Of a stretch of 62,179 bases of DNA, positions 1 to 62,179 are shown in pieces (positions within the stretch are counted from its first letter, which is position 1; every line of letters begins with the position of its first letter). Origin of the DNA: Pseudomonadota bacterium. Its GTDB lineage: Bacteria > Pseudomonadota > Alphaproteobacteria > Rhodobacterales > Rhodobacteraceae. The translations under genes and the position numbers were made by a program. The stretch spans positions 1 through 62,179 of the forward strand of contig JAKALB010000004.1 in the NCBI GenBank assembly GCA_021813365.1. The letters are read 5' to 3'. The notes under the pieces are model-generated. The model was given only the letters and a program-made list of their open reading frames with translations, was not told the origin of the DNA and made no database searches.

Positions 1-1412
1 TGACCTATGAGGTGCGCGGCGATGCGATCTATGTGCCCGACACCGAACGCGATTCGCTGCGGATGGTTCTGGCGGGCCAGGGTTTGCCGGCGGTGGGCGC
101 AGGAGGCAACGAAATCCTTGACGGGCTGTCGGGCTTCGGCACGACGAGCCAGATGTTCGACGCCGCCTACTGGCGCGCGAAAGAGGGTGAGCTGGCGCGC
201 ACCATTTTGGCGCTGCCCGAAATCCGCTCGGCCCGGGTGCATATCGCCCAGGCGCCGACCGAACTGTTCAAGCCCGATCAAGCACCGACCGCCTCGGTCA
301 CGGTGACGACGCGCGATGGCGGGATTTCCGGGGTCCATGCCAGGGCGATCCGGCACCTGGTGGCAGGCGCGGTGCCCGGGATGAAGGCCGATGACGTGGC
401 GGTGATCGATTCCGTGGCGGGCCTGGTGACCACGGAAAGCGACGATGCCAACCCGATGGCCGGCGCCGATGCCAAGGCCGCCGAAATCCGCAGGAACCTG
501 GAGCGGCTGCTGGATGCGCGGGTCGGGCCGGGCAAGGCGGTGGTCGAGGTTTCGGTCGATGTGGTGACCGAACGGGAACAGGTGACCGAGACGACCTATG
601 ATCCGCAAGGCCGGGTGGCGATCTCGTCCGAAACCCAGGAAAAGACCGGGCAGTCGAACGGGGCGAACGGCAATGTGACCGTCGCCTCGAACCTGCCGAA
701 TGGCACCCAGAACAACGGCGCGCAGAACTCCAGCCAGACCTCGGAAAAGCAGGAGCGGGTGAATTACGAAGTCAGCCAGACCCGGCGCGAGATTCTGAAG
801 GCGCCGGGGTCGGTGCGGAAGATCTCGGTCGCGGTGCTGCTGGATGGCGAGCCGGTGACGGCGGCGGATGGCAGCGTGACCTTGCAGCCGCGGACCGATG
901 CCGAACTGGCGGCGCTGAAGGAACTGGTCAGCTCGGCCGCCGGGCTGGACGAAAGCCGGGGCGATGTGCTGACGATCAAGTCGATGCTGTTCCAGCCGAC
1001 CGCCGCGCAGGGCACGATCGCGGATGCGGGCCTGCTGTCGCATCTGGGCAAGATCGACCTGATGTCGGCGATCCAGCTTGGTGTCCTGGCGCTGGTGGCG
1101 CTGGTGCTGGGCCTGTTCGTCGTCCGCCCGGTGCTGACCTCGTCGGCACGGGCGCGCGGCCTGCCGGCGCCGGATGGCGTGCTGGCCCTGCCGCCCCTGG
1201 GCGCGGCCGCAGGCATGCAGCCGCCCGGTGCGGCCCCTCTGACGGGCGAGATCGACGATGGCAACGGCTTTGCCCTGCTGGATGGCGAGGAACTGGCCAC
1301 ACCCGACGCCAACGACCCGGTGGCGCGCCTGCGCCGCCTGATCGAGGAGCGCCAGGCCGAATCGGTCGAAATCCTGCGCGGCTGGATGGAACTGGATGAG
1401 GAGCGCGCCTGA
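1..1412 (+). CDS. fliF: Flagellar M-ring protein FliF, 5' truncated by window edge
   Basis: Open frame continues upstream of the GTG at 12 to the window edge (..TYEVRGDAIYVPDTERDSLRMVLAGQGLP); FliF-like repeats and C-terminal TM segment. Confidence 0.93.
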   Translation, partial: TYEVRGDAIYVPDTERDSLRMVLAGQGLPAVGAGGNEILDGLSGFGTTSQMFDAAYWRAKEGELARTILALPEIRSARVHIAQAPTELFKPDQAPTASVTVTTRDGGISGVHARAIRHLVAGAVPGMKADDVAVIDSVAGLVTTESDDANPMAGADAKAAEIRRNLERLLDARVGPGKAVVEVSVDVVTEREQVTETTYDPQGRVAISSETQEKTGQSNGANGNVTVASNLPNGTQNNGAQNSSQTSEKQERVNYEVSQTRREILKAPGSVRKISVAVLLDGEPVTAADGSVTLQPRTDAELAALKELVSSAAGLDESRGDVLTIKSMLFQPTAAQGTIADAGLLSHLGKIDLMSAIQLGVLALVALVLGLFVVRPVLTSSARARGLPAPDGVLALPPLGAAAGMQPPGAAPLTGEIDDGNGFALLDGEELATPDANDPVARLRRLIEERQAESVEILRGWMELDEERA

Positions 1413-2005
1413 TGGTCCTGCGCCTGGAGGTTTTCGACAGTGAACCCGGCGGCCCTTCCGGCGGCCGGCCCGAGACCGTCGTCCTGGACACGCTGGCCCT
1501 GGAAGAAGCCAAGCTGACGGCCTATGAGTCCGGCTATTCGGCCGGCTGGGAGGATGCCGCCGCCGCGCAATCCGAGGATCGCGCCAGGATGTCGGCGGAT
1601 CTGGCGCGCAGCCTGCAGAGCCTGTCCTTCACCTATCACGAGGCGCGGGCGCATGTGCTGAAGGCGGTCGAACCGCTGTTGCGTGAAGTCGTGGGCCAGT
1701 TGCTGCCGCCGATCGCGCGCGAGGCCCTGGCGCCGGTGGTGCTGGAAACCCTGATGCCGCTGGCCGAGACGCTGGTCGATGCGCCGATCACCCTGGTGCT
1801 GAACCCCGCCGCGCGCCCCGCGATCGAGAACCTGCTGGAAAAGGCCACCGGTCTGCCGCTGGTCCTGCAGGAAGAACCGACACTGGGCGAAGGCCAGGTC
1901 TATCTGAAACTGGGCGATGTGGAGCGCGAGGTCAATCTCGACCGCGCCGTCGCCGACATCACCGCCGCCGTGCGCGGCTTTTTCGATCTGTCTGGAAAGG
2001 ACTGA
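1412..2005 (+). CDS. fliH: FliH-like flagellar assembly protein
   Basis: Position between fliF and fliN; helical protein with FliH-like C-terminus; overlaps fliF stop. Confidence 0.7.
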   Translation: MVLRLEVFDSEPGGPSGGRPETVVLDTLALEEAKLTAYESGYSAGWEDAAAAQSEDRARMSADLARSLQSLSFTYHEARAHVLKAVEPLLREVVGQLLPPIAREALAPVVLETLMPLAETLVDAPITLVLNPAARPAIENLLEKATGLPLVLQEEPTLGEGQVYLKLGDVEREVNLDRAVADITAAVRGFFDLSGKD

Positions 2006-2008
2006 ACC

Positions 2009-2278
2009 ATGGACGGCATGAGTGAGACGAACCCCTTTGCCCAGGTCCCGATCGAGGTGACGATTTCCGTCGGCAAGGCGCGGCCCCTGGTGCGCGACCT
2101 GCTGCGCCTGTCGCGCGACGCCGTGCTGCCGCTGGATCGCCGGGTGGACGACCCGGTCGAGCTCTATGTGGGCGACTGGCTGATCGCCCGGGGCGAACTG
2201 CAGGAGCTGGAGGGGGATCAGTCGGGCCAACTGGCCGTGCGCCTGACCGAGGTTGCCAATCTGCGGGGCGGGCTGTGA
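2009..2278 (+). CDS. fliN: Flagellar motor switch protein FliN (short SpoA domain)
   Basis: VPIEVTISVGKARPLVRDLLRLSRDAVLPLDRRVDDPVELYVGDWLIARGEL typical SpoA/FliN. Confidence 0.88.
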   Translation: MDGMSETNPFAQVPIEVTISVGKARPLVRDLLRLSRDAVLPLDRRVDDPVELYVGDWLIARGELQELEGDQSGQLAVRLTEVANLRGGL

Positions 2279-3000
2279 AGCCAGGACGCCTGCTGGCCCT
2301 GGCCCTGGCGTCAAGCCTGGTGGCCCTGCCCGCCCTGGCTCAACAGCTCTCCATCGATTTCGGAGACGGCGGCTCGCTGACCACGCGGACGATCGAACTG
2401 ATGCTGGTGGTGGGTGTGCTGAGCCTGGTGCCCGGCCTGGCCGTGATGGTGACCTGCTTTCCCTTCATCGTCACGGTCCTGTCGATCCTGCGTCAGGCCC
2501 TGGGTCTGCAGCAATCGCCACCCAACATGCTGATCGTCAGCCTGTCGCTGTTCCTGACCTGGTATGTGATGGATCCGGTCTTTACCGAAGCCTGGGCCAG
2601 GGGCGTGGCGCCGCTGACCAGCGGCACGATGGATCTCCAGTCCGCCTTGCCGCTGATCATCGCGCCGTTCCGCGGATTCATGTCGGCCCGTGTCGACCCG
2701 GCCACCTTCCAGGCGCTGCAGGCGATCCGCCCCGGCCCTGCGGTGCCGCCGCAAGAGGCCGCCCTGTCGCTCCTGGTGCCCTCGTTCATGCTGTCGGAAA
2801 TCAGTCGGGCATTCCAGATCGGCTTTCTGGTTTTCCTGCCCTTCCTGATCATCGACCTGGTGACGGCGGCCGTGCTCACCTCGATGGGGATGATGATGGT
2901 TCCGCCGGCCGTCGTGTCGCTGCCGTTCAAGCTGGCGTTCTTCGTCGTCGCCAACGGCTGGGGCCTGATCTCGGCCGCGCTGGTGCGCAGCTATTCCTGA
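2275..3000 (+). CDS. fliP: Flagellar export apparatus protein FliP
   Basis: Signal peptide plus conserved FliP core (LSLFLTWYVMDPVF, PSFMLSEISRAFQIGFLVFLPFLIIDLV, SLPFKLAFFV). Confidence 0.95.
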   Translation: MKPGRLLALALASSLVALPALAQQLSIDFGDGGSLTTRTIELMLVVGVLSLVPGLAVMVTCFPFIVTVLSILRQALGLQQSPPNMLIVSLSLFLTWYVMDPVFTEAWARGVAPLTSGTMDLQSALPLIIAPFRGFMSARVDPATFQALQAIRPGPAVPPQEAALSLLVPSFMLSEISRAFQIGFLVFLPFLIIDLVTAAVLTSMGMMMVPPAVVSLPFKLAFFVVANGWGLISAALVRSYS

Positions 3001-3069
3001 TGCGGTCGCCTGACCGGGTGCCCGACGGCCAGGCGCGGCGGCGACCCTGCCGCGCGGCCTGGCCCTGCG

Positions 3070-4170
3070 TCAATTCACGATGAACTCGGCGTGCAGCGCA
3101 CCCGCGGCGTTGATGCTTTTCAGGATGTCGATCATGTCATGCGGCGAGACGCCCAGCGCGTTCAGCCCGGCCACGATCTCCGACAGGTTGGCCCCGCCAT
3201 CCACCTCGGCCAGGCCCTTGCCCGGTTCGTTGGTAATGCCGGCGGTGGTGCGGGGCACGGTCACGGTCTTGCCGTCGGCAAAGGGGTTGGGCTGCACCAC
3301 GACCGGGTTTTCATCGATCCGCAGGGTCAGATTGCCCTGGGCGACGGCGACGCGCGAGATCCGGACATCCTCGCCCATGACGATCGTGCCCGAGCGTTGA
3401 TCCACCACCACCCGAGCGCGAGACTCGGGGTTGATCTCGACATCCTCGAGCCGCTCGATCGCATGGGCGGGCGAGGCGATGCCGGTGGCGCCGATGTCGA
3501 CCTTGACGGTGCCCGCATCCAGCATCAGGGCCACCGGGGCCCCGAATTCGTCGTTGATGCCCTTCTCGATCCGCTTGGCCGTGGTGAAATCCGGGGTTCG
3601 CAGCGCCAGTCGGACCGAGGTCATCCTGGTAAAGTCGAAATCGACCTCGCGCTCGACCCGGGCTCCTGCGGGAATGACCCCCGCCGTCGGCACGCCCTGA
3701 ACCACTTTCGACGCCTCGCCCTCGGCCGAGACGCCGCCGGCAAGCACGGCACCCTGGGCCACCGCATAGATCTGGCCATCCGCCCCGTTCAAGGGCGTCA
3801 TGATCAGCGTGCCGCCCAGCAGGCTCTTGGCATCGCCCATGGCCGAAACGCTGACATCGACCCGCCCGCCCGCCCGGGCGAACGGCGGCAGGCTGGCGGT
3901 GACGAAAACCGCGGCGACATTCTTGGGTTGCAGGGTTTCCCCCGAGACATTCACCCCCAGTCGCTCCAGCAGGTTCGACATGATCTCTTCGGTGTAGGGC
4001 GAGTTGCGCAACCCGTCACCGGTGCCGTTCAGACCGACCACCAGCCCATAACCCACAAGATCGTTGCCGCGCACGCCATCGAATTCGACCAGGTCCTTGA
4101 TCCGGACCGGGGTGGCGAAGGCGGGCGTCAGAAAGGTGAAACACAGGGCGACGGCGAGGGAAAGTCTCAT
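3070..4170 (-). CDS. flgI: Flagellar P-ring protein FlgI
   Basis: VRIKDLVEFDGVRGNDLVGYGLVVGLNGTGDG... Confidence 0.96.
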   Translation of the reverse strand: MRLSLAVALCFTFLTPAFATPVRIKDLVEFDGVRGNDLVGYGLVVGLNGTGDGLRNSPYTEEIMSNLLERLGVNVSGETLQPKNVAAVFVTASLPPFARAGGRVDVSVSAMGDAKSLLGGTLIMTPLNGADGQIYAVAQGAVLAGGVSAEGEASKVVQGVPTAGVIPAGARVEREVDFDFTRMTSVRLALRTPDFTTAKRIEKGINDEFGAPVALMLDAGTVKVDIGATGIASPAHAIERLEDVEINPESRARVVVDQRSGTIVMGEDVRISRVAVAQGNLTLRIDENPVVVQPNPFADGKTVTVPRTTAGITNEPGKGLAEVDGGANLSEIVAGLNALGVSPHDMIDILKSINAAGALHAEFIVN

Positions 4171-5174
4171 CTGAGGTAATCCGTCAGGCTAAGCTGCGCC
4201 ATGCGCGCGGTGATCATGTAAAGCGCCTCTAGCTGGGTCTGGGCGGATTGCAGCTTCGAGGCCGCCTCGTACTGATCGACCGAGACGATCTGGGATTGCG
4301 CGATCTTCAGTGCGGTGATCTGCGCCTGGTTGCGCGTGTCGGCATCGCCGATCCGGGCCTGAATGATACCCAGATGCGCGGCCAACTGGGCACGATCGGT
4401 CCGACTGGCCAGCAGGGATTCACCGGCCTTCTGCGCCAGGGCCGATTGCGCCACCCCATTGCCACCCAGCAAAGTGCCCTGGGTCAGCAGGGCCCCCATG
4501 GCCAGCCCCTTCAACGTCTGCTTGATGGCCGGGTCGATGGCGCGGATGTCCAGTCGCGCGGTTTCGTCCGAGGAAATCTGCAAGTCGGCCAGCGTGGCGC
4601 CGCCCTGATAGACCGTGGTGTCAAAGCTGCCGCCATCGGCGAAATAGGCATCCAGCGCATCGGTCACTTCCGTTACGGTCAGCATGCCCGAAGTGAGCGT
4701 CGACAGATCGGCCAGAACGACGTCGGCATCCGCGACCGCAGGGCCATCGGTGATCTGCCCGGCGAACAGGCTGCGGTCGCCGAAACGGGTGTTCAGGGCC
4801 GACATGGCGGTGCGAAAGCTCTGCTGGGCCTCGAAGCCGACCCTGTCGAGCTGCACGGCGGCGCCGCCGATCCCGGCGGTCAGCAGGGTCGAGGCCAGGG
4901 CATCGGCCTGGCCGTCGATCGTGTCCAGCGCGGTCTGCATCGCCTCTGCCATCATCCCGGCCTCGACATTGACCGAGGAATAGCCGTCGAGCTGCGCCAG
5001 CGAGGCGGTCAGGCTGGCCAGGGGCGCGAAATCGCCCGACAGATGCCGGGTCATGTCAGAGGCCATGCCGGTCGTCACTTCGGTCGAAAGCTCGCCGATC
5101 TGCGTTTTCAGAGACGCATTCTGCCGCTTCAGAAGGAACAGTTGCGCCAGATCACCCACGGAAAAATCGGTCAT
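4167..5174 (-). CDS. flgL: Flagellin-like / hook-associated protein FlgL
   Basis: Flagellin-fold N- and C-terminal coiled regions; adjacent to flgK. Confidence 0.8.
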   Translation of the reverse strand: MTDFSVGDLAQLFLLKRQNASLKTQIGELSTEVTTGMASDMTRHLSGDFAPLASLTASLAQLDGYSSVNVEAGMMAEAMQTALDTIDGQADALASTLLTAGIGGAAVQLDRVGFEAQQSFRTAMSALNTRFGDRSLFAGQITDGPAVADADVVLADLSTLTSGMLTVTEVTDALDAYFADGGSFDTTVYQGGATLADLQISSDETARLDIRAIDPAIKQTLKGLAMGALLTQGTLLGGNGVAQSALAQKAGESLLASRTDRAQLAAHLGIIQARIGDADTRNQAQITALKIAQSQIVSVDQYEAASKLQSAQTQLEALYMITARMAQLSLTDYLR

Positions 5175-5175
5175 C

Positions 5176-6636
5176 TCACAGTTCCAGAAGCTTCTTGATC
5201 ATATCGTCCACCGCGGCCAGGATCCTGGCATTGGCGGCATAGGCCTGTTCGATCTGCAGCAGGTCCTGCATTTCCTGATCGGTGTCGACCCCGCCTTCCA
5301 GCTCCATCGCCTTCATCGTGTCGGCCCGGTTTTGGGCATAGGTCGCATCGCTTTCCGAGCCGAGCCGTGCGGTCGCGATCTGCGAAGAGAAATCGGCGGA
5401 AAGCTCGGAAAAACTGCGCGCGCCCTGCATGAAATTGCCCGACACCGGGCTGCGGTCGCTGGTCAGCGCATGTTCCCAGGCGTTCAGCAGGGCGGCATTG
5501 CCGGCGTCGCCGGGCGTGGCTGCACCCAGGCCGTCGCGCAGATGCCAAAGCTGGCCCCCCGCGGCCGGATCGACCACCGGGTTCAGGCGGATGCGCTGGG
5601 CCAGCCCAACCTCGTTCAGCGGATCGAAGGCGGCGCCGTTGTCGGTGAACAGGCCGGCCGCGCCCGGAGCGCGGGTCGCATCCAGCGCCGGATCCTGAAA
5701 GCGTTCGACCAGGTCGCGGGCCACGGCGTCGACCCTGGTCTGGGCGTCGACCGCCACGACATCGCGGACACGGAACAGCGCGGCCAGCGACCCGCCGCCC
5801 AGTGGAGAGTTCGGGCCCGAAGCGTCGATCGGCCGACCGTCGATCAGCAGGGGCGACAGCGCGCCGCCTTGCAGGGTCATGCCGGGGGCCACGACACCGA
5901 CCGGCGAAAATTCGATCCGGGTCGCCTCGCCCTCGACCAGCATCAGGCCGCCCGTCGTCATCAGGGCGACCTGGCCATCGCCACGGTCGAATTCGCGGAT
6001 CGGCACGATCGAGGCAATCGAATCGATCATTTGCTGGCGCTGGTCGATCAGCGCCGAGGGATCGGCGGCGGAGCCCATGTTGGTGCGGATCTGGGCGTTC
6101 AGGTCGGCAACCCGGCCGAGCGTGTCGTTCAGTTGTTGCACCTGGTTCGCGATCTCGGCGTCGGCAGCGGCCCGCTGGTCCTGGATCTTGTCGGAAATGG
6201 CGTTGATCTGGTTGGCCAGGGCCTGGGCCGCGACAGCAACCTGATCCAGCCGCGCCTCGCTTTCCGGATGCGAGGTTGCCGCCAGAAGCGCCGTGTCGAA
6301 CGTGTTGATCCTGCCGTTCAACGACTGCGGCTGATCCGGCGAGCCGATCGGCACCTCGATCGATTTGTAGAAATCCGCCAGCACTGCGGTGCCCGCGGCA
6401 TCGGCATCGGACAGGCGGCGTTCGCCGATGAGGCGCATGTCGACGATCCGGGTGACGCCGGCGATCGCCACGCCCTGACCAGAGGAGCCGACCGACCGTG
6501 CCGAGACCTCCAGCACACGGCGGCCATAGCCGGGCGTCGCCGCATTGGCGATGTTGGACGCCACGATTTCCGCCCGGCGCGAGGCCGCAGTCAGGCCCGA
6601 CAGGGCGCTGGAGAGGCTGCCGCTTACACTGCTCAT
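5176..6636 (-). CDS. flgK: Flagellar hook-associated protein FlgK
   Basis: SGLTAASRRAEIVASNIANAATPGYGRR N-terminus and EQAYAANARILAAVDDMIKKLLEL C-terminus. Confidence 0.93.
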   Translation of the reverse strand: MSSVSGSLSSALSGLTAASRRAEIVASNIANAATPGYGRRVLEVSARSVGSSGQGVAIAGVTRIVDMRLIGERRLSDADAAGTAVLADFYKSIEVPIGSPDQPQSLNGRINTFDTALLAATSHPESEARLDQVAVAAQALANQINAISDKIQDQRAAADAEIANQVQQLNDTLGRVADLNAQIRTNMGSAADPSALIDQRQQMIDSIASIVPIREFDRGDGQVALMTTGGLMLVEGEATRIEFSPVGVVAPGMTLQGGALSPLLIDGRPIDASGPNSPLGGGSLAALFRVRDVVAVDAQTRVDAVARDLVERFQDPALDATRAPGAAGLFTDNGAAFDPLNEVGLAQRIRLNPVVDPAAGGQLWHLRDGLGAATPGDAGNAALLNAWEHALTSDRSPVSGNFMQGARSFSELSADFSSQIATARLGSESDATYAQNRADTMKAMELEGGVDTDQEMQDLLQIEQAYAANARILAAVDDMIKKLLEL

Positions 6637-6645
6637 TCAATGGCC

Positions 6646-7956
6646 TCAGCGTTTGAGATTGGTGGTTTCCTGCAGCATCTCGTCCACCGTCTGGATGACC
6701 TTGGCATTCGAGGAATAGGCGCGCTGAGTGGTGATCAGCTGGGTCAGTTCCCCGGCCACATCCACCGAGGATTCCTCGCGCGAATAGCCCTGCATCGCGC
6801 CAGTCGGCCCATCGCCGGCGTTCCACAGATAGTAGGGCCCGGAGTCCGGCGAGATGGAATAGGTCTGGTCATTGCCGGCGATCAGCCCATTCGGATTGGG
6901 CACGTCGACGACCGGGATCTGAAAGATGACCTTGGTGAAGCCCTGGTCGTAGATGGCGTGCAGATAGCCGTTCTCATCGACCTCGACAGAGACCAGGCTG
7001 GCCGCAGGCGAGCCGTTCTTGGTGATCGAGACCGGGGCGAAGTTGTCGGACAACTGGGTCATGCCGCCGCTTTGGCCAGGGATGCCGATGTCCAGTGAAA
7101 TCGTGCCTCCGCCCACGGCCAGCGGAATGGTTCCGGTGGCCGGATCGAAGGCCGCTCCTGTAACCGTGGTGACCGAGGTCAGCGTACCGCCGGCCGTCTG
7201 GCTGCTGTCGAAGGTCATGGTGTATTCGCCCACTACCGCATCGCCCGAGGCGCTGTCGGTGATGGTCATCGTCCAGGCGTTGGTGGCCGGCTGCCCCGCG
7301 GCTGGAACGATCGGCGTGAAGGTGTAGTGCAACGATTCGGACGTGCCGAGGTTGCCATAATATTCGACCGTCAGCTCGAACGGTGCGCCATCCGCGCCAT
7401 CCTGCGTCGATGTGGCGGGCAGGTTGATGCCCAAATGCATCTCGTCCGTCGGGTTCGATACATACTGGCTGGAGTTGATCACCACCGGTTCCAGCGCCGA
7501 CATGCTGTCGCGCGGATAGGAGGGAATCGTGCCGTCGACATCCGCGGGCCAGCCCATCAGGACCTGGCCCGTTTCGGTGCGCAGCACGCCCGAAGCGTCG
7601 GGGCGGAACGAACCGGTCGTGGCCAGCATGATCGGATATTCGCCGTCCTGTCCGTTCAGGGCGCCGATGTTCGTCACCGGAAGAAAGCCCCTGCCATCAA
7701 TGGCGATGTCGGTCGGGTTCGAGGTTGCGATCAGTGGCCCGCGTTCGTCGATCAGCCGCATCGACGAGGCGCGCACCCCCCCTGCCGTGTAGGAGGTCGA
7801 GGTATCGCCGTGAATGACGATCGAATAGAAGTCCGTCTGCTCACGCTTGTAGCCGTAGGTCGAGGAGTTCGCGATGTTGTCGGAAATCGCGGCCAGTTGC
7901 GTGGCGTTGGCATTGAGCCCCGATACGCCGACATTGAGCGAGGACGAAATGGTCAT
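6646..7956 (-). CDS. flgE: Flagellar hook protein FlgE
   Basis: SLNVGVSGLNANATQLAAISDNIANSSTYGYKR and C-terminal LITTQRAYSSNAKVIQTVDEMLQETTNLKR. Confidence 0.94.
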   Translation of the reverse strand: MTISSSLNVGVSGLNANATQLAAISDNIANSSTYGYKREQTDFYSIVIHGDTSTSYTAGGVRASSMRLIDERGPLIATSNPTDIAIDGRGFLPVTNIGALNGQDGEYPIMLATTGSFRPDASGVLRTETGQVLMGWPADVDGTIPSYPRDSMSALEPVVINSSQYVSNPTDEMHLGINLPATSTQDGADGAPFELTVEYYGNLGTSESLHYTFTPIVPAAGQPATNAWTMTITDSASGDAVVGEYTMTFDSSQTAGGTLTSVTTVTGAAFDPATGTIPLAVGGGTISLDIGIPGQSGGMTQLSDNFAPVSITKNGSPAASLVSVEVDENGYLHAIYDQGFTKVIFQIPVVDVPNPNGLIAGNDQTYSISPDSGPYYLWNAGDGPTGAMQGYSREESSVDVAGELTQLITTQRAYSSNAKVIQTVDEMLQETTNLKR

Positions 7957-7972
7957 GGTGCGGTGCCCTTCT

Positions 7973-8002
7973 GAAGCTTCGACGGTTCTGCGTCGAAACT
8001 TC
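7973..8002 (-). promoter_or_regulatory. 12-bp hairpin in flgE 5' leader
   Basis: flgE-sense RNA GAAGUUUCGACG-CAGAAC-CGUCGAAGCUUC pairs fully with one U-G; ends 16 nt before the ATG. Confidence 0.65.
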
Positions 8003-8013
8003 GCCGGGGCGCC

Positions 8014-8028
8014 TTAAGATCAACCTAA
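8014..8028. promoter_or_regulatory. CtrA-like site TTAA-N7-CTAA upstream of flgE
   Basis: 7/8 match to TTAA-N7-TTAA; about 60 bp upstream of flgE start. Confidence 0.4.
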
Positions 8029-8063
8029 CGCCAGACAGGATTCTTCCCGGGCCAGCGCCAGAT

Positions 8064-8921
8064 TCAGCGGTCTTTTCGGATCAGGATCACCTCGATGCGG
8101 TTGTTGCGCTCGGCCGTCGGATCGGCCACGGCCGGGCGACGGTCGGCATGGCCCGAGATGCGGTCCATCCGTGCGCCATCCAGTCCGGCCTGAACGATCA
8201 GCGACCGGACCGCCTGGGCGCGGGCGGCGGAAAGATCCCAGGAGGGATCCTTGATCATGGTGATCGGGTAGGATTTCACGTAACCGTCGACCGCGACCTG
8301 ATTTTCCGCGATGGCCAGCACCTGGGCCAGGATGCCCGCCAAGCCCTTCATCGTATCGGTCGGCTCGGCAGTATCGGCCTGGAACAGGGGCTGGCCGGGT
8401 GTGTCGAACAGTTCGATCACCAGGCCTTCATCGGTGACGCGGGTGATGACGTGGCGCAAGAGATGCTCCATCGTCTGGCTTTCGCCGCCGCGCGCGATCA
8501 GCGTGCGCTCGACATCCTGCATCACCTGCTGCTGGTCGGACGTCTCGCCGGTCTGTTCGCCGGACCCGGCCTTTTCCTCGCCCCGGGCCGCGCGCGATTC
8601 GGTCGGCATCATGGCGGCGGCGCCCCTGCCCACCTGGGCCAGGCGATCTTCGGTAAAGACCGAATCGCCGCCAAAGGCGCCGTCACCCCCGCCCGAGACG
8701 CGGTTGATCGGAATCGTCGGATTGAAGTAATCCGCAATGCCCTTGCGCTGCTTTTCGGTCGTCGCGTTCAACAGCCACATCAACATGAAGAACGCCATCA
8801 TGGCCGTCACGAAGTCGGCATAGGCCACCTTCCACGCCCCGCCGTGGTGCCCGCCGCCCTGAACGATCTTCTTCCGCTTGATGATGACTGGCGCGGCATT
8901 CGACTGCCCTGCCATTCCCAC
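8064..8921 (-). CDS. motB: Flagellar motor protein MotB
   Basis: GGHHGGAWKVAYADFVTAMMAFFMLMWLLNAT plus C-terminal OmpA-like domain. Confidence 0.94.
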   Translation of the reverse strand: MGMAGQSNAAPVIIKRKKIVQGGGHHGGAWKVAYADFVTAMMAFFMLMWLLNATTEKQRKGIADYFNPTIPINRVSGGGDGAFGGDSVFTEDRLAQVGRGAAAMMPTESRAARGEEKAGSGEQTGETSDQQQVMQDVERTLIARGGESQTMEHLLRHVITRVTDEGLVIELFDTPGQPLFQADTAEPTDTMKGLAGILAQVLAIAENQVAVDGYVKSYPITMIKDPSWDLSAARAQAVRSLIVQAGLDGARMDRISGHADRRPAVADPTAERNNRIEVILIRKDR

Positions 8922-9005
8922 ACCCGGTATTCACACCCGCGATCAGGATTAGCAGGCTTCGGTTCATCAGCCCTTAACCCGGGGGATTTTAGCGGCTTTC
9001 CCGGT

Positions 9006-11033
9006 TCAGAGCGTCACGCCCAGTCGCAGCGCGTCATAGATCGCCGCATGGATGTTGCGCGCCTCGACCGCATCGCCGATGCGGAACAGCTGAAATCCCG
9101 CGCCGGCATCGGGCTGGGGCCGCACGGCGATCAGCGCATCGTAATCCACTGCGCCCTTGTTGGCGGATTGCGGTTTGAGATCGAAATACAGCTGGTCCAG
9201 CGGGATCGTGCCGTGGTTCACCACCACCTGATCGTAATGCGCGGTCTTGCCCAGCGTCATGTAATCGCTGTCGATCCGGGCTTTCAGCCGGTTGCCGTCG
9301 CGCTCGACGCCGGTCAGCCGATAGGTGACGGTGAAGGTCACGTCCTTGTCCTGCATCGCCCGCATGTAGGGCACCAGGTTCATGGCCATCACATCGGGCG
9401 CAAAGCTGCGGTCGGGGGTCATCACCTCGACCCTGGCGCCGGCTTCCGCCAGAAGCTGCGCGGCCTGCAGCGCGGTGTGGTCGCCCGCATCGTCAAACAG
9501 CAGCACATTCGTGCCGGGCTTCACATCGCCCGACAGGACATCCCAGGCCGAGACGGTCAGGTCATTGCCGAAGGACAGGATGTCCTTCTGCGGCAGACCA
9601 CCGGTGGCGATGATCACGACATCAGGCGCCTCGGCCAGCACATCCGCGGCATCGGCCCAGGTGTTGAAGCGGAAGTCGACATCGCGTGCCGCGCATTGCG
9701 CCAGACGCCAGTCGATGATGCCGATCATCTCGGAGCGGCGTTTCTGCCGGGCCAGCAGGCGCACCTGACCGCCGGCCTGAGGCGCGGCCTCGAACACCAC
9801 GACGCGGTGGCCGCGCTCTGCCGCGACTCGGGCGGCTTCCAGCCCGCCCGGGCCGGCGCCGACCACCACGACGGTCTTCCGGCGCGGTGCCGGCGGTATC
9901 ACATGCGGCATCTGTTCTTCCCGGCCCGTCGCCGGGTTGTGGATGCACAGTGCCATGCCGCCCTGATAGATCCGGTCCAGGCAATAGGTCGCGCCCACAC
10001 AGGGCCGGATGTCGGCTTCGCGGCCCTCCACGATCTTGCGCACGATATGCGGATCGGCCATGTGGGCGCGGGTCATGCCCACCATGTCCAGTTGCCCGGT
10101 GGCGACCGCATGTCGCGCCGTGGCCACGTCGGGAATCCGGCTGGCATGGAAGGTGGGCATGCCGACTTCGGCCTTCATCCGGCCCGCGAAATCCAGATGC
10201 GGGGCGCTGCGCATGCCGTGGATCGGGATCACGTCGGTCATTGCCGGATCGGTGTGGATGCGGCCGCGAATGATGTTCAGGAAATCCACCAGGCCTGAAT
10301 CGCGGAACATCCTGCCGATGGCGATGCCGTCTTCGACACTGATGCCGCCCTTTTCGACCTCATCCGCAGTATAGCGCATGCCCAAGAGGAACCTGTCCCC
10401 CACCCGGCTGCGGCAGGCTTTCAGCACCTCCATCGCGAAACGGGCGCGGTTTTCCAGCGACCCGCCCCAGGGCGCTGCAAGCTGGTTGGTGAAGGGCGAC
10501 ATGAACTGGTCCAGCAGATGGCCGTAGCATTCGAATTCGACGCCATCCAGACCCGCGTCCTTCATCCGCTCGCAGGCATCGGCAAAGTCCTGGATCACCC
10601 GTTCGATGTCCCAATCCTCGATCACCTTGGGAAAGGCGCGGTGGCTGGGTTCGCGCCCCGGTCCGGCCGCCAGCACGGGCAGCCAGTCGCCCTTGTCCCA
10701 GCGGGTGCGGCGGCCCAGATGGGTCAACTGGATCATCACCGCCGCTCCGGCCTCGTGGCAGTCGTCGGCGATGCGGCGCATCCAGGGCACAACCTCGTCC
10801 CGATAGGCCAGTATGTTGTTGAACACCGGCGGGCTGTCGCGGCTGACGGCCGCCGAACCGGCCGTCATGACCATGGCAACCCCGGCCCTGGCCCGCTCCA
10901 GATGGTAGAGCCGGTAGCGGTCCTTCGGCATGCCGTCCTCGGGATAGGCCGGTTCGTGACTGGTCGTCATGATCCGGTTGCGCAATGTCAGATGTTTCAA
11001 CTGATAGGGTTGCAGCAGCGGGTCGTTCGACAT
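9006..11033 (-). CDS. NADH:flavin oxidoreductase/FAD-dependent N-demethylase-like (OYE barrel + Fe-S + FAD/NAD domain; DgcA-like)
   Basis: OYE barrel, CVGATYCLDRIYQGGMALCIHNPATGRE cysteine motif, VVVVGAGPGGLEAARVAAERGH Rossmann motif; start placed at MSNDP rather than the longer ORF start. Confidence 0.8.
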   Translation of the reverse strand: MSNDPLLQPYQLKHLTLRNRIMTTSHEPAYPEDGMPKDRYRLYHLERARAGVAMVMTAGSAAVSRDSPPVFNNILAYRDEVVPWMRRIADDCHEAGAAVMIQLTHLGRRTRWDKGDWLPVLAAGPGREPSHRAFPKVIEDWDIERVIQDFADACERMKDAGLDGVEFECYGHLLDQFMSPFTNQLAAPWGGSLENRARFAMEVLKACRSRVGDRFLLGMRYTADEVEKGGISVEDGIAIGRMFRDSGLVDFLNIIRGRIHTDPAMTDVIPIHGMRSAPHLDFAGRMKAEVGMPTFHASRIPDVATARHAVATGQLDMVGMTRAHMADPHIVRKIVEGREADIRPCVGATYCLDRIYQGGMALCIHNPATGREEQMPHVIPPAPRRKTVVVVGAGPGGLEAARVAAERGHRVVVFEAAPQAGGQVRLLARQKRRSEMIGIIDWRLAQCAARDVDFRFNTWADAADVLAEAPDVVIIATGGLPQKDILSFGNDLTVSAWDVLSGDVKPGTNVLLFDDAGDHTALQAAQLLAEAGARVEVMTPDRSFAPDVMAMNLVPYMRAMQDKDVTFTVTYRLTGVERDGNRLKARIDSDYMTLGKTAHYDQVVVNHGTIPLDQLYFDLKPQSANKGAVDYDALIAVRPQPDAGAGFQLFRIGDAVEARNIHAAIYDALRLGVTL

Positions 11034-11070
11034 GATGGGCCTCCGGCGATAGCCCATCCAAACCAGAATC

Positions 11071-11091
11071 GACACAGGTGTCAAGTTTGAC
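11071..11091. promoter_or_regulatory. Two overlapping palindromes (GACAC-AG-GTGTC, GTCAA-GT-TTGAC) in the divergent tetR/oxidoreductase promoter
   Basis: Read directly; minus-strand -35-like TTGACA (79-84) and plus-strand TTGACT (87-92) lie inside them. Confidence 0.55.
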
Positions 11092-11135
11092 TCTGCGGGT
11101 GGACAGGCGCCGGAGGCGCCCCTAGGCTCTGGCCC

Positions 11136-11762
11136 ATGGAACCAGACAAGCAAGACCGTGGCTGGCGCGGATCGGCCGACCTGTGGCTGGATGCGGCCTA
11201 TGAGTTGCTGGTCGAAGGCGGAGTCGAGGCGGTGAAGGTCATGCCGCTGGCCGCCAGGCTGGGCCTTTCGCGAACCTCCTTCTACTGGCACTTCCCGGAT
11301 CGCGAGGCGCTGCTGGCCGGCCTGATTGCGCGGTGGCAGGGTCGAAACACCGGCGTTCTGATCGCTCAGGCCGAGGCGCCCGCTGCCACGATCGCCGAGG
11401 CGATGCTGAACATCATCGACTGCTGGATCACGCCGGAAATGTTCGATTCACGACTGGAATTCGCGATCCGCACCTGGGCGCAGACCGATCCCGCCGTGGC
11501 CCGCGAACAGGCGCAGGCCGACGAGGCACGCATCACCGCCCTGACTGCGCTGTTCCTGCGGTTCCGGTTCGATCCGCGCGAGGCGGAAACCCGGGCGCGG
11601 GCAATCTATCTGACACAGATCGGCTATATCTCGATGCGCACCGAGGAAACGCTGGCACAGCGGCTGCAACGCATTCCGCTCTATGTGAAGGTCTTTGGCG
11701 GCACGGCACCGACCGAGGCCGAGTTGCAGGCCTTTCGCGCCCGCCACGCCGACCGGCTCTAG
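11136..11762 (+). CDS. TetR/AcrR family transcriptional regulator
   Basis: N-terminal HTH (VMPLAARLGLSRTSFYWHFPDREALLAGLI). Confidence 0.88.
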   Translation: MEPDKQDRGWRGSADLWLDAAYELLVEGGVEAVKVMPLAARLGLSRTSFYWHFPDREALLAGLIARWQGRNTGVLIAQAEAPAATIAEAMLNIIDCWITPEMFDSRLEFAIRTWAQTDPAVAREQAQADEARITALTALFLRFRFDPREAETRARAIYLTQIGYISMRTEETLAQRLQRIPLYVKVFGGTAPTEAELQAFRARHADRL

Positions 11763-11765
11763 CGA

Positions 11766-13598
11766 TCACGCACCGGGGTGGTGGCGCCAGCCCATCCGGT
11801 CAAACAGAGGTGCGTAGCGCGCCGAGAGCGCACGGAGAGCGGGGCCATCCAGGCTGTCGTGACAATCCCAGGCCTTGTTGGCCAGACCCAGGATCCGGGG
11901 GGCCAGCATGGGCTCGATCTGCTTGTCCCGGGTGGTGAACTCGGCCCAGAAGCAGCCCTGGACGCCCACGATCCGGTGCGCCACATCCTCGGCGCCTTCG
12001 GGCACTGGCTTCCAGGCCACAACCGCGTCCAGATCGACAAAGGCAGCCCAGGCGGCACCCCAATCCTCGGGCTCGCCGGTGTGGGCCATGTCGAAATACA
12101 CATGCTGGGCCGGGCACATGACAACATCATGCCCGGCCCGCGCCGCCGCCAGGCCCGGGCCCTGCCCCGACCAGGAAAAGATCAGCGCGTTGTTTCCGAT
12201 GCCGCCCTGGCAGCCGCGCGATGCCTCCTCCCAGGCCGCGGTGCGGATACCGTGCCGGCCGACAAACCGCGCCAGGCGCTCCATCGCATAGCCCTGCACG
12301 TCCTCCTGACTGACCAGCCCCATCTGCCGTTTCAGCGTCGCGACCGCCGGGCTCTGCGCCCAGGCACGGGGCGGCAGCTCATCGCCGCCCAGATGCAGCA
12401 TGCCCATCGGGAACAGCCTGCCAATTTCCAGCGAAAGCGGCTCTAACAAGGCCCAGGTCGCTTGCATGGCCGGATTGACGATGTTTCTGGGATAACCCTG
12501 GATCGAGATTTCCTCACGCGGGTCTTCGGCATCGACCAGGCCTTGCACCACGGCATTCAGTCCAAAGCTGTGGGCGGGCACTTCGATTTCGGGCAGAACT
12601 TCGATGTGCAGCTCGCGCGCCCGGCCCAGCACCGCCTGGACATCGGCGCGGCTGTAGCTGCCGCCCGACCGGATGCCGCCACCGAACACGCCCGGAACCG
12701 CACAGCCTTCGCCGCGGAACTCGGTGCCTTGCCACAAGTCCGGACTGGTAACGACCTGCAGGCGGAACGCCTCGTCATCGGCGAAATGCCAATGGAACCG
12801 GTTGAGTTTCACCAGGGCCATCAGATCCAGAAGCCGCAGGATCGTATCGACCTGAAAGTAATGCCGCGCGCAATCCAGATGCTGGCCGCGCCAGGCAAAC
12901 CGCGGCGCGTCGGTGATGCGGCCCAGGGGCAGACGCCCCCCCATCGTCTGCAACAGGGTCATCAGCGTGATCCCGGCGGCGAACCGGCCGCTTGCCGAGC
13001 CGGTTTCCAGCGTGACCCCGGAGTCCGCGATCTGAAGCACATAGGCGCCATCCGAAAGGCCCGGAACGGATCTTTCCCGCAGTGGAAGGCCGGAATCGTC
13101 TCTGAACCGGCCAAAACCCAGCCGTTGCGACAGGCTCTCGATCGCGGCGAAGGCTGCCGGATCACAGGCCAGGCCCGACACTTCGACCGCACCCTCACCC
13201 GGCGCCCAGGCCGAGGGCTGCGGGATCAGCGGCAGACCTTCGAAGGCTGCGACCTCACGGGGCGGAACGTCGGTGAACACGCCTTCGCGCAGGTCCGGCA
13301 GCGCCAGGCATTCCCGGCCGACCCGCAGATAGGCGCCCAGCGGCAGCCAGGCGCGGTTGACCGGGCGATGGCCTTCGGCCTGATATGCCAGAACCAGGTG
13401 ATGCGGCACGCCGGCGGTCAGGTCGGGCAGTTGCACCTCGCCATAACCGGCGAGCTGCCGGATCAGCCTGCCGCCCGACACGACACGCGGCGCCGCCATC
13501 AGCGAAAAGCAGAAGATCGGGGCCGAAAGCGCCGTATCCGATCCGATCTCGCAGTGAATCTCCTCACCTTCGATCCGGGCCTGGAATGTCAGCGTCAT
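11766..13598 (-). CDS. Beta-N-acetylhexosaminidase, GH20, no evident signal peptide
   Basis: LMALVKLNRFHWHFADDEAFRLQV, EVLPEIEVPAHSFG, LHLGGDELPPRAW GH20 motifs. Confidence 0.92.
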   Translation of the reverse strand: MTLTFQARIEGEEIHCEIGSDTALSAPIFCFSLMAAPRVVSGGRLIRQLAGYGEVQLPDLTAGVPHHLVLAYQAEGHRPVNRAWLPLGAYLRVGRECLALPDLREGVFTDVPPREVAAFEGLPLIPQPSAWAPGEGAVEVSGLACDPAAFAAIESLSQRLGFGRFRDDSGLPLRERSVPGLSDGAYVLQIADSGVTLETGSASGRFAAGITLMTLLQTMGGRLPLGRITDAPRFAWRGQHLDCARHYFQVDTILRLLDLMALVKLNRFHWHFADDEAFRLQVVTSPDLWQGTEFRGEGCAVPGVFGGGIRSGGSYSRADVQAVLGRARELHIEVLPEIEVPAHSFGLNAVVQGLVDAEDPREEISIQGYPRNIVNPAMQATWALLEPLSLEIGRLFPMGMLHLGGDELPPRAWAQSPAVATLKRQMGLVSQEDVQGYAMERLARFVGRHGIRTAAWEEASRGCQGGIGNNALIFSWSGQGPGLAAARAGHDVVMCPAQHVYFDMAHTGEPEDWGAAWAAFVDLDAVVAWKPVPEGAEDVAHRIVGVQGCFWAEFTTRDKQIEPMLAPRILGLANKAWDCHDSLDGPALRALSARYAPLFDRMGWRHHPGA

Positions 13599-14356
13599 GG
13601 GGCAGCCTCCTGGCGCAGCTCGGCGACGAAATCGTAGATGTCGGATCGGTAGAGCCCGCGGGTGAACTCGATCGGGCGGCCGGATGGCAGATAGGCGGTC
13701 CGGTCCACGCGCAGGACGGCAGTCCCCTCGCCCAGGTTCAGCAACCGGGCCTCATCACGCCCGATGTTCACCGCATTGATCCGCTGCACGGCGCGGGTCG
13801 GCGCACATCCCGTGGCGCGGAGGATGTCATAGAGCGAGGTCTGCACGGCGTCCGGGTCGGGCAGAATATCCTGGGGCAGTGACGAATATTCCACCGCGAT
13901 CGCCACTCCGTCGGCCGAACGGATCCGGTCCACCCGCGCCACCCGCGCCGCATTGGCCAGGCCCAGCGCCATCTGCTCGTCGGGCGTCGGCAGGAACAGG
14001 CCGCGCCGGATGATCCGGCTGGTCGAGGTCTTGCCGCGGGCGCGCATGTATTCGGTGAAGCTGAGAAGCGCCGACAGCGACTGTTCCATCTTGGCGGGCC
14101 GCGGTTGCACGAAGGTGCCCGCGCCGCGCCGCTGTTCCAGCAACCCCGCCGTCACCAGCTGGGCCACCGCCTGGCGCACCGTCACCCGGCTGACCTGCGC
14201 CAGTTCGGCCAGGTCGCGTTCGGGCGGCAGTTGCGAATCGGCCTCCAGCACCCCCGAGCCGATGGCCGAGGCGATGTGCCGATAAAGCTGGACATAGCGC
14301 GGACCGCGGTTCGGGCGATACCAGCGGTCAGGATGGAACAGGTCGGCGTCGGCCAT
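13595..14356 (-). CDS. GntR family (HutC/UTRA-type) transcriptional regulator
   Basis: N-terminal wHTH (ERDLAELAQVSRVTVRQAVAQLVTAGLLEQRRGAGTFV) plus UTRA-like effector domain; start at MADADLFHPD. Confidence 0.9.
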   Translation of the reverse strand: MADADLFHPDRWYRPNRGPRYVQLYRHIASAIGSGVLEADSQLPPERDLAELAQVSRVTVRQAVAQLVTAGLLEQRRGAGTFVQPRPAKMEQSLSALLSFTEYMRARGKTSTSRIIRRGLFLPTPDEQMALGLANAARVARVDRIRSADGVAIAVEYSSLPQDILPDPDAVQTSLYDILRATGCAPTRAVQRINAVNIGRDEARLLNLGEGTAVLRVDRTAYLPSGRPIEFTRGLYRSDIYDFVAELRQEAAP

Positions 14357-14367
14357 GTGGACCCTTT

Positions 14368-14380
14368 GAATTGGTATTAT
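14368..14380 (+). promoter_or_regulatory. 13-mer GAATTGGTATTAT, copy 1 (gntR leader)
   Basis: Identical 13-mer to 14473-14485; 12 bp upstream of gntR start codon. Confidence 0.55.
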
Positions 14381-14455
14381 TTCTGGGGTCAGGATAGGAC
14401 CACGACAGCGATCAAACCGCTCTTTTCCGACGAAAAGCAAGGGAAAAATGCGGGT

Positions 14456-14485
14456 TTGCGCGGAATCCACATGAATTGGTATTAT
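14456..14485 (+). promoter_or_regulatory. Candidate sigma70 promoter of ABC/amino-sugar operon (TTGCGC-N18-TATTAT), -10 overlapped by 13-mer copy 2 (14473-14485)
   Basis: Spacing and hexamers read directly; a further TTGGTATGGTAT lies at 14509-14520. Confidence 0.45.
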
Positions 14486-14580
14486 ATAGGTAGCAAACCA
14501 GAAAAAACTTGGTATGGTATCGGCAAGAACAGATTCGGCCGCATCGCAGGCCGACGCCAAAGACGACCCAGGGAGAGACC

Positions 14581-15516
14581 ATGTCCGACCAGATGGTGTC
14601 AGACACCGCATCGGCACCGGCCGTCGCGCGCCGGCGCGGGTTGAGCGAGACCTGGTTCGCCTGGCTGCTGATCGCGCCCGCCGTTCTGTTTACCGCCGTG
14701 ATCGTGGCCTGGCCGCTTCTGGAAACCGTCCGGCTGTCCTTCACCGACGCGACGATCAACAGCGAGAGCTGGGTCGGCCTGGCCAATTACCACGAATTGC
14801 TCGGCTCGGCGAAATTCTACGTCGTCGTCGGCCGCACCTTCTTCTGGATGGCGCTTTCGGTGTCGCTGAAGCTGGTGGTCGGGCTGATCGGGGCAAGCCT
14901 TCTGGCCGCCGCCGTCCCCGGCCGCGCGCTGTTCCGGGCGCTGATCATGCCGCCATGGGTGATCCCGATCGCCATCGGCTGCATCGGCTGGCTGTGGCTC
15001 TACAATGGCCAGTTCGGCTTCATCTCGGGCATGGGCCAGCGCCTGGGCCTGCTGGACGGCCCGTTCGAGTTCCTGGCCTACAAGAGATCGGCCTTCTATT
15101 CCGCGATCGTCACCGATGTCTGGGTCGGCACGCCCATGGTGTCGCTGTTCTTCCTTGCTGCCATGCAAGGGGTGAACAGGGATCTTTACGAGGCCGCCTG
15201 GGTCGATGGCGCCGGGCGCTGGTACCGGTTCCGGCGGATCACCATTCCCCAGATCATGCCGACGATCATCTCGATGGCGCTTCTGTCGGCGATCTGGACG
15301 TTCAACAGCTTTGACATCATCTACATCCTGACCCAGGGCGGGCCGCGCGGCGGCACGACGACGATGATCATCGACGCCTACAAGACCGCCTTCGGCAACT
15401 ACAACCTTGGCGAGGGCGCCACGCGTGCCGTGGCCATCGTGGTGCTGCTGGGCCTGTTTTCGCTGGCCTACCTCAACATCCTGAACCGCGTGAACCGGCA
15501 TTACGGGGTGAAATAG
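14581..15516 (+). CDS. Carbohydrate ABC transporter permease (MalF-like)
   Basis: Six TM segments, EAAWVDGAGRWYRFRRITIPQIMPT EAA loop; start MSDQMV preceded by gggagagacc. Confidence 0.9.
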   Translation: MSDQMVSDTASAPAVARRRGLSETWFAWLLIAPAVLFTAVIVAWPLLETVRLSFTDATINSESWVGLANYHELLGSAKFYVVVGRTFFWMALSVSLKLVVGLIGASLLAAAVPGRALFRALIMPPWVIPIAIGCIGWLWLYNGQFGFISGMGQRLGLLDGPFEFLAYKRSAFYSAIVTDVWVGTPMVSLFFLAAMQGVNRDLYEAAWVDGAGRWYRFRRITIPQIMPTIISMALLSAIWTFNSFDIIYILTQGGPRGGTTTMIIDAYKTAFGNYNLGEGATRAVAIVVLLGLFSLAYLNILNRVNRHYGVK

Positions 15517-15517
15517 C

Positions 15518-16363
15518 ATGCGGATGGATCACTATACCCTGCTGCAGAAGATCGGCATCTACCTCGGCATCGGTCTGTTCCTGATGTTCGTGCTGCTGCC
15601 CTTCCTGGAGATGTTCCGCACCAGCCTGTCGCCGATGAGCCACCTGTTCCATGCGCCCTACGAGATCTGGAACAGCGAGATGAGCTTTCAGGCCTACCGC
15701 GACATGTGGGACAAGGTGCCGCTGCTTGGCCGCTACATCTGGAACTCGATCTACATCGCCTCGATGGTGACGGCGCTGTCGATGATCATCATCACCCCGG
15801 CCGCCTATGCCTATGCAAGGCTGGAATTCCCGCTGAAGGCGCTGTCGCTGGGGGCGTTCCTGTCGATCAACATGTTCGCCGGCGCGGTCCTGCTGATCCC
15901 GCTGTACCGGCTGCTGAACAGCCTGCATCTGCTGAACACCTACTGGGCGATGATCATCCCGGGCATCGCCTTCCTGATCCCGACCGGCATCTGGCTGCTG
16001 AAGGGATATCTCGAGAAGATCCCGCGCGAGCTGGAGGAAGCGGCCTATATCGACGGCGCTTCGCGGGTCTACACGCTGCGCCGGGTGGTTCTGCCACTGG
16101 CCGTGCCGGGGCTGATCGTGGTCGGAACCTCGGTCTTCATCGGCGCTTATGCCCAGCAATACCTGTTCGCCATCACCTTCAACCAGGTGAAGGAACTGCA
16201 ACCGCTGCCCGCGGGTCTGAACCAGTTCATCGGCTATCAGTCGGTGGAATGGAACCAGATGATGGCCGCGGCCCTGACCGGGGTTCTGCCGGTCATGGCC
16301 GTGTTCTTCTTCCTGCAGAAATACCTCGTCGCCGGCCTGACCGCCGGGGCGGTGAAAGAGTGA
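15518..16363 (+). CDS. Carbohydrate ABC transporter permease (MalG-like)
   Basis: EEAAYIDGASRVYTLRRVVLPLAVPG EAA loop. Confidence 0.92.
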   Translation: MRMDHYTLLQKIGIYLGIGLFLMFVLLPFLEMFRTSLSPMSHLFHAPYEIWNSEMSFQAYRDMWDKVPLLGRYIWNSIYIASMVTALSMIIITPAAYAYARLEFPLKALSLGAFLSINMFAGAVLLIPLYRLLNSLHLLNTYWAMIIPGIAFLIPTGIWLLKGYLEKIPRELEEAAYIDGASRVYTLRRVVLPLAVPGLIVVGTSVFIGAYAQQYLFAITFNQVKELQPLPAGLNQFIGYQSVEWNQMMAAALTGVLPVMAVFFFLQKYLVAGLTAGAVKE

Positions 16364-16397
16364 CCAATAACATGTACCAACCAAGGGAGACTATGGA

Positions 16398-17618
16398 ATG
16401 AAACATACCAGAACCCTGCTTCTCGCAGCGACCCTTCTGGGCGGCACTGCGGTTGCGGCCGGCGCCACGGAACTGAGCGTGATCCTGTGCGGCGATGCGC
16501 GTCCGGCGGACCAGGCGGTGGTGGACAAGTTCCAGGCCGACAATCCCGACATCAAGGTCAGCATCGAGCAGGTTCCCTGGGGCACCTGCCAGGACAAGGC
16601 GATGACCCTGGCCGCAGCCGGCAACCCGGTGGGCCTGGCCTATATCGGCTCGCGCACCTTGTTGAAGCTGTCCAAGGACGACCTGATCGTTCCGGCCGAA
16701 ATTTCCGCCGACATGGTCGACAAATACCAGCCCGGCGTTCTGAAGACCGTGTCTTCGGGTGGCAAGTACTGGGGCTATCCGCACGCCTTCTCGACCAAGG
16801 CGCTCTACATCAACTGCGACCTCGTGACCAAGGCCGGCATGGAGTGCAAGGCGCCGGAGACCTGGGCCGACATGATCGCCATGGCCAAGGCGATCAAGGA
16901 GAAGGACGGCGTCGCGGGCATCGGCATCGCGGGCAAGGACTTCGACAACACGATGCACATGTTCCTCGATTTCCTCTACTCGAACGGCGGCAGCGTGCTC
17001 AATGCCGACACCGGCGAGGTGACGCTGGACAGCCCGCAGACCCGCGAAACCCTGCAGATGTATGCCGACATCCTGCCCTATGCCGAAGAAGGCCCGACCG
17101 CCTGGGAACGCGACCAGATGAAGGATCTGTTCAACGACCAGAAGCTGGGCATGTACGTGTCGGGCCCCTGGGCGCGCGGCCAGTCGAAGGACGCGGTTCC
17201 GAACATGCTGGTGGCCCCGGTGCCGCACGGCCCGTCGGGCGCCTCCGGCACGATTCTGATCACCGACTCGCTGGCGGTGTTCAAGCAGAAGGACCCGGCC
17301 GTGCAGGCTGCGGCGCAGAAGCTGGCCGCCGCGATGTCCTCGGGCGATGCGCAGTATGATCTCGACAGCTCCTGGGGCCTGACGCCGATCTTCCAGTATG
17401 AAAAGCTGGGCGTCGAAAAGCCCTACTACATGGACGACCCGTTCTGGGCGATCTTCGTGAACGGCATCTCGACCGGCGGACCCGAGCCGATGGTCACCGA
17501 CTTCAAGTCGCTGCAGGGCGTGTTCACCGCGATGATCCAGGGCGTGATGCTGGGCGAAGGCGGCTCGGTGGACGAGCTGGTGACGCAGGCTGCGGCCGAT
17601 CTGGCCGAAGTGAAGTAA
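16398..17618 (+). CDS. Carbohydrate ABC transporter substrate-binding protein
   Basis: Signal peptide and SBP fold; between permease and ATPase genes. Confidence 0.92.
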   Translation: MKHTRTLLLAATLLGGTAVAAGATELSVILCGDARPADQAVVDKFQADNPDIKVSIEQVPWGTCQDKAMTLAAAGNPVGLAYIGSRTLLKLSKDDLIVPAEISADMVDKYQPGVLKTVSSGGKYWGYPHAFSTKALYINCDLVTKAGMECKAPETWADMIAMAKAIKEKDGVAGIGIAGKDFDNTMHMFLDFLYSNGGSVLNADTGEVTLDSPQTRETLQMYADILPYAEEGPTAWERDQMKDLFNDQKLGMYVSGPWARGQSKDAVPNMLVAPVPHGPSGASGTILITDSLAVFKQKDPAVQAAAQKLAAAMSSGDAQYDLDSSWGLTPIFQYEKLGVEKPYYMDDPFWAIFVNGISTGGPEPMVTDFKSLQGVFTAMIQGVMLGEGGSVDELVTQAAADLAEVK

Positions 17619-17629
17619 CCGGTCGGCGA

Positions 17630-17651
17630 CGGGCGGCCCCAGGGTCGCCCG
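17630..17651 (+). terminator. Strong intergenic hairpin (attenuator or mRNA stabiliser) between SBP and ATPase genes
   Basis: CGGGCGGCCC ca GGGTCGCCCG, 10-bp arms with one G-U; no clear U-tract. Confidence 0.55.
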
Positions 17652-17695
17652 CCTTCCCCCTCGCCCCTCTTCGTTCATTGACTGCCGAGGAATCC

Positions 17696-18793
<1,098 letters not shown>

Positions 18794-18818
18794 CGGGCCT
18801 TCTGAAGGAGAGTTTGCA

Positions 18819-19961
18819 ATGCGTATCGTCACCGCAGGCATCGGCCTGAGGGCCGGTCATGTTCTGTCCACGCTGAAGGCCCAGATGCCCGAGGCCGAGA
18901 TTGTGGGCTATCATGATCCGCAACCGACCTACCTGGAGATGATCGGCACCGACACGCCGCGCTATGACACAATCGAGGCCATGCTGTCGGATGCCCGGCC
19001 CGACCTGTTCTGCGTCTTTTCGCCCAATCTGTTCCACCTCGAACATATCCGGCTGGGGCTTGCGGCCGGGGTGCAGATCTTTACCGAAAAGCCGGTCGTG
19101 GTCTCGATCGAGGAAACCCTGGAACTGGCGCGCCTGCTGTCGATCCACGGCGGGGCGGGGCGGGCGATGGTTGGCCTGGTGCTGCGCTATTCCCAGCACA
19201 TGGTGGACCTGCGCGCCGCGCTGCAGGCCGGGCAGCTCGGCCGCATCGTCAGCCTCGAGGCGAACGAGCATATCGGTCCCTATCACGGCGCCTTCTTCAT
19301 GCGCGACTGGCGACGGATGGTGCGGTGGTCGGGCGGCTTCATGCTGGAAAAGTGCTGCCACGACATCGACATCTACAACATGGTCACAGCTTCGCGGCCC
19401 TCGCGGGTGGCCAGCTTTGGCGGGCGCAAATCGTTCCTCCCCGAGAATGCGCCCGCCTCGAACACCGAGGCCGAGATCTTTCATGTGAAGAAATCGGTCT
19501 GGAACGCGATCGACGATCCGTTCCGCTCCGATGGCGACATCATCGATTTCCAGACGGCGATCCTGCAATACGAAACCGGCGCCAGCCTGGCCTTCCACAC
19601 CAACCTGAACGTGCCCGACGAACACCGCCGGTTCTGCGTGATGGGCACGCATGGCATGGCCGAGGGCGACTTCGTGCGCGGCTATCTGAGGATCACCGCA
19701 CGCGATGGCACCCGCCTGGCGGATCACGATTACTCCCGCGGCGCCGCTGCCAAGGGCGCGCATTATGGCGCGGACGAGTTGATGTGCCGCGACATCGCCG
19801 CCTATCTGCGCGGCCAGACCGCGGGCCTGCCCGTTTCGATCCTCGACGCGATGGAGGCCGGAATTGCCGCGATCGCCCTGGATCAGGCGCGGATCACCGG
19901 CCAGATCGTCGATCTGACCCCGGTCTGGGCGCAACTGGACAGTCATGGGCTGCGCGGATGA
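18819..19961 (+). CDS. Gfo/Idh/MocA family oxidoreductase
   Basis: N-terminal dinucleotide fold, TEKPVVVS motif. Confidence 0.88.
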   Translation: MRIVTAGIGLRAGHVLSTLKAQMPEAEIVGYHDPQPTYLEMIGTDTPRYDTIEAMLSDARPDLFCVFSPNLFHLEHIRLGLAAGVQIFTEKPVVVSIEETLELARLLSIHGGAGRAMVGLVLRYSQHMVDLRAALQAGQLGRIVSLEANEHIGPYHGAFFMRDWRRMVRWSGGFMLEKCCHDIDIYNMVTASRPSRVASFGGRKSFLPENAPASNTEAEIFHVKKSVWNAIDDPFRSDGDIIDFQTAILQYETGASLAFHTNLNVPDEHRRFCVMGTHGMAEGDFVRGYLRITARDGTRLADHDYSRGAAAKGAHYGADELMCRDIAAYLRGQTAGLPVSILDAMEAGIAAIALDQARITGQIVDLTPVWAQLDSHGLRG

Positions 19962-20977
19962 CCGAACCCGGCGCGCATATGGCGGCCGAGATCGCCGAAG
20001 CCCCGGACGCCTTTGCCCGGGCCCTGGTGAAAAGTGTCTCTGACAAGGCCAAAATGCAGATCTCTTCCCTGCATCTGGATCGGGCACGCGCCTTCTACAC
20101 CATCGCCCGCGGCTCGTCCGATGCGGTGGCGAATGTGCTGTCCTACGAATTCATGCGCGAACTCGGCCGGCCGATGACCTCGCTGCCGCCCTCGATCTTT
20201 TCCCTGGGGGGCGGGGTGGATCTGGCGGGTTGTGCGGCGCTGGTGATCAGCCAATCCGGCGCTTCGGACGATCTGGTGCGCTCGGCCGAAGGCGCGCGGC
20301 GCAGCGGGGCTGCCGTCGTGGCCCTGGTCAACACGCCGGGATCCCGGGTCGAGGCCGCCGCCAGCCTGGCCCTGCCGGTGCTGGCCGGCCCCGAACTGGC
20401 GGTGCCGGCCACCAAGACGGTCATCGCCTCCATCGCTGCCGGCATGGCGCTGCTGGCGCAACTGGCCCCCGGCTATGGCGCCCGCGCCGACGACTCGGCC
20501 GCCGCGCTGCGCGGTCTCGCCGGCCAGGCCCTGCCCGAGACCAGGGCGCTGATCGCCGCCTTCCTGCGCGCTCAGCATGTCTATGTCATCGGCCGCGATA
20601 CCGGATTCGGCGCGGCGCAGGAACTGGCGCTGAAGCTGAAGGAAACCTGCGCCCTGCATGCCGAGGCCTACTCTGCCACCGAAGTGCTGCACGGCCCGCT
20701 GCAACTGGCGACCAATCCGCTGCTGATCGTGATCCTCGATACCGAACAGCCCGATGTGCAAGACAGTCTCGATACGGCCGAAAATCGCCTGCGCGGCGCC
20801 GGAGGAGTGGTGGTGCGGCTGCGCCCCTCGGACATGGGCCTGCGCAACCTGACACCAGCGGCCGCGGCCGCGGCGCTCTTGTGCCTGACCTATCCTCTGG
20901 TGCTGGCCACCGCCGTTGCGCTGGGGCATGACCCGGATCACCCGGCCACGCTTGCAAAAATGACACGGACGACATGA
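19958..20977 (+). CDS. SIS-domain protein, GlmS-C/NagB-II-like (candidate glucosamine-6-P deaminase)
   Basis: ARGSSDAVANVLSYEFMRELGRP, GPELAVPATKTV, ELALKLKETCALHAEAYSATEVLHGP; ATGA overlap supports start. Confidence 0.85.
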   Translation: MTEPGAHMAAEIAEAPDAFARALVKSVSDKAKMQISSLHLDRARAFYTIARGSSDAVANVLSYEFMRELGRPMTSLPPSIFSLGGGVDLAGCAALVISQSGASDDLVRSAEGARRSGAAVVALVNTPGSRVEAAASLALPVLAGPELAVPATKTVIASIAAGMALLAQLAPGYGARADDSAAALRGLAGQALPETRALIAAFLRAQHVYVIGRDTGFGAAQELALKLKETCALHAEAYSATEVLHGPLQLATNPLLIVILDTEQPDVQDSLDTAENRLRGAGGVVVRLRPSDMGLRNLTPAAAAAALLCLTYPLVLATAVALGHDPDHPATLAKMTRTT

Positions 20978-22038
20978 ACGATCTGAGCCGCCACGCCACC
21001 TGGCAGGAAATCCACGCGCAGCCGGCGCTCTGGGCCGCCTGGGGCCACAGCCTGCCCGTGGCCGAGTTGCGGGCCTGGGTCGCGGCGCAGGGGGCGGGCG
21101 AGGTCTGGTTCTGCGGCGCCGGTTCGTCGGCCTATCTGGGCGACATCCTGTGCAGCCATTTGCCGCTGGGCCGGTTTCGCGCCGTGCCGACGACCGATCT
21201 GGTCAGTCGCCCCGCCAGCTATCTGACCGGACGCAAGCCCCTGATCGTCAGCTTTGGCCGGTCGGGCAACAGCGCCGAAAGCCTGGCCACGCTGGATGCG
21301 CTGGACCGGCTTGCCCCTGATGCCCCGCGGATGAACATCACCTGCAACGCCGCCTCGGCCCTTGCCGGGCGCGCCACTCCGGGCCGCGCGGTGATCCTGC
21401 CCGAGGCCACGCACGACGCGGGCTTTGCCATGACGTCAAGCTTTACCACGATGCTGCTGACCGCCCTGGCAATCTTTGACACCGGAGCGCCGGAATCCGC
21501 GATTCCGGCCATCATGGAGACGCTTTCGGCAACCTTGTCCCGGCTTCTTCCGCAATTCGCCGACCATGCCGCCGCCGCCCGCACCCCGCAGCGCGCCGTC
21601 TTCCTGGGAGCCGGCCCGCTGGCTTTTGCTGCGCGTGAGGCCGCGCTGAAAGTGATGGAGCTGTCCGCCGGCCAGATCGCCGCCCTGTGGGAATCGTCGC
21701 TGGGCTTTCGCCATGGTCCGAAAAGCTTTGTCCGTCCGGGCACCGACATCTGGCTGTTTTTGTCGGCCGATGCCCACGCGGCCCGTTATGACGCCGACCT
21801 TGTGGCCGAGCTGCACCAGCAATTTCCCCAGTGCCGCGTCACCTCGGTCGGGCCGGGCGGCGATCTGGATGTTTCCACTGCGCCCTGGGGCATGGTCCTG
21901 CCGGTCGTTCTGGCTCAGGTGCTGGCCGTCACCTGGTCGGACCGCCTCGGTCTGAACGTCGACGACCCGTTTGCCGGGGCCGGCACGCTCAGTCGTGTCG
22001 TATCAGCCGTAAGGCTGCATCCCGTGGAGGCGCCATGA
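20974..22038 (+). CDS. agaS: SIS-domain protein, AgaS-like (candidate galactosamine-6-P deaminase/isomerase)
   Basis: FCGAGSSAYLGD, LIVSFGRSGNSAESL, GFAMTSSFTTML, ALWESSLGFRHGPKSFV, VDDPFAGAGTLSRVV. Confidence 0.8.
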   Translation: MNDLSRHATWQEIHAQPALWAAWGHSLPVAELRAWVAAQGAGEVWFCGAGSSAYLGDILCSHLPLGRFRAVPTTDLVSRPASYLTGRKPLIVSFGRSGNSAESLATLDALDRLAPDAPRMNITCNAASALAGRATPGRAVILPEATHDAGFAMTSSFTTMLLTALAIFDTGAPESAIPAIMETLSATLSRLLPQFADHAAAARTPQRAVFLGAGPLAFAAREAALKVMELSAGQIAALWESSLGFRHGPKSFVRPGTDIWLFLSADAHAARYDADLVAELHQQFPQCRVTSVGPGGDLDVSTAPWGMVLPVVLAQVLAVTWSDRLGLNVDDPFAGAGTLSRVVSAVRLHPVEAP

Positions 22039-22943
22039 TTGCCGCAGGCATCGACCTTGGAGGCACCAAGATCGAAGCGCAGGTGTTCGACGCCGACTGG
22101 CAGGTCGTGGCTAGGCGGCGCGTCGATACGCCGCGCGTTTATGCCGATCTGGTCTCTGAAATGGCCAAGATCGTGGCCTGGGTGCAAGGGCAGGCCCCCG
22201 GGATTGCGATCGGTGTCGCCTCGGCCGGGCTGATCAACGCCGCCACCGGACTGGCGTTGACCGCCAACCTGCCGGCCACCGGCCGGCCCTTTGTGGCCGA
22301 TCTGACAGCGGCGACGGGCCGCCCGGTCCGCTTTGTGAACGATTGCCGCGCCCTGACCCTGTCCGAGGCGATCTTCGGCGCCGCCAGGGGGCAAAGCCCG
22401 GCAATCGGGCTGATCCTGGGCACCGGCCTGGGCGGTGGCGTTGCGATCGAGGGTCGGCTGATCACTGGCCTCTCCGGCGCGGGCGGCGAGTTCGGGCATT
22501 TCCCGCTGTCGGCCGTCCCGGTCGCCAGGCACAACCTGCCGATCCTGCCCTGCGGCTGTGGCCGCATCGGCTGCACCGAAACGCTGATCGCCGGCCCCGG
22601 CCTGACGCGGCTGGCCAAGGCGCGGACCGGGCGCGACCTGACCCCGCCCGAGATCGCCGCGCGGCGCAGAATCGAGCCTGACATTGCCGAAACCTGGGCG
22701 ATCTGGCTCGAGCTGCTGACCGACCTGCTGATCACCCTGACGATGACCGTCGACCCCGCCTGCATCGTGCTGGGCGGCGGGCTGTCGCGGATCGACGGGC
22801 TGCTCGACGATCTGCGACCGGCGCTGGCCAAGGCGCAACTGCCGGCATTTCCGGTGCCCGAGTTGCGTCTGGCCGAGGGGGGCGATGCCAGCGGCGCGCG
22901 GGGAGCGGCCTGGGCCGCCTGGAGGGATCAGGATCATGGCTGA
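22035..22943 (+). CDS. ROK family sugar kinase (candidate N-acetylhexosamine kinase)
   Basis: AGIDLGGTKIEAQVFD, GTGLGGGVAIEG, PCGCGRIGCTET ROK zinc motif; ATGA overlap supports start. Confidence 0.9.
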   Translation: MIAAGIDLGGTKIEAQVFDADWQVVARRRVDTPRVYADLVSEMAKIVAWVQGQAPGIAIGVASAGLINAATGLALTANLPATGRPFVADLTAATGRPVRFVNDCRALTLSEAIFGAARGQSPAIGLILGTGLGGGVAIEGRLITGLSGAGGEFGHFPLSAVPVARHNLPILPCGCGRIGCTETLIAGPGLTRLAKARTGRDLTPPEIAARRRIEPDIAETWAIWLELLTDLLITLTMTVDPACIVLGGGLSRIDGLLDDLRPALAKAQLPAFPVPELRLAEGGDASGARGAAWAAWRDQDHG

Positions 22944-24231
22944 CATCCTGCGCGACATCATCCGTCGCAATCGGCTGGGCGAACCTGCGGCGATCCCCTC
23001 GGTCTGCACCGCCCATCCCGACGTGCTGCGCGCCTGCCTGGCCCGTGCAGCGCGGCTGGGCCGGCCGCTGGTCGTCGAGGCGACCTCGAATCAGGTGAAT
23101 CAGGACGGCGGCTATACCGGCATGCGCCCGGCCGATTTTGCCGGATTCGTCACGAACATTGCGGAAGACGTGGGTTTTCCGATCTGGCAGCTGGTGCTGG
23201 GCGGCGACCACCTGGGCCCGCAGGCCTGGCGCAGGCAACCGGCGGCGGCGGCGATGGGCAAGGCCCGGGTGATGATCGCCGACTATGTGCGGGCCGGTTT
23301 CACCAAGATTCATCTGGACTGTTCCGAAGGCTGCGCAGGAGAGCCGGCACAGGTTGGCGATGCCACGGCCGCCGCACGGGCGGCCGACCTGGCTGGGGTG
23401 GCAGTGAGCGCCGCCCCAGACCCCGCCGCCCTGTTGTTCGTGATCGGCACCGAGGTTCCGCCTCCCGGCGGCGCGCGGATGGACGAGGCCGGGGATATTC
23501 GGCCCACCACGCCAAATGCAGCCCGGGCCACCCTGGCGGCGCATCGTGCCGCCTTCGTTTCGGCCGGTCTGGAGACGGTCTTGCCGCAGATCGGCGGTCT
23601 GGTCGTGCAGCCGGGTGTCGAGTTTTCGCCCATGCGCGTGCATCACATGCCGCTGGAACGTGACCCTGGCCTGCGCGCCGCGCTGGAGGATTGGCCGCAC
23701 CTGTGTCTCGAGGCGCATTCGACCGATTATCAGAGCCCCGCCTGTTTCCAGCGCCTGGCCGAACTGGGTTTTGCCTTTCAGAAGGTCGGCCCTGCGCTGA
23801 CCTTTGCCTGGCGCGCGGCGATCTATGCCCTGGACCAGTTGGCGCATATCGCCGGCTGGGCCGATCAGCCGCCGCTGGCCGAGGTGATGGAGCGGTTGAT
23901 GCTGGCCAATCCGGCGCATTGGTCGGACCATTACCATCCCGAGGCCGGCGATCTGCGGGTGCAGCGCCATTTCGGCCTGGCCGATCGCATCCGCTACTAC
24001 TGGCCCATGCCGCAGGCCCAGGCCGCCGTCAGCGCCCTGTTTGCGGCATTCGAAGGCAAGATCCTGCCCCGCCCGATGCTGGAGCAGGCCTTCAGGCCGG
24101 CCCTGCTGGACCGCGCCGCCGAAGCCGGCGCCTTCACGGCCGACCGGCTGGCCCAAGCCGCAATTTCCCTGGCGCTCGACCCCTATTTCCTGGATACGGC
24201 GGCCACTCGAACCCTGGAGCCTGACAGATGA
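22936..24231 (+). CDS. GatZ/KbaZ-like protein (annotated as tagatose-bisphosphate aldolase non-catalytic subunit family)
   Basis: IPSVCTAHPDVLRACL, VEATSNQVNQDGGYTGM, LGGDHLGPQAWR, CLEAHSTDYQSP. Confidence 0.88.
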   Translation: MADILRDIIRRNRLGEPAAIPSVCTAHPDVLRACLARAARLGRPLVVEATSNQVNQDGGYTGMRPADFAGFVTNIAEDVGFPIWQLVLGGDHLGPQAWRRQPAAAAMGKARVMIADYVRAGFTKIHLDCSEGCAGEPAQVGDATAAARAADLAGVAVSAAPDPAALLFVIGTEVPPPGGARMDEAGDIRPTTPNAARATLAAHRAAFVSAGLETVLPQIGGLVVQPGVEFSPMRVHHMPLERDPGLRAALEDWPHLCLEAHSTDYQSPACFQRLAELGFAFQKVGPALTFAWRAAIYALDQLAHIAGWADQPPLAEVMERLMLANPAHWSDHYHPEAGDLRVQRHFGLADRIRYYWPMPQAQAAVSALFAAFEGKILPRPMLEQAFRPALLDRAAEAGAFTADRLAQAAISLALDPYFLDTAATRTLEPDR

Positions 24232-25409
24232 GCCGCGCGCTTTGGCTTTGCCCCGACCGGCTGTTTGACGGCGAACGCCTGCAATGCGGGCTGGCCCTCG
24301 GTCTGCTGGATGGCCGCACGACAGAGCTGCGCCCCGTCTCGACCCTGCCGAAAGCGGCGATGCGGCTTGAATTGCCGGGCACTCTGACCCCCGGCTTTCT
24401 GGACTTGCAGGTGAATGGCGGCGGGGATGTGCTGTTCAACACCTCGCCCAGCCCCGCGGGCATCGCGGCCATTGCCGCGGCACATCGGAGGTTCGGCACC
24501 GTCGGAATTCTGCCCACGCTGATCACCGACACGCCCCAGGTTCTGGCCCGCGCCGTCGATGCCGCCCTCGCCGCGCGGCACCGGCCCGGTTTTCTGGGCA
24601 TCCATATCGAAGGCCCGCATCTGTCGATCCCCCGGCGCGGCACGCATCGCGCAGCCTTCATCCGGCCGTTGGACGACACCACCATCGCCCATGTCACCCG
24701 CCTGCGCGCCGCGGGCATTCCGGTGATGCTGACCCTGGCGCCCGAGGCGGTGCAGCCCGGCCAGGTGCGGCGGCTGGCAGAGACCGGCTGCATCGTCTCG
24801 ATCGGGCATTCCGATGCCACGGCCCAGCAAACCCGGGCCCTGCTGGCCGAAGGGGCGAATTGCTTTACCCATCTGTTCAACGCCATGTCGCCCATGCTGA
24901 ACCGCACGCCGGGCGTGACGGGGGCCTGCATCAACTCGACCGCCTATGCCGGGATCATCTGCGACGGCACCCATGTGGCCGACGAGATGGTGGGTCTGGC
25001 GATCCGGGCACGGCCGGTGCCAGACCGGATGTTCCTGGTGTCGGACGCCATGCCCACCGTCGGAGGATCGGATCATTTCAGCCTCTATGGTGACGAGATC
25101 CGGCTGAAGGAAGGCCGTCTGGTCAATGCCGAGGGCTCGCTGGCCGGGGCGCATGTGACCATGGCAGAGAGCCTGGCGCGGCTGATCACGGTTGTGGGCG
25201 TCGACCCGGATCAGGCGCTGCGCATGACCTCGTCGATCCCCGCCCGGGTGATCGGCCGCCCGGACCTGGGCCGCCTGCAAGAGCGCGATCCGGCCGACCT
25301 GCTGCTGCTGGACGACGCCTGGGCCGTCACCGGCACCCTGCTGGCGCGGACCCCGGGCATCCCGGCAGCACCTGCGCTTTTCGTTGACCGCCGGGACGCA
25401 GGGGGCTAA
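24228..25409 (+). CDS. nagA: N-acetylglucosamine-6-phosphate deacetylase NagA
   Basis: LTPGFLDLQVNGGGDVLFN, GIHIEGPHL, SIGHSDATAQQT, CFTHLFNAMSPMLNRTPGVTGA. Confidence 0.93.
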   Translation: MSRALWLCPDRLFDGERLQCGLALGLLDGRTTELRPVSTLPKAAMRLELPGTLTPGFLDLQVNGGGDVLFNTSPSPAGIAAIAAAHRRFGTVGILPTLITDTPQVLARAVDAALAARHRPGFLGIHIEGPHLSIPRRGTHRAAFIRPLDDTTIAHVTRLRAAGIPVMLTLAPEAVQPGQVRRLAETGCIVSIGHSDATAQQTRALLAEGANCFTHLFNAMSPMLNRTPGVTGACINSTAYAGIICDGTHVADEMVGLAIRARPVPDRMFLVSDAMPTVGGSDHFSLYGDEIRLKEGRLVNAEGSLAGAHVTMAESLARLITVVGVDPDQALRMTSSIPARVIGRPDLGRLQERDPADLLLLDDAWAVTGTLLARTPGIPAAPALFVDRRDAGG

Positions 25410-25435
25410 GCGGACCTGAAACCGCGAGGCGCCCC

Positions 25436-26050
25436 TTGACCATCCATCTCTACCAGAACGATCTGCCCGATGGCCTGAGCTTTGGCTCGATCGTCGCCAT
25501 CGATACCGAAACCATGGGCCTCGACCCGCGCCGTGACCGGCTGTGCGTGGTGCAACTGTCGGCTGGCGATGGCCACGCCCATCTGGTGCAGATCGCCAGG
25601 GGCCAGACCCGCGCGCCAAATCTGGAACGGCTGCTCGCTGATCCCGCCGTGTTGAAACTGTTCCACTTCGGCCGGTTCGACATCGCCATGCTGCAAAGGG
25701 CCTTCGGGGTGCGAACGGCACCGGTCTGGTGCACCAAGATCGCCTCAAGGCTGGTCCGCACCTTTACCGACCGGCACGGGCTGAAATACCTGTTGCAGGA
25801 ACTGGTGGGCGTCGATGTCTCGAAGGCGCAGCAGACCTCTGACTGGGGTTCGACCACACTGACCGACGCGCAAAGGGACTATGCCGCCTCGGACGTGCTG
25901 TATCTGCACAAGCTGAAGATCGAGCTTGAGGCGATCCTGCGCCGGGAGGGCCGGCTCGACCTGGCGCAGCGCTGTTTCGACTTCCTGCCGACCCGGGCCG
26001 AACTGGACCTGCTTGGCTGGGACGAACCCAATGACATCTTCCACCACTGA
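25436..26050 (+). CDS. rnd: Ribonuclease D-like 3'-5' exonuclease (short form)
   Basis: AIDTETMGLDPRRDRLCVVQLS, FGRFDIAML, AASDVLYLHKL DEDD motifs; TTG start; no room for HRDC domain. Confidence 0.88.
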   Translation: MTIHLYQNDLPDGLSFGSIVAIDTETMGLDPRRDRLCVVQLSAGDGHAHLVQIARGQTRAPNLERLLADPAVLKLFHFGRFDIAMLQRAFGVRTAPVWCTKIASRLVRTFTDRHGLKYLLQELVGVDVSKAQQTSDWGSTTLTDAQRDYAASDVLYLHKLKIELEAILRREGRLDLAQRCFDFLPTRAELDLLGWDEPNDIFHH

Positions 26051-26996
26051 CCTGCTGGCCACCGCCCGCCGCGTCATCCGCCGCGAGGCCGAGGCGCTGA
26101 CCCTGCTGGCCGCCTCGCTGGGCGACAGCTTTGGGCAGGCGGTGGACATGATCATGCTGGCCAAGGGGCGGGTCATCGTCTCGGGCATGGGAAAATCCGG
26201 CCATGTCGCGCGCAAGGTGGCGGCGACGTTTGCTTCGACCGGCACGCCGGCGCAATTCGTTCATCCGGCCGAGGCCAGCCATGGCGATCTTGGCATGGTG
26301 ATGCGTGGCGATGTGGTGCTGGTGCTGTCGAACTCGGGCGAGACACCGGAACTGGCCGATATCATTGCCCATACCCGCCGGTTCGGCATTCCGCTGATCG
26401 GGGTCGCCGCGCGGGCGGATTGCACGCTGCTGCGGTCTTCCGATGTGGCTCTGGTATTGCCCGATGCACCCGAAGCCTGCGAGACCGGGATCGTCCCCAC
26501 CACCTCGACCACCATGACCCTAGCGCTTGGCGATGCCCTGGCCATCGCGCTGATGGAACATCGCCAGTTCACCCCGGAACATTTCCGCATCTTCCACCCC
26601 GGCGGCAAACTGGGGGCGCGGTTGCTGAAGGTGCGCGACCTGATGCACCGCGACATGCCGCTGGTGCCGCTGGAGACGCCGATGAGCGAGGCGCTGCTTG
26701 CCATGAGCCGGCATGGCTTTGGCGTCGTGGGCATCACCGCGGCCGATGGCCGTTTGGCGGGCATCGTCACCGACGGCGACCTGCGGCGGCACATGGACGG
26801 GCTGTTGTCGCATACCGCCCGGCAGGTGATGACCAGATCCCCGCGCACCATCGCGCCCGACGCCCTGGCCGAAGCCGCCCTGGCCCAGATGCAGGACCGC
26901 AAGATCACCTGCCTGTTCGTGCAGTCGGCCGAGCCTGGCGCCCGTCCCGAAGGCATCCTGCACATCCACGACCTGCTGCGCGCCGGAGTGGCCTGA
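26031..26996 (+). CDS. kdsD: Arabinose-5-phosphate isomerase (KpsF/GutQ/KdsD)
   Basis: SIS domain (GMGKSGHVARKVAATFASTGTPAQFVHPAEASHGDLGM) plus two CBS domains. Confidence 0.93.
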   Translation: MTSSTTDLLATARRVIRREAEALTLLAASLGDSFGQAVDMIMLAKGRVIVSGMGKSGHVARKVAATFASTGTPAQFVHPAEASHGDLGMVMRGDVVLVLSNSGETPELADIIAHTRRFGIPLIGVAARADCTLLRSSDVALVLPDAPEACETGIVPTTSTTMTLALGDALAIALMEHRQFTPEHFRIFHPGGKLGARLLKVRDLMHRDMPLVPLETPMSEALLAMSRHGFGVVGITAADGRLAGIVTDGDLRRHMDGLLSHTARQVMTRSPRTIAPDALAEAALAQMQDRKITCLFVQSAEPGARPEGILHIHDLLRAGVA

Positions 26997-26997
26997 C

Positions 26998-27615
26998 ATG
27001 CTGGGCCTGGGCCATGACAACTTGCACTCTGCGCTGGTTGCCTGGGCCAAGATCCTGCTGCCGCTGGCTGCGCTGGCGATCCTGTCGACCCTGTTCATGG
27101 TCTCGCATCCGGTGAATCCGGTCGACGCCATCCCCTATGCCGAAGCAACGATCGAGGACCGCCTGCGCGAACCCCGGCTGACCGGCCCGGCCTTTGCCGG
27201 CATGACCGAGGATCGGACCGCCGTGACCCTGACCGCAGACGAGGCGATGCCGGGCCTGCCGGGCTCGACCAGCGCGGGCGAGGCCAAGGGGCTGGCAGGC
27301 AGGATCGAAACACCTGATGGCGTGACAACCGACCTGACCGCCGCCACCGCCACGCTGGATCAGCAGTCAAGGATCGTCACCTTGGCCGGCGGCGTGACGT
27401 TTCGCAACTCTGCCGGATACCAGGCCGCGACCGACAGTCTGACCGTGGCGCTCGACCGCACCCGGCTGCAAAGCGGCGGCGCAGTCACGGCAACTTCGCC
27501 ATTTGGCACGCTGACGGCGGGCGGTCTTCTGCTGATGCGGGGCGCGGACGGGCACTACAGGCTGGATTTCACCGGCGGCGTGCGGCTGATATACATTCCC
27601 AAGACCTCCGGATGA
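26998..27615 (+). CDS. lptC: LPS export protein LptC
   Basis: N-terminal TM plus OstA-like beta domain; adjacent to lptA and lptB. Confidence 0.88.
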   Translation: MLGLGHDNLHSALVAWAKILLPLAALAILSTLFMVSHPVNPVDAIPYAEATIEDRLREPRLTGPAFAGMTEDRTAVTLTADEAMPGLPGSTSAGEAKGLAGRIETPDGVTTDLTAATATLDQQSRIVTLAGGVTFRNSAGYQAATDSLTVALDRTRLQSGGAVTATSPFGTLTAGGLLLMRGADGHYRLDFTGGVRLIYIPKTSG

Positions 27616-27619
27616 CCTG

Positions 27620-28105
27620 TTGATGACCAGAGTGCAATTCATGGTGGCGTTTCTGGCGCTGCTGACCGCGCCCGCGCTGGCCGGCACCGGAGTGAGCTTT
27701 GCCGGGCTCAAGACCGATCCGAAGGCCCCTGTGCAGGTGCAGGCCGACCAGCTTTCGATCAACCAGACCGACGGCAGCGCCACGTTCAGCGGCAATGTCG
27801 TCGTCACCCAGTCGGATCTCGAGCTGAAAGCCGCCACCGTGACGGTGGTCTACGAGCAGGATGGCAAGGGCATCGCGGAACTGCACGCCACCGGCGGTGT
27901 CACGATCAGGGCCGGTGACAACGCCGCTTCGGCCGAAGATGCGATCTATACGGTGGCAACGGCCGAACTTGTGCTGTCGGGCAAGGTGCTGCTGGCGGAA
28001 GGCCAGGCAACGCTGTCGGGCGACAAGCTGACGATCAATCTCAGGACCGGCCTGGGCACGATGGACGGACGGGTCACGACGACCTTCGCGCCGGGGGGCA
28101 ACTGA
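27620..28105 (+). CDS. lptA: LPS transport periplasmic protein LptA
   Basis: Signal peptide, PVQVQADQLSINQTDGSATFSGNVVVTQ OstA motif. Confidence 0.92.
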   Translation: MMTRVQFMVAFLALLTAPALAGTGVSFAGLKTDPKAPVQVQADQLSINQTDGSATFSGNVVVTQSDLELKAATVTVVYEQDGKGIAELHATGGVTIRAGDNAASAEDAIYTVATAELVLSGKVLLAEGQATLSGDKLTINLRTGLGTMDGRVTTTFAPGGN

Positions 28106-28857
28106 TGCCCGAACTGACCGTTACCGATGGCACGGCCGGCCTTCGGGTCCGCAACCTGCGCAAGAGCTACAAGCGGCGGCCGGTGATCCGCGATATCAGC
28201 CTGGACCTGATGCGTGGCGAGGTGGTGGCGCTGCTCGGGCCGAATGGCTCGGGCAAGACCACCTGCTTCTACTCGATCGCCGGGCTGGTGCAGCCCGAAG
28301 GCGGGCAGGTGCTGATCGACGGTCAGGATGTGACCAACCTGCCGATGTATCGCCGCGCCCGCATGGGGATCGGCTATCTGCCACAGGAGATGTCGATCTT
28401 CCGCGGCCTTTCCGTCGAAGACAACATTCTGGCCGTGCTGGAAATCCACCTGCGTGATCGCCTTGCGCGGCGCGAGAGGCTGGAAGAGCTGCTGTCCGAT
28501 TTTTCGATTTCCTACCTGCGCCGTGCGCCGGCGCTGGCCCTGTCGGGCGGGGAACGGCGCCGCGTCGAAATCGCACGCTGCTTGGCCGCCGATCCGAAAT
28601 ACCTGCTGCTGGACGAGCCTTTTGCCGGCGTCGATCCGATCGCCGTGGCCGATATCCGCCATCTGGTGCAAGACCTGAAATCCCGCGGCCTGGGCGTGCT
28701 GATCACCGATCACAACGTGCGCGAAACCCTGGAGATCGTGGACCGCGCCTATATCCTGCACGACGGCAAGGTGCTGATGTCGGGCACCGCCGACGAGGTC
28801 GTGCACGACGAGATGGTGCGCCGGGTCTATTTGGGCGAGAATTTCCGGATCGTCTGA
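28105..28857 (+). CDS. lptB: LPS export ABC transporter ATP-binding protein LptB
   Basis: GPNGSGKTTCFYSIAGLV, LSGGERRRVEIARCLAADPKYLLLDEPFAGVDPIAV. Confidence 0.96.
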   Translation: MPELTVTDGTAGLRVRNLRKSYKRRPVIRDISLDLMRGEVVALLGPNGSGKTTCFYSIAGLVQPEGGQVLIDGQDVTNLPMYRRARMGIGYLPQEMSIFRGLSVEDNILAVLEIHLRDRLARRERLEELLSDFSISYLRRAPALALSGGERRRVEIARCLAADPKYLLLDEPFAGVDPIAVADIRHLVQDLKSRGLGVLITDHNVRETLEIVDRAYILHDGKVLMSGTADEVVHDEMVRRVYLGENFRIV

Positions 28858-29094
28858 CCGCTGGTCGACCGTTTCTCGCGGATTTGACTGTTTCGCGACA
28901 CGGGCGTTGACTTCAACCCCGGGGCATCCCCAAATGTAAGAGATGCGACCCATGACCGCTCTCGCCCCAAAGCTGCCGCGACCGGTTTCCGGCGCCGCCC
29001 TTTCGGACTGCGGTGTCCCAGTTCTCCCTCATTCCGTGAAGACCGAACCCGCGCGCCTGGCGACGCGGGATCCCAGATGCGCAAAGGAGGCATC

Positions 29095-29676
29095 ATGCGC
29101 TATCAGATCAGTGGCAAACAGATCGAGATCGGCGAGGCCCTTCAGACCCATGTGAAGGCCGAGATCGGCGAGATCGTCGACAAGTATGCCCAGCGCCCCA
29201 CGGATGCGACCATCGTCTTTTCGCGTGCCGCGCATGAACTGGCCTGTGAAGCGGTGATTCACCTGTCCACCGGCATGACTGCCCAGGCGCGGGGCCATGC
29301 GACCGAGATCTATGCCGCCTTCGAATCCGCGCGCGAAAAGCTGGACAAGCAGCTGCGCCGCTACAAGCGCCGCCTGCGGAGCTACCACCAGAACCGGAAG
29401 GGGCCGGTTGTGTTCGGCGGCGGGGCGTCCTATATCCTGGCGCCGGCCGACGAGACCGAGGCCGAGGAGGATGAGGCGCCGTCGCTGCAGCCCGTCGTGG
29501 TGGCCGAGATGGAGGCGAAGATCCCGGCGCTGACGGTGGGCGAGGCGGTGATGCAGCTGGAACTGACCACGCACAACTTTCTGGTCTTTCGCAACGAGGG
29601 ACATGGCGGTGTGAACGTGGTATATCGCCGGAACGACGGCAACATCGGGTGGATCGACCCGGGGCAAGACAAGTAG
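29095..29676 (+). CDS. hpf: Long-form ribosome hibernation promoting factor HPF
   Basis: N-terminal RaiA/HPF domain plus C-terminal dimerisation domain (LVFRNEGHGGVNVVYRRNDGNIGWIDPG). Confidence 0.93.
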   Translation: MRYQISGKQIEIGEALQTHVKAEIGEIVDKYAQRPTDATIVFSRAAHELACEAVIHLSTGMTAQARGHATEIYAAFESAREKLDKQLRRYKRRLRSYHQNRKGPVVFGGGASYILAPADETEAEEDEAPSLQPVVVAEMEAKIPALTVGEAVMQLELTTHNFLVFRNEGHGGVNVVYRRNDGNIGWIDPGQDK

Positions 29677-29710
29677 CGCCCGAACGGGCGCAAGAGCAGG
29701 ACTGAGGCCG

Positions 29711-30175
29711 ATGGAACTTTCCAAGCTGCTGAGCCCGGCAGCCGTGCGAGTGGTGGGACAACTGCCATCCAAGAAACGGCTGTTCCAGGAACTGGGTGAA
29801 ATCGCAGCGCAGGCCTATGGTCTTGGGGCCGCCAGCTCGGTTGACAGGTTGCAGGAGCGCGAATCCCTCGGCCCGACCGGCGTGGGGCACGGCATTGCCC
29901 TGCCTCATGCCCGCCTGGACGAGGTGGACCGGATCGTGGCGGTCTTCCTGCGGCTGGAAAAGCCGCTGGATTATGACTCGGTCGACCGGCAGCCCGTGGA
30001 CCTGATCTTCGGCCTGTTTGCCCCCAAGGATTCGGGGGTGGAGCATCTGAAGGCGCTGGCGCTGGTGTCGCGGACGATGCGCGATCCTTCGACCTGTGCG
30101 AAGCTGCGGGCCAATTCGGACCCGGCGAAAATCCATGCCATCCTGACGGAAGCCCGGTCGATTCAGGCGGCCTGA
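29711..30175 (+). CDS. ptsN: PTS IIA-like nitrogen regulatory protein PtsN
   Basis: GVGHGIALPHARLDEVDR active-site histidine motif. Confidence 0.92.
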   Translation: MELSKLLSPAAVRVVGQLPSKKRLFQELGEIAAQAYGLGAASSVDRLQERESLGPTGVGHGIALPHARLDEVDRIVAVFLRLEKPLDYDSVDRQPVDLIFGLFAPKDSGVEHLKALALVSRTMRDPSTCAKLRANSDPAKIHAILTEARSIQAA

Positions 30176-30279
30176 GGCCAGAGATTCGCAGCGTAACACG
30201 CGTGTTATGTCTTGTAACTCTTTGAAATATAAGAGTTCAGAAAATTTTCTTCAGACTCGGTTAACCAGGAATCAGCGTT

Positions 30280-31680
30280 TCATGCGCGCCAGGCGCGGAA
30301 GCCGAAGCCGGTGTAATCGCGGGCATAGGCCCGTGCGGCGGCCTGTTCCACGTCGGGGCCATAAATCGCGGCCAGCGGCCATTGCGCCAGTTCGCTGTCG
30401 GCGGGCAGGGGGTGAAACGGCAAGCCCACCTCATCGGTGAGGAAGCGCAAGCCCGCTTCCAGCCGGTCCTCGCGGATCAGCAGATCGGGGCTTTGCACCT
30501 GGGCAAAGCCGGCCAGGGTGGCACCCAGCGAGGCGAACTGGGGCGGTGTCTTCAGTTCGGTCCGCCCGTCCAGCAGATAGTGCAGGAATTCCAGGAAGAT
30601 CAGAAAGGCGGCGCGGTGGTCGGCCTGGCTTGCAAAATCCTGGCCGCGCGGCGGCAGCTCCAGCTTGTGCACCCGTTTCAGATAGGGCCGCAGCTCGGGC
30701 AGGATGTCGCGGTTCAGCACCTGGCAAAAGGCACTGTGGGCGCGGGCGACGGGGTGGCGCAGAACCGTGAAGCTGCGCTGCCCCGGATGGGCCTGCCGCC
30801 ATTTCCGCAAGGATTGCCGGTCGAAATCGCCCTTGAGCCTGCCATACTGGCCCAGCCAGGCCTGAATGCGCGCCTCGGGCCCGGCCTTGATCGGCATGAA
30901 CAGCAGCGGCGCCTGGTCCACGGCCACATAATGCGGCACCGCGGCGTGGCGGACGGGCTCGAAATTGGGCGTGTGCGCCATGCCGAACCAATCCAGCCCT
31001 GCCAGGGCGGCCTGCATCTCGTCGGGGTTGGCGACCTTTTCCGCCGGAGCTTCGGGGTTCTGTTTTTTGAACTTGAAGACCAGCGATTTCAGCCGGCCCT
31101 CCACCCCCAGGAATTCTGCGATGCCATTCAGCACGTCGAGGTCGAGAATGTCTTCGTAATCCAGGTAGAAGGCGGTCTGCCCGGTCTTTTGCAGCCGCGC
31201 CTGGAGTTTCACCTGAAATTCCTGCAGCGTGGTCAGGCGGGCCCGAAATTCGTTGGCGTCAAAGACGGGTCGAACGGTTTTCAGATGCTTGGTGTTGGCC
31301 AGCCACCACTGATCGCTTTGCATCGCGATCTTCCAGCTGATGTAGCTTTCCAGCGCGTTGCGGGTCAGGACGATCTTGGCGCAGGCGGGATCATTCATCA
31401 CCAGATCGAACACGCGCGGGTCGTGATCATGGAAATAGCGGAAGCCGGACAGACCCGGCGTCCTTTCCCGCATGGCCGCGATCAGGCGGGCCGGATCGGC
31501 GCTGCGCTGGGCCAGGGTGACGCCCAGCAGTTCATCCTTGCCTTCGCCGCCCAGGAAATAGGGATTGAACGCCTCGCCATGGCAGGTGACACCGGGAATG
31601 GCGTTCAGGTTCGATTCCAGGAAATTCGAGCCTGTCCGCATTTCGGCCAGGATCACGAAACTGGCAAATTTCGGCATCAT
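30280..31680 (-). CDS. Sulfotransferase (NodH/Stf0-like), possible second degenerate sulfotransferase-like domain
   Basis: SFVILAEMRTGSNFLESNLN and ...HGEAFNPYFLG; C-terminal half has LLFMPIKAG and FTVLRHPVARAHSAF. Confidence 0.82.
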   Translation of the reverse strand: MMPKFASFVILAEMRTGSNFLESNLNAIPGVTCHGEAFNPYFLGGEGKDELLGVTLAQRSADPARLIAAMRERTPGLSGFRYFHDHDPRVFDLVMNDPACAKIVLTRNALESYISWKIAMQSDQWWLANTKHLKTVRPVFDANEFRARLTTLQEFQVKLQARLQKTGQTAFYLDYEDILDLDVLNGIAEFLGVEGRLKSLVFKFKKQNPEAPAEKVANPDEMQAALAGLDWFGMAHTPNFEPVRHAAVPHYVAVDQAPLLFMPIKAGPEARIQAWLGQYGRLKGDFDRQSLRKWRQAHPGQRSFTVLRHPVARAHSAFCQVLNRDILPELRPYLKRVHKLELPPRGQDFASQADHRAAFLIFLEFLHYLLDGRTELKTPPQFASLGATLAGFAQVQSPDLLIREDRLEAGLRFLTDEVGLPFHPLPADSELAQWPLAAIYGPDVEQAAARAYARDYTGFGFRAWRA

Positions 31681-33374
31681 TTCACCAGATAGGGCCGGCC
31701 ACGCCGTGCATTGGGATTGGCGGGCACCTCATCGGCGGGAAAGTCGCCCATCAGCACCGGCTGCATGCCCTGATTGCGCAGGTTCTGCAGGAACTGGCCG
31801 AAACCCTTCAGATCGGCCAGGCGCGGCGCCTCGGTCAGGCGGCGGCCAGAGCGGGGAGCAATTTCGTCGATCACGGCCTGCAACGGCTCCATCGGGTTTT
31901 CCACGAATTCCGACAGGGTCCAGATGCGGACGCGCGCCTTGGTCCAGGGCGACCGCAGGATGCCGATATGTTCGCTTTCGATCTTCTGCAGGCGCGCGGC
32001 CTCGCGCCGGATGTCGGAAAAGTTCCGGTTGGAATGGAACAGCGGGATCGCCCAGGCACCCGAAATCACGCTGATCTGCGCGTTGGGATCGCCCGCCATG
32101 AACCAGGACAGATCCTGCGTGTCGCCGGGGCCGAACTGGAAGCACTGGCGTTCGCCGCGGGTATTCCAGATCAGGTTGGTCAGAAAGCTTTTCGGGTTGT
32201 AGTCGCGGATCGCGGCGCTGTCCGACATCGCGCCGGTGAACACTGTCTCTCCGCCGGCGAAATGCGCGCGATCGGGGGCAAAGAGGTGGCCATGCGCCCG
32301 GGTGTTGGCGATCTTGCCCAGCCAGATCTCGAAATTCTCGAAAAGCTCCGAGAAGCCCTCGAAAACCGAATAGGGCGCGGCGGTGCGGCCGTTTTCAAAG
32401 TTTTCGCGCGGATAGCGGCTTTGCATGTACAGGCCGGCGCGGCCTTTGGTGCGGCGCTCGACCGCCTTGGAAAACAGCCGGTCGATCTTGCCCGGGTTCG
32501 GTTCGGCCTGGGCGGCGGTGTCGAGTTTCGGGCCCAGGAAGGTCTGATACAGCTTGTCGGCATCGGGCCAGATCTTGCGGGCGACAAAACAGTCCGACCG
32601 GCGCAGCAGTTGCAGGTGGTCGTCGTAGAAGATGTGCGGCTTGCCCGAGAAATCGAATTTGGACAGGGTCAGCGAGCGGCTTTCGACATTGGCCGAGAAC
32701 TGCCGCACCATGGTCTGGAAATAGCTTTCGTCGGGGATCCAGACCTTGCGGAAATAACGGTCGATCTCGGCCCGGTCAGGGTTTTCCAGGATGGCGGACA
32801 GGGTCTGCCGGGTCAGGCACCACCACTGGCTGCCCAGATGCGGCACGATGCCGGGCGGCATGCGGCGGCGGAAGCCGACCTTGCGTTGCAGGGCGACATA
32901 GGCGTCGAAGGCGCGGCGCTGGCGGCGCCAGCTGAACGGAAAGCGCAGGGTGAAACGTTCAAGATTCAGGCCGCCCACCGTCCAGCCCACATCCTCGGTG
33001 GTCACGCTTTCGATGAAGTCGGTCTTGGGGCGGCTGTCCAGATAGGCGCGCAGTTCTTCGACCGGGCGAAGCGGCAGGCACGAGCCGGAGGCGAGATAGA
33101 CATGACGCACGCCGGGAAATTCGGCCAGCATCACGCTCGAGGCTGCCTGGGCGGCGGCAACGATGCCCCAGGTGCCCCACTCACAGACGAAGCGGTCCGA
33201 GAAGCGGACGTTGCGGAGATCCTCCAGAGCGCGGATCAGCCCGTCGTAGTCGGCCTTCTTTACCCGGCGGTCGGCATGGATGACGACCGGGCAATCCCGC
33301 TCCGCCCAATAGCGGGCCACCTGCGCGGCGCGGTGCAGCGCGGTGTGGTAAAGGATCACGAAACCGACGGTCAT
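31677..33374 (-). CDS. Core-2/I-branching (GT14-like) glycosyltransferase with C-terminal DUF5927-type domain
   Basis: N-terminal VGFVILYHTALHRAAQVARYW, YLASGSCLPLRP, GSQWWCLTRQTL GT14-like; unassigned C-terminal half. Confidence 0.8.
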   Translation of the reverse strand: MTVGFVILYHTALHRAAQVARYWAERDCPVVIHADRRVKKADYDGLIRALEDLRNVRFSDRFVCEWGTWGIVAAAQAASSVMLAEFPGVRHVYLASGSCLPLRPVEELRAYLDSRPKTDFIESVTTEDVGWTVGGLNLERFTLRFPFSWRRQRRAFDAYVALQRKVGFRRRMPPGIVPHLGSQWWCLTRQTLSAILENPDRAEIDRYFRKVWIPDESYFQTMVRQFSANVESRSLTLSKFDFSGKPHIFYDDHLQLLRRSDCFVARKIWPDADKLYQTFLGPKLDTAAQAEPNPGKIDRLFSKAVERRTKGRAGLYMQSRYPRENFENGRTAAPYSVFEGFSELFENFEIWLGKIANTRAHGHLFAPDRAHFAGGETVFTGAMSDSAAIRDYNPKSFLTNLIWNTRGERQCFQFGPGDTQDLSWFMAGDPNAQISVISGAWAIPLFHSNRNFSDIRREAARLQKIESEHIGILRSPWTKARVRIWTLSEFVENPMEPLQAVIDEIAPRSGRRLTEAPRLADLKGFGQFLQNLRNQGMQPVLMGDFPADEVPANPNARRGRPYLVK

Positions 33375-33381
33375 CTGCCCA

Positions 33382-34392
33382 TCACGCCCAATTGCCTTTC
33401 GACATCAGCCCCAGGATTTCCAGCTGGCGCCAGTTGATGTATTTCTCGCTGAACTTGCACCAGAGATCGGGCTGCCTGGCCAGGTTTTCCTGATAGGCGC
33501 GGTATTCCTGGCTGTTGGCATAGTGCTGGCCGCGCTCCATCTCTTCGGCCGCCTTGGCGGCGAAAGTATCCAGGAACTTGGCGTGCAGCAGGCATCCGCT
33601 GGCCTTTTCGCCGCCCCATTCGTCGAACACCCGGTTCAGGCCGCGCGGCAGGACCATATGGGTGCTGTCGACATAGACGATCGACGGATCCCATTTCACC
33701 AGCGGAATCTTGTTCAGCGCGGGGGCTTTCTCGGGCTGGTCGGCAAAGAACATCCGCATCCGGGGGCCACCCTGGATCCAGAGGTTCTCCATGAACCAGT
33801 TGCGCTGGATCGAGTAATTGCCGCTGTCGAAATACTGCGCGATTTCAAACGGGTTCTGGCCGTCGTGGTAGGGCTGCGCAGTCACCGGACCCTTGGGATA
33901 CATGTCAAGGATCATGGCCGAGAAGGTGCGCAGGTTGGAACTGTCCAGCCAGTCGGTCAGCGCGCGCAGGGGGCGGGTGTCCGAGAACGGGTAGACGATG
34001 AATTCATCCACGTCGACCGTCAGGCACCAGTGGCCGCAGCCGTATTTGCGGGCCAGATGGTTCAGCCAATCCACGCCGTAGCGGCTCTGGCGATAGCCGG
34101 ATTTCGTCGTCCACAGCGACACGTCGGGCTGGGCGGCGAGATATTCGCGGCTGCCATCGGTGCTGTCATTGTCGACCATCAGGAAGTGCCTGACCCCCAG
34201 ATCGCGGTAGTATCGCAGGAAATAGGCCAGCCGCACCCGTTCGTTGCGCAAGGTGGTGAAGATCAATATGTCATCCGGTGCGATGGCCCGGGTGCGGTCG
34301 ACAACAGTGCGCAACTGCCGGCGCTTGCGAAACGCCTGCCACTGGCGCCAGCGCCGCTTCATCCTCAGTCGGAACAGGAGCTTGATGTCCAA
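33382..34392 (-). CDS. GT2/GT92-like glycosyltransferase
   Basis: LRNERVRLAYFLRYYRDLGVRHFLMVDNDSTDGSREYL, LTVDVDEF. Confidence 0.85.
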   Translation of the reverse strand: MDIKLLFRLRMKRRWRQWQAFRKRRQLRTVVDRTRAIAPDDILIFTTLRNERVRLAYFLRYYRDLGVRHFLMVDNDSTDGSREYLAAQPDVSLWTTKSGYRQSRYGVDWLNHLARKYGCGHWCLTVDVDEFIVYPFSDTRPLRALTDWLDSSNLRTFSAMILDMYPKGPVTAQPYHDGQNPFEIAQYFDSGNYSIQRNWFMENLWIQGGPRMRMFFADQPEKAPALNKIPLVKWDPSIVYVDSTHMVLPRGLNRVFDEWGGEKASGCLLHAKFLDTFAAKAAEEMERGQHYANSQEYRAYQENLARQPDLWCKFSEKYINWRQLEILGLMSKGNWA

Positions 34393-34561
34393 GGTCTGCT
34401 CTGCCTTCTCCGCGTTCCCGTCCGCCTGTTTTCCCGCCGGGTGGTGAAGGCGAGGTTAAGACGGACCCCCGGGGTCGCTGCATTGTTCGTGATTACGCCC
34501 AGATTAGGTTGAAGCGGGCCTGAGGTAAACACCGTGTCCAACCAGGCGACAATCTGCCTCG

Positions 34562-35602
34562 TCACCAGTCACCCGCTTGCATCAACCCCAGGGCCATCAG
34601 GTGCTGCCAGCCCTGATAACGCACCGAAATTTGCGGATCCCACAGATCGGGATTGGCCAGAAGCCGATCGTAATAGTCATCATAGCGCTCGGCATGGGTG
34701 AAATGCTGGCGGCGCTGTTTCTCCTCGGCCGATTTTTCCAGCACCTGGGGCAGGAATTTCGTGTGCAACAGCACGCCGGTCGGCAGGGGGCCGGGGTGGA
34801 AGCCCCGGTTCAGCCGGCGTGGCAGGGCGATGTGGGTAGAGCTGAGATAGGCATAGCGCCAGTGCCACCGGATCAGCGGCGTCTTGTGCAGGTGCGGCGC
34901 ATGGGCGGGCCGGTCGGCAAAGAACACCCGCCGCCGCACGCCGCCCCGGATCGAGACATTGTGCCAGCGGGTCTGATGCTCGCGGCTGTATCCCGAAGCG
35001 TCGAACCAGGGCAGCACCGTCACCGGGTCGTCGCCGGGCCGATGCACAGCCTGCGCCAGCGGCCCCTTCGGATAGAGGTCCAGCATGAGCGCGGCGAAGG
35101 CGGGCGCGCGCCGCGCGTCCAGCCAGGCGGTCAACGCGGCCAGGTCGCGGGCCTGCCAGTCGGGGTAGATCAGGATTTCGTCGGCATCCAGCGTCAGGCA
35201 CCAGTGGCCCGAACCATGCCGGGCCAGCAGCGCGTTGATCCAGTCCATGCCAAAGCGGCTGCCGCGATAGCTGGCCGAGGTGCGCCACAGCGAAACATCG
35301 GGCTGGGCCGCCAGCATCGCCGGGCTGCCGTCGTCGCTGTCATTGTCGACGATCAGGAAATGGCGCACACCCAGGCGGCGGTGGTGATCCAGAAAGAACG
35401 GCAGGCGGAGGCCTTCGTTGCGGACCGTCACGAAACACAGGATATCCTGCGCGCGGATCGCGGCCGTCCGGTCGGCCACGGCATGCAGCGCCGCCCGTGC
35501 CCGGAGGGCGCGCCACAACAGACCGCGCCGCTTCCATCTTTGTCGATAGGCGTCCAGACCGGCCTGCAAACGGGTGCGCGCCGTGTCGATCAGACGCGCC
35601 AC
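34562..35602 (-). CDS. GT2/GT92-like glycosyltransferase, paralogue of upstream gene
   Basis: VRNEGLRLPFFLDHHRRLGVRHFLIVDNDSDDGSPAML, LTLDADEI. Confidence 0.85.
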   Translation of the reverse strand: MARLIDTARTRLQAGLDAYRQRWKRRGLLWRALRARAALHAVADRTAAIRAQDILCFVTVRNEGLRLPFFLDHHRRLGVRHFLIVDNDSDDGSPAMLAAQPDVSLWRTSASYRGSRFGMDWINALLARHGSGHWCLTLDADEILIYPDWQARDLAALTAWLDARRAPAFAALMLDLYPKGPLAQAVHRPGDDPVTVLPWFDASGYSREHQTRWHNVSIRGGVRRRVFFADRPAHAPHLHKTPLIRWHWRYAYLSSTHIALPRRLNRGFHPGPLPTGVLLHTKFLPQVLEKSAEEKQRRQHFTHAERYDDYYDRLLANPDLWDPQISVRYQGWQHLMALGLMQAGDW

Positions 35603-35605
35603 GGG

Positions 35606-36502
35606 CTATTGCGCCGCCTTCTGCATGGCCATCAGTTCGGTCAGATAGGCGGCGAATTCGTCATGCAGGTCGGGCCGGGCCAGGCCGAAGGCCACGGTGG
35701 CCTGCAGGAAGCCCGCCTTGCTGCCGCAGTCATAGCGATGGCCGCGGAAGCGGAAGCCGAACACGCGGCCGGGCTCTTTCGCCTCTTCGGCGATGGCGTC
35801 GGTCAACTGGATTTCGCCACCCGTGCCCGACTTGAGCTTGTTCAGGTTCGACAGGACGCGCGGCGACAGGATGTAGCGGCCGATCACGGCCAGGTTCGAA
35901 GGCGCCTCGCCCGCCTTGGGCTTTTCGACCATGCCCTTGACCTGCACGATCGAGCCCAGATCCTCGGCCACATCCAGCACGCCGTAGGACGCGGTCTTTT
36001 CGGCCGGCACTTCCATCGCGGCGACCATGTTGCCGCCCGTCCTTTCGTAGGCTTCCACCATCTGCTGCAGGCAGGGCTTCTCGGCCGCGATGACGTCATC
36101 GGGCAGAAGCACGGCGAAGGGTTCGTTGCCGATCAGGCGCTTGGCGCACCAGACGGCATGACCAAGGCCCAGAGGACGGTTCTGCCGGACATAGGCGATG
36201 GCGCCGGAATCCATGTTGGTTTCGCGCAGGCTCTCCAGAAGCTGGTCCTTGCCGGCACGGCGCAGGGCGGTTTCCAGTTCGGGTGACTGGTCGAAGTAAT
36301 CCTCAAGCGCGGATTTGCCGCGCGAGGTGACGAAGATGAATTCCTTGATGCCGGCGGCGCGGGCCTCGTCGATCGCATACTGGATCAACGGGCGGTCGAC
36401 GAGAGTCATGATCTCTTTCGGGATCGACTTGGTTGCAGGCAGGAACCGCGTCCCCAGGCCGGCAACCGGAAAGACGGCCTTGGTCACTTTTCTGATCTTC
36501 AT
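35606..36502 (-). CDS. galU: UTP--glucose-1-phosphate uridylyltransferase GalU
   Basis: VTKAVFPVAGLGTRFLPATKSIPKEIMTLVDRPLIQY. Confidence 0.96.
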   Translation of the reverse strand: MKIRKVTKAVFPVAGLGTRFLPATKSIPKEIMTLVDRPLIQYAIDEARAAGIKEFIFVTSRGKSALEDYFDQSPELETALRRAGKDQLLESLRETNMDSGAIAYVRQNRPLGLGHAVWCAKRLIGNEPFAVLLPDDVIAAEKPCLQQMVEAYERTGGNMVAAMEVPAEKTASYGVLDVAEDLGSIVQVKGMVEKPKAGEAPSNLAVIGRYILSPRVLSNLNKLKSGTGGEIQLTDAIAEEAKEPGRVFGFRFRGHRYDCGSKAGFLQATVAFGLARPDLHDEFAAYLTELMAMQKAAQ

Positions 36503-36566
36503 GCCTTCATCCAACGCAAACACGCCCCCTTTCGAAAACAAGGATACACCTTCACCGGTAGGATGT

Positions 36567-36594
36567 CCTGGCCGTTACACCCTGGCCGTTACAC
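36567..36594. repeat. Two perfect tandem copies of CCTGGCCGTTACAC upstream of galU
   Basis: Copies at 36567-36580 and 36581-36594, followed by partial third CCTG. Confidence 0.9.
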
Positions 36595-36744
36595 CCTGAT
36601 TGTGACGAAACATGGTCCACCGGCACCAAGATTGCGCGGAACCCGCGCCGCTGCCAAGGGGAATTCGGACGACCCTGCGTCAGCCGGCCGCGACAGCCCG
36701 TCGCAACAGGCCGACGGCATGGCCTGCCACACCAGCCTGCCGGA

Positions 36745-37533
36745 TCAGCCGGCTGCCGCCAGCATGGCCTCGATCACCGGCACGTCGGAGGGGTTGTTCA
36801 GCTCCCAGAACGGCCGGCCGCGGGCCTCGACCCGGATGCAGGCGATGGCCTGGCCCTGCTCGAGGAATCGCAGCTGTTCCAGGCCTTCCAGGGTTTCCAG
36901 CGGGCCCACCGGCCAGGTGGGATAGGCGGTCAGGGCGGCGGGGCGATAGGCATAGACGCCGACGTGGTGGAACACGGGCGTGGGCGCGTCGTCGGCATAG
37001 GCCTGTGCCGTGAAAGGCAGGACTTCCTTCGAGAAATAGAGTGCCCGCTGGTTCTTGCCGAAGACCGCCGTGGTGCCACCCACGCGACCGGCGTGGCGAT
37101 CGGCCAGCAGACCCCTCAGCGTCTGGCCATCGCAGCGCAGGACCGGCGTGGCCATGTCGGCGCCGGGGTCGGCGGCCAGGCCGCGCACCAGATCCTCGAC
37201 AAACCAGGCCGGGGTGAGCGGGGCGTCGCCCTGCAGGTTCACCACCACGTCATGCCGGGGCAGGTGCTGCGCCACCTCGGCGCAGCGTTCGGTGCCGTTC
37301 CGGCAGGCAGAGGAGGTCATCACGACCTCGGCGCCAAAGCCTTCGGCATGGGATCTGATGCGGTCGTCATCGGTCGCCACCACCACGCGGTCCACGCCGC
37401 GCACCGCCATCGCCGCCTCCCAGCTGCGGCGAATCAGGGTCTTGTCGCCATCCGGGCCGCGCAGGTTGACCAGCGGCTTGCCGGGATAGCGGGTGCTGGC
37501 ATAGCGGGCGGGAATGACGATCAGGACGCTCAT
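36745..37533 (-). CDS. kdsB: 3-deoxy-manno-octulosonate cytidylyltransferase KdsB
   Basis: SVLIVIPARYASTRYPGKPLVNL, VNLQGDAPLTP. Confidence 0.93.
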   Translation of the reverse strand: MSVLIVIPARYASTRYPGKPLVNLRGPDGDKTLIRRSWEAAMAVRGVDRVVVATDDDRIRSHAEGFGAEVVMTSSACRNGTERCAEVAQHLPRHDVVVNLQGDAPLTPAWFVEDLVRGLAADPGADMATPVLRCDGQTLRGLLADRHAGRVGGTTAVFGKNQRALYFSKEVLPFTAQAYADDAPTPVFHHVGVYAYRPAALTAYPTWPVGPLETLEGLEQLRFLEQGQAIACIRVEARGRPFWELNNPSDVPVIEAMLAAAG

Positions 37534-37750
37534 GGCAGAAGGGCCTTCGGCTGGAAAGGGGCTGCATCGGCCGAAAGAGCGGCCTGCCGGGGCGGTGCAA
37601 GGCGGAGGAGATCCGCGGCATCGGCGGCGTGGAGGCTGACGGCCCGATAGCCGGCAGCGCCGCCGGGGCGGCGGCCGGCCCCAGGTGTCAAGGCGATGCC
37701 GATCGGGCCGGACCGGGCCCACGGCAGGTTCGGCCTCTGGGCAGGGTCGC

Positions 37751-38551
37751 TCACGCCTTCAGGTCCACGCCGGGGGCATAGGCGATGAAGAACGGGTTGT
37801 CCCAGCCCGGCTTGCCATAGGCCAGCGGCTGGCGGGTGTCGAAACGGACCACCTGCCCGCCGGCGCCGCGCAGCACGGCATCGCCGGCCGCGGTGTCCCA
37901 TTCCATCGTGCGACCAAGGCGCGGATAGAGGTCGGCCTCGCCCGTGGCCACCAGGCAGAACTTCAGGCTGGAGCCGGCGGACTTCAGATCCTTCACCGCG
38001 TAATGCGCGATGTAGTCGTCGGTCGCCTGATCGCGGTGCGATTTCGAGGCCACGACCAGCAGCGCGCCATTGTCGGGCCGTGCCACGCGGATCGGCGTCA
38101 GCGGGCCGGAGATGTCCTTGTCCAGCGCGCCGGTCTCTTCGACCGAGGTGCCGTCGGGCAGGGTATAGAACAGCCGGCCCTGCGCCGGGGCATAGACCAC
38201 GCCGCGCAGAGGCACCCCGTTTTCGACATAGGCGATGTTCACCGTGAAATCGCCGCGGCGCTGGACGAATTCCTTGGTGCCATCCAGCGGGTCGACGATC
38301 AGGAAGGTCCGGGCGGAAAGCGCATGGCTGGCGGCCTGTTCTTCGGTGATCAACACGACATCGGGGAAGGCTGCCCGCAGCCCGGCCGAAATCAGGGCAT
38401 CGGCGGCCTCGTCGGCCACCGTCACCGGGCTGGTGTCGCTTTTCGATTTCACCTCGAAATCGGGGCCGTTGTAGACGGCCATGATCGTATCCCCGGCCTC
38501 CAGCGCCAGACGACGCATCACCGGAACCAGCCTGTCGAAATCCATCACCAC
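37751..38551 (-). CDS. cysQ: 3'(2'),5'-bisphosphate nucleotidase CysQ
   Basis: ITEEQAA, VDPLDGTKEFVQRRGDFTVNIAYVENG inositol-monophosphatase-family motifs, WDTAAGDAVLRGAGG. Confidence 0.92.
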   Translation of the reverse strand: MVMDFDRLVPVMRRLALEAGDTIMAVYNGPDFEVKSKSDTSPVTVADEAADALISAGLRAAFPDVVLITEEQAASHALSARTFLIVDPLDGTKEFVQRRGDFTVNIAYVENGVPLRGVVYAPAQGRLFYTLPDGTSVEETGALDKDISGPLTPIRVARPDNGALLVVASKSHRDQATDDYIAHYAVKDLKSAGSSLKFCLVATGEADLYPRLGRTMEWDTAAGDAVLRGAGGQVVRFDTRQPLAYGKPGWDNPFFIAYAPGVDLKA

Positions 38552-38591
38552 TCCTTCGCGCGGCCATCAGAGCGCGCGCGCACCGGCCTTG

Positions 38592-38620
38592 TTGAAACTT
38601 GGTGCCTGGCCTCTTATCAT
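38592..38620 (+). promoter_or_regulatory. Sigma70-like promoter TTGAAA-N17-TATCAT
   Basis: Exact 17-bp spacing; located about 80 bp upstream of the ABC permease start. Confidence 0.55.
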
Positions 38621-38699
38621 GCGGGTCGAATTAAAGGGAACAGCAAGAAATCCCTGATCTGATCGGGTCTGCCGCAATGGCCCGCTGAAAGAGGCAAGC

Positions 38700-39521
38700 A
38701 TGTTTCGCGCTCCGAAGCGATCGACGCCGATCCATGGCCTGATGGCCCTGCTGGAGCTGATCTTTCACGCCGCAGTGCGCCATATCCGCAAATCGAACCA
38801 CAATGCGGTGGTCGGGCTGATCGTGAATATCGCGCAGTCGGTCATCCTAGTGCTGATCATGTATGCGCTGTTCACCGTGCTGAAGATGCGCGGGTCGGCG
38901 GTGCGCGGCGACTTCATGCTGTACACGATGACCGGCATCTTCATGTACATGACCCATACCAAGACATTGCAGGCGGTGGCGCGATCGGATGGGCCGACCA
39001 GTTCGATGATGAAGCACGCGCCGATGAACACGATCGTGTCCATCGCGGCCTCGGCCCTGGCGGCGCTGTATCTGCAGATCCTGTCGATGCTGGTGATCCT
39101 GTTCTTCTATCATGTGGTGTTCAACCCGATCACCATCGACCAGCCGATTGGTGCGCTGGCCATGGTGATGCTGGCCTGGGCATCGGGCGTGGGCATCGGC
39201 GTGCTGCTCAAGTCGGCCACGCCCTGGGCGCCGGATTTCTTTGCGGTTCTGACCACGGTCTATGTCCGGGCCAACATGATCGCCTCGGGCAAGATGTTCC
39301 TGGCCAATGCCCTGCCCACGTCGAAACTGGCCTGGTTCTGGTGGAATCCGCTGTTTCATGTGATCGACCAGACCCGCGGCTTCGTGTTCCTGAACTATTC
39401 GCCGCATTATTCCAACGTGATCTATCCCATGCAGGTGACGGCAGTGCTGATCCTTCTGGGCCTGATGCTGGAGAATTTCACGCGCCACCATGCCTCGATC
39501 AGCTGGGGCGCGGGGCGGTAG
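38700..39521 (+). CDS. ABC-2 type polysaccharide export permease (KpsM-like)
   Basis: Six TM ABC-2 fold; ends NPLFHVIDQTRGFVFLNY. Confidence 0.82.
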   Translation: MFRAPKRSTPIHGLMALLELIFHAAVRHIRKSNHNAVVGLIVNIAQSVILVLIMYALFTVLKMRGSAVRGDFMLYTMTGIFMYMTHTKTLQAVARSDGPTSSMMKHAPMNTIVSIAASALAALYLQILSMLVILFFYHVVFNPITIDQPIGALAMVMLAWASGVGIGVLLKSATPWAPDFFAVLTTVYVRANMIASGKMFLANALPTSKLAWFWWNPLFHVIDQTRGFVFLNYSPHYSNVIYPMQVTAVLILLGLMLENFTRHHASISWGAGR

Positions 39522-39545
39522 GCTGATCGTGATCGCGGGCGCGGG

Positions 39546-40178
39546 TCAGGCCGATGTCACCACCCTGAGCGTGAGATTGATCCGCCCGCCATCGCTCAGC
39601 AGGGTGGACGAGCCGCCGCGGATGCGGTCAACCCCGTGCCAGGCCAGGCGGGCGGGGCCGTGCATCACCACCACATCGCCCGAATGCAGCCAGCGGCTTT
39701 CCGTGCCCTCGCTTCGTTCGGTACCACCCATGCGGAACAGCGCCTCGGCCCCCAGGCTGATCGAGACGACGGGGAAGCTGAAATCGCCCTCATCGCGATC
39801 CTGATGCAGCCCCATCCGGGCGCCCGCCGCATAGTGGTTGATCAGGCAGCAGTCGGGCGCGCGCTCGAGGCCGGTCACGTCGCGCCACAGCGCCAGGATG
39901 CGGGGCGGGATCGGCGGCCAGGGCGTGCCGCTGGGGTGCAGCGCCGCATAGCGATAGCCCCGCCGGTCGGAGATCCAGCCGAGCCGCCCGGCCGAGGTCA
40001 TCCGCACCGACATCGGCTTGCCGCCCGGCGTGACCGGCCGCTGAAACGGCGCCGCGACAAGGACGGGGCGCAGGTCGGCCAGGATCGCCGCCTGTTCGTC
40101 TGCATCCAGCCAGCCGCGCAGCAGCCGGAAGCCGCGGACGACTTCGCCCTCCGTCTGATTTCGCCCCGAGAATTTCAT
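39546..40178 (-). CDS. alkB: Alpha-ketoglutarate-dependent dioxygenase AlkB
   Basis: CCLINHYAAGARMGLHQDRDEGDFSFPVVSISLGAEALFRMGG; start placed at MKFSGRNQ. Confidence 0.9.
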   Translation of the reverse strand: MKFSGRNQTEGEVVRGFRLLRGWLDADEQAAILADLRPVLVAAPFQRPVTPGGKPMSVRMTSAGRLGWISDRRGYRYAALHPSGTPWPPIPPRILALWRDVTGLERAPDCCLINHYAAGARMGLHQDRDEGDFSFPVVSISLGAEALFRMGGTERSEGTESRWLHSGDVVVMHGPARLAWHGVDRIRGGSSTLLSDGGRINLTLRVVTSA

Positions 40179-40347
40179 CAATTTACCCCGGATTTCCGCT
40201 TCATCCGCCCATTGCAGGGCACTTGGCCCCCCCTTATATACCCGTCGAAGCCGGAGAGGCGGCCGCCTTGACGGACCTTCGTGGGATCGGGGTCGGATGC
40301 CTGTCAGGGGCTGCCCCACAACATCGCCTAAGTAGAGGGAACACATC

Positions 40348-42261
40348 ATGGCAAAAGTCATCGGGATCGACCTTGGGACGACGAACTCTTGCGTGGCCAT
40401 CATGGATGGCTCGCAGCCCCGGGTGATCGAGAATTCGGAAGGTGCGCGCACGACGCCTTCGATCGTCGCCTTCACGGAAAACGAACGTCTGGTCGGCCAG
40501 GCCGCCAAGCGCCAGGCCGTGACCAACGCATCCAACACCATTCACGCGGTCAAGCGCCTGATCGGCCGCCGCTTTGACGACCCGCTGGTTGTCAAGGACA
40601 TGAAGCATGTCGCCTACAAGGTGGTGAACGGCGGCAACGGCGATGCCTGGGTCGAGGTGCGCGGCGAGAAGTATTCGCCCAGCCAGATCTCGGCCTTCAT
40701 CCTGCAGAAGATGAAGGAGACCGCCGAAGCCTATCTGGGCGAGCCCGTCACCCAGGCGGTCATCACGGTTCCGGCCTATTTCAATGATGCCCAGCGCCAG
40801 GCCACCAAGGACGCCGGCAAGATCGCCGGTCTGGAAGTGCTGCGGATCATCAACGAGCCGACGGCGGCCGCGCTGGCCTATGGCCTGGACAAGAAGGAAG
40901 CCAAGACGATCGCGGTCTATGACCTGGGCGGCGGCACCTTCGACATCACGATTCTGGAAATCGACGACGGTCTGTTCGAGGTGAAGTCCACGAACGGCGA
41001 CACCTTCCTGGGTGGCGAAGATTTCGACATGCGGATCGTCCAGTACCTGGCCGACGAGTTCAAGAAAGAGCACGGCGTCGACCTGACGCTGGACAAGATG
41101 GCGCTGCAGCGTCTGAAGGAAGCGGCCGAAAAGGCCAAGATCGAGCTGTCGTCCAGCCAGCAGACCGAAATCAACCAGCCGTTCATCAGCATGGACAAGA
41201 CCACGGGCCAGCCGCTGCACCTGGTGGTGAAGCTGACCCGTGCCAAGCTGGAAAGCCTGGTCGAAGACCTGATCAAGAAGTCGCTGAAGCCCTGCGCCGC
41301 CGCGCTGAAGGATGCCGGCGTCACGGTCAGCGACATTGACGAAGTGGTCCTGGTCGGCGGCATGACCCGCATGCCCCGCGTGATCGAGGAAGTGACCAAG
41401 TTCTTCGGCAAGGAACCGCACAAGGGCGTGAACCCCGACGAAGTGGTGGCCGCTGGTGCCGCCATTCAGGCCGGCGTGTTGCAGGGCGACGTGAAGGACG
41501 TGGTTCTGCTGGACGTGACGCCGCTGTCGCTGGGCATCGAGACGCTGGGCGGTGTCTTCACCCGGCTGATCGACCGCAATACGACGATCCCGACCAAGAA
41601 GAGCCAGATCTTCTCGACCGCCGAGGACAACCAGAACGCCGTGACGATCCGGGTGTTCCAGGGTGAGCGCGAGATGGCCGCCGACAACAAGCTGCTGGGC
41701 CAGTTCAACCTGGAAAACATCCCGCCCGCCCCGCGTGGCGTGCCGCAGATCGAAGTCACCTTTGACATCGACGCCAACGGCATCGTCAGCGTGAAGGCCA
41801 AGGACAAGGGCACCAACAAGGAACAGCAGATCACCATCCAGGCCTCGGGTGGCCTGTCCGACGAGGAAATCGAAAAGATGGTGAAGGACGCCGAGGCCAA
41901 TGCCGAGGCGGACAAGGCGCGCCGGGAGCTGGTGGAAACCAAGAACCAGGCCGAAAGCCTGCTGCACTCGACCAAAAAGTCGCTGGCCGAGCATTCCGAC
42001 AAGGTCGACCCCGCGACCGTCGAAGCGATCGAACTGGCGATGGGTGCGCTGGACGACGCGCTGAAGACCGACGATGCCGGCAAGATCAAGGGCGGCATCC
42101 AGAACCTGACCGATGCGGCGATGAAGCTGGGCGAGGCGATCTACAAGGCGCAGGCCGAAGCAGCGCCGGGTGGGGCCGCGGACAATGACGGGCCGCGCGA
42201 TGTCGACGACGACATCGTGGACGCCGACTTCGAAGACCTCGGCAACAACAAGCGCAAGTGA
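40348..42261 (+). CDS. dnaK: Molecular chaperone DnaK
   Basis: [21 protein letters not shown]...; full-length Hsp70. Confidence 0.99.
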
Positions 42262-42278
42262 TACTTGTGGCACGAAAG

Positions 42279-42306
42279 GCGGGCGATCCTGGCAGGGGTC
42301 GCCCGC
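42279..42306 (+). terminator. dnaK-dnaJ intergenic hairpin
   Basis: GCGGGCGA-N12-TCGCCCGC perfect 8-bp arms; no U-tract. Confidence 0.55.
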
Positions 42307-42331
42307 AGCCTTCCCGTAGCGAGGTCCTGAC

Positions 42332-43495
42332 GTGGCAAAGCGCGACTATTATGAAGTGCTCGGAGCCTCAAGGGGGGCGACGGCAGAAGAATTGAAGAAA
42401 GCCTATCGGGCCAAGGCCAAGGAGCTGCACCCCGACCGCAACGCCGACAATCCCAATGCCGAGGCCCAGTTCAAGGAAGTGAACGAGGCCTATGAGGTTC
42501 TGAAGGACGAACAGAAGAAGGCAGCCTATGACCGGTTCGGCCATGCGGCCTTTGAAGGCGGCATGGGCGGTGGCGGTGGCGGCGGGCGCGGGCCGTTCGG
42601 CGGCGGCGCCGGTCAGGGTGATTTCGCATCCGCCTTCTCGGATGTGTTCGAGGATCTTTTCGGCGATTTCATGGGCGGGCGCGGCCAGGGCGGCGGACGC
42701 AACCGGGCCGCGCGCGGATCCGATCTGCGGTATAACCTGCGGGTGACGCTGGAAGAGGCGTTCCGGGGCAGCCAGAAGACCATCCAGGTGCCGTCGAGCG
42801 TGACTTGCGACGCCTGCCGCGGCACCGGGGCCGAAGGCGGGGCCGAGCCCGTGACCTGCCCGACCTGTTCGGGCATGGGCAAGGTGCGGGCGCAGCAGGG
42901 CTTTTTCACCGTGGAACGCACCTGCCCCACCTGCAACGGCATGGGCCAGATCGTGAAGAACCCGTGCCGGAGCTGCGGCGGCTCGGGCCGGGTGGAACGC
43001 GAGCGCGCGCTGTCGGTCAACATTCCGGCCGGGGTGGAAACCGGCACGCGGATCCGTCTGGCGGGCGAAGGCGAGGCCGGGCTGCGCGGCGGGCCATCGG
43101 GCGATCTCTATATCTTCATCGAGGTGCGCGAGCATCCGATCTTTCAGCGCGACGGGGTGAACCTGTATTGCCGCGTGCCGATCAGCTTTGCCACGGCCGC
43201 GCTGGGCGGCGAGGTTGAAGTGCCCACGATCGACGGCGGGAAAAGCCGGGTCAAGGTGCCGCCAGGCACGCAGACCGGCAAGCAGTTGCGCCTGCGGGCC
43301 AAGGGTATGCCGGCGCTGCGCGGCGGTGGCGTGGGCGACATGCTGATCGAGCTGGCGGTGGAAACACCGGTGAACCTGACGCAGAGGCAGAAGGATCTGT
43401 TGCGCGAGTTCGAGCAGCTGAGCGAGCAGAACAACCCGGAAGGCAGTTCGTTCTTTACCAAGGTGAAGGGCTTTTGGGATGGGATGAAGCCCTGA
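42332..43495 (+). CDS. dnaJ: Molecular chaperone DnaJ
   Basis: J domain with HPD, G/F region, four CxxCxGxG zinc motifs. Confidence 0.99.
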
Positions 43496-43565
43496 CCGGA
43501 CGGCTCTGCCGCACCGCCTGACCGGAAGGCCTGACTGGATGGCCTGACCGGAAGGCCTGACTCGG
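43490..43565. repeat. 13-bp period tandem repeat GCCTGACYGGAWG at dnaJ 3' end
   Basis: GCCTGACCGGAAG / GCCTGACTGGATG / GCCTGACCGGAAG at 43516-43554, partial fourth copy to 43565, related first unit overlapping dnaJ stop. Confidence 0.85.
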
Positions 43566-43609
43566 CGAGATGGCCCGCTTTGCCCCCTCGCCGAGCGCCC
43601 GGTCTGGAA

Positions 43610-43617
43610 TTAACCAT
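43610..43617 (+). promoter_or_regulatory. TTAACCAT, CtrA-like octamer upstream of radC
   Basis: Exact octamer 31 bp before the radC start codon. Confidence 0.4.
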
Positions 43618-43648
43618 TCCTTCACCAAGCCTGTGGCAGGCTGGGGTC

Positions 43649-44419
43649 ATGACGAACCCCGGCTTTCACGACCTGTCCCTGCCCCTGTTTCCGACCCCTG
43701 CCGGGGACGAGGACGAGGCGCCGGCGGCCGCGCTGTCGGGGCGGTTGCCTTCCTATATCGCCGACCATCGCAAGCGCCTGAGGTCTCGTTTCATGGAAGG
43801 CGGCGCGCAGGCGCTGCCCGATTACGAGATGCTGGAACTGGTGCTGTTCCGCGCCATCCCGCGACAGGATGTCAAGCCGCTGGCGCGGCTGCTTCTGGAT
43901 ACATTCGGCGACTTCAACCGGGTCATCTCGGCCTCGCCCCGGCGGCTGATGCTGGTCAAGGGTGTGGGCGAGGCGGTGGTGCAGGAGCTGAAGATCGTCG
44001 AGGCCGCGGCGCAGCGGCTGATGCGCAGCCGGGTGATGCACCGGCCCGTGCTGTCGTCGTGGGATGCGCTGGTGGATTATTGCCACACCGCCATGGCGCA
44101 TCGCGAAACCGAGCAGTTCCGCATCCTGTTTCTCGACCGCAAGAATGTGCTGATCGCGGATGAAGAACAGGCCAAGGGCACGGTGGATCACGTGCCGGTC
44201 TATCCGCGCGAAGTGGTGAAGCGCGCGCTGGAGCTGAACGCCTCGGCCCTGATCCTGGTGCACAACCACCCCTCGGGCGACCCGACTCCCAGCCAGGCGG
44301 ACATCTCGATGACCAGTCAGGTGCAGGATGCGGCCCAGGTGCTGGGGATCACGCTGCATGACCATCTGATCATCGGCAAAAGCCGGGAGATTTCGTTCCG
44401 GGCCGAGGGGTATCTGTAA
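43649..44419 (+). CDS. radC: RadC family JAMM/MPN+ protein
   Basis: LILVHNHPSGDPTPSQADISMT; HhH region upstream. Confidence 0.93.
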   Translation: MTNPGFHDLSLPLFPTPAGDEDEAPAAALSGRLPSYIADHRKRLRSRFMEGGAQALPDYEMLELVLFRAIPRQDVKPLARLLLDTFGDFNRVISASPRRLMLVKGVGEAVVQELKIVEAAAQRLMRSRVMHRPVLSSWDALVDYCHTAMAHRETEQFRILFLDRKNVLIADEEQAKGTVDHVPVYPREVVKRALELNASALILVHNHPSGDPTPSQADISMTSQVQDAAQVLGITLHDHLIIGKSREISFRAEGYL

Positions 44420-44455
44420 GGCCGCGGGGCAATCGCCGCCCGGGGCATGTGCCGC

Positions 44456-45964
44456 TCAGCCGCCACCGCCGAAGGCCGGGCGCAGCCAGAGCTCGACCCT
44501 GCGGTTCAGGTGGCGGCCCGCGACGGTCTCGTCGCAGGCCATGGGCAAGGCCTCGCCAAAGGCCATGACCTGCGGCAAGGCCGCTTCGGGCAGGCCGGGG
44601 GCGGCGGTCTTCAGCGCCGCGAGCACCAGCCGGGCGCGCGCGGTGCTGAGTTGCAGATTGGTGCGGGCCGCGCCGGAACCGTCGGAAAAGCCCACCAGGA
44701 TCGGGGTCTTGCCCTTGAAGGCATCGGTTTCCAGCAGCCGGGCCAAAGCGGTCAGGTTGTCCTGGGCCGCGGCATCCAGCGTCGAGTCGCCGTCCTGAAA
44801 GCGGAAGGTCAGGCTGCTGCGTTCGGCGCCGTCCATGATGGCGGCGACGGCTTGAAGGTCGGCCAGAGCCACGTCGGCCCCGGCGCCCCTGATGGCGCTC
44901 AGCAGGCGCAGGCCGTCGGCGGTCATGGGCTGGAACTCTGCCGCCCGGTCGACATAGCCGGCGGCGGCGATCACGGCCTGGGCCCTGGGCAGGGTCAGGA
45001 AATCCAGGAACTCGCGGGCCATCAGCGGCAGGCGGCGCGGCGGTCTGTCCAGAAACAGCGGCAGGGTCAGCGGGTAATCCGCGGCCTTCACGGCCAGCGG
45101 GCTGGGGGAGAGCGGAAAGCCGCAACTGTCGGTCAGATCCAGCACCCGGGCCGGGCCGCTTTGGGCGCGGCCGGTCACGGCGATGGCCCAGGGGTCGCGC
45201 GAAACGGCAAGGGCCAGGCCGGCCAGATCGGAATGGGTCACCTGACCCACGACATCCTTGCCGATCCGCGCGGCCAGCGCCTTGCCCAGGTCGCTGTCGG
45301 GCGCCAGGGCATGCAGGACCAGCGGCATGTCGGGGCCGCCGATTTCGGACCAGTTCGTGACCTCGCCCGCCAGCACGCGGGCCAGCGCGGTGGAGGCGAT
45401 GCGCGGCATCGGATTGTCGGGTGCAACGATGGGCACCAGGGCATCGCTGGCCAGAACGACGCCGGTCAGGTCGGGCGCCGGCGCCCGGGCCAGAACCAGT
45501 TCGGCCCGGCCGCCCAGCAGCGCCGCGCGAGCGGCATCGAAGGGTGCCGGCGCAAACGACATCTCGGCCAGCACCTGACCCGTGGTGGGATCGGTCAGGA
45601 TGGCGGGGGTGCTGGCCGTGGCGGGGGCGAAGGTCAGGCCGCGGCTTTCGGCGAAGGCGGCGAACAGCGCGGGCATCAGCGCCGCGCCGGGCTCGGCCGC
45701 GCCCAGGATGCGGATCGTGGCTTTCGGCGCCGTCAGGCTGGGGCAGGCGGGGCCTTCGCAGATGACGCCTTCGGCGTCGAGCGTCAGCGGGCCATAGGGC
45801 GACAGGACCCGGTAGAATTCGCCGTCATAGCCCTGCAACGTGCCTTCGATCGACAAGGCGCCGTCGCGGGCGGTCAGCGTGACATCCTGCGCCGACGCTC
45901 CGGACACTCCACTGGCAAGCCCAAGCGCGGCGAAAAGTGCCGCGCACCGGAGGAATGTCACCAT
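44456..45964 (-). CDS. PstS-like periplasmic binding domain fused to C-terminal OmpA domain
   Basis: Signal peptide; PBP-like middle; C-terminal ILVGFSDGSGAARTNLQLSTARARLVLAAL...NRRVELWL. Confidence 0.8.
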   Translation of the reverse strand: MVTFLRCAALFAALGLASGVSGASAQDVTLTARDGALSIEGTLQGYDGEFYRVLSPYGPLTLDAEGVICEGPACPSLTAPKATIRILGAAEPGAALMPALFAAFAESRGLTFAPATASTPAILTDPTTGQVLAEMSFAPAPFDAARAALLGGRAELVLARAPAPDLTGVVLASDALVPIVAPDNPMPRIASTALARVLAGEVTNWSEIGGPDMPLVLHALAPDSDLGKALAARIGKDVVGQVTHSDLAGLALAVSRDPWAIAVTGRAQSGPARVLDLTDSCGFPLSPSPLAVKAADYPLTLPLFLDRPPRRLPLMAREFLDFLTLPRAQAVIAAAGYVDRAAEFQPMTADGLRLLSAIRGAGADVALADLQAVAAIMDGAERSSLTFRFQDGDSTLDAAAQDNLTALARLLETDAFKGKTPILVGFSDGSGAARTNLQLSTARARLVLAALKTAAPGLPEAALPQVMAFGEALPMACDETVAGRHLNRRVELWLRPAFGGGG

Positions 45965-45979
45965 CTACTGCCGCCCATC

Positions 45980-46951
45980 CTAGTCGTTGGCGGCGATCTT
46001 CATGTCCTGCGGGGGATTCTTCAACACCAGATATCCGGTTGGGCCACCACAGGGCGGCATGGCCAGGCTGAGCTCGGCGATGCTGACCGCGCCGTCCAGG
46101 CTGGTCAGGGCCCGGCCGCGGACCTCGCGACCGCAGCTTTGCGGGCCGACCGGCGATTCGATGGCGATATCGACCATCGGTCCGGGGGGAAAGGTGTAGA
46201 TCTGGGCCAGAACCGGTGCCTCCAGCGTTGGATCGCCCAGGCGGGCCAGCCATCCGCCGGTGGCGGGATCGGCCGCGACCGGGCCATGCAGCGTGAACAC
46301 GGCGCCGGGCCGGCCCTGCACGGCCAGGCGGTGCAGGCCGGACATGTCGGGCAGTGGCAGGGCGCTGGTCAGGGTTCTGCCGTCGGAGAAGGCGACCTGG
46401 ACCACGCCATCGGCAGCCAGCGCAGGCAGCGACAGGGCCAGGGCGCCGCTGGTGTCGGTCTGAAGGTCAAAGCTCAGCCCGGCATGAGACAGGGTGGCGC
46501 GCTGCGCGGGATGGCAGGGTGCGGCGAGTTGCAGGAACAGGACCGCGCCGGGGAGCCGCGTCAGGCGCAGGGTGTCCTGACAATCGGGGGGCACGGCGCC
46601 TGTTGTGGCCGAGGCTGCGGGCGGCGCGGTGTCGGCCCGGGGGTGCCGCGCGACCGGCACGCTCGGCACCAGGGCATCGCCGGCAAGACCGGCGACGGCG
46701 GCGCCGGAAGCGTCGAGGGTCGACAAATCGGGCCGGATCGATCCGGCCTCTGCCTGCCCGCCACCGGCACGCAGGCTCCAGTGGGCGAATTGCACCGCGC
46801 CCAGTGCCACGCAGACGATGACACCCAGGCGCAACAGGCGCCTGCGGCGGCTGGTCTTGGCGGCGCCGGCGGTCTCGGGCTTGCCTTGCGACGGGCCCGC
46901 AGCCCGAGCCTGCGGCCGGACCGGCCTGTTCAATGGCAAATGCTGCGACAT
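45980..46951 (-). CDS. Hypothetical single-pass membrane protein
   Basis: Long ORF, one N-terminal TM after basic stretch, no recognised domain; paired with the preceding gene. Confidence 0.65.
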   Translation of the reverse strand: MSQHLPLNRPVRPQARAAGPSQGKPETAGAAKTSRRRRLLRLGVIVCVALGAVQFAHWSLRAGGGQAEAGSIRPDLSTLDASGAAVAGLAGDALVPSVPVARHPRADTAPPAASATTGAVPPDCQDTLRLTRLPGAVLFLQLAAPCHPAQRATLSHAGLSFDLQTDTSGALALSLPALAADGVVQVAFSDGRTLTSALPLPDMSGLHRLAVQGRPGAVFTLHGPVAADPATGGWLARLGDPTLEAPVLAQIYTFPPGPMVDIAIESPVGPQSCGREVRGRALTSLDGAVSIAELSLAMPPCGGPTGYLVLKNPPQDMKIAAND

Positions 46952-47044
46952 GGCGCCCTCCGGACATCATGAACGGGGGCAGTCTGCCCGGCAATCCGGG
47001 CGACGGCGTGGCGAAGTCGTGAAAACTGTGGCGACGGCCGCGCG

Positions 47045-48379
47045 CTAACCCCGAGGCAGGGCGACGCGGGCCGAGACGCCGGTGCTTTGGCCGGGAATGG
47101 GCGAGACCAGCGAAAATTCGGCCTGGGCGCGTTCGGCGATGGCCGTGACGATGGCCAGGCCGAGGCCCGCGCCATCGCCGTCTGCGGCACCCTTCTGAAA
47201 GCGATGCGACAGTCTGGCCAGGGCCTCGGGCGCAAGCGGCGGGCCTTCGTTGCTCACGGTCAGGACCGCTTCGGGTGTCAGTTCGATGGTGACGGGTTGA
47301 TCGGGATCGCCATGGCGCAGGGCGTTTTCGATCAGGTTGCGGCACAGGATGCCGAAGGCGTCAGGCTCGATGACCGATGGCACCGGTTCGGGCGGCAGGG
47401 TCAGGCGGCAGCGTTCGCCCGCCCCGGCGCGCTGGAAATCCTGCACGATGAGCTGCACGACCTGGCGCATGTCGCTGGCCCTTTCCTGCCGCATGCGGCC
47501 GCCCTCGGCCCGGGCGAGCTGCATCAGCTTTTCCGACGTCCGCATCAGGCGTTTCAGTGTCGTGACGATTTCATCGGCGCGGCGCGCAGCCGAGGCATCC
47601 GCGGTTTCGGCCTTCAGCCGTTGCGCCTGGGCAATGGCGCCTGCAACAGGGGTGCGCAGCTCGTGCGCGGCATTGGCGGCAAAGCTGCGCTCGGCCTCGA
47701 AGGCGGCGGTCAGGCGGTGGAACAGGTCGTTCACCTCGGCCGCGAAAGGCATCAGTTCGCGCGGCAGATCCTTGACGGCCAGGGGCGACATGTCTTGTGC
47801 CCCGCGGCGGGAAATGGCGCGTTCCAGGGCGCGGACCGGGGCAAAGCCGCGCCGCACGGCAAAGGCAATGGCCAGAAGGCTGAGCGGAATCACCACCAGC
47901 AGCGGCAGCGACAGTTCGATCATCATCGACCGGGCCAGACGGGTGCGGTCGGCCACCGGTTCGGCCACGGTGATCGTCACCTGGCCGTCGGCCAAGGACT
48001 GCTGGTAGACGCGGTAGCCGTCTGACTGGCTGAACCCCTGGCCTTTGAATCCCGGCAGGTTTGCCGCACCGGCATCGCGCGACTGCAACAGCACCGTGCC
48101 CGAGGCGTCACGGACCTGATAGACCACGCCTTCCTCGTCATCGGGCAGGCGGTCGATTTCGTGCTCTTCGTGCTCGTCGAGGGGCTCGCCGCGGCCGCGC
48201 AGGTCGTGCAGGGCCAGCGGCAGGATACGCTGCGCGGTGGCTTGCAGGGCGTCGTCGAACACCTCGTTCACCCGGGCCGACAGGCGGGTCGCCGTGGCCA
48301 GGGCCGCCAGCAGCCAGAGAACGGTGACCAGCGTGCCCAGAACCACGGCCAGGCGGGTTTGCAGCGACCAGGTTTTCAT
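47045..48379 (-). CDS. Sensor histidine kinase (QseC/PmrB-like)
   Basis: Two TM, HAMP-like, FAANAAHELRTPVAGAIAQAQ H-box, GLGLAIVTAIAE G-box; start at MKTWSLQ, ATGA overlap with regulator. Confidence 0.92.
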   Translation of the reverse strand: MKTWSLQTRLAVVLGTLVTVLWLLAALATATRLSARVNEVFDDALQATAQRILPLALHDLRGRGEPLDEHEEHEIDRLPDDEEGVVYQVRDASGTVLLQSRDAGAANLPGFKGQGFSQSDGYRVYQQSLADGQVTITVAEPVADRTRLARSMMIELSLPLLVVIPLSLLAIAFAVRRGFAPVRALERAISRRGAQDMSPLAVKDLPRELMPFAAEVNDLFHRLTAAFEAERSFAANAAHELRTPVAGAIAQAQRLKAETADASAARRADEIVTTLKRLMRTSEKLMQLARAEGGRMRQERASDMRQVVQLIVQDFQRAGAGERCRLTLPPEPVPSVIEPDAFGILCRNLIENALRHGDPDQPVTIELTPEAVLTVSNEGPPLAPEALARLSHRFQKGAADGDGAGLGLAIVTAIAERAQAEFSLVSPIPGQSTGVSARVALPRG

Positions 48380-49035
48380 GGCCGGCCCAGGCGATAGCCA
48401 AGGCCACGTTCGGTCTCGATCACCCAGGCCCCCAGTTTCTTGCGCAGGCGCGAGACATGTGCCTCGATCGCGTTGGACTCGACCGATTGGTCGAAGGAAT
48501 ACAGCCGGTCCTCCAGCTGCGCCTTGGACAGAAGCTGGCCGGGGCGTTGCAGGAAGGCTTCCAGCAACACCCATTCCCGGGCGGTCAGGGTGACGCTGCG
48601 ACCGGCATCGGTGATCGCACGGGCCGCAAGGTCGATGTCCAGCGGGCCGAGGGTGATGATCGGGTTGGGGTTGCCGACATAGCGGCGGGCGACCGAGTTG
48701 ATCCGGGCCGAAAGCTCGGCCAGATCGAAGGGTTTAACGATATAGTCGTCGGCCCCGGCATTCAGCCCCTCGATCCGGTCGGACACCTGGTCCAGCGCGG
48801 TCAGGATGATGACCGGCGTGACCTCGCCCCGGCCGCGCAGGGCCTTCAGGAAGGCGATGCCGCGGCCATCGGGCAGCATCAGGTCGAGCAGCACCAGATC
48901 ATAGACGGCGACACGCATCGCATCGCCAGCCTGGCCCAGCCGCGTCACCCAGTCGACCGAATGGCCCAGACCGGCGATCTCGTCGCGCACGGCCTGGCCC
49001 AGAACGGAATCGTCCTCGATCAGCAAGATCCGCAT
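48376..49035 (-). CDS. OmpR/PhoB family response regulator
   Basis: MRILLIEDDSVLGQAV receiver, C-terminal wHTH; start at MRILLIEDD. Confidence 0.94.
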   Translation of the reverse strand: MRILLIEDDSVLGQAVRDEIAGLGHSVDWVTRLGQAGDAMRVAVYDLVLLDLMLPDGRGIAFLKALRGRGEVTPVIILTALDQVSDRIEGLNAGADDYIVKPFDLAELSARINSVARRYVGNPNPIITLGPLDIDLAARAITDAGRSVTLTAREWVLLEAFLQRPGQLLSKAQLEDRLYSFDQSVESNAIEAHVSRLRKKLGAWVIETERGLGYRLGRP

Positions 49036-49083
49036 GTTGCCTGGCCCGCCCCCGATGCCGCTTTCGTGACCGTTGTCGGGCGT

Positions 49084-49140
49084 CAAGCTGACACCAAGCT
49101 GACGAAAGCGAAAGGGGGCCGTCAGCCTGGTGTCAGCTTG
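49084..49140. promoter_or_regulatory. 21-bp inverted repeat (20/21) of 11-bp-phased CAAGCTGAC half-sites in TCS/DUF2271 divergent promoter
   Basis: CAAGCTGACACCAAGCTGACG (49084-49104) vs CGTCAGCCTGGTGTCAGCTTG (49120-49140), 15-bp spacer. Confidence 0.75.
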
Positions 49141-49253
49141 GCCGCCCAGACAGGGAATCGACCAGGGCGCAAGCCTGACCCATGGGCCGTCCGCGCCAAA
49201 GGGCGCGGGCGCCGCGGCCGGGGCCGGGGCCCGAGACGGTAGACAGGAGAAAG

Positions 49254-49736
49254 ATGACGATGATGCTGAAACCCTTGATGACCACCCTGGCCGTGACCAC
49301 GGCGCTGACCGCCCCCGGCATCGCCGCGGCCCGGCAGGTGACATTCTCGACCACGCTGAACAATTATGGCGGGCCGCCGGCCTTTTTGGCCTATTACGTG
49401 ACCGACGCGAACGGTGCCTATGTGGGCACGCTTTGGATGGCGGGCGCCAGGGCGCGGTATTACGAGCACCTTGACGGCTGGTATCGGGCCAGCGGCGGCG
49501 ACATGAGCCAGCTGAACGGGATCACCGGCGCCTCGGTCGGATCGGGGCAGACGCTGACCATCACGCTGGACCTGGTCGATTCGGTGTTCGATGCGGGTTA
49601 TGTGCTGCATATCGACGCCGCGGCCGAGAACATGCGATCCGTGCCGAATGACGTGAAAGTGCCCTTGACCGCTGCGGGTGCCGGGCAGGGTGTCAAGGGC
49701 AAGGGCTATATCGCCCGGTTCACCTATTCGATGTAA
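49254..49736 (+). CDS. Exported DUF2271-like protein with flavinylation-like motif
   Basis: Signal peptide MTMMLKPLMTTLAVTTALTAPGIAAA; LNGITGASVGSGQTLTITLDL; followed by PepSY and ApbE genes. Confidence 0.75.
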   Translation: MTMMLKPLMTTLAVTTALTAPGIAAARQVTFSTTLNNYGGPPAFLAYYVTDANGAYVGTLWMAGARARYYEHLDGWYRASGGDMSQLNGITGASVGSGQTLTITLDLVDSVFDAGYVLHIDAAAENMRSVPNDVKVPLTAAGAGQGVKGKGYIARFTYSM

Positions 49737-49748
49737 GGGGCTTGGCCG

Positions 49749-51920
49749 ATGATCCGGTTGCTGCATCGCTGGCCCGGGCTGATTGCCGCGGTCCTTTTGA
49801 CGATCCTGGGGCTCTCGGGTGCCATTCTGTCGGTCTATGCGGCGCTGGAGGCGAGATCGGCTCCGGCGCAGAGCGTGGCCGAGCTGGCGGCCAGGGTGGT
49901 GGCCCGGAACCCCGGCGTGACGGAAATCGACCGGTCGGCCAGCGGGCAGATCACCGCCTATCTGGACGGGTTGAGCCCGACGGCGCAGGTGATCGACCCG
50001 GCAACCGGGGCCAGCCTGGGCAATGTGGCGACCAGCCCGTTGCGCGATTGGCTGATCGAACTGCACCGGTCGCTGTTCCTGTCGGATGCCGGGCGGATCG
50101 TGATGGCGCTGGCCGCCGTGGCGATGCTGGCGCTGGCGGTATCGGGGCTGATGCTGCTGGCCAAACGGTCTGGCGGCTGGGGCCGGATCCTGGCGACGCA
50201 AAGGGGCAGGGGGCGGTTGCATGCCATGCTGGCGCGGGTGACGGTCACCGGCCTTGCCCTCTCGGCGGTGACGGCGCTGTGGATGACGGCCGTGACCTTC
50301 GGTCTGGTGCCGCAGGCGCAGGCGCCCGCCTTTCCGGATCAGGTGTCTGGCCAGGGCGGGGCGGCACTGGCCGAGATGCCGGTCTTGCAGAACACGCCGA
50401 TCACCGCGCTGGACAAGCTGGTGTTTCCGGCGGCAGATGACATGACGGATGTCTATACGCTGAAGACCGCCAGCGGGCAGGGTTACATCGATCAGGGTAG
50501 CGGAAAGCTGCTGGCCTGGACACCCTCGACCGCGTGGGATGCGCTGACGCGGCTGCTGACCGCCATCCACACCGGGCGCGGCGCCGCCGTGGTCGGGCTG
50601 ATCCTTGGCCTGTCGGCGCTGGGTCTGCCGGTGATGTCCTGGACCGGCATTGCGCAATACCTGGCGCGGCGCGCGCGGCGCGTGAAGTCCGCCCCGGCGG
50701 CGACGGCGGATGTGGTGGTTCTGGTGGCCAGCGAAGGCGGCACGACCTGGGGCTTTGCCGAAACGCTGCGCGACAGCCTGACCGGGCAGGGCCTGGCGGT
50801 GCATGTGGCGGCCCTGCAAGACTTTGCCCCCGAATCCTGGCCCAGGGCGGAACTGGCGCTGATCCTGGCTGCGACCTATGGCGCGGGCGAGGCGCCGGCT
50901 GCGGCCGCCGGTTTTCTGGAAACCTTGAAGTCCCTGCCACAGGCACCCCGGATCCCGGTGGCCGTGCTGGGCTTTGGCGACCGGAGCTTTCCGGACTTCT
51001 GCGCCTTTGCCGAGCAGATTTCGTGCACCGCCGCGCAGATCGGCTGGGAGCAGGTGCTGCCGCTGGCCACGGTGGGCCGCCAGTCGCCGCAGGACTTTGC
51101 CCGCTGGGGCCGCGACCTGTCGGCCGTCATCGGCGTGACGCTGGATCTGCACCACCTGCCCGAGCGGCCGCAGACCCGGCGGCTGACCCTGATCTCGCGC
51201 CGCGATTATGGTCAGGCGGTGCAGGCGCCAACCGCGATCTTGCGGTTTGCCCTGCCCGAAACCTCGCTTTGGGATCGGCTGACGGGCCAGGACTGGCGTT
51301 TCCACGCGGGCGATCTGCTGGGTATCCTGCCCGAGGGGACGACGCTGCCGCGATTCTATTCGCTGGCGTCCGGACGGGCGGACGGGTTTGTCGAGATCTG
51401 CGTGCGCAAACATCCCGGTGGCCTCTGTTCGGGCCAGCTGCTGGCGCTGGAACCCGGCGACGCGGTGCAGGCCTTTCTGAAGCCGAACCGCGGTTTCCGT
51501 CCGGCCAGGGGGCGCGGGCCGGTGATCCTGATCGGGGCGGGCACCGGGATCGGGCCGCTGGCGGGCTTTGCCCGGGCCAATACCGGCAAGCGGCCGATGC
51601 ATCTGTTCTTCGGTTTGCGCGACGCCGCCAGCGACCTGCTTTATGCCGAGGAACTGCGCGAATGGCTGGAGGGCGGGCATCTGCGGTCGGTCAAGGCGGC
51701 GTTTTCGCGGGGCACTCCGAAGGTCTATGTGCAAGACGAGTTGCGGCGCGATGCGGCCCGGCTGGTGAAGCTGATGCAATCGGGCGCGCAGATCCTGGTC
51801 TGCGGCGGGCGCGAAATGGCGGCGGGCGTGCGTGGCGCGCTGGAGGAAATCCTGGCGCCGGCGGGGCTGAGCCCGGCGCTGCTGAGGGCCGAGGGACGCT
51901 ATGCCGAAGATGTCTACTGA
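49749..51920 (+). CDS. PepSY TM protein fused to flavodoxin and FNR-type (sulfite reductase flavoprotein-like) reductase
   Basis: N-terminal RLLHRWPGLIAAVLLTILGLSG PepSY TM, flavodoxin region, RFYSLAS, GAGTGIGPLAGF, terminal RYAEDVY. Confidence 0.88.
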   Translation: MIRLLHRWPGLIAAVLLTILGLSGAILSVYAALEARSAPAQSVAELAARVVARNPGVTEIDRSASGQITAYLDGLSPTAQVIDPATGASLGNVATSPLRDWLIELHRSLFLSDAGRIVMALAAVAMLALAVSGLMLLAKRSGGWGRILATQRGRGRLHAMLARVTVTGLALSAVTALWMTAVTFGLVPQAQAPAFPDQVSGQGGAALAEMPVLQNTPITALDKLVFPAADDMTDVYTLKTASGQGYIDQGSGKLLAWTPSTAWDALTRLLTAIHTGRGAAVVGLILGLSALGLPVMSWTGIAQYLARRARRVKSAPAATADVVVLVASEGGTTWGFAETLRDSLTGQGLAVHVAALQDFAPESWPRAELALILAATYGAGEAPAAAAGFLETLKSLPQAPRIPVAVLGFGDRSFPDFCAFAEQISCTAAQIGWEQVLPLATVGRQSPQDFARWGRDLSAVIGVTLDLHHLPERPQTRRLTLISRRDYGQAVQAPTAILRFALPETSLWDRLTGQDWRFHAGDLLGILPEGTTLPRFYSLASGRADGFVEICVRKHPGGLCSGQLLALEPGDAVQAFLKPNRGFRPARGRGPVILIGAGTGIGPLAGFARANTGKRPMHLFFGLRDAASDLLYAEELREWLEGGHLRSVKAAFSRGTPKVYVQDELRRDAARLVKLMQSGAQILVCGGREMAAGVRGALEEILAPAGLSPALLRAEGRYAEDVY

Positions 51921-52854
51921 TCGCCTGCAGCGCCAGGCGCTGAACGGCCCGGTGATGGGCACACGCTGGCAGGCGCTGTTCCACAGCGCGGCGGGGTTCG
52001 ATGCGGGCCCGGTGCGGGCGGCGATGGCGGCGGCGGTCGAGGAGATCGACGCGCAGATGTCGGTCTGGAAACCCGAGAGCGATGTGAATCGCCTGTCGGA
52101 CGCGCCCCCCGGCCTGTGGGTGGACGTGCCGTTGCACCTGATGGCGGTGCTGGCGCGTGGTATCCAGATCGGCGTGCAGTCGGGCGGGGCCTTCGACATC
52201 GGCCTGGGTGATGTGGTGGCAGCCTGGGGTTTTGGCCCGGCGGCGGCCAGTGAGGCGGCGATCCGGGCAGCCCGCGATGCGGTGCGGCGGCCCGCGCATG
52301 AGGCGCTGGAGCTGGACGTGGCCCGGTCGCGGGCGCGCAAGGCCGCGCCGCTGCGGCTGGATCTGAACGGAATCGCCAAGGGCTATGCCGTGGATCGGCT
52401 GGCCGAGGTGGCGCTGGCCTTCGGGATCGGCAATGCGCTGCTGGGCATCGATGGCGAGCTGCGCGCCCTGGGGCACCAGCCGGATGGCAGACCCTGGGCG
52501 GTGGCGGTCGAGGCGCCGCAGTACCACCACCGCGCGGCCCATTCGGTGCTGGAGCTGAGCGAGGCCGCCGTGGCGACTTCGGGCGATTACCGGCACTGGA
52601 TCACGGTGAACGGGCGAAACCTGTCACACACGATGGACCCGCGGCGGGGCTTGCCACTGGCGCAGTCGCCGGCCTCGGTCACGGTGCTGGGACCGGATTG
52701 CGCCAGCGCGGACGCCTGGGCCACGGCGCTGATGGTGCTGGGGGTCGATCAGGGCCGGGCGCTGGCAGAGCGGCTTGGCCTGTCGGCGCTGTTCCTGGTG
52801 CGGGGCGGCGATCCGGTGGGCACCGGGGTTTTCGCCGCCGATCGCGCGGCCTGA
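51901..52854 (+). CDS. apbE: FAD:protein FMN transferase ApbE
   Basis: GPVMGTRW, LDLNGIAKGYAVDRLAE, ATSGDYRHW...LSHTMDPRRG, ASADAWATALMVLG. Confidence 0.93.
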   Translation: MPKMSTDRLQRQALNGPVMGTRWQALFHSAAGFDAGPVRAAMAAAVEEIDAQMSVWKPESDVNRLSDAPPGLWVDVPLHLMAVLARGIQIGVQSGGAFDIGLGDVVAAWGFGPAAASEAAIRAARDAVRRPAHEALELDVARSRARKAAPLRLDLNGIAKGYAVDRLAEVALAFGIGNALLGIDGELRALGHQPDGRPWAVAVEAPQYHHRAAHSVLELSEAAVATSGDYRHWITVNGRNLSHTMDPRRGLPLAQSPASVTVLGPDCASADAWATALMVLGVDQGRALAERLGLSALFLVRGGDPVGTGVFAADRAA

Positions 52855-52888
52855 GACACATTTGCGGGGCGTCACGGCCCGCGGGGTG

Positions 52889-53866
52889 TCACAGCAGCGG
52901 CGCCGTCTTGGACAGGCGCAGTTCGCGCGAGAGGATCCGCCGGTGAAGGCTCGGCAGATGGGTAAAGGCCAGATGCGCCCAGTATTTCGGGGCCAGAGCC
53001 TTTTCCGCCAGCGCCGCCCGGAAGAAACGACGCGCCAGCACCGGATGGCCGATCATCACCAGATAGCGGCCGGCCGCCCCGTAATGTCCGGCCATGGCCG
53101 GCGTGGACAGACCGGCATGGCGGATCTTGCCGGAAATCCGCACATAGCTTTGCGCCGAATACCGGGGCAAGCGCGAGATATGCTGCGCGCGCACGGCCGG
53201 CGATTTCGAGATCGGTGCCAGATACATCGGCTCGGGCAGGAATTTCAGTTTGCCCACCCGGGTCAGGCGCAAGGCCAGATCCCAGTCCTCATTGTTGCGC
53301 AACAGTTCGTCGAACAGGCCGGCATCGACAAGCGCCTGCCTGTGGACCAGAAGCGTGGGCAGGTTGTAGCTGTTGCGCAGCAAGGTCCGGGCCGAAAGAT
53401 CTCCGCTGAGCGGTGTTTCCCAGGCATAGGGCCGGACGTAGCTGTTCATGAAGCCATAGTCGGCCTCGTCCAGACTGTAGTGGAACAGCACGGGGCAATA
53501 GACGCCGACGAAATCCTCGGGCAGGGATTTCAGCAGGGTCAGTTGCCGCTCGATCTTTTCGAAGGTGCAGATGTCGTCGCTGTCATGGAAGGCGATGTAG
53601 GCGCCTTTTGCTGCCGCAATTCCGGTGTTGCGGGCCGCGCCGGCGCCGCCGTTGCTCTGCCGCCGGATCAGCCGCACCCTGGGATCGCCGATCGCGGCCA
53701 CCGCCCCCTGGATATCGTCGTTCGAGCAGTCGTCCACCACGATGACCTCGAGGTTGCGGTGTGTTTGCTGCAACAGGCTGCCCACGGCGCGTGCGATGAG
53801 GTGGGCGCGGTTGAACACCGGCACGACAATGGAAACCAACTCGCTGTTCGACAAGGACTGCTCCAT
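52889..53866 (-). CDS. Glycosyltransferase family 2
   Basis: VSIVVPVFNRAHLIARAVGSLLQQTHRNLEVIVVDDCSNDD; start placed at MEQSLSNSE. Confidence 0.9.
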   Translation of the reverse strand: MEQSLSNSELVSIVVPVFNRAHLIARAVGSLLQQTHRNLEVIVVDDCSNDDIQGAVAAIGDPRVRLIRRQSNGGAGAARNTGIAAAKGAYIAFHDSDDICTFEKIERQLTLLKSLPEDFVGVYCPVLFHYSLDEADYGFMNSYVRPYAWETPLSGDLSARTLLRNSYNLPTLLVHRQALVDAGLFDELLRNNEDWDLALRLTRVGKLKFLPEPMYLAPISKSPAVRAQHISRLPRYSAQSYVRISGKIRHAGLSTPAMAGHYGAAGRYLVMIGHPVLARRFFRAALAEKALAPKYWAHLAFTHLPSLHRRILSRELRLSKTAPLL

Positions 53867-54098
53867 CGGGTCAAATTTGCGCTCGGCGGACACTTCGTTG
53901 CCGACGTGTTCCATGATATCGACGCATTGAACTGTTACCGCGGCGGTCGGCTGACCCCGAGCCGCATATTCGCCGAGTGATGATCGATGAGCAATGCTTG
54001 CCATGCGGACGATCGGGGGCAGTGGTTGACATGGCGGCTGGCCGTGGCAAAGGCAGCTTGGCTCATGGTCAAGCGTGTGTGTAGGAGGTGACAGGGTC

Positions 54099-55508
54099 AT
54101 GACGAGCCAGGCATCCGCCTCGGGTTCCTTGCCGACCGACGGGCGCGCGATGGCTGGCAATGGCACGTCGCTGTCCAACCAGCGCATTCTGTTGGCAGCC
54201 TTCTTCATCGTCACGCTCTTGCCCGTCAAGCCGCTGATCGGCGGCCAGCGGATGGACCCGGAACGCCTGTTCCTGCTGGTGGCCTTCCTGCCCTTCGCGA
54301 TCCGCATGTTGTCGGGCAGGGCCGGGCGGCTGACCATGGTCGACGCAGGCATGGTATTGTTCAACATCTGGCTGCTGATCAGTTTTCTGGTCAACCATGG
54401 CACCAGCCAGCTCAGCTATGCGATCAGCCAGGTGCTGGAACTGGCGGGCGGATACATGGCGGGCCGGGTTCTGGTGCGCAGCGTGGCGGAATACCAGCGC
54501 TTTGTGCGGTATTTCCTGATCACGCTGGCGGTGATGCTGCCATTCGGCCTGATCGAACTGTTCACCTCGCACATGCTGTTGTCGGAGATCCTGGGCAAGG
54601 TCCTGCCGGTGGTGCAGGCCAATGGGGCCGTGCGATACGGACTGACAAGGGTGCAGGTCGTGTTTCCGCATGCCATCCTTTACGGGCTTTACTGCTCGAT
54701 CGCGCTGTCCAGCGTGTATTTCGTCTACCGGGCACGGCCGTTCAGGATGTGGACGGGCCTGGGACTGGTGTTCGTCACGACGCTGATGTCGCTGTCATCC
54801 GCGCCGATGCTGTCGATCATCCTGCAAACGGGGCTGATCGTCTGGAACAAGATCACGCGGGGCGCATGGGCGACCCTTGCCGGCCTCTTCGGCGCCGCGG
54901 TGGCGATCCTGCAGCTGTTTTCCAACCGCGGGCCCGTGGTCTTCTTCATCGAGACGATGACGCTGGATCCGCAGACCGGCTGGTGGCGGATCTACATCTG
55001 GAACTGGGGCACGTTCAACGTGATGCAGCATCCGCTGTTCGGCATCGGGCTGAACGACTGGGTGCGGCCGAAATGGATGATCTCGGCCTCGGTTGACAAT
55101 TTCTGGCTGCTGATCGCCATGCGCAACGGATTGCCGGCGCTCGTCTTTCTGCTGTCGGCGGTGCTGGTGCATCTGGTCCTGGTGATCCGGGCCAGAAACC
55201 TGACCGAGGCCGGCAAGGATGTGCGGCTGGGCTATGCCCTGACGCTGATCGGGCTGATCTTCCTCCTGACCACCGTGCATGTGTGGGACGAAGTGGCGAC
55301 CTTTGTCTTCTTCTTCTTCGGCATTGGGGCGTTTCTGTATACCGCTCCTGCCGAGACGCCCGACGCGGGCGACCCGACGGTTCCGGCGAAGGCCGGCACG
55401 CAGGACCGCCGGACCCTGCCCTTCACCCGTTATCCGACCCAAAGGGGCTCTGCCAGTACGCGCAGCCCGCATCCGGCGCCTGCCCTGGCGCGAAAGACCA
55501 GACCATGA
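54099..55508 (+). CDS. O-antigen ligase/polymerase-like membrane protein
   Basis: About 10 TM segments, HPLFGIGLNDW motif; strong RBS aggaggtga before MTSQAS. Confidence 0.75.
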   Translation: MTSQASASGSLPTDGRAMAGNGTSLSNQRILLAAFFIVTLLPVKPLIGGQRMDPERLFLLVAFLPFAIRMLSGRAGRLTMVDAGMVLFNIWLLISFLVNHGTSQLSYAISQVLELAGGYMAGRVLVRSVAEYQRFVRYFLITLAVMLPFGLIELFTSHMLLSEILGKVLPVVQANGAVRYGLTRVQVVFPHAILYGLYCSIALSSVYFVYRARPFRMWTGLGLVFVTTLMSLSSAPMLSIILQTGLIVWNKITRGAWATLAGLFGAAVAILQLFSNRGPVVFFIETMTLDPQTGWWRIYIWNWGTFNVMQHPLFGIGLNDWVRPKWMISASVDNFWLLIAMRNGLPALVFLLSAVLVHLVLVIRARNLTEAGKDVRLGYALTLIGLIFLLTTVHVWDEVATFVFFFFGIGAFLYTAPAETPDAGDPTVPAKAGTQDRRTLPFTRYPTQRGSASTRSPHPAPALARKTRP

Positions 55509-57304
55509 TCACGATTTACCGGCAATTGTTCGACCTTCTGGATCGTCACGAGCGTTGGCGCTTCTTTCAGCTCATGGGTCTGATCATCCTGTCAGCCATT
55601 GTCGAAATGGCGGGTGTCGCGTCGATCCTGCCGTTCCTGGCAGCGGTGTCCGACCCGTCGACCGTCTTGAAGAGCCAGTTGCTGTCGCGCCTTTATGATG
55701 GCCTTGGATTCACCGAGACCCGCAGTTTCCTGATGACCCTGGGTGGCATGGTGTTCGGAGTTGTCGTCCTGGGGCTGTTCACCAAGACCGCCGCGGTCTT
55801 TGCGATTTCCCGCTACAGCCGGTTCCGCGAATATTCCATCGGCAACCGGCTGCTGCGCGGCTATCTGAGCCAGCCCTATGTCTGGTTCCTGCGCCGCCAT
55901 AGCGCCGATCTGGGCGGCAGGGTGCTGAAAGAGGTCAACGAGGTCGTCAGCAATGCGATGATGCCTGCGATCAAGATGCTGGCGCAGTGCATTTCCCTGC
56001 TGTTTCTCACCGTGCTGCTGGTGCTCGTGAACCCGTGGATCGCCATTTCCTCGCTGATCGTGCTGGCCGGGGCCTATGCCGGCATCTATGCGGCAGTGCG
56101 CAAGTTGCTGGCGCGGCTGGGGGTTCGCTACTCTCGGGCCTATTCCGCCCGGTTCAAGATCGCGCAGGACGCGATTGGCGGCATAAAGGAAGTCAAGCTG
56201 CTGGGTCTGGAGGAAACCTATCTGGAGCGGTTCCGGGGGCCTTCGCTGCAGATGGCCGCGGCCGAGAGCAACACGCTGGCCATTGCCGAGATTCCGCGCA
56301 ATTTCCTGGAAGCCGTGGCCTTTGGCGGCATGGTGCTGCTGATCGTGGCGCTCCTGGCCACGGGTGATGGCACGATCAACGGGATCGTTCCGGTTCTTGG
56401 CGTCTTTGCCTTTGCCGCGCTGCGCATGTTCCCATCCGTGCAGCAGATCTACATGTCGTCCACCTATCTGCGCTATAGCGGGCAACTCCTGTCGCAACTG
56501 CATCGCGACACGATCGAAACGGGCGCCAACCGGCCCTTCCAGCCGTTTCCCAAGGCCGACCGGCCCCTGGGGGTGAAGCGCGAGATCGTGTTGCACGACA
56601 TCCGGTTCGCTTATCCGGAATCGGACAGGCAAGTGTTGCAGGGCCTGACGCTGACCATACCGGCACGCACCACGGTGGGCATCGTGGGCGGAACCGGCGC
56701 AGGCAAGACTACGGCGGTGGATATTCTGCTGGGACTGTTGCAGCCGGACCAGGGCCAGGTCCGCGTCGATGGCACCGTGATCTCGGCCAGCAATCTGCGC
56801 GCCTGGCAGGACAGCATCGGCTATGTACCGCAGCAGATCTTCCTGGTGGACGATTCCGTGGCGGCCAACATCGCGATGGGCATTCCCGCCGACAAGATCG
56901 ACATGGCTGCGGTCGAACGCGCGGCGCGGGTCGCCAATCTGCATGATTTCGTGATCGCCGAAATGGCGGAGGGCTATCAGACCCATGTGGGCGAACGCGG
57001 CGTGCGGCTTTCGGGCGGGCAGCGGCAGCGGATCGGCATTGCGCGGGCGCTATACCATGACCCCGATGTGCTGATCCTGGACGAAGCGACCAGCGCACTG
57101 GACAACCTGACTGAGCGCGCGGTGATGGAGGCGGTGCACAATCTGGGCCACCAGAAGACCATCGTGATGATCGCCCATCGGCTGTCGACGGTAAAGGACT
57201 GCGACTCGATCCTGCTGCTGGAAAAGGGTCGCCTGGCGGCGGAAGGCCCCTATGACCGGCTGGTGGCCGAGAACGAGACGTTCCGGCGCATGGCAGCCGG
57301 CTGA
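55505..57304 (+). CDS. ABC transporter permease/ATP-binding fusion (glycan/lipid exporter type)
   Basis: TM domain then GGTGAGKTTAVDILLGLL, RLSGGQRQRIGIARALYHDPDVLILDEATSALD. Confidence 0.93.
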   Translation: MITIYRQLFDLLDRHERWRFFQLMGLIILSAIVEMAGVASILPFLAAVSDPSTVLKSQLLSRLYDGLGFTETRSFLMTLGGMVFGVVVLGLFTKTAAVFAISRYSRFREYSIGNRLLRGYLSQPYVWFLRRHSADLGGRVLKEVNEVVSNAMMPAIKMLAQCISLLFLTVLLVLVNPWIAISSLIVLAGAYAGIYAAVRKLLARLGVRYSRAYSARFKIAQDAIGGIKEVKLLGLEETYLERFRGPSLQMAAAESNTLAIAEIPRNFLEAVAFGGMVLLIVALLATGDGTINGIVPVLGVFAFAALRMFPSVQQIYMSSTYLRYSGQLLSQLHRDTIETGANRPFQPFPKADRPLGVKREIVLHDIRFAYPESDRQVLQGLTLTIPARTTVGIVGGTGAGKTTAVDILLGLLQPDQGQVRVDGTVISASNLRAWQDSIGYVPQQIFLVDDSVAANIAMGIPADKIDMAAVERAARVANLHDFVIAEMAEGYQTHVGERGVRLSGGQRQRIGIARALYHDPDVLILDEATSALDNLTERAVMEAVHNLGHQKTIVMIAHRLSTVKDCDSILLLEKGRLAAEGPYDRLVAENETFRRMAAG

Positions 57305-57432
57305 GATTGGCCGGAAGATCCGCCGAACTGCGTGCAAATTGCCGGGCGAAGGTCGACGATGCCGCCCTTTGGTCGCAATTCCGCCCCCGTGATTGGTGAG
57401 GATTCACCCGCACTCTAGGGGATGGTGCCGCG

Positions 57433-57894
57433 ATGCGCGATGCGATCGACAGGAATCGGGTCAGAACCGGGCAGGCTGGCGCTCAGGCTGGGGTGCAGGC
57501 CGCGGCCCGGCGGTTTGGGCGGTTCTGGACCGAGACCAGGGGCTCGGTCACGATGGAGTTCGTGCTGTGGGTTCCGGTGTTCTGCGGCCTGCTGATGCTG
57601 TTTGCCGACACTTCGCTGGCCTATCTGAACCAGTCGAATTTCTGGAACGTCAGCCGCGAGACGGCGCGGATCGTGGCGCGCCACGGGCTGGATGAACAGG
57701 CCGCCGAAATCTATGCCGAAACCCATGCCAGCTTTGGCCGCAGCAAGCCCACGGCCAGGGTGGTGATTGACGGGTCGACCGTGACGGTCACGATCTCGGC
57801 GGTGATGGCGGATGTGACGCTGTTCGGCATCCTGAACTTTGCCCAGGCGAAAACGATCGACGCGACCGTGACCGACGTGCTGGAGCCGATCTGA
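57433..57894 (+). CDS. TadE-like pilus assembly protein
   Basis: RGSVTMEFVLWVPVFCGLLMLFADTSLAYLNQSNFWNVSRETAR. Confidence 0.82.
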   Translation: MRDAIDRNRVRTGQAGAQAGVQAAARRFGRFWTETRGSVTMEFVLWVPVFCGLLMLFADTSLAYLNQSNFWNVSRETARIVARHGLDEQAAEIYAETHASFGRSKPTARVVIDGSTVTVTISAVMADVTLFGILNFAQAKTIDATVTDVLEPI

Positions 57895-59381
57895 TGTCAC
57901 GTCGGTTCGGGGGGTGGGCGCGGCCCCTGGCGGGCGAATCCGGGGCGGGCACCGTCTTTTCGCTGTCGGTGCTGATGGTGGCGGCGCTCTTGGGCGGGCT
58001 GGCGATCGATGTCAGCAACGCCTGGCGTTACAACGAGCTTCTGAAGACGACGGCCGATGTCGCTGCCCATGCCGGGGCGGTGGTTCTGGCCGAAGGTGGC
58101 ACCGATGCCGCCGCCCGCCTGGCCGCGCAGGATGCGGTGGCGATCAACATGCCCGAGACCCGCTATGGCAAGGTGCTGGCCGAGCCGGAAACCGATGTGC
58201 GGACCGCGCATTATGACGCAAGGACCAATTCCTTCGCTGGCGACGGCGACCCGAACGCGGTGATCGTGCGCGTGCAACGCAGCGCCGCCACCAGGAACCA
58301 GGTGCCAACGCTTCTGCTGCGGCTGGCGGGCCGCGCGGGCTGGGACATTGCCCGGGAAAGCATTGTGGCGCTGGTGCCGACCAGGCGCTGCAAGCCGACC
58401 GACGGCCTTTATGCCCGCGGCGTGCTGCGGCCGGGCGCGGGGGCGCATGTGGGCGCAGATTACTGCTTGCACAGCCAGGAAAAGGTGGTCCCCGACCAGG
58501 GCAGCTTTTTCGACAGGAACGCCGGCCTGAGCATGCCAGACCTGGCGCGTTGCGGGCTGAACTGCACCGACCGCGTTACCGAAGGTGCCGAAGCCGCCGG
58601 GTTCGAGGCCAATCTGATCCGCGAGGATCTGCCCGGCATGGTGCAGGCCATAGCCGACCAGTTCCTGAACCCGCGCGTCAAGGGCCCGGCCGAGAGCGCC
58701 TTCTTCGCCAGCCGCCCGCTGGATGCCGACCTTTCCGCGCTGGACGAAGTGGGGGTCGATATCTCGAAACTGGCGACGGGGCAGGTCATCGACATCTCAT
58801 TGCAGGCGTTTTCGCGGATGCGGGCACTGCCGGGCGGGCTGATCTACAAGGTGACATGCAGCGCCGCGGCGGCAAGGGCGGAACAGGGGCTGAGCCCCGA
58901 AGTGCTGACCCTGCGGGCGGGCAATTCGGGGCTGGTGTTCCACAACCTGGCCCTGATCACCAATTGCGCGCTGGAGATCGACCCGACCGCGCGGATCGAC
59001 GGCGCGATGATCCTGACCACGCGCGGCAGCGGAGGCTATGACGTGACCGCTGCGGCGGGGGCGATGATCGGCCATCCGGGTGGTGGCTGCGGGGCGGATG
59101 TGCGCAGCACGATTCTGGCGACCGGCTCGATTCTGCTGTCTGCCGGGGTGCTGGGGCCGGATGTCGGCCTGGTTTCCGGCGGGGATATCACGGTGGGCCA
59201 GCCGCCGACCGGCGTGGCGCCGGTCTTTGCGATGACCGGCGTGGGCATGCATGCTGCAGGCACGATCGATATCGAGGCACCGCATGCCTATGCCAGTTGC
59301 GGCAGCGGAGACGACCCGTTCCTGCCCCAGTTGCAGGTGATCCGGTATCTGGAACCCGAACAGATCGGCGGTGGCGGCTAG
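57894..59381 (+). CDS. TadG-like protein with N-terminal Tad segment
   Basis: AGESGAGTVFSLSVLMVAALLGGLAIDVSNAWRYNELLKTTADVAAHAGAVVLA. Confidence 0.82.
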   Translation: MSRRFGGWARPLAGESGAGTVFSLSVLMVAALLGGLAIDVSNAWRYNELLKTTADVAAHAGAVVLAEGGTDAAARLAAQDAVAINMPETRYGKVLAEPETDVRTAHYDARTNSFAGDGDPNAVIVRVQRSAATRNQVPTLLLRLAGRAGWDIARESIVALVPTRRCKPTDGLYARGVLRPGAGAHVGADYCLHSQEKVVPDQGSFFDRNAGLSMPDLARCGLNCTDRVTEGAEAAGFEANLIREDLPGMVQAIADQFLNPRVKGPAESAFFASRPLDADLSALDEVGVDISKLATGQVIDISLQAFSRMRALPGGLIYKVTCSAAAARAEQGLSPEVLTLRAGNSGLVFHNLALITNCALEIDPTARIDGAMILTTRGSGGYDVTAAAGAMIGHPGGGCGADVRSTILATGSILLSAGVLGPDVGLVSGGDITVGQPPTGVAPVFAMTGVGMHAAGTIDIEAPHAYASCGSGDDPFLPQLQVIRYLEPEQIGGGG

Positions 59382-60076
59382 AGCCAGCGGCGTTTGGCCA
59401 TGGCCAGCGCGCGGCGCAGGGCGGCGGCGGCGGGCAGGTGGCCGGTCAGCAGCGCATCCATCTGCGCCGCGTCCATGTCGCCCCGAAACGAGGCTCGGGG
59501 GCGCAGGAAGGCTGCGGGGTTCATCCTGCCCTTGTCGCTGGAATAGGCGACCTGATAGCCGGCCCGGCGCGCAGCGGCCAGCACGCGGCGACTGTAGGCG
59601 CCAAAGGGCAGACCCAGCGCGGTGACCGGGCGCCCGCAGACCTTTTCCAGATCGGCCCGGGACTGGGACAACTCGGCGTGCAGCGCGGCGTCACCCAGCT
59701 GCGCCAGATTGCGGTGGGCAATGCCGTGGCTGCCGATCCGCATCCCGGCAGATTGCAGGGCGCGGATCTGGTCGGCGTTCAATGCGCCGGGTTGACCGAT
59801 CCTGCCCGACAGGACGAAGAAATCGGCGCTAAGGCCGCGGGCCAGCAGGCGCGGCAAAGCGATGTCATGATCAGAAAGGTTGCCGTCGTCAAAGGTGATC
59901 TGGAGACTGTCGCGCCCGGGCAAGGCGACGATCCGGTCCAGAACGCGGTCGAACTGGTCCACGCCGATCCAATAGGGCGCCTCGCCCGGTTCCAGAGGGC
60001 GGGCGGGCCGTCCAATGCCATGAAAGATCACGGCTACCCGCATCTTGCTGCCCAAGTCAGTGCCCCTTCCTGACAA
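59378..60076 (-). CDS. Polysaccharide deacetylase (NodB-like)
   Basis: QITFDDGNLSDHDIALPRLLARGLSADFFVLSGRIG, GMRIGSHGIAHRNLAQL. Confidence 0.9.
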   Translation of the reverse strand: MSGRGTDLGSKMRVAVIFHGIGRPARPLEPGEAPYWIGVDQFDRVLDRIVALPGRDSLQITFDDGNLSDHDIALPRLLARGLSADFFVLSGRIGQPGALNADQIRALQSAGMRIGSHGIAHRNLAQLGDAALHAELSQSRADLEKVCGRPVTALGLPFGAYSRRVLAAARRAGYQVAYSSDKGRMNPAAFLRPRASFRGDMDAAQMDALLTGHLPAAAALRRALAMAKRRWL

Positions 60077-61091
60077 TCACGCGCCGATGCAGGGCTTCCA
60101 GTCCGAGGATCAGCCGGGCCACCGGACCGCCGCCGCTGGCCTCGTAGGCCTGGGTGGCAAACGGGGCGGCGTTGATCCGCACCTTGAAGCGGGCGACGGT
60201 CGCGTTTTCGCCACCCGGATCGATGCCGCCCAGATCCAGTTGGCGCGCACCCATGGCGCGGGCACGACCGATCGATTCCCAGGTCAGGAAATAGCCGGCT
60301 CGCAGGTCGCGGCCAACATCGGGCGTGGCGGCAAAGGCATAAACGGCGGAATCGCCGACCTGGGCGATGACGCTGGCGCCCAGATCGGCGCCATCCTTGT
60401 GCACGATCAGGATTTCCAGCTTCAGGTCGGATTGGGTCAGGCCAAAGTAGAATTCGGGCGGGATGTCGACCTGGAATCCCTTGTCTTGCCGGAGCTGGGC
60501 GTAAAGCTGAAGAAAGCGCCGGCGCAGTTCGGGTGTGTCGCCGGTATCGGTCGAAATGCCGACTTTCAGGGCGTGACGCAGGTTGGAGCGCCACTTGGCG
60601 TGCAGCGCGGCCATCAACTCGGCTTCGGTCCGTGTCAGGTCGACCACGGCACTGTGATAGTCGCGTGCCTTGATGGTGGCCCGAAAGCCCGCCCCGGCCA
60701 TGGCAGCTTGCACCACCTCGAGGGGGAACGGGGCCTGTCCTGGCAGGCGCAGACGCAGGATATGGCCCATCTCGCCCGCGATCTTCCGATTCAGCACACC
60801 CAGGATTTCGGCAAGCTGGTCGGCATCCGGTGCCGGGCGATCTCGGCGCAGTGTCAAAGGACCGGAGGGGATCCAGGCGATGCCGCGCCCCAGGCCGGGA
60901 ACGGCCTTGACGCGCACATTGGCGATGGCCAGAACCTGATCATCGTCCTCGACCGCGATCAGACGCGAAACCGCGCCGACCCGCGCGGCTGCCGCCTCGG
61001 CATAGGTCAGCGATTGTTCGAAGTTGTGATCCCCGAAAGTCGGAGCCAGAGCGAGCCAGTCTTGCCTGGTCAGAAGTCGCGCGGTTGCCAT
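60057..61091 (-). CDS. FemAB-like peptidyl/aminoacyl transferase family protein
   Basis: AKWRSNLRHALKVGI, YFLTWESIGRARAMGARQLDLGGIDPGGENATVARFKVRI. Confidence 0.82.
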   Translation of the reverse strand: MATARLLTRQDWLALAPTFGDHNFEQSLTYAEAAAARVGAVSRLIAVEDDDQVLAIANVRVKAVPGLGRGIAWIPSGPLTLRRDRPAPDADQLAEILGVLNRKIAGEMGHILRLRLPGQAPFPLEVVQAAMAGAGFRATIKARDYHSAVVDLTRTEAELMAALHAKWRSNLRHALKVGISTDTGDTPELRRRFLQLYAQLRQDKGFQVDIPPEFYFGLTQSDLKLEILIVHKDGADLGASVIAQVGDSAVYAFAATPDVGRDLRAGYFLTWESIGRARAMGARQLDLGGIDPGGENATVARFKVRINAAPFATQAYEASGGGPVARLILGLEALHRRVIVRKGH

Positions 61092-61094
61092 GGG

Positions 61095-62179
61095 TCAAAG
61101 CCTTGTGCGGATCCAGCTGCGCCAAAGCGGCCGGGATTTCAGACCGGTCCGGGCATGCAGGCGAGGAGCCAGTTTCAGGAACCAGATGCGATAGTAGGCC
61201 AGGTTCAGAAGATCCGACCAGGCCAGCAGCAACCTCAGCCGCAACGCGGCCAGCCGGCCGGGGCGGAGCAGGATCATGCGCCAAACATCCGCATAACGCC
61301 CGCCGTAGTCGATCTTGTAGGGATAGATGCCTCGCCCCGCCTCGACCCTTGTGAAACCCTGTTCGATCATCCGCTTGAACATCAGCAGGAACACCACCTT
61401 TCCTGCTCCGAGCCGATCGACCTCGGCATCCAGCTTGCGGGCGGGCAGGCGCCAATGCGATGTCTTGCCCGCGACCAGCGAGAACTCGATGGCAATATCG
61501 CCTGGCGTCCCCTTCAGACGATCCATCGCCACCATCTGGCGCGAGTCCGGGTTGGCGCAGATGTCCTTGTAGAAGCCGGCCGTGCCCGGCCAATCCGAGA
61601 AGTGCCCGCCCTTGCCGACCGCATGCCATTGTTCACCATGCAGATCGATGAAGTGCTGAAACTCGGCCGGGGTGGGGGCATAGCTGTCGCCGACCATGTC
61701 CATCGCCTGGGTCAGGTTTCTGACCATCCGCCGGAATTCGCCTTGCCGTTTCTTCGACAGGCCGGCCAGGTAATCCTCGAAACTGGCCGGCAGGTCGAAC
61801 ATCACATGTACGCCGGCGGCCTGTTCGACCACCGGGCAATCCGGGCCGGCAATGCGGCGCAGGGCCGGGCCATGGCTCGCCTCGGCGGAAAGCGGGCTGA
61901 AACTGACGGCGACTGCGCCCAGGTTTCGGGTCAGATGCCGGAAGGCCGCTTGCAAGAGGCTGTCCAGATGGTCGGGCGCGACGGGCACCTGCAAGACCAG
62001 AGTGTTCGGATCGGTACCGGCCAGGCGGGCGATCCGGATCGGCAGGGGGCCCACCCACAGGGTTTCGACGCGAAACGGCAGAACCCCCACCAGAACGCCT
62101 TCCTGCCGAGCGGCCAGGCAAGCCAGGCGCGAACGTTGCCCGAAATGCCGCCACCAGATCTCTATCCAGTCCGGACGCA
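61095..62179 (-). CDS. GNAT (CelD/BcsL-like) acyltransferase, 5' truncated by window edge
   Basis: Frame stays open upstream of the annotated start to the edge (RPDWIEIWWRHFGQRSRLACLAARQEGVLVGVLPFRVETLW...); Acetyltransf_6-like core. Confidence 0.78.
   Translation of the reverse strand, partial: RPDWIEIWWRHFGQRSRLACLAARQEGVLVGVLPFRVETLWVGPLPIRIARLAGTDPNTLVLQVPVAPDHLDSLLQAAFRHLTRNLGAVAVSFSPLSAEASHGPALRRIAGPDCPVVEQAAGVHVMFDLPASFEDYLAGLSKKRQGEFRRMVRNLTQAMDMVGDSYAPTPAEFQHFIDLHGEQWHAVGKGGHFSDWPGTAGFYKDICANPDSRQMVAMDRLKGTPGDIAIEFSLVAGKTSHWRLPARKLDAEVDRLGAGKVVFLLMFKRMIEQGFTRVEAGRGIYPYKIDYGGRYADVWRMILLRPGRLAALRLRLLLAWSDLLNLAYYRIWFLKLAPRLHARTGLKSRPLWRSWIRTRL

Follow-up and report, generated by a model that had tools for sequence, protein, structure and literature searches.

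Bacterial GalNAc catabolism, as described in a 2025 review (PMC12118421), has a tagatose-6-P kinase and an aldolase as its final steps, and AgaZ is named there as a possible kinase. The window analysed here, the whole stretch of 62,179 nucleotides from a member of the Rhodobacteraceae, raises the question of how GalNAc could be used through an operon that encodes AgaS and a GatZ-type protein and no aldolase. The first-pass annotation had recognised five consecutive genes, encoding a NagB-II-like SIS protein, an AgaS-like SIS protein, a ROK kinase, a GatZ-like protein and NagA, and coordinates, overlaps and profile searches bore out this operon (Table 1). The five catabolic genes overlap by 8 bp at the ROK/GatZ junction and by 4 bp at the other junctions, and upstream of them, in the same direction, lie the genes of an ABC transporter (two permeases, a solute-binding protein and an ATPase) and a Gfo/Idh/MocA oxidoreductase gene. 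The span originally given, 19958-25409, is right for the five genes but left out functional parts at 11766-19961, namely the ABC transporter, the Gfo/Idh protein, the GntR regulator and GH20. The GH20 gene, though divergent from the operon, probably belongs to the amino-sugar system.

Table 1. Features of the predicted amino-sugar operon and its surroundings in the window
Feature	Coordinates	Strand	Evidence and remarks
GH20 beta-N-acetylhexosaminidase	11766..13598	-	PF00728 E=9e-81; overlaps 3' end of GntR gene
GntR/UTRA (HutC-type) regulator	13595..14470	-	PF00392, PF07702; divergent from catabolic operon; start position uncertain
ABC sugar permease 1	14587..15516	+	PF00528
ABC sugar permease 2 (MalG-like)	15518..16363	+	NCBIfam NF008231 E=2e-36
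ABC solute-binding protein	16398..17618	+	PF01547 E=7e-32
ABC ATPase (UgpC/MalK type)	17696..18793	+	NF008653, above cut-off
Gfo/Idh/MocA oxidoreductase	18819..19961	+	PF01408
NagB-II-type SIS protein, predicted GlcN6P deaminase	19958..20977	+	NF046059 E=2e-50; glucosamine-6-phosphate deaminase structure 8eol E=1e-38
AgaS-type SIS protein, predicted GalN6P deaminase/isomerase	20974..22038	+	TIGR02815 E=2e-74; PDB 3c3j E=1.5e-56
ROK kinase, predicted GlcNAc/GalNAc kinase	22035..22943	+	PF00480 E=4e-61
GatZ/KbaZ-like protein, predicted tagatose-6-P 4-epimerase	22936..24231 (alternative start 22885)	+	PF08013 E=1.5e-139
NagA-type deacetylase, predicted for GlcNAc6P and GalNAc6P	24228..25409	+	NF008371 E=1.5e-73

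It is likely, and the best-supported reading, that the window carries a dual amino-sugar utilisation operon in which GalNAc is degraded via AgaS and GatZ, and GlcNAc via NagB-II, in an aldolase-free manner. In the proposed pathway, GH20 would release GlcNAc and GalNAc, the ABC transporter would take up both sugars, the ROK kinase would phosphorylate them at C6, and NagA would deacetylate both GlcNAc6P and GalNAc6P. NagB-II would then convert GlcN6P to fructose-6-P, and AgaS would convert GalN6P to tagatose-6-P, on which GatZ alone would act by a metal-dependent retro-aldol/aldol reaction at C4 to give fructose-6-P. Since both branches would end in fructose-6-P, GlcNAc and GalNAc would enter central metabolism at one point, and tagatose-6-P kinase and tagatose-bisphosphate aldolase would be dispensable. 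Every catalytic step is predicted from known homologues. The conversion of GalNAc through tagatose-6-P to fructose-6-P by GatZ, with GlcNAc entering through the second SIS protein, had already been put forward in the first-pass annotation, and it finds support here in comparative evidence: active-site residues, gene co-occurrence, natural variants and the lack of a class II aldolase.

The window GatZ matched PF08013 with 465.7 bits (gathering cut-off 26.7) over profile positions 1-416 of 420, and TIGR02810, the tagatose-bisphosphate aldolase non-catalytic subunit, with 455.6 bits, below the equivalog cut-off of 568.8. E. coli GatZ and KbaZ produce tagatose-6-P from fructose-6-P in vivo, and for E. 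coli GatZ a metal-dependent retro-aldol/aldol 4-epimerisation has been proposed as the mechanism, together with seven active-site residues, C20, E44, D87, H88, E171, H257 and K279 (PMC11907403). Their counterparts in the window protein, C24, E48, D91, H92, E173, H261 and K283, were all identical throughout an alignment of 98 sequences, comprising the window GatZ and 97 other family members. Earlier stand-alone 4-epimerases, as far as they are cited in PMC11907403, are those of A. tumefaciens, S. meliloti and Caldilinea. The window GatZ shares 43-45% identity with E. coli GatZ/KbaZ and about 48% with a Sinorhizobium meliloti megaplasmid protein. A 72-sequence tree placed the GatZ proteins of amino-sugar operons on one branch (SH-aLRT 99), separate from the rhizobial GatZ encoded beside a PfkB-type (tagatose-like) kinase and from the E. 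coli pair. We predict that the window GatZ is a tagatose-6-P 4-epimerase.

As for the remaining enzymes, NF046059 was the best family for the NagB-II-type SIS protein (171.9 bits, below the equivalog cut-off of 430), and the AgaS-type protein, which shares 39% identity with E. coli AgaS, matched TIGR02815 over nearly its full length with 250.6 bits, below the subfamily cut-off of 529.2. The best NCBIfam match of the ROK kinase was N-acetylglucosamine kinase (E=8e-57, under its cut-off), and NagA reached 216.4 bits against TIGR00221 (E=6e-64), just under the equivalog cut-off of 225.7. Because several of these scores fall below strict NCBIfam equivalog cut-offs, specificity can only be inferred, and such scores fit divergent orthologues. 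Close homologues have solved structures (3txv, 2fiq). In E. coli, agaS mutants use neither GalNAc nor galactosamine, and nagA and agaA are mutually replaceable (PMC3668189); this interchangeability makes a single NagA for both sugars plausible.

A scan of genome contigs provided 80 GatZ loci, and more were added by genome searches. Among the 75 amino-sugar loci, 57 contained all five catabolic genes, several of the remainder being interrupted by contig ends, and the identical gene order in those 57 excludes chance as the origin of the arrangement. Carriers of the operon include Tabrizicola, Rhodobacter, Shimia, Yoonia, Octadecabacter, Aliiroseovarius and others, reaching Pseudovibrio. None of the 75 loci contained an aldolase within the cluster, and a GatY-like gene at a distance of up to 3 kb was found at a single locus (L050), on the opposite strand; GatZ of the polyol type, by contrast, adjoins a PfkB-family kinase. 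GH20 homologues occurred in 49 of the 75 loci. The Gfo/Idh/MocA oxidoreductase (18819-19961), superfluous to every proposed pathway step, is kept in 66 of them. A congener of the window genome (G069) has neither AgaS nor GatZ, which makes the operon accessory within the genus. The locus L029 (CP059262.1), labelled Exiguobacterium profundum, is a typical Rhodobacteraceae operon whose GatZ is close to that of G027, a genome of the window's family, and the record is most likely a mislabelled MAG.

Natural variants separate the two branches. One locus (L115) retains NagB-II, ROK and NagA without AgaS and GatZ and is a GlcNAc-only form, while three others (L101, L116 and L117) combine AgaS, ROK, GatZ and GH20 without NagB-II, with NagA in two of the three and an AgaR-like regulator replacing GntR, and are GalNAc-only forms. 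On the evidence of these variants, NagB-II falls into the GlcNAc branch and AgaS with GatZ into the GalNAc branch. In the AgaS-only cluster of G104 (L117 8867-10181), NagA is missing between GatZ and the hexosaminidase, so either the deacetylase must be encoded elsewhere or the imported sugar must differ. In six loci the recovered stretch included AgaS but no GatZ. One of them (L120, genome G049) lies at a contig edge and GatZ was found on another contig; G012, G042, G043 and G070 each have a GatZ of other context elsewhere in the genome; and in G295, a fifth genome with no GatZ in the operon, which came from a wider survey, GatZ was absent from the 400 kb of contig read, beyond which lie 4.2 Mb. 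Three further loci (L107 8331-10363, L118 6896-11195 and L084) associate GatZ with sugar ABC transporter genes and a distant AgaS-like SIS protein (27-31% identity), and possibly represent another amino-sugar or galactosamine system.

The association of AgaS with GatZ was also apparent in 111 genomes of the family, representing 110 genera, of which 12 had AgaS and 21 had GatZ; G080, whose one AgaS relative is distant (31% identity), was not counted among the former. GatZ was present in all 12 AgaS genomes and in nine of the 99 others (Fisher p=7e-11, ignoring shared ancestry). When the eight genomes having GatZ inside the AgaS operon were left aside, the difference persisted (4/4 versus 9/99, p=1.6e-4, shared ancestry again ignored), since four AgaS genomes lack GatZ in the operon and have one elsewhere. 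AgaS showed no association with class II aldolases in the same 111 genomes (p=0.53; borderline for the short type, p=0.06; ancestry ignored), and class II aldolases were missing altogether from five of the 12 AgaS genomes, two of which have GatZ outside the operon. A wider AgaS survey in Alphaproteobacteria added one new genome, belonging to the same family, so AgaS appears nearly confined to the family in that sample.

The gene content of the host genome, a 3.36 Mb assembly that is 91% complete and sets the scope of the absences, bears on the fate of tagatose-6-P. It encodes one GatZ. The first-pass annotation had reported neither GatY/KbaY nor a classical NagB in the window, and both absences extend to the genome: no class II aldolase (PF01116), thus no GatY/KbaY, was found in the assembly, and the only PF01182 protein, a candidate for NagB, proved to be a 6-phosphogluconolactonase. 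Of the cognate GatY/KbaY plus kinase elsewhere that, according to that annotation, would speak against its own reading, the aldolase is accordingly missing from the assembly; at 91% completeness, an aldolase could sit on an absent contig. Two PF01791 proteins considered as LacD-type aldolases turned out to be a class I FBA (L103) and DeoC. No PfkA-type phosphofructokinase (PF00365) was found in the assembly. The genome-wide search for gatY/kbaY and tagatose-6-P kinase that the same annotation had suggested was clear for the aldolase and less so for the kinase, because one of the PfkB-family proteins encoded is a hexose kinase (L006, 1-PFK type), unlinked to the operon. A second FadH/OYE-type oxidoreductase is encoded near this kinase (L125 2949-5000); the first lies in the window (9006-11291, minus strand), between flagellar genes and the hexosaminidase, and resembles the mycofactocin-associated OYE 2 family (under cut-off). 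The window also encodes, at 31677-33374 on the minus strand, a Core-2/I-branching glycosyltransferase domain fused to DUF5927.

The hexose kinase and the class I FBA, encoded elsewhere in the genome, keep a kinase/aldolase bypass of tagatose-6-P as a live rival, in which GalNAc carbon would flow through tagatose-1,6-bisphosphate and GatZ would be accessory. Although the kinase exceeds the TIGR03168 cut-off (247 versus 216 bits), neither gene is linked to the operon, the neighbours of the kinase match no sugar-catabolism family, and the operon retains GatZ without GatY; moreover, AgaS tracks GatZ and not the class II aldolases in the genome comparison. At the operon itself there is no linked kinase apart from ROK, and the kinase and aldolase found beside agaS in the canonical Aga pathway are lacking. 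On balance we regard the bypass as unlikely. A role for GatZ as non-catalytic subunit of a tagatose-bisphosphate aldolase, with the catalytic partner encoded elsewhere, is highly improbable, in spite of the aldolase-subunit name that NCBIfam and most public annotation give to it and of the reported dependence of E. coli KbaY on KbaZ for full activity and stability (PMC3668189). We rejected this role because the host genome has no class II aldolase; four further AgaS genomes likewise lack any PF01116 protein, and the lone GatY-like neighbour among the 75 loci lies on the opposite strand.

A different objection is that the operon might be devoted to a single amino sugar, either GlcNAc or GalNAc, the SIS proteins then duplicating each other or having a related sugar as substrate. 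Two sugars would have to share a single transporter, kinase and deacetylase, and SIS specificity cannot be read with certainty from proteins that both score below their NCBIfam cut-offs. However, the SIS proteins come from two different families, and each is found alone with its own partners, NagB-II without GatZ and AgaS with GatZ and the AgaR-like regulator, so that we consider a single-sugar operon quite improbable.

The dual operon with its GatZ epimerase shares parts with several known systems. As in the E. coli aga/kba pathway, one regulon holds AgaS together with a deacetylase of the NagA/AgaA type and a GatZ/KbaZ protein, but E. coli relies on PTS uptake, a kinase step for tagatose-6-P and the KbaY aldolase, whereas the window encodes ABC transport and a ROK kinase and no aldolase. 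In the galactitol/tagatose route of Agrobacterium and Sinorhizobium, as far as PMC11907403 relates it (citing Wichelecki 2015 and Kohlmeier 2019), GatZ also makes fructose-6-P from tagatose-6-P without GatY; there, tagatose-6-P arises from polyols or tagatose and a PfkB-type kinase, while in the window it would come from galactosamine-6-P through AgaS. The nagTUVW operon of Ruegeria pomeroyi, an alphaproteobacterial GlcNAc ABC operon from a Roseobacter-group bacterium (PMC10130141), resembles the window operon at the level of predicted function, in having an ABC transporter for GlcNAc; the window operon adds AgaS and GatZ. The Shewanella aga pathway, in the account that PMC12118421 gives of Leyn 2012, shares kinase-based entry (AgaK) and AgaS; unlike the window, it continues with AgaZ, proposed as a tagatose-6-P kinase, and an aldolase. 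GatZ 4-epimerase activity and the functions of AgaS and NagA are already known. The GalNAc route without kinase and aldolase looks new, and the literature searched, mostly non-subscription papers, contained no account in which AgaS supplies a GatZ epimerase.

We lean towards the view that the aldolase-free AgaS/GatZ route is standard in GalNAc-using Rhodobacterales and Pseudovibrio, that it arose by the addition of AgaS and GatZ to a GlcNAc operon, and that GatZ/KbaZ of classical aga operons may act likewise, in parallel to the aldolase. The operon would also be a source of further GatZ enzymes for tagatose production. Should the proposed route be true, many GatZ annotations, as inert subunit or kinase, would need revision, the tagatose side would require no second phosphorylation ahead of cleavage, and GalNAc and GlcNAc would converge at fructose-6-P in a large, mostly aquatic bacterial group.
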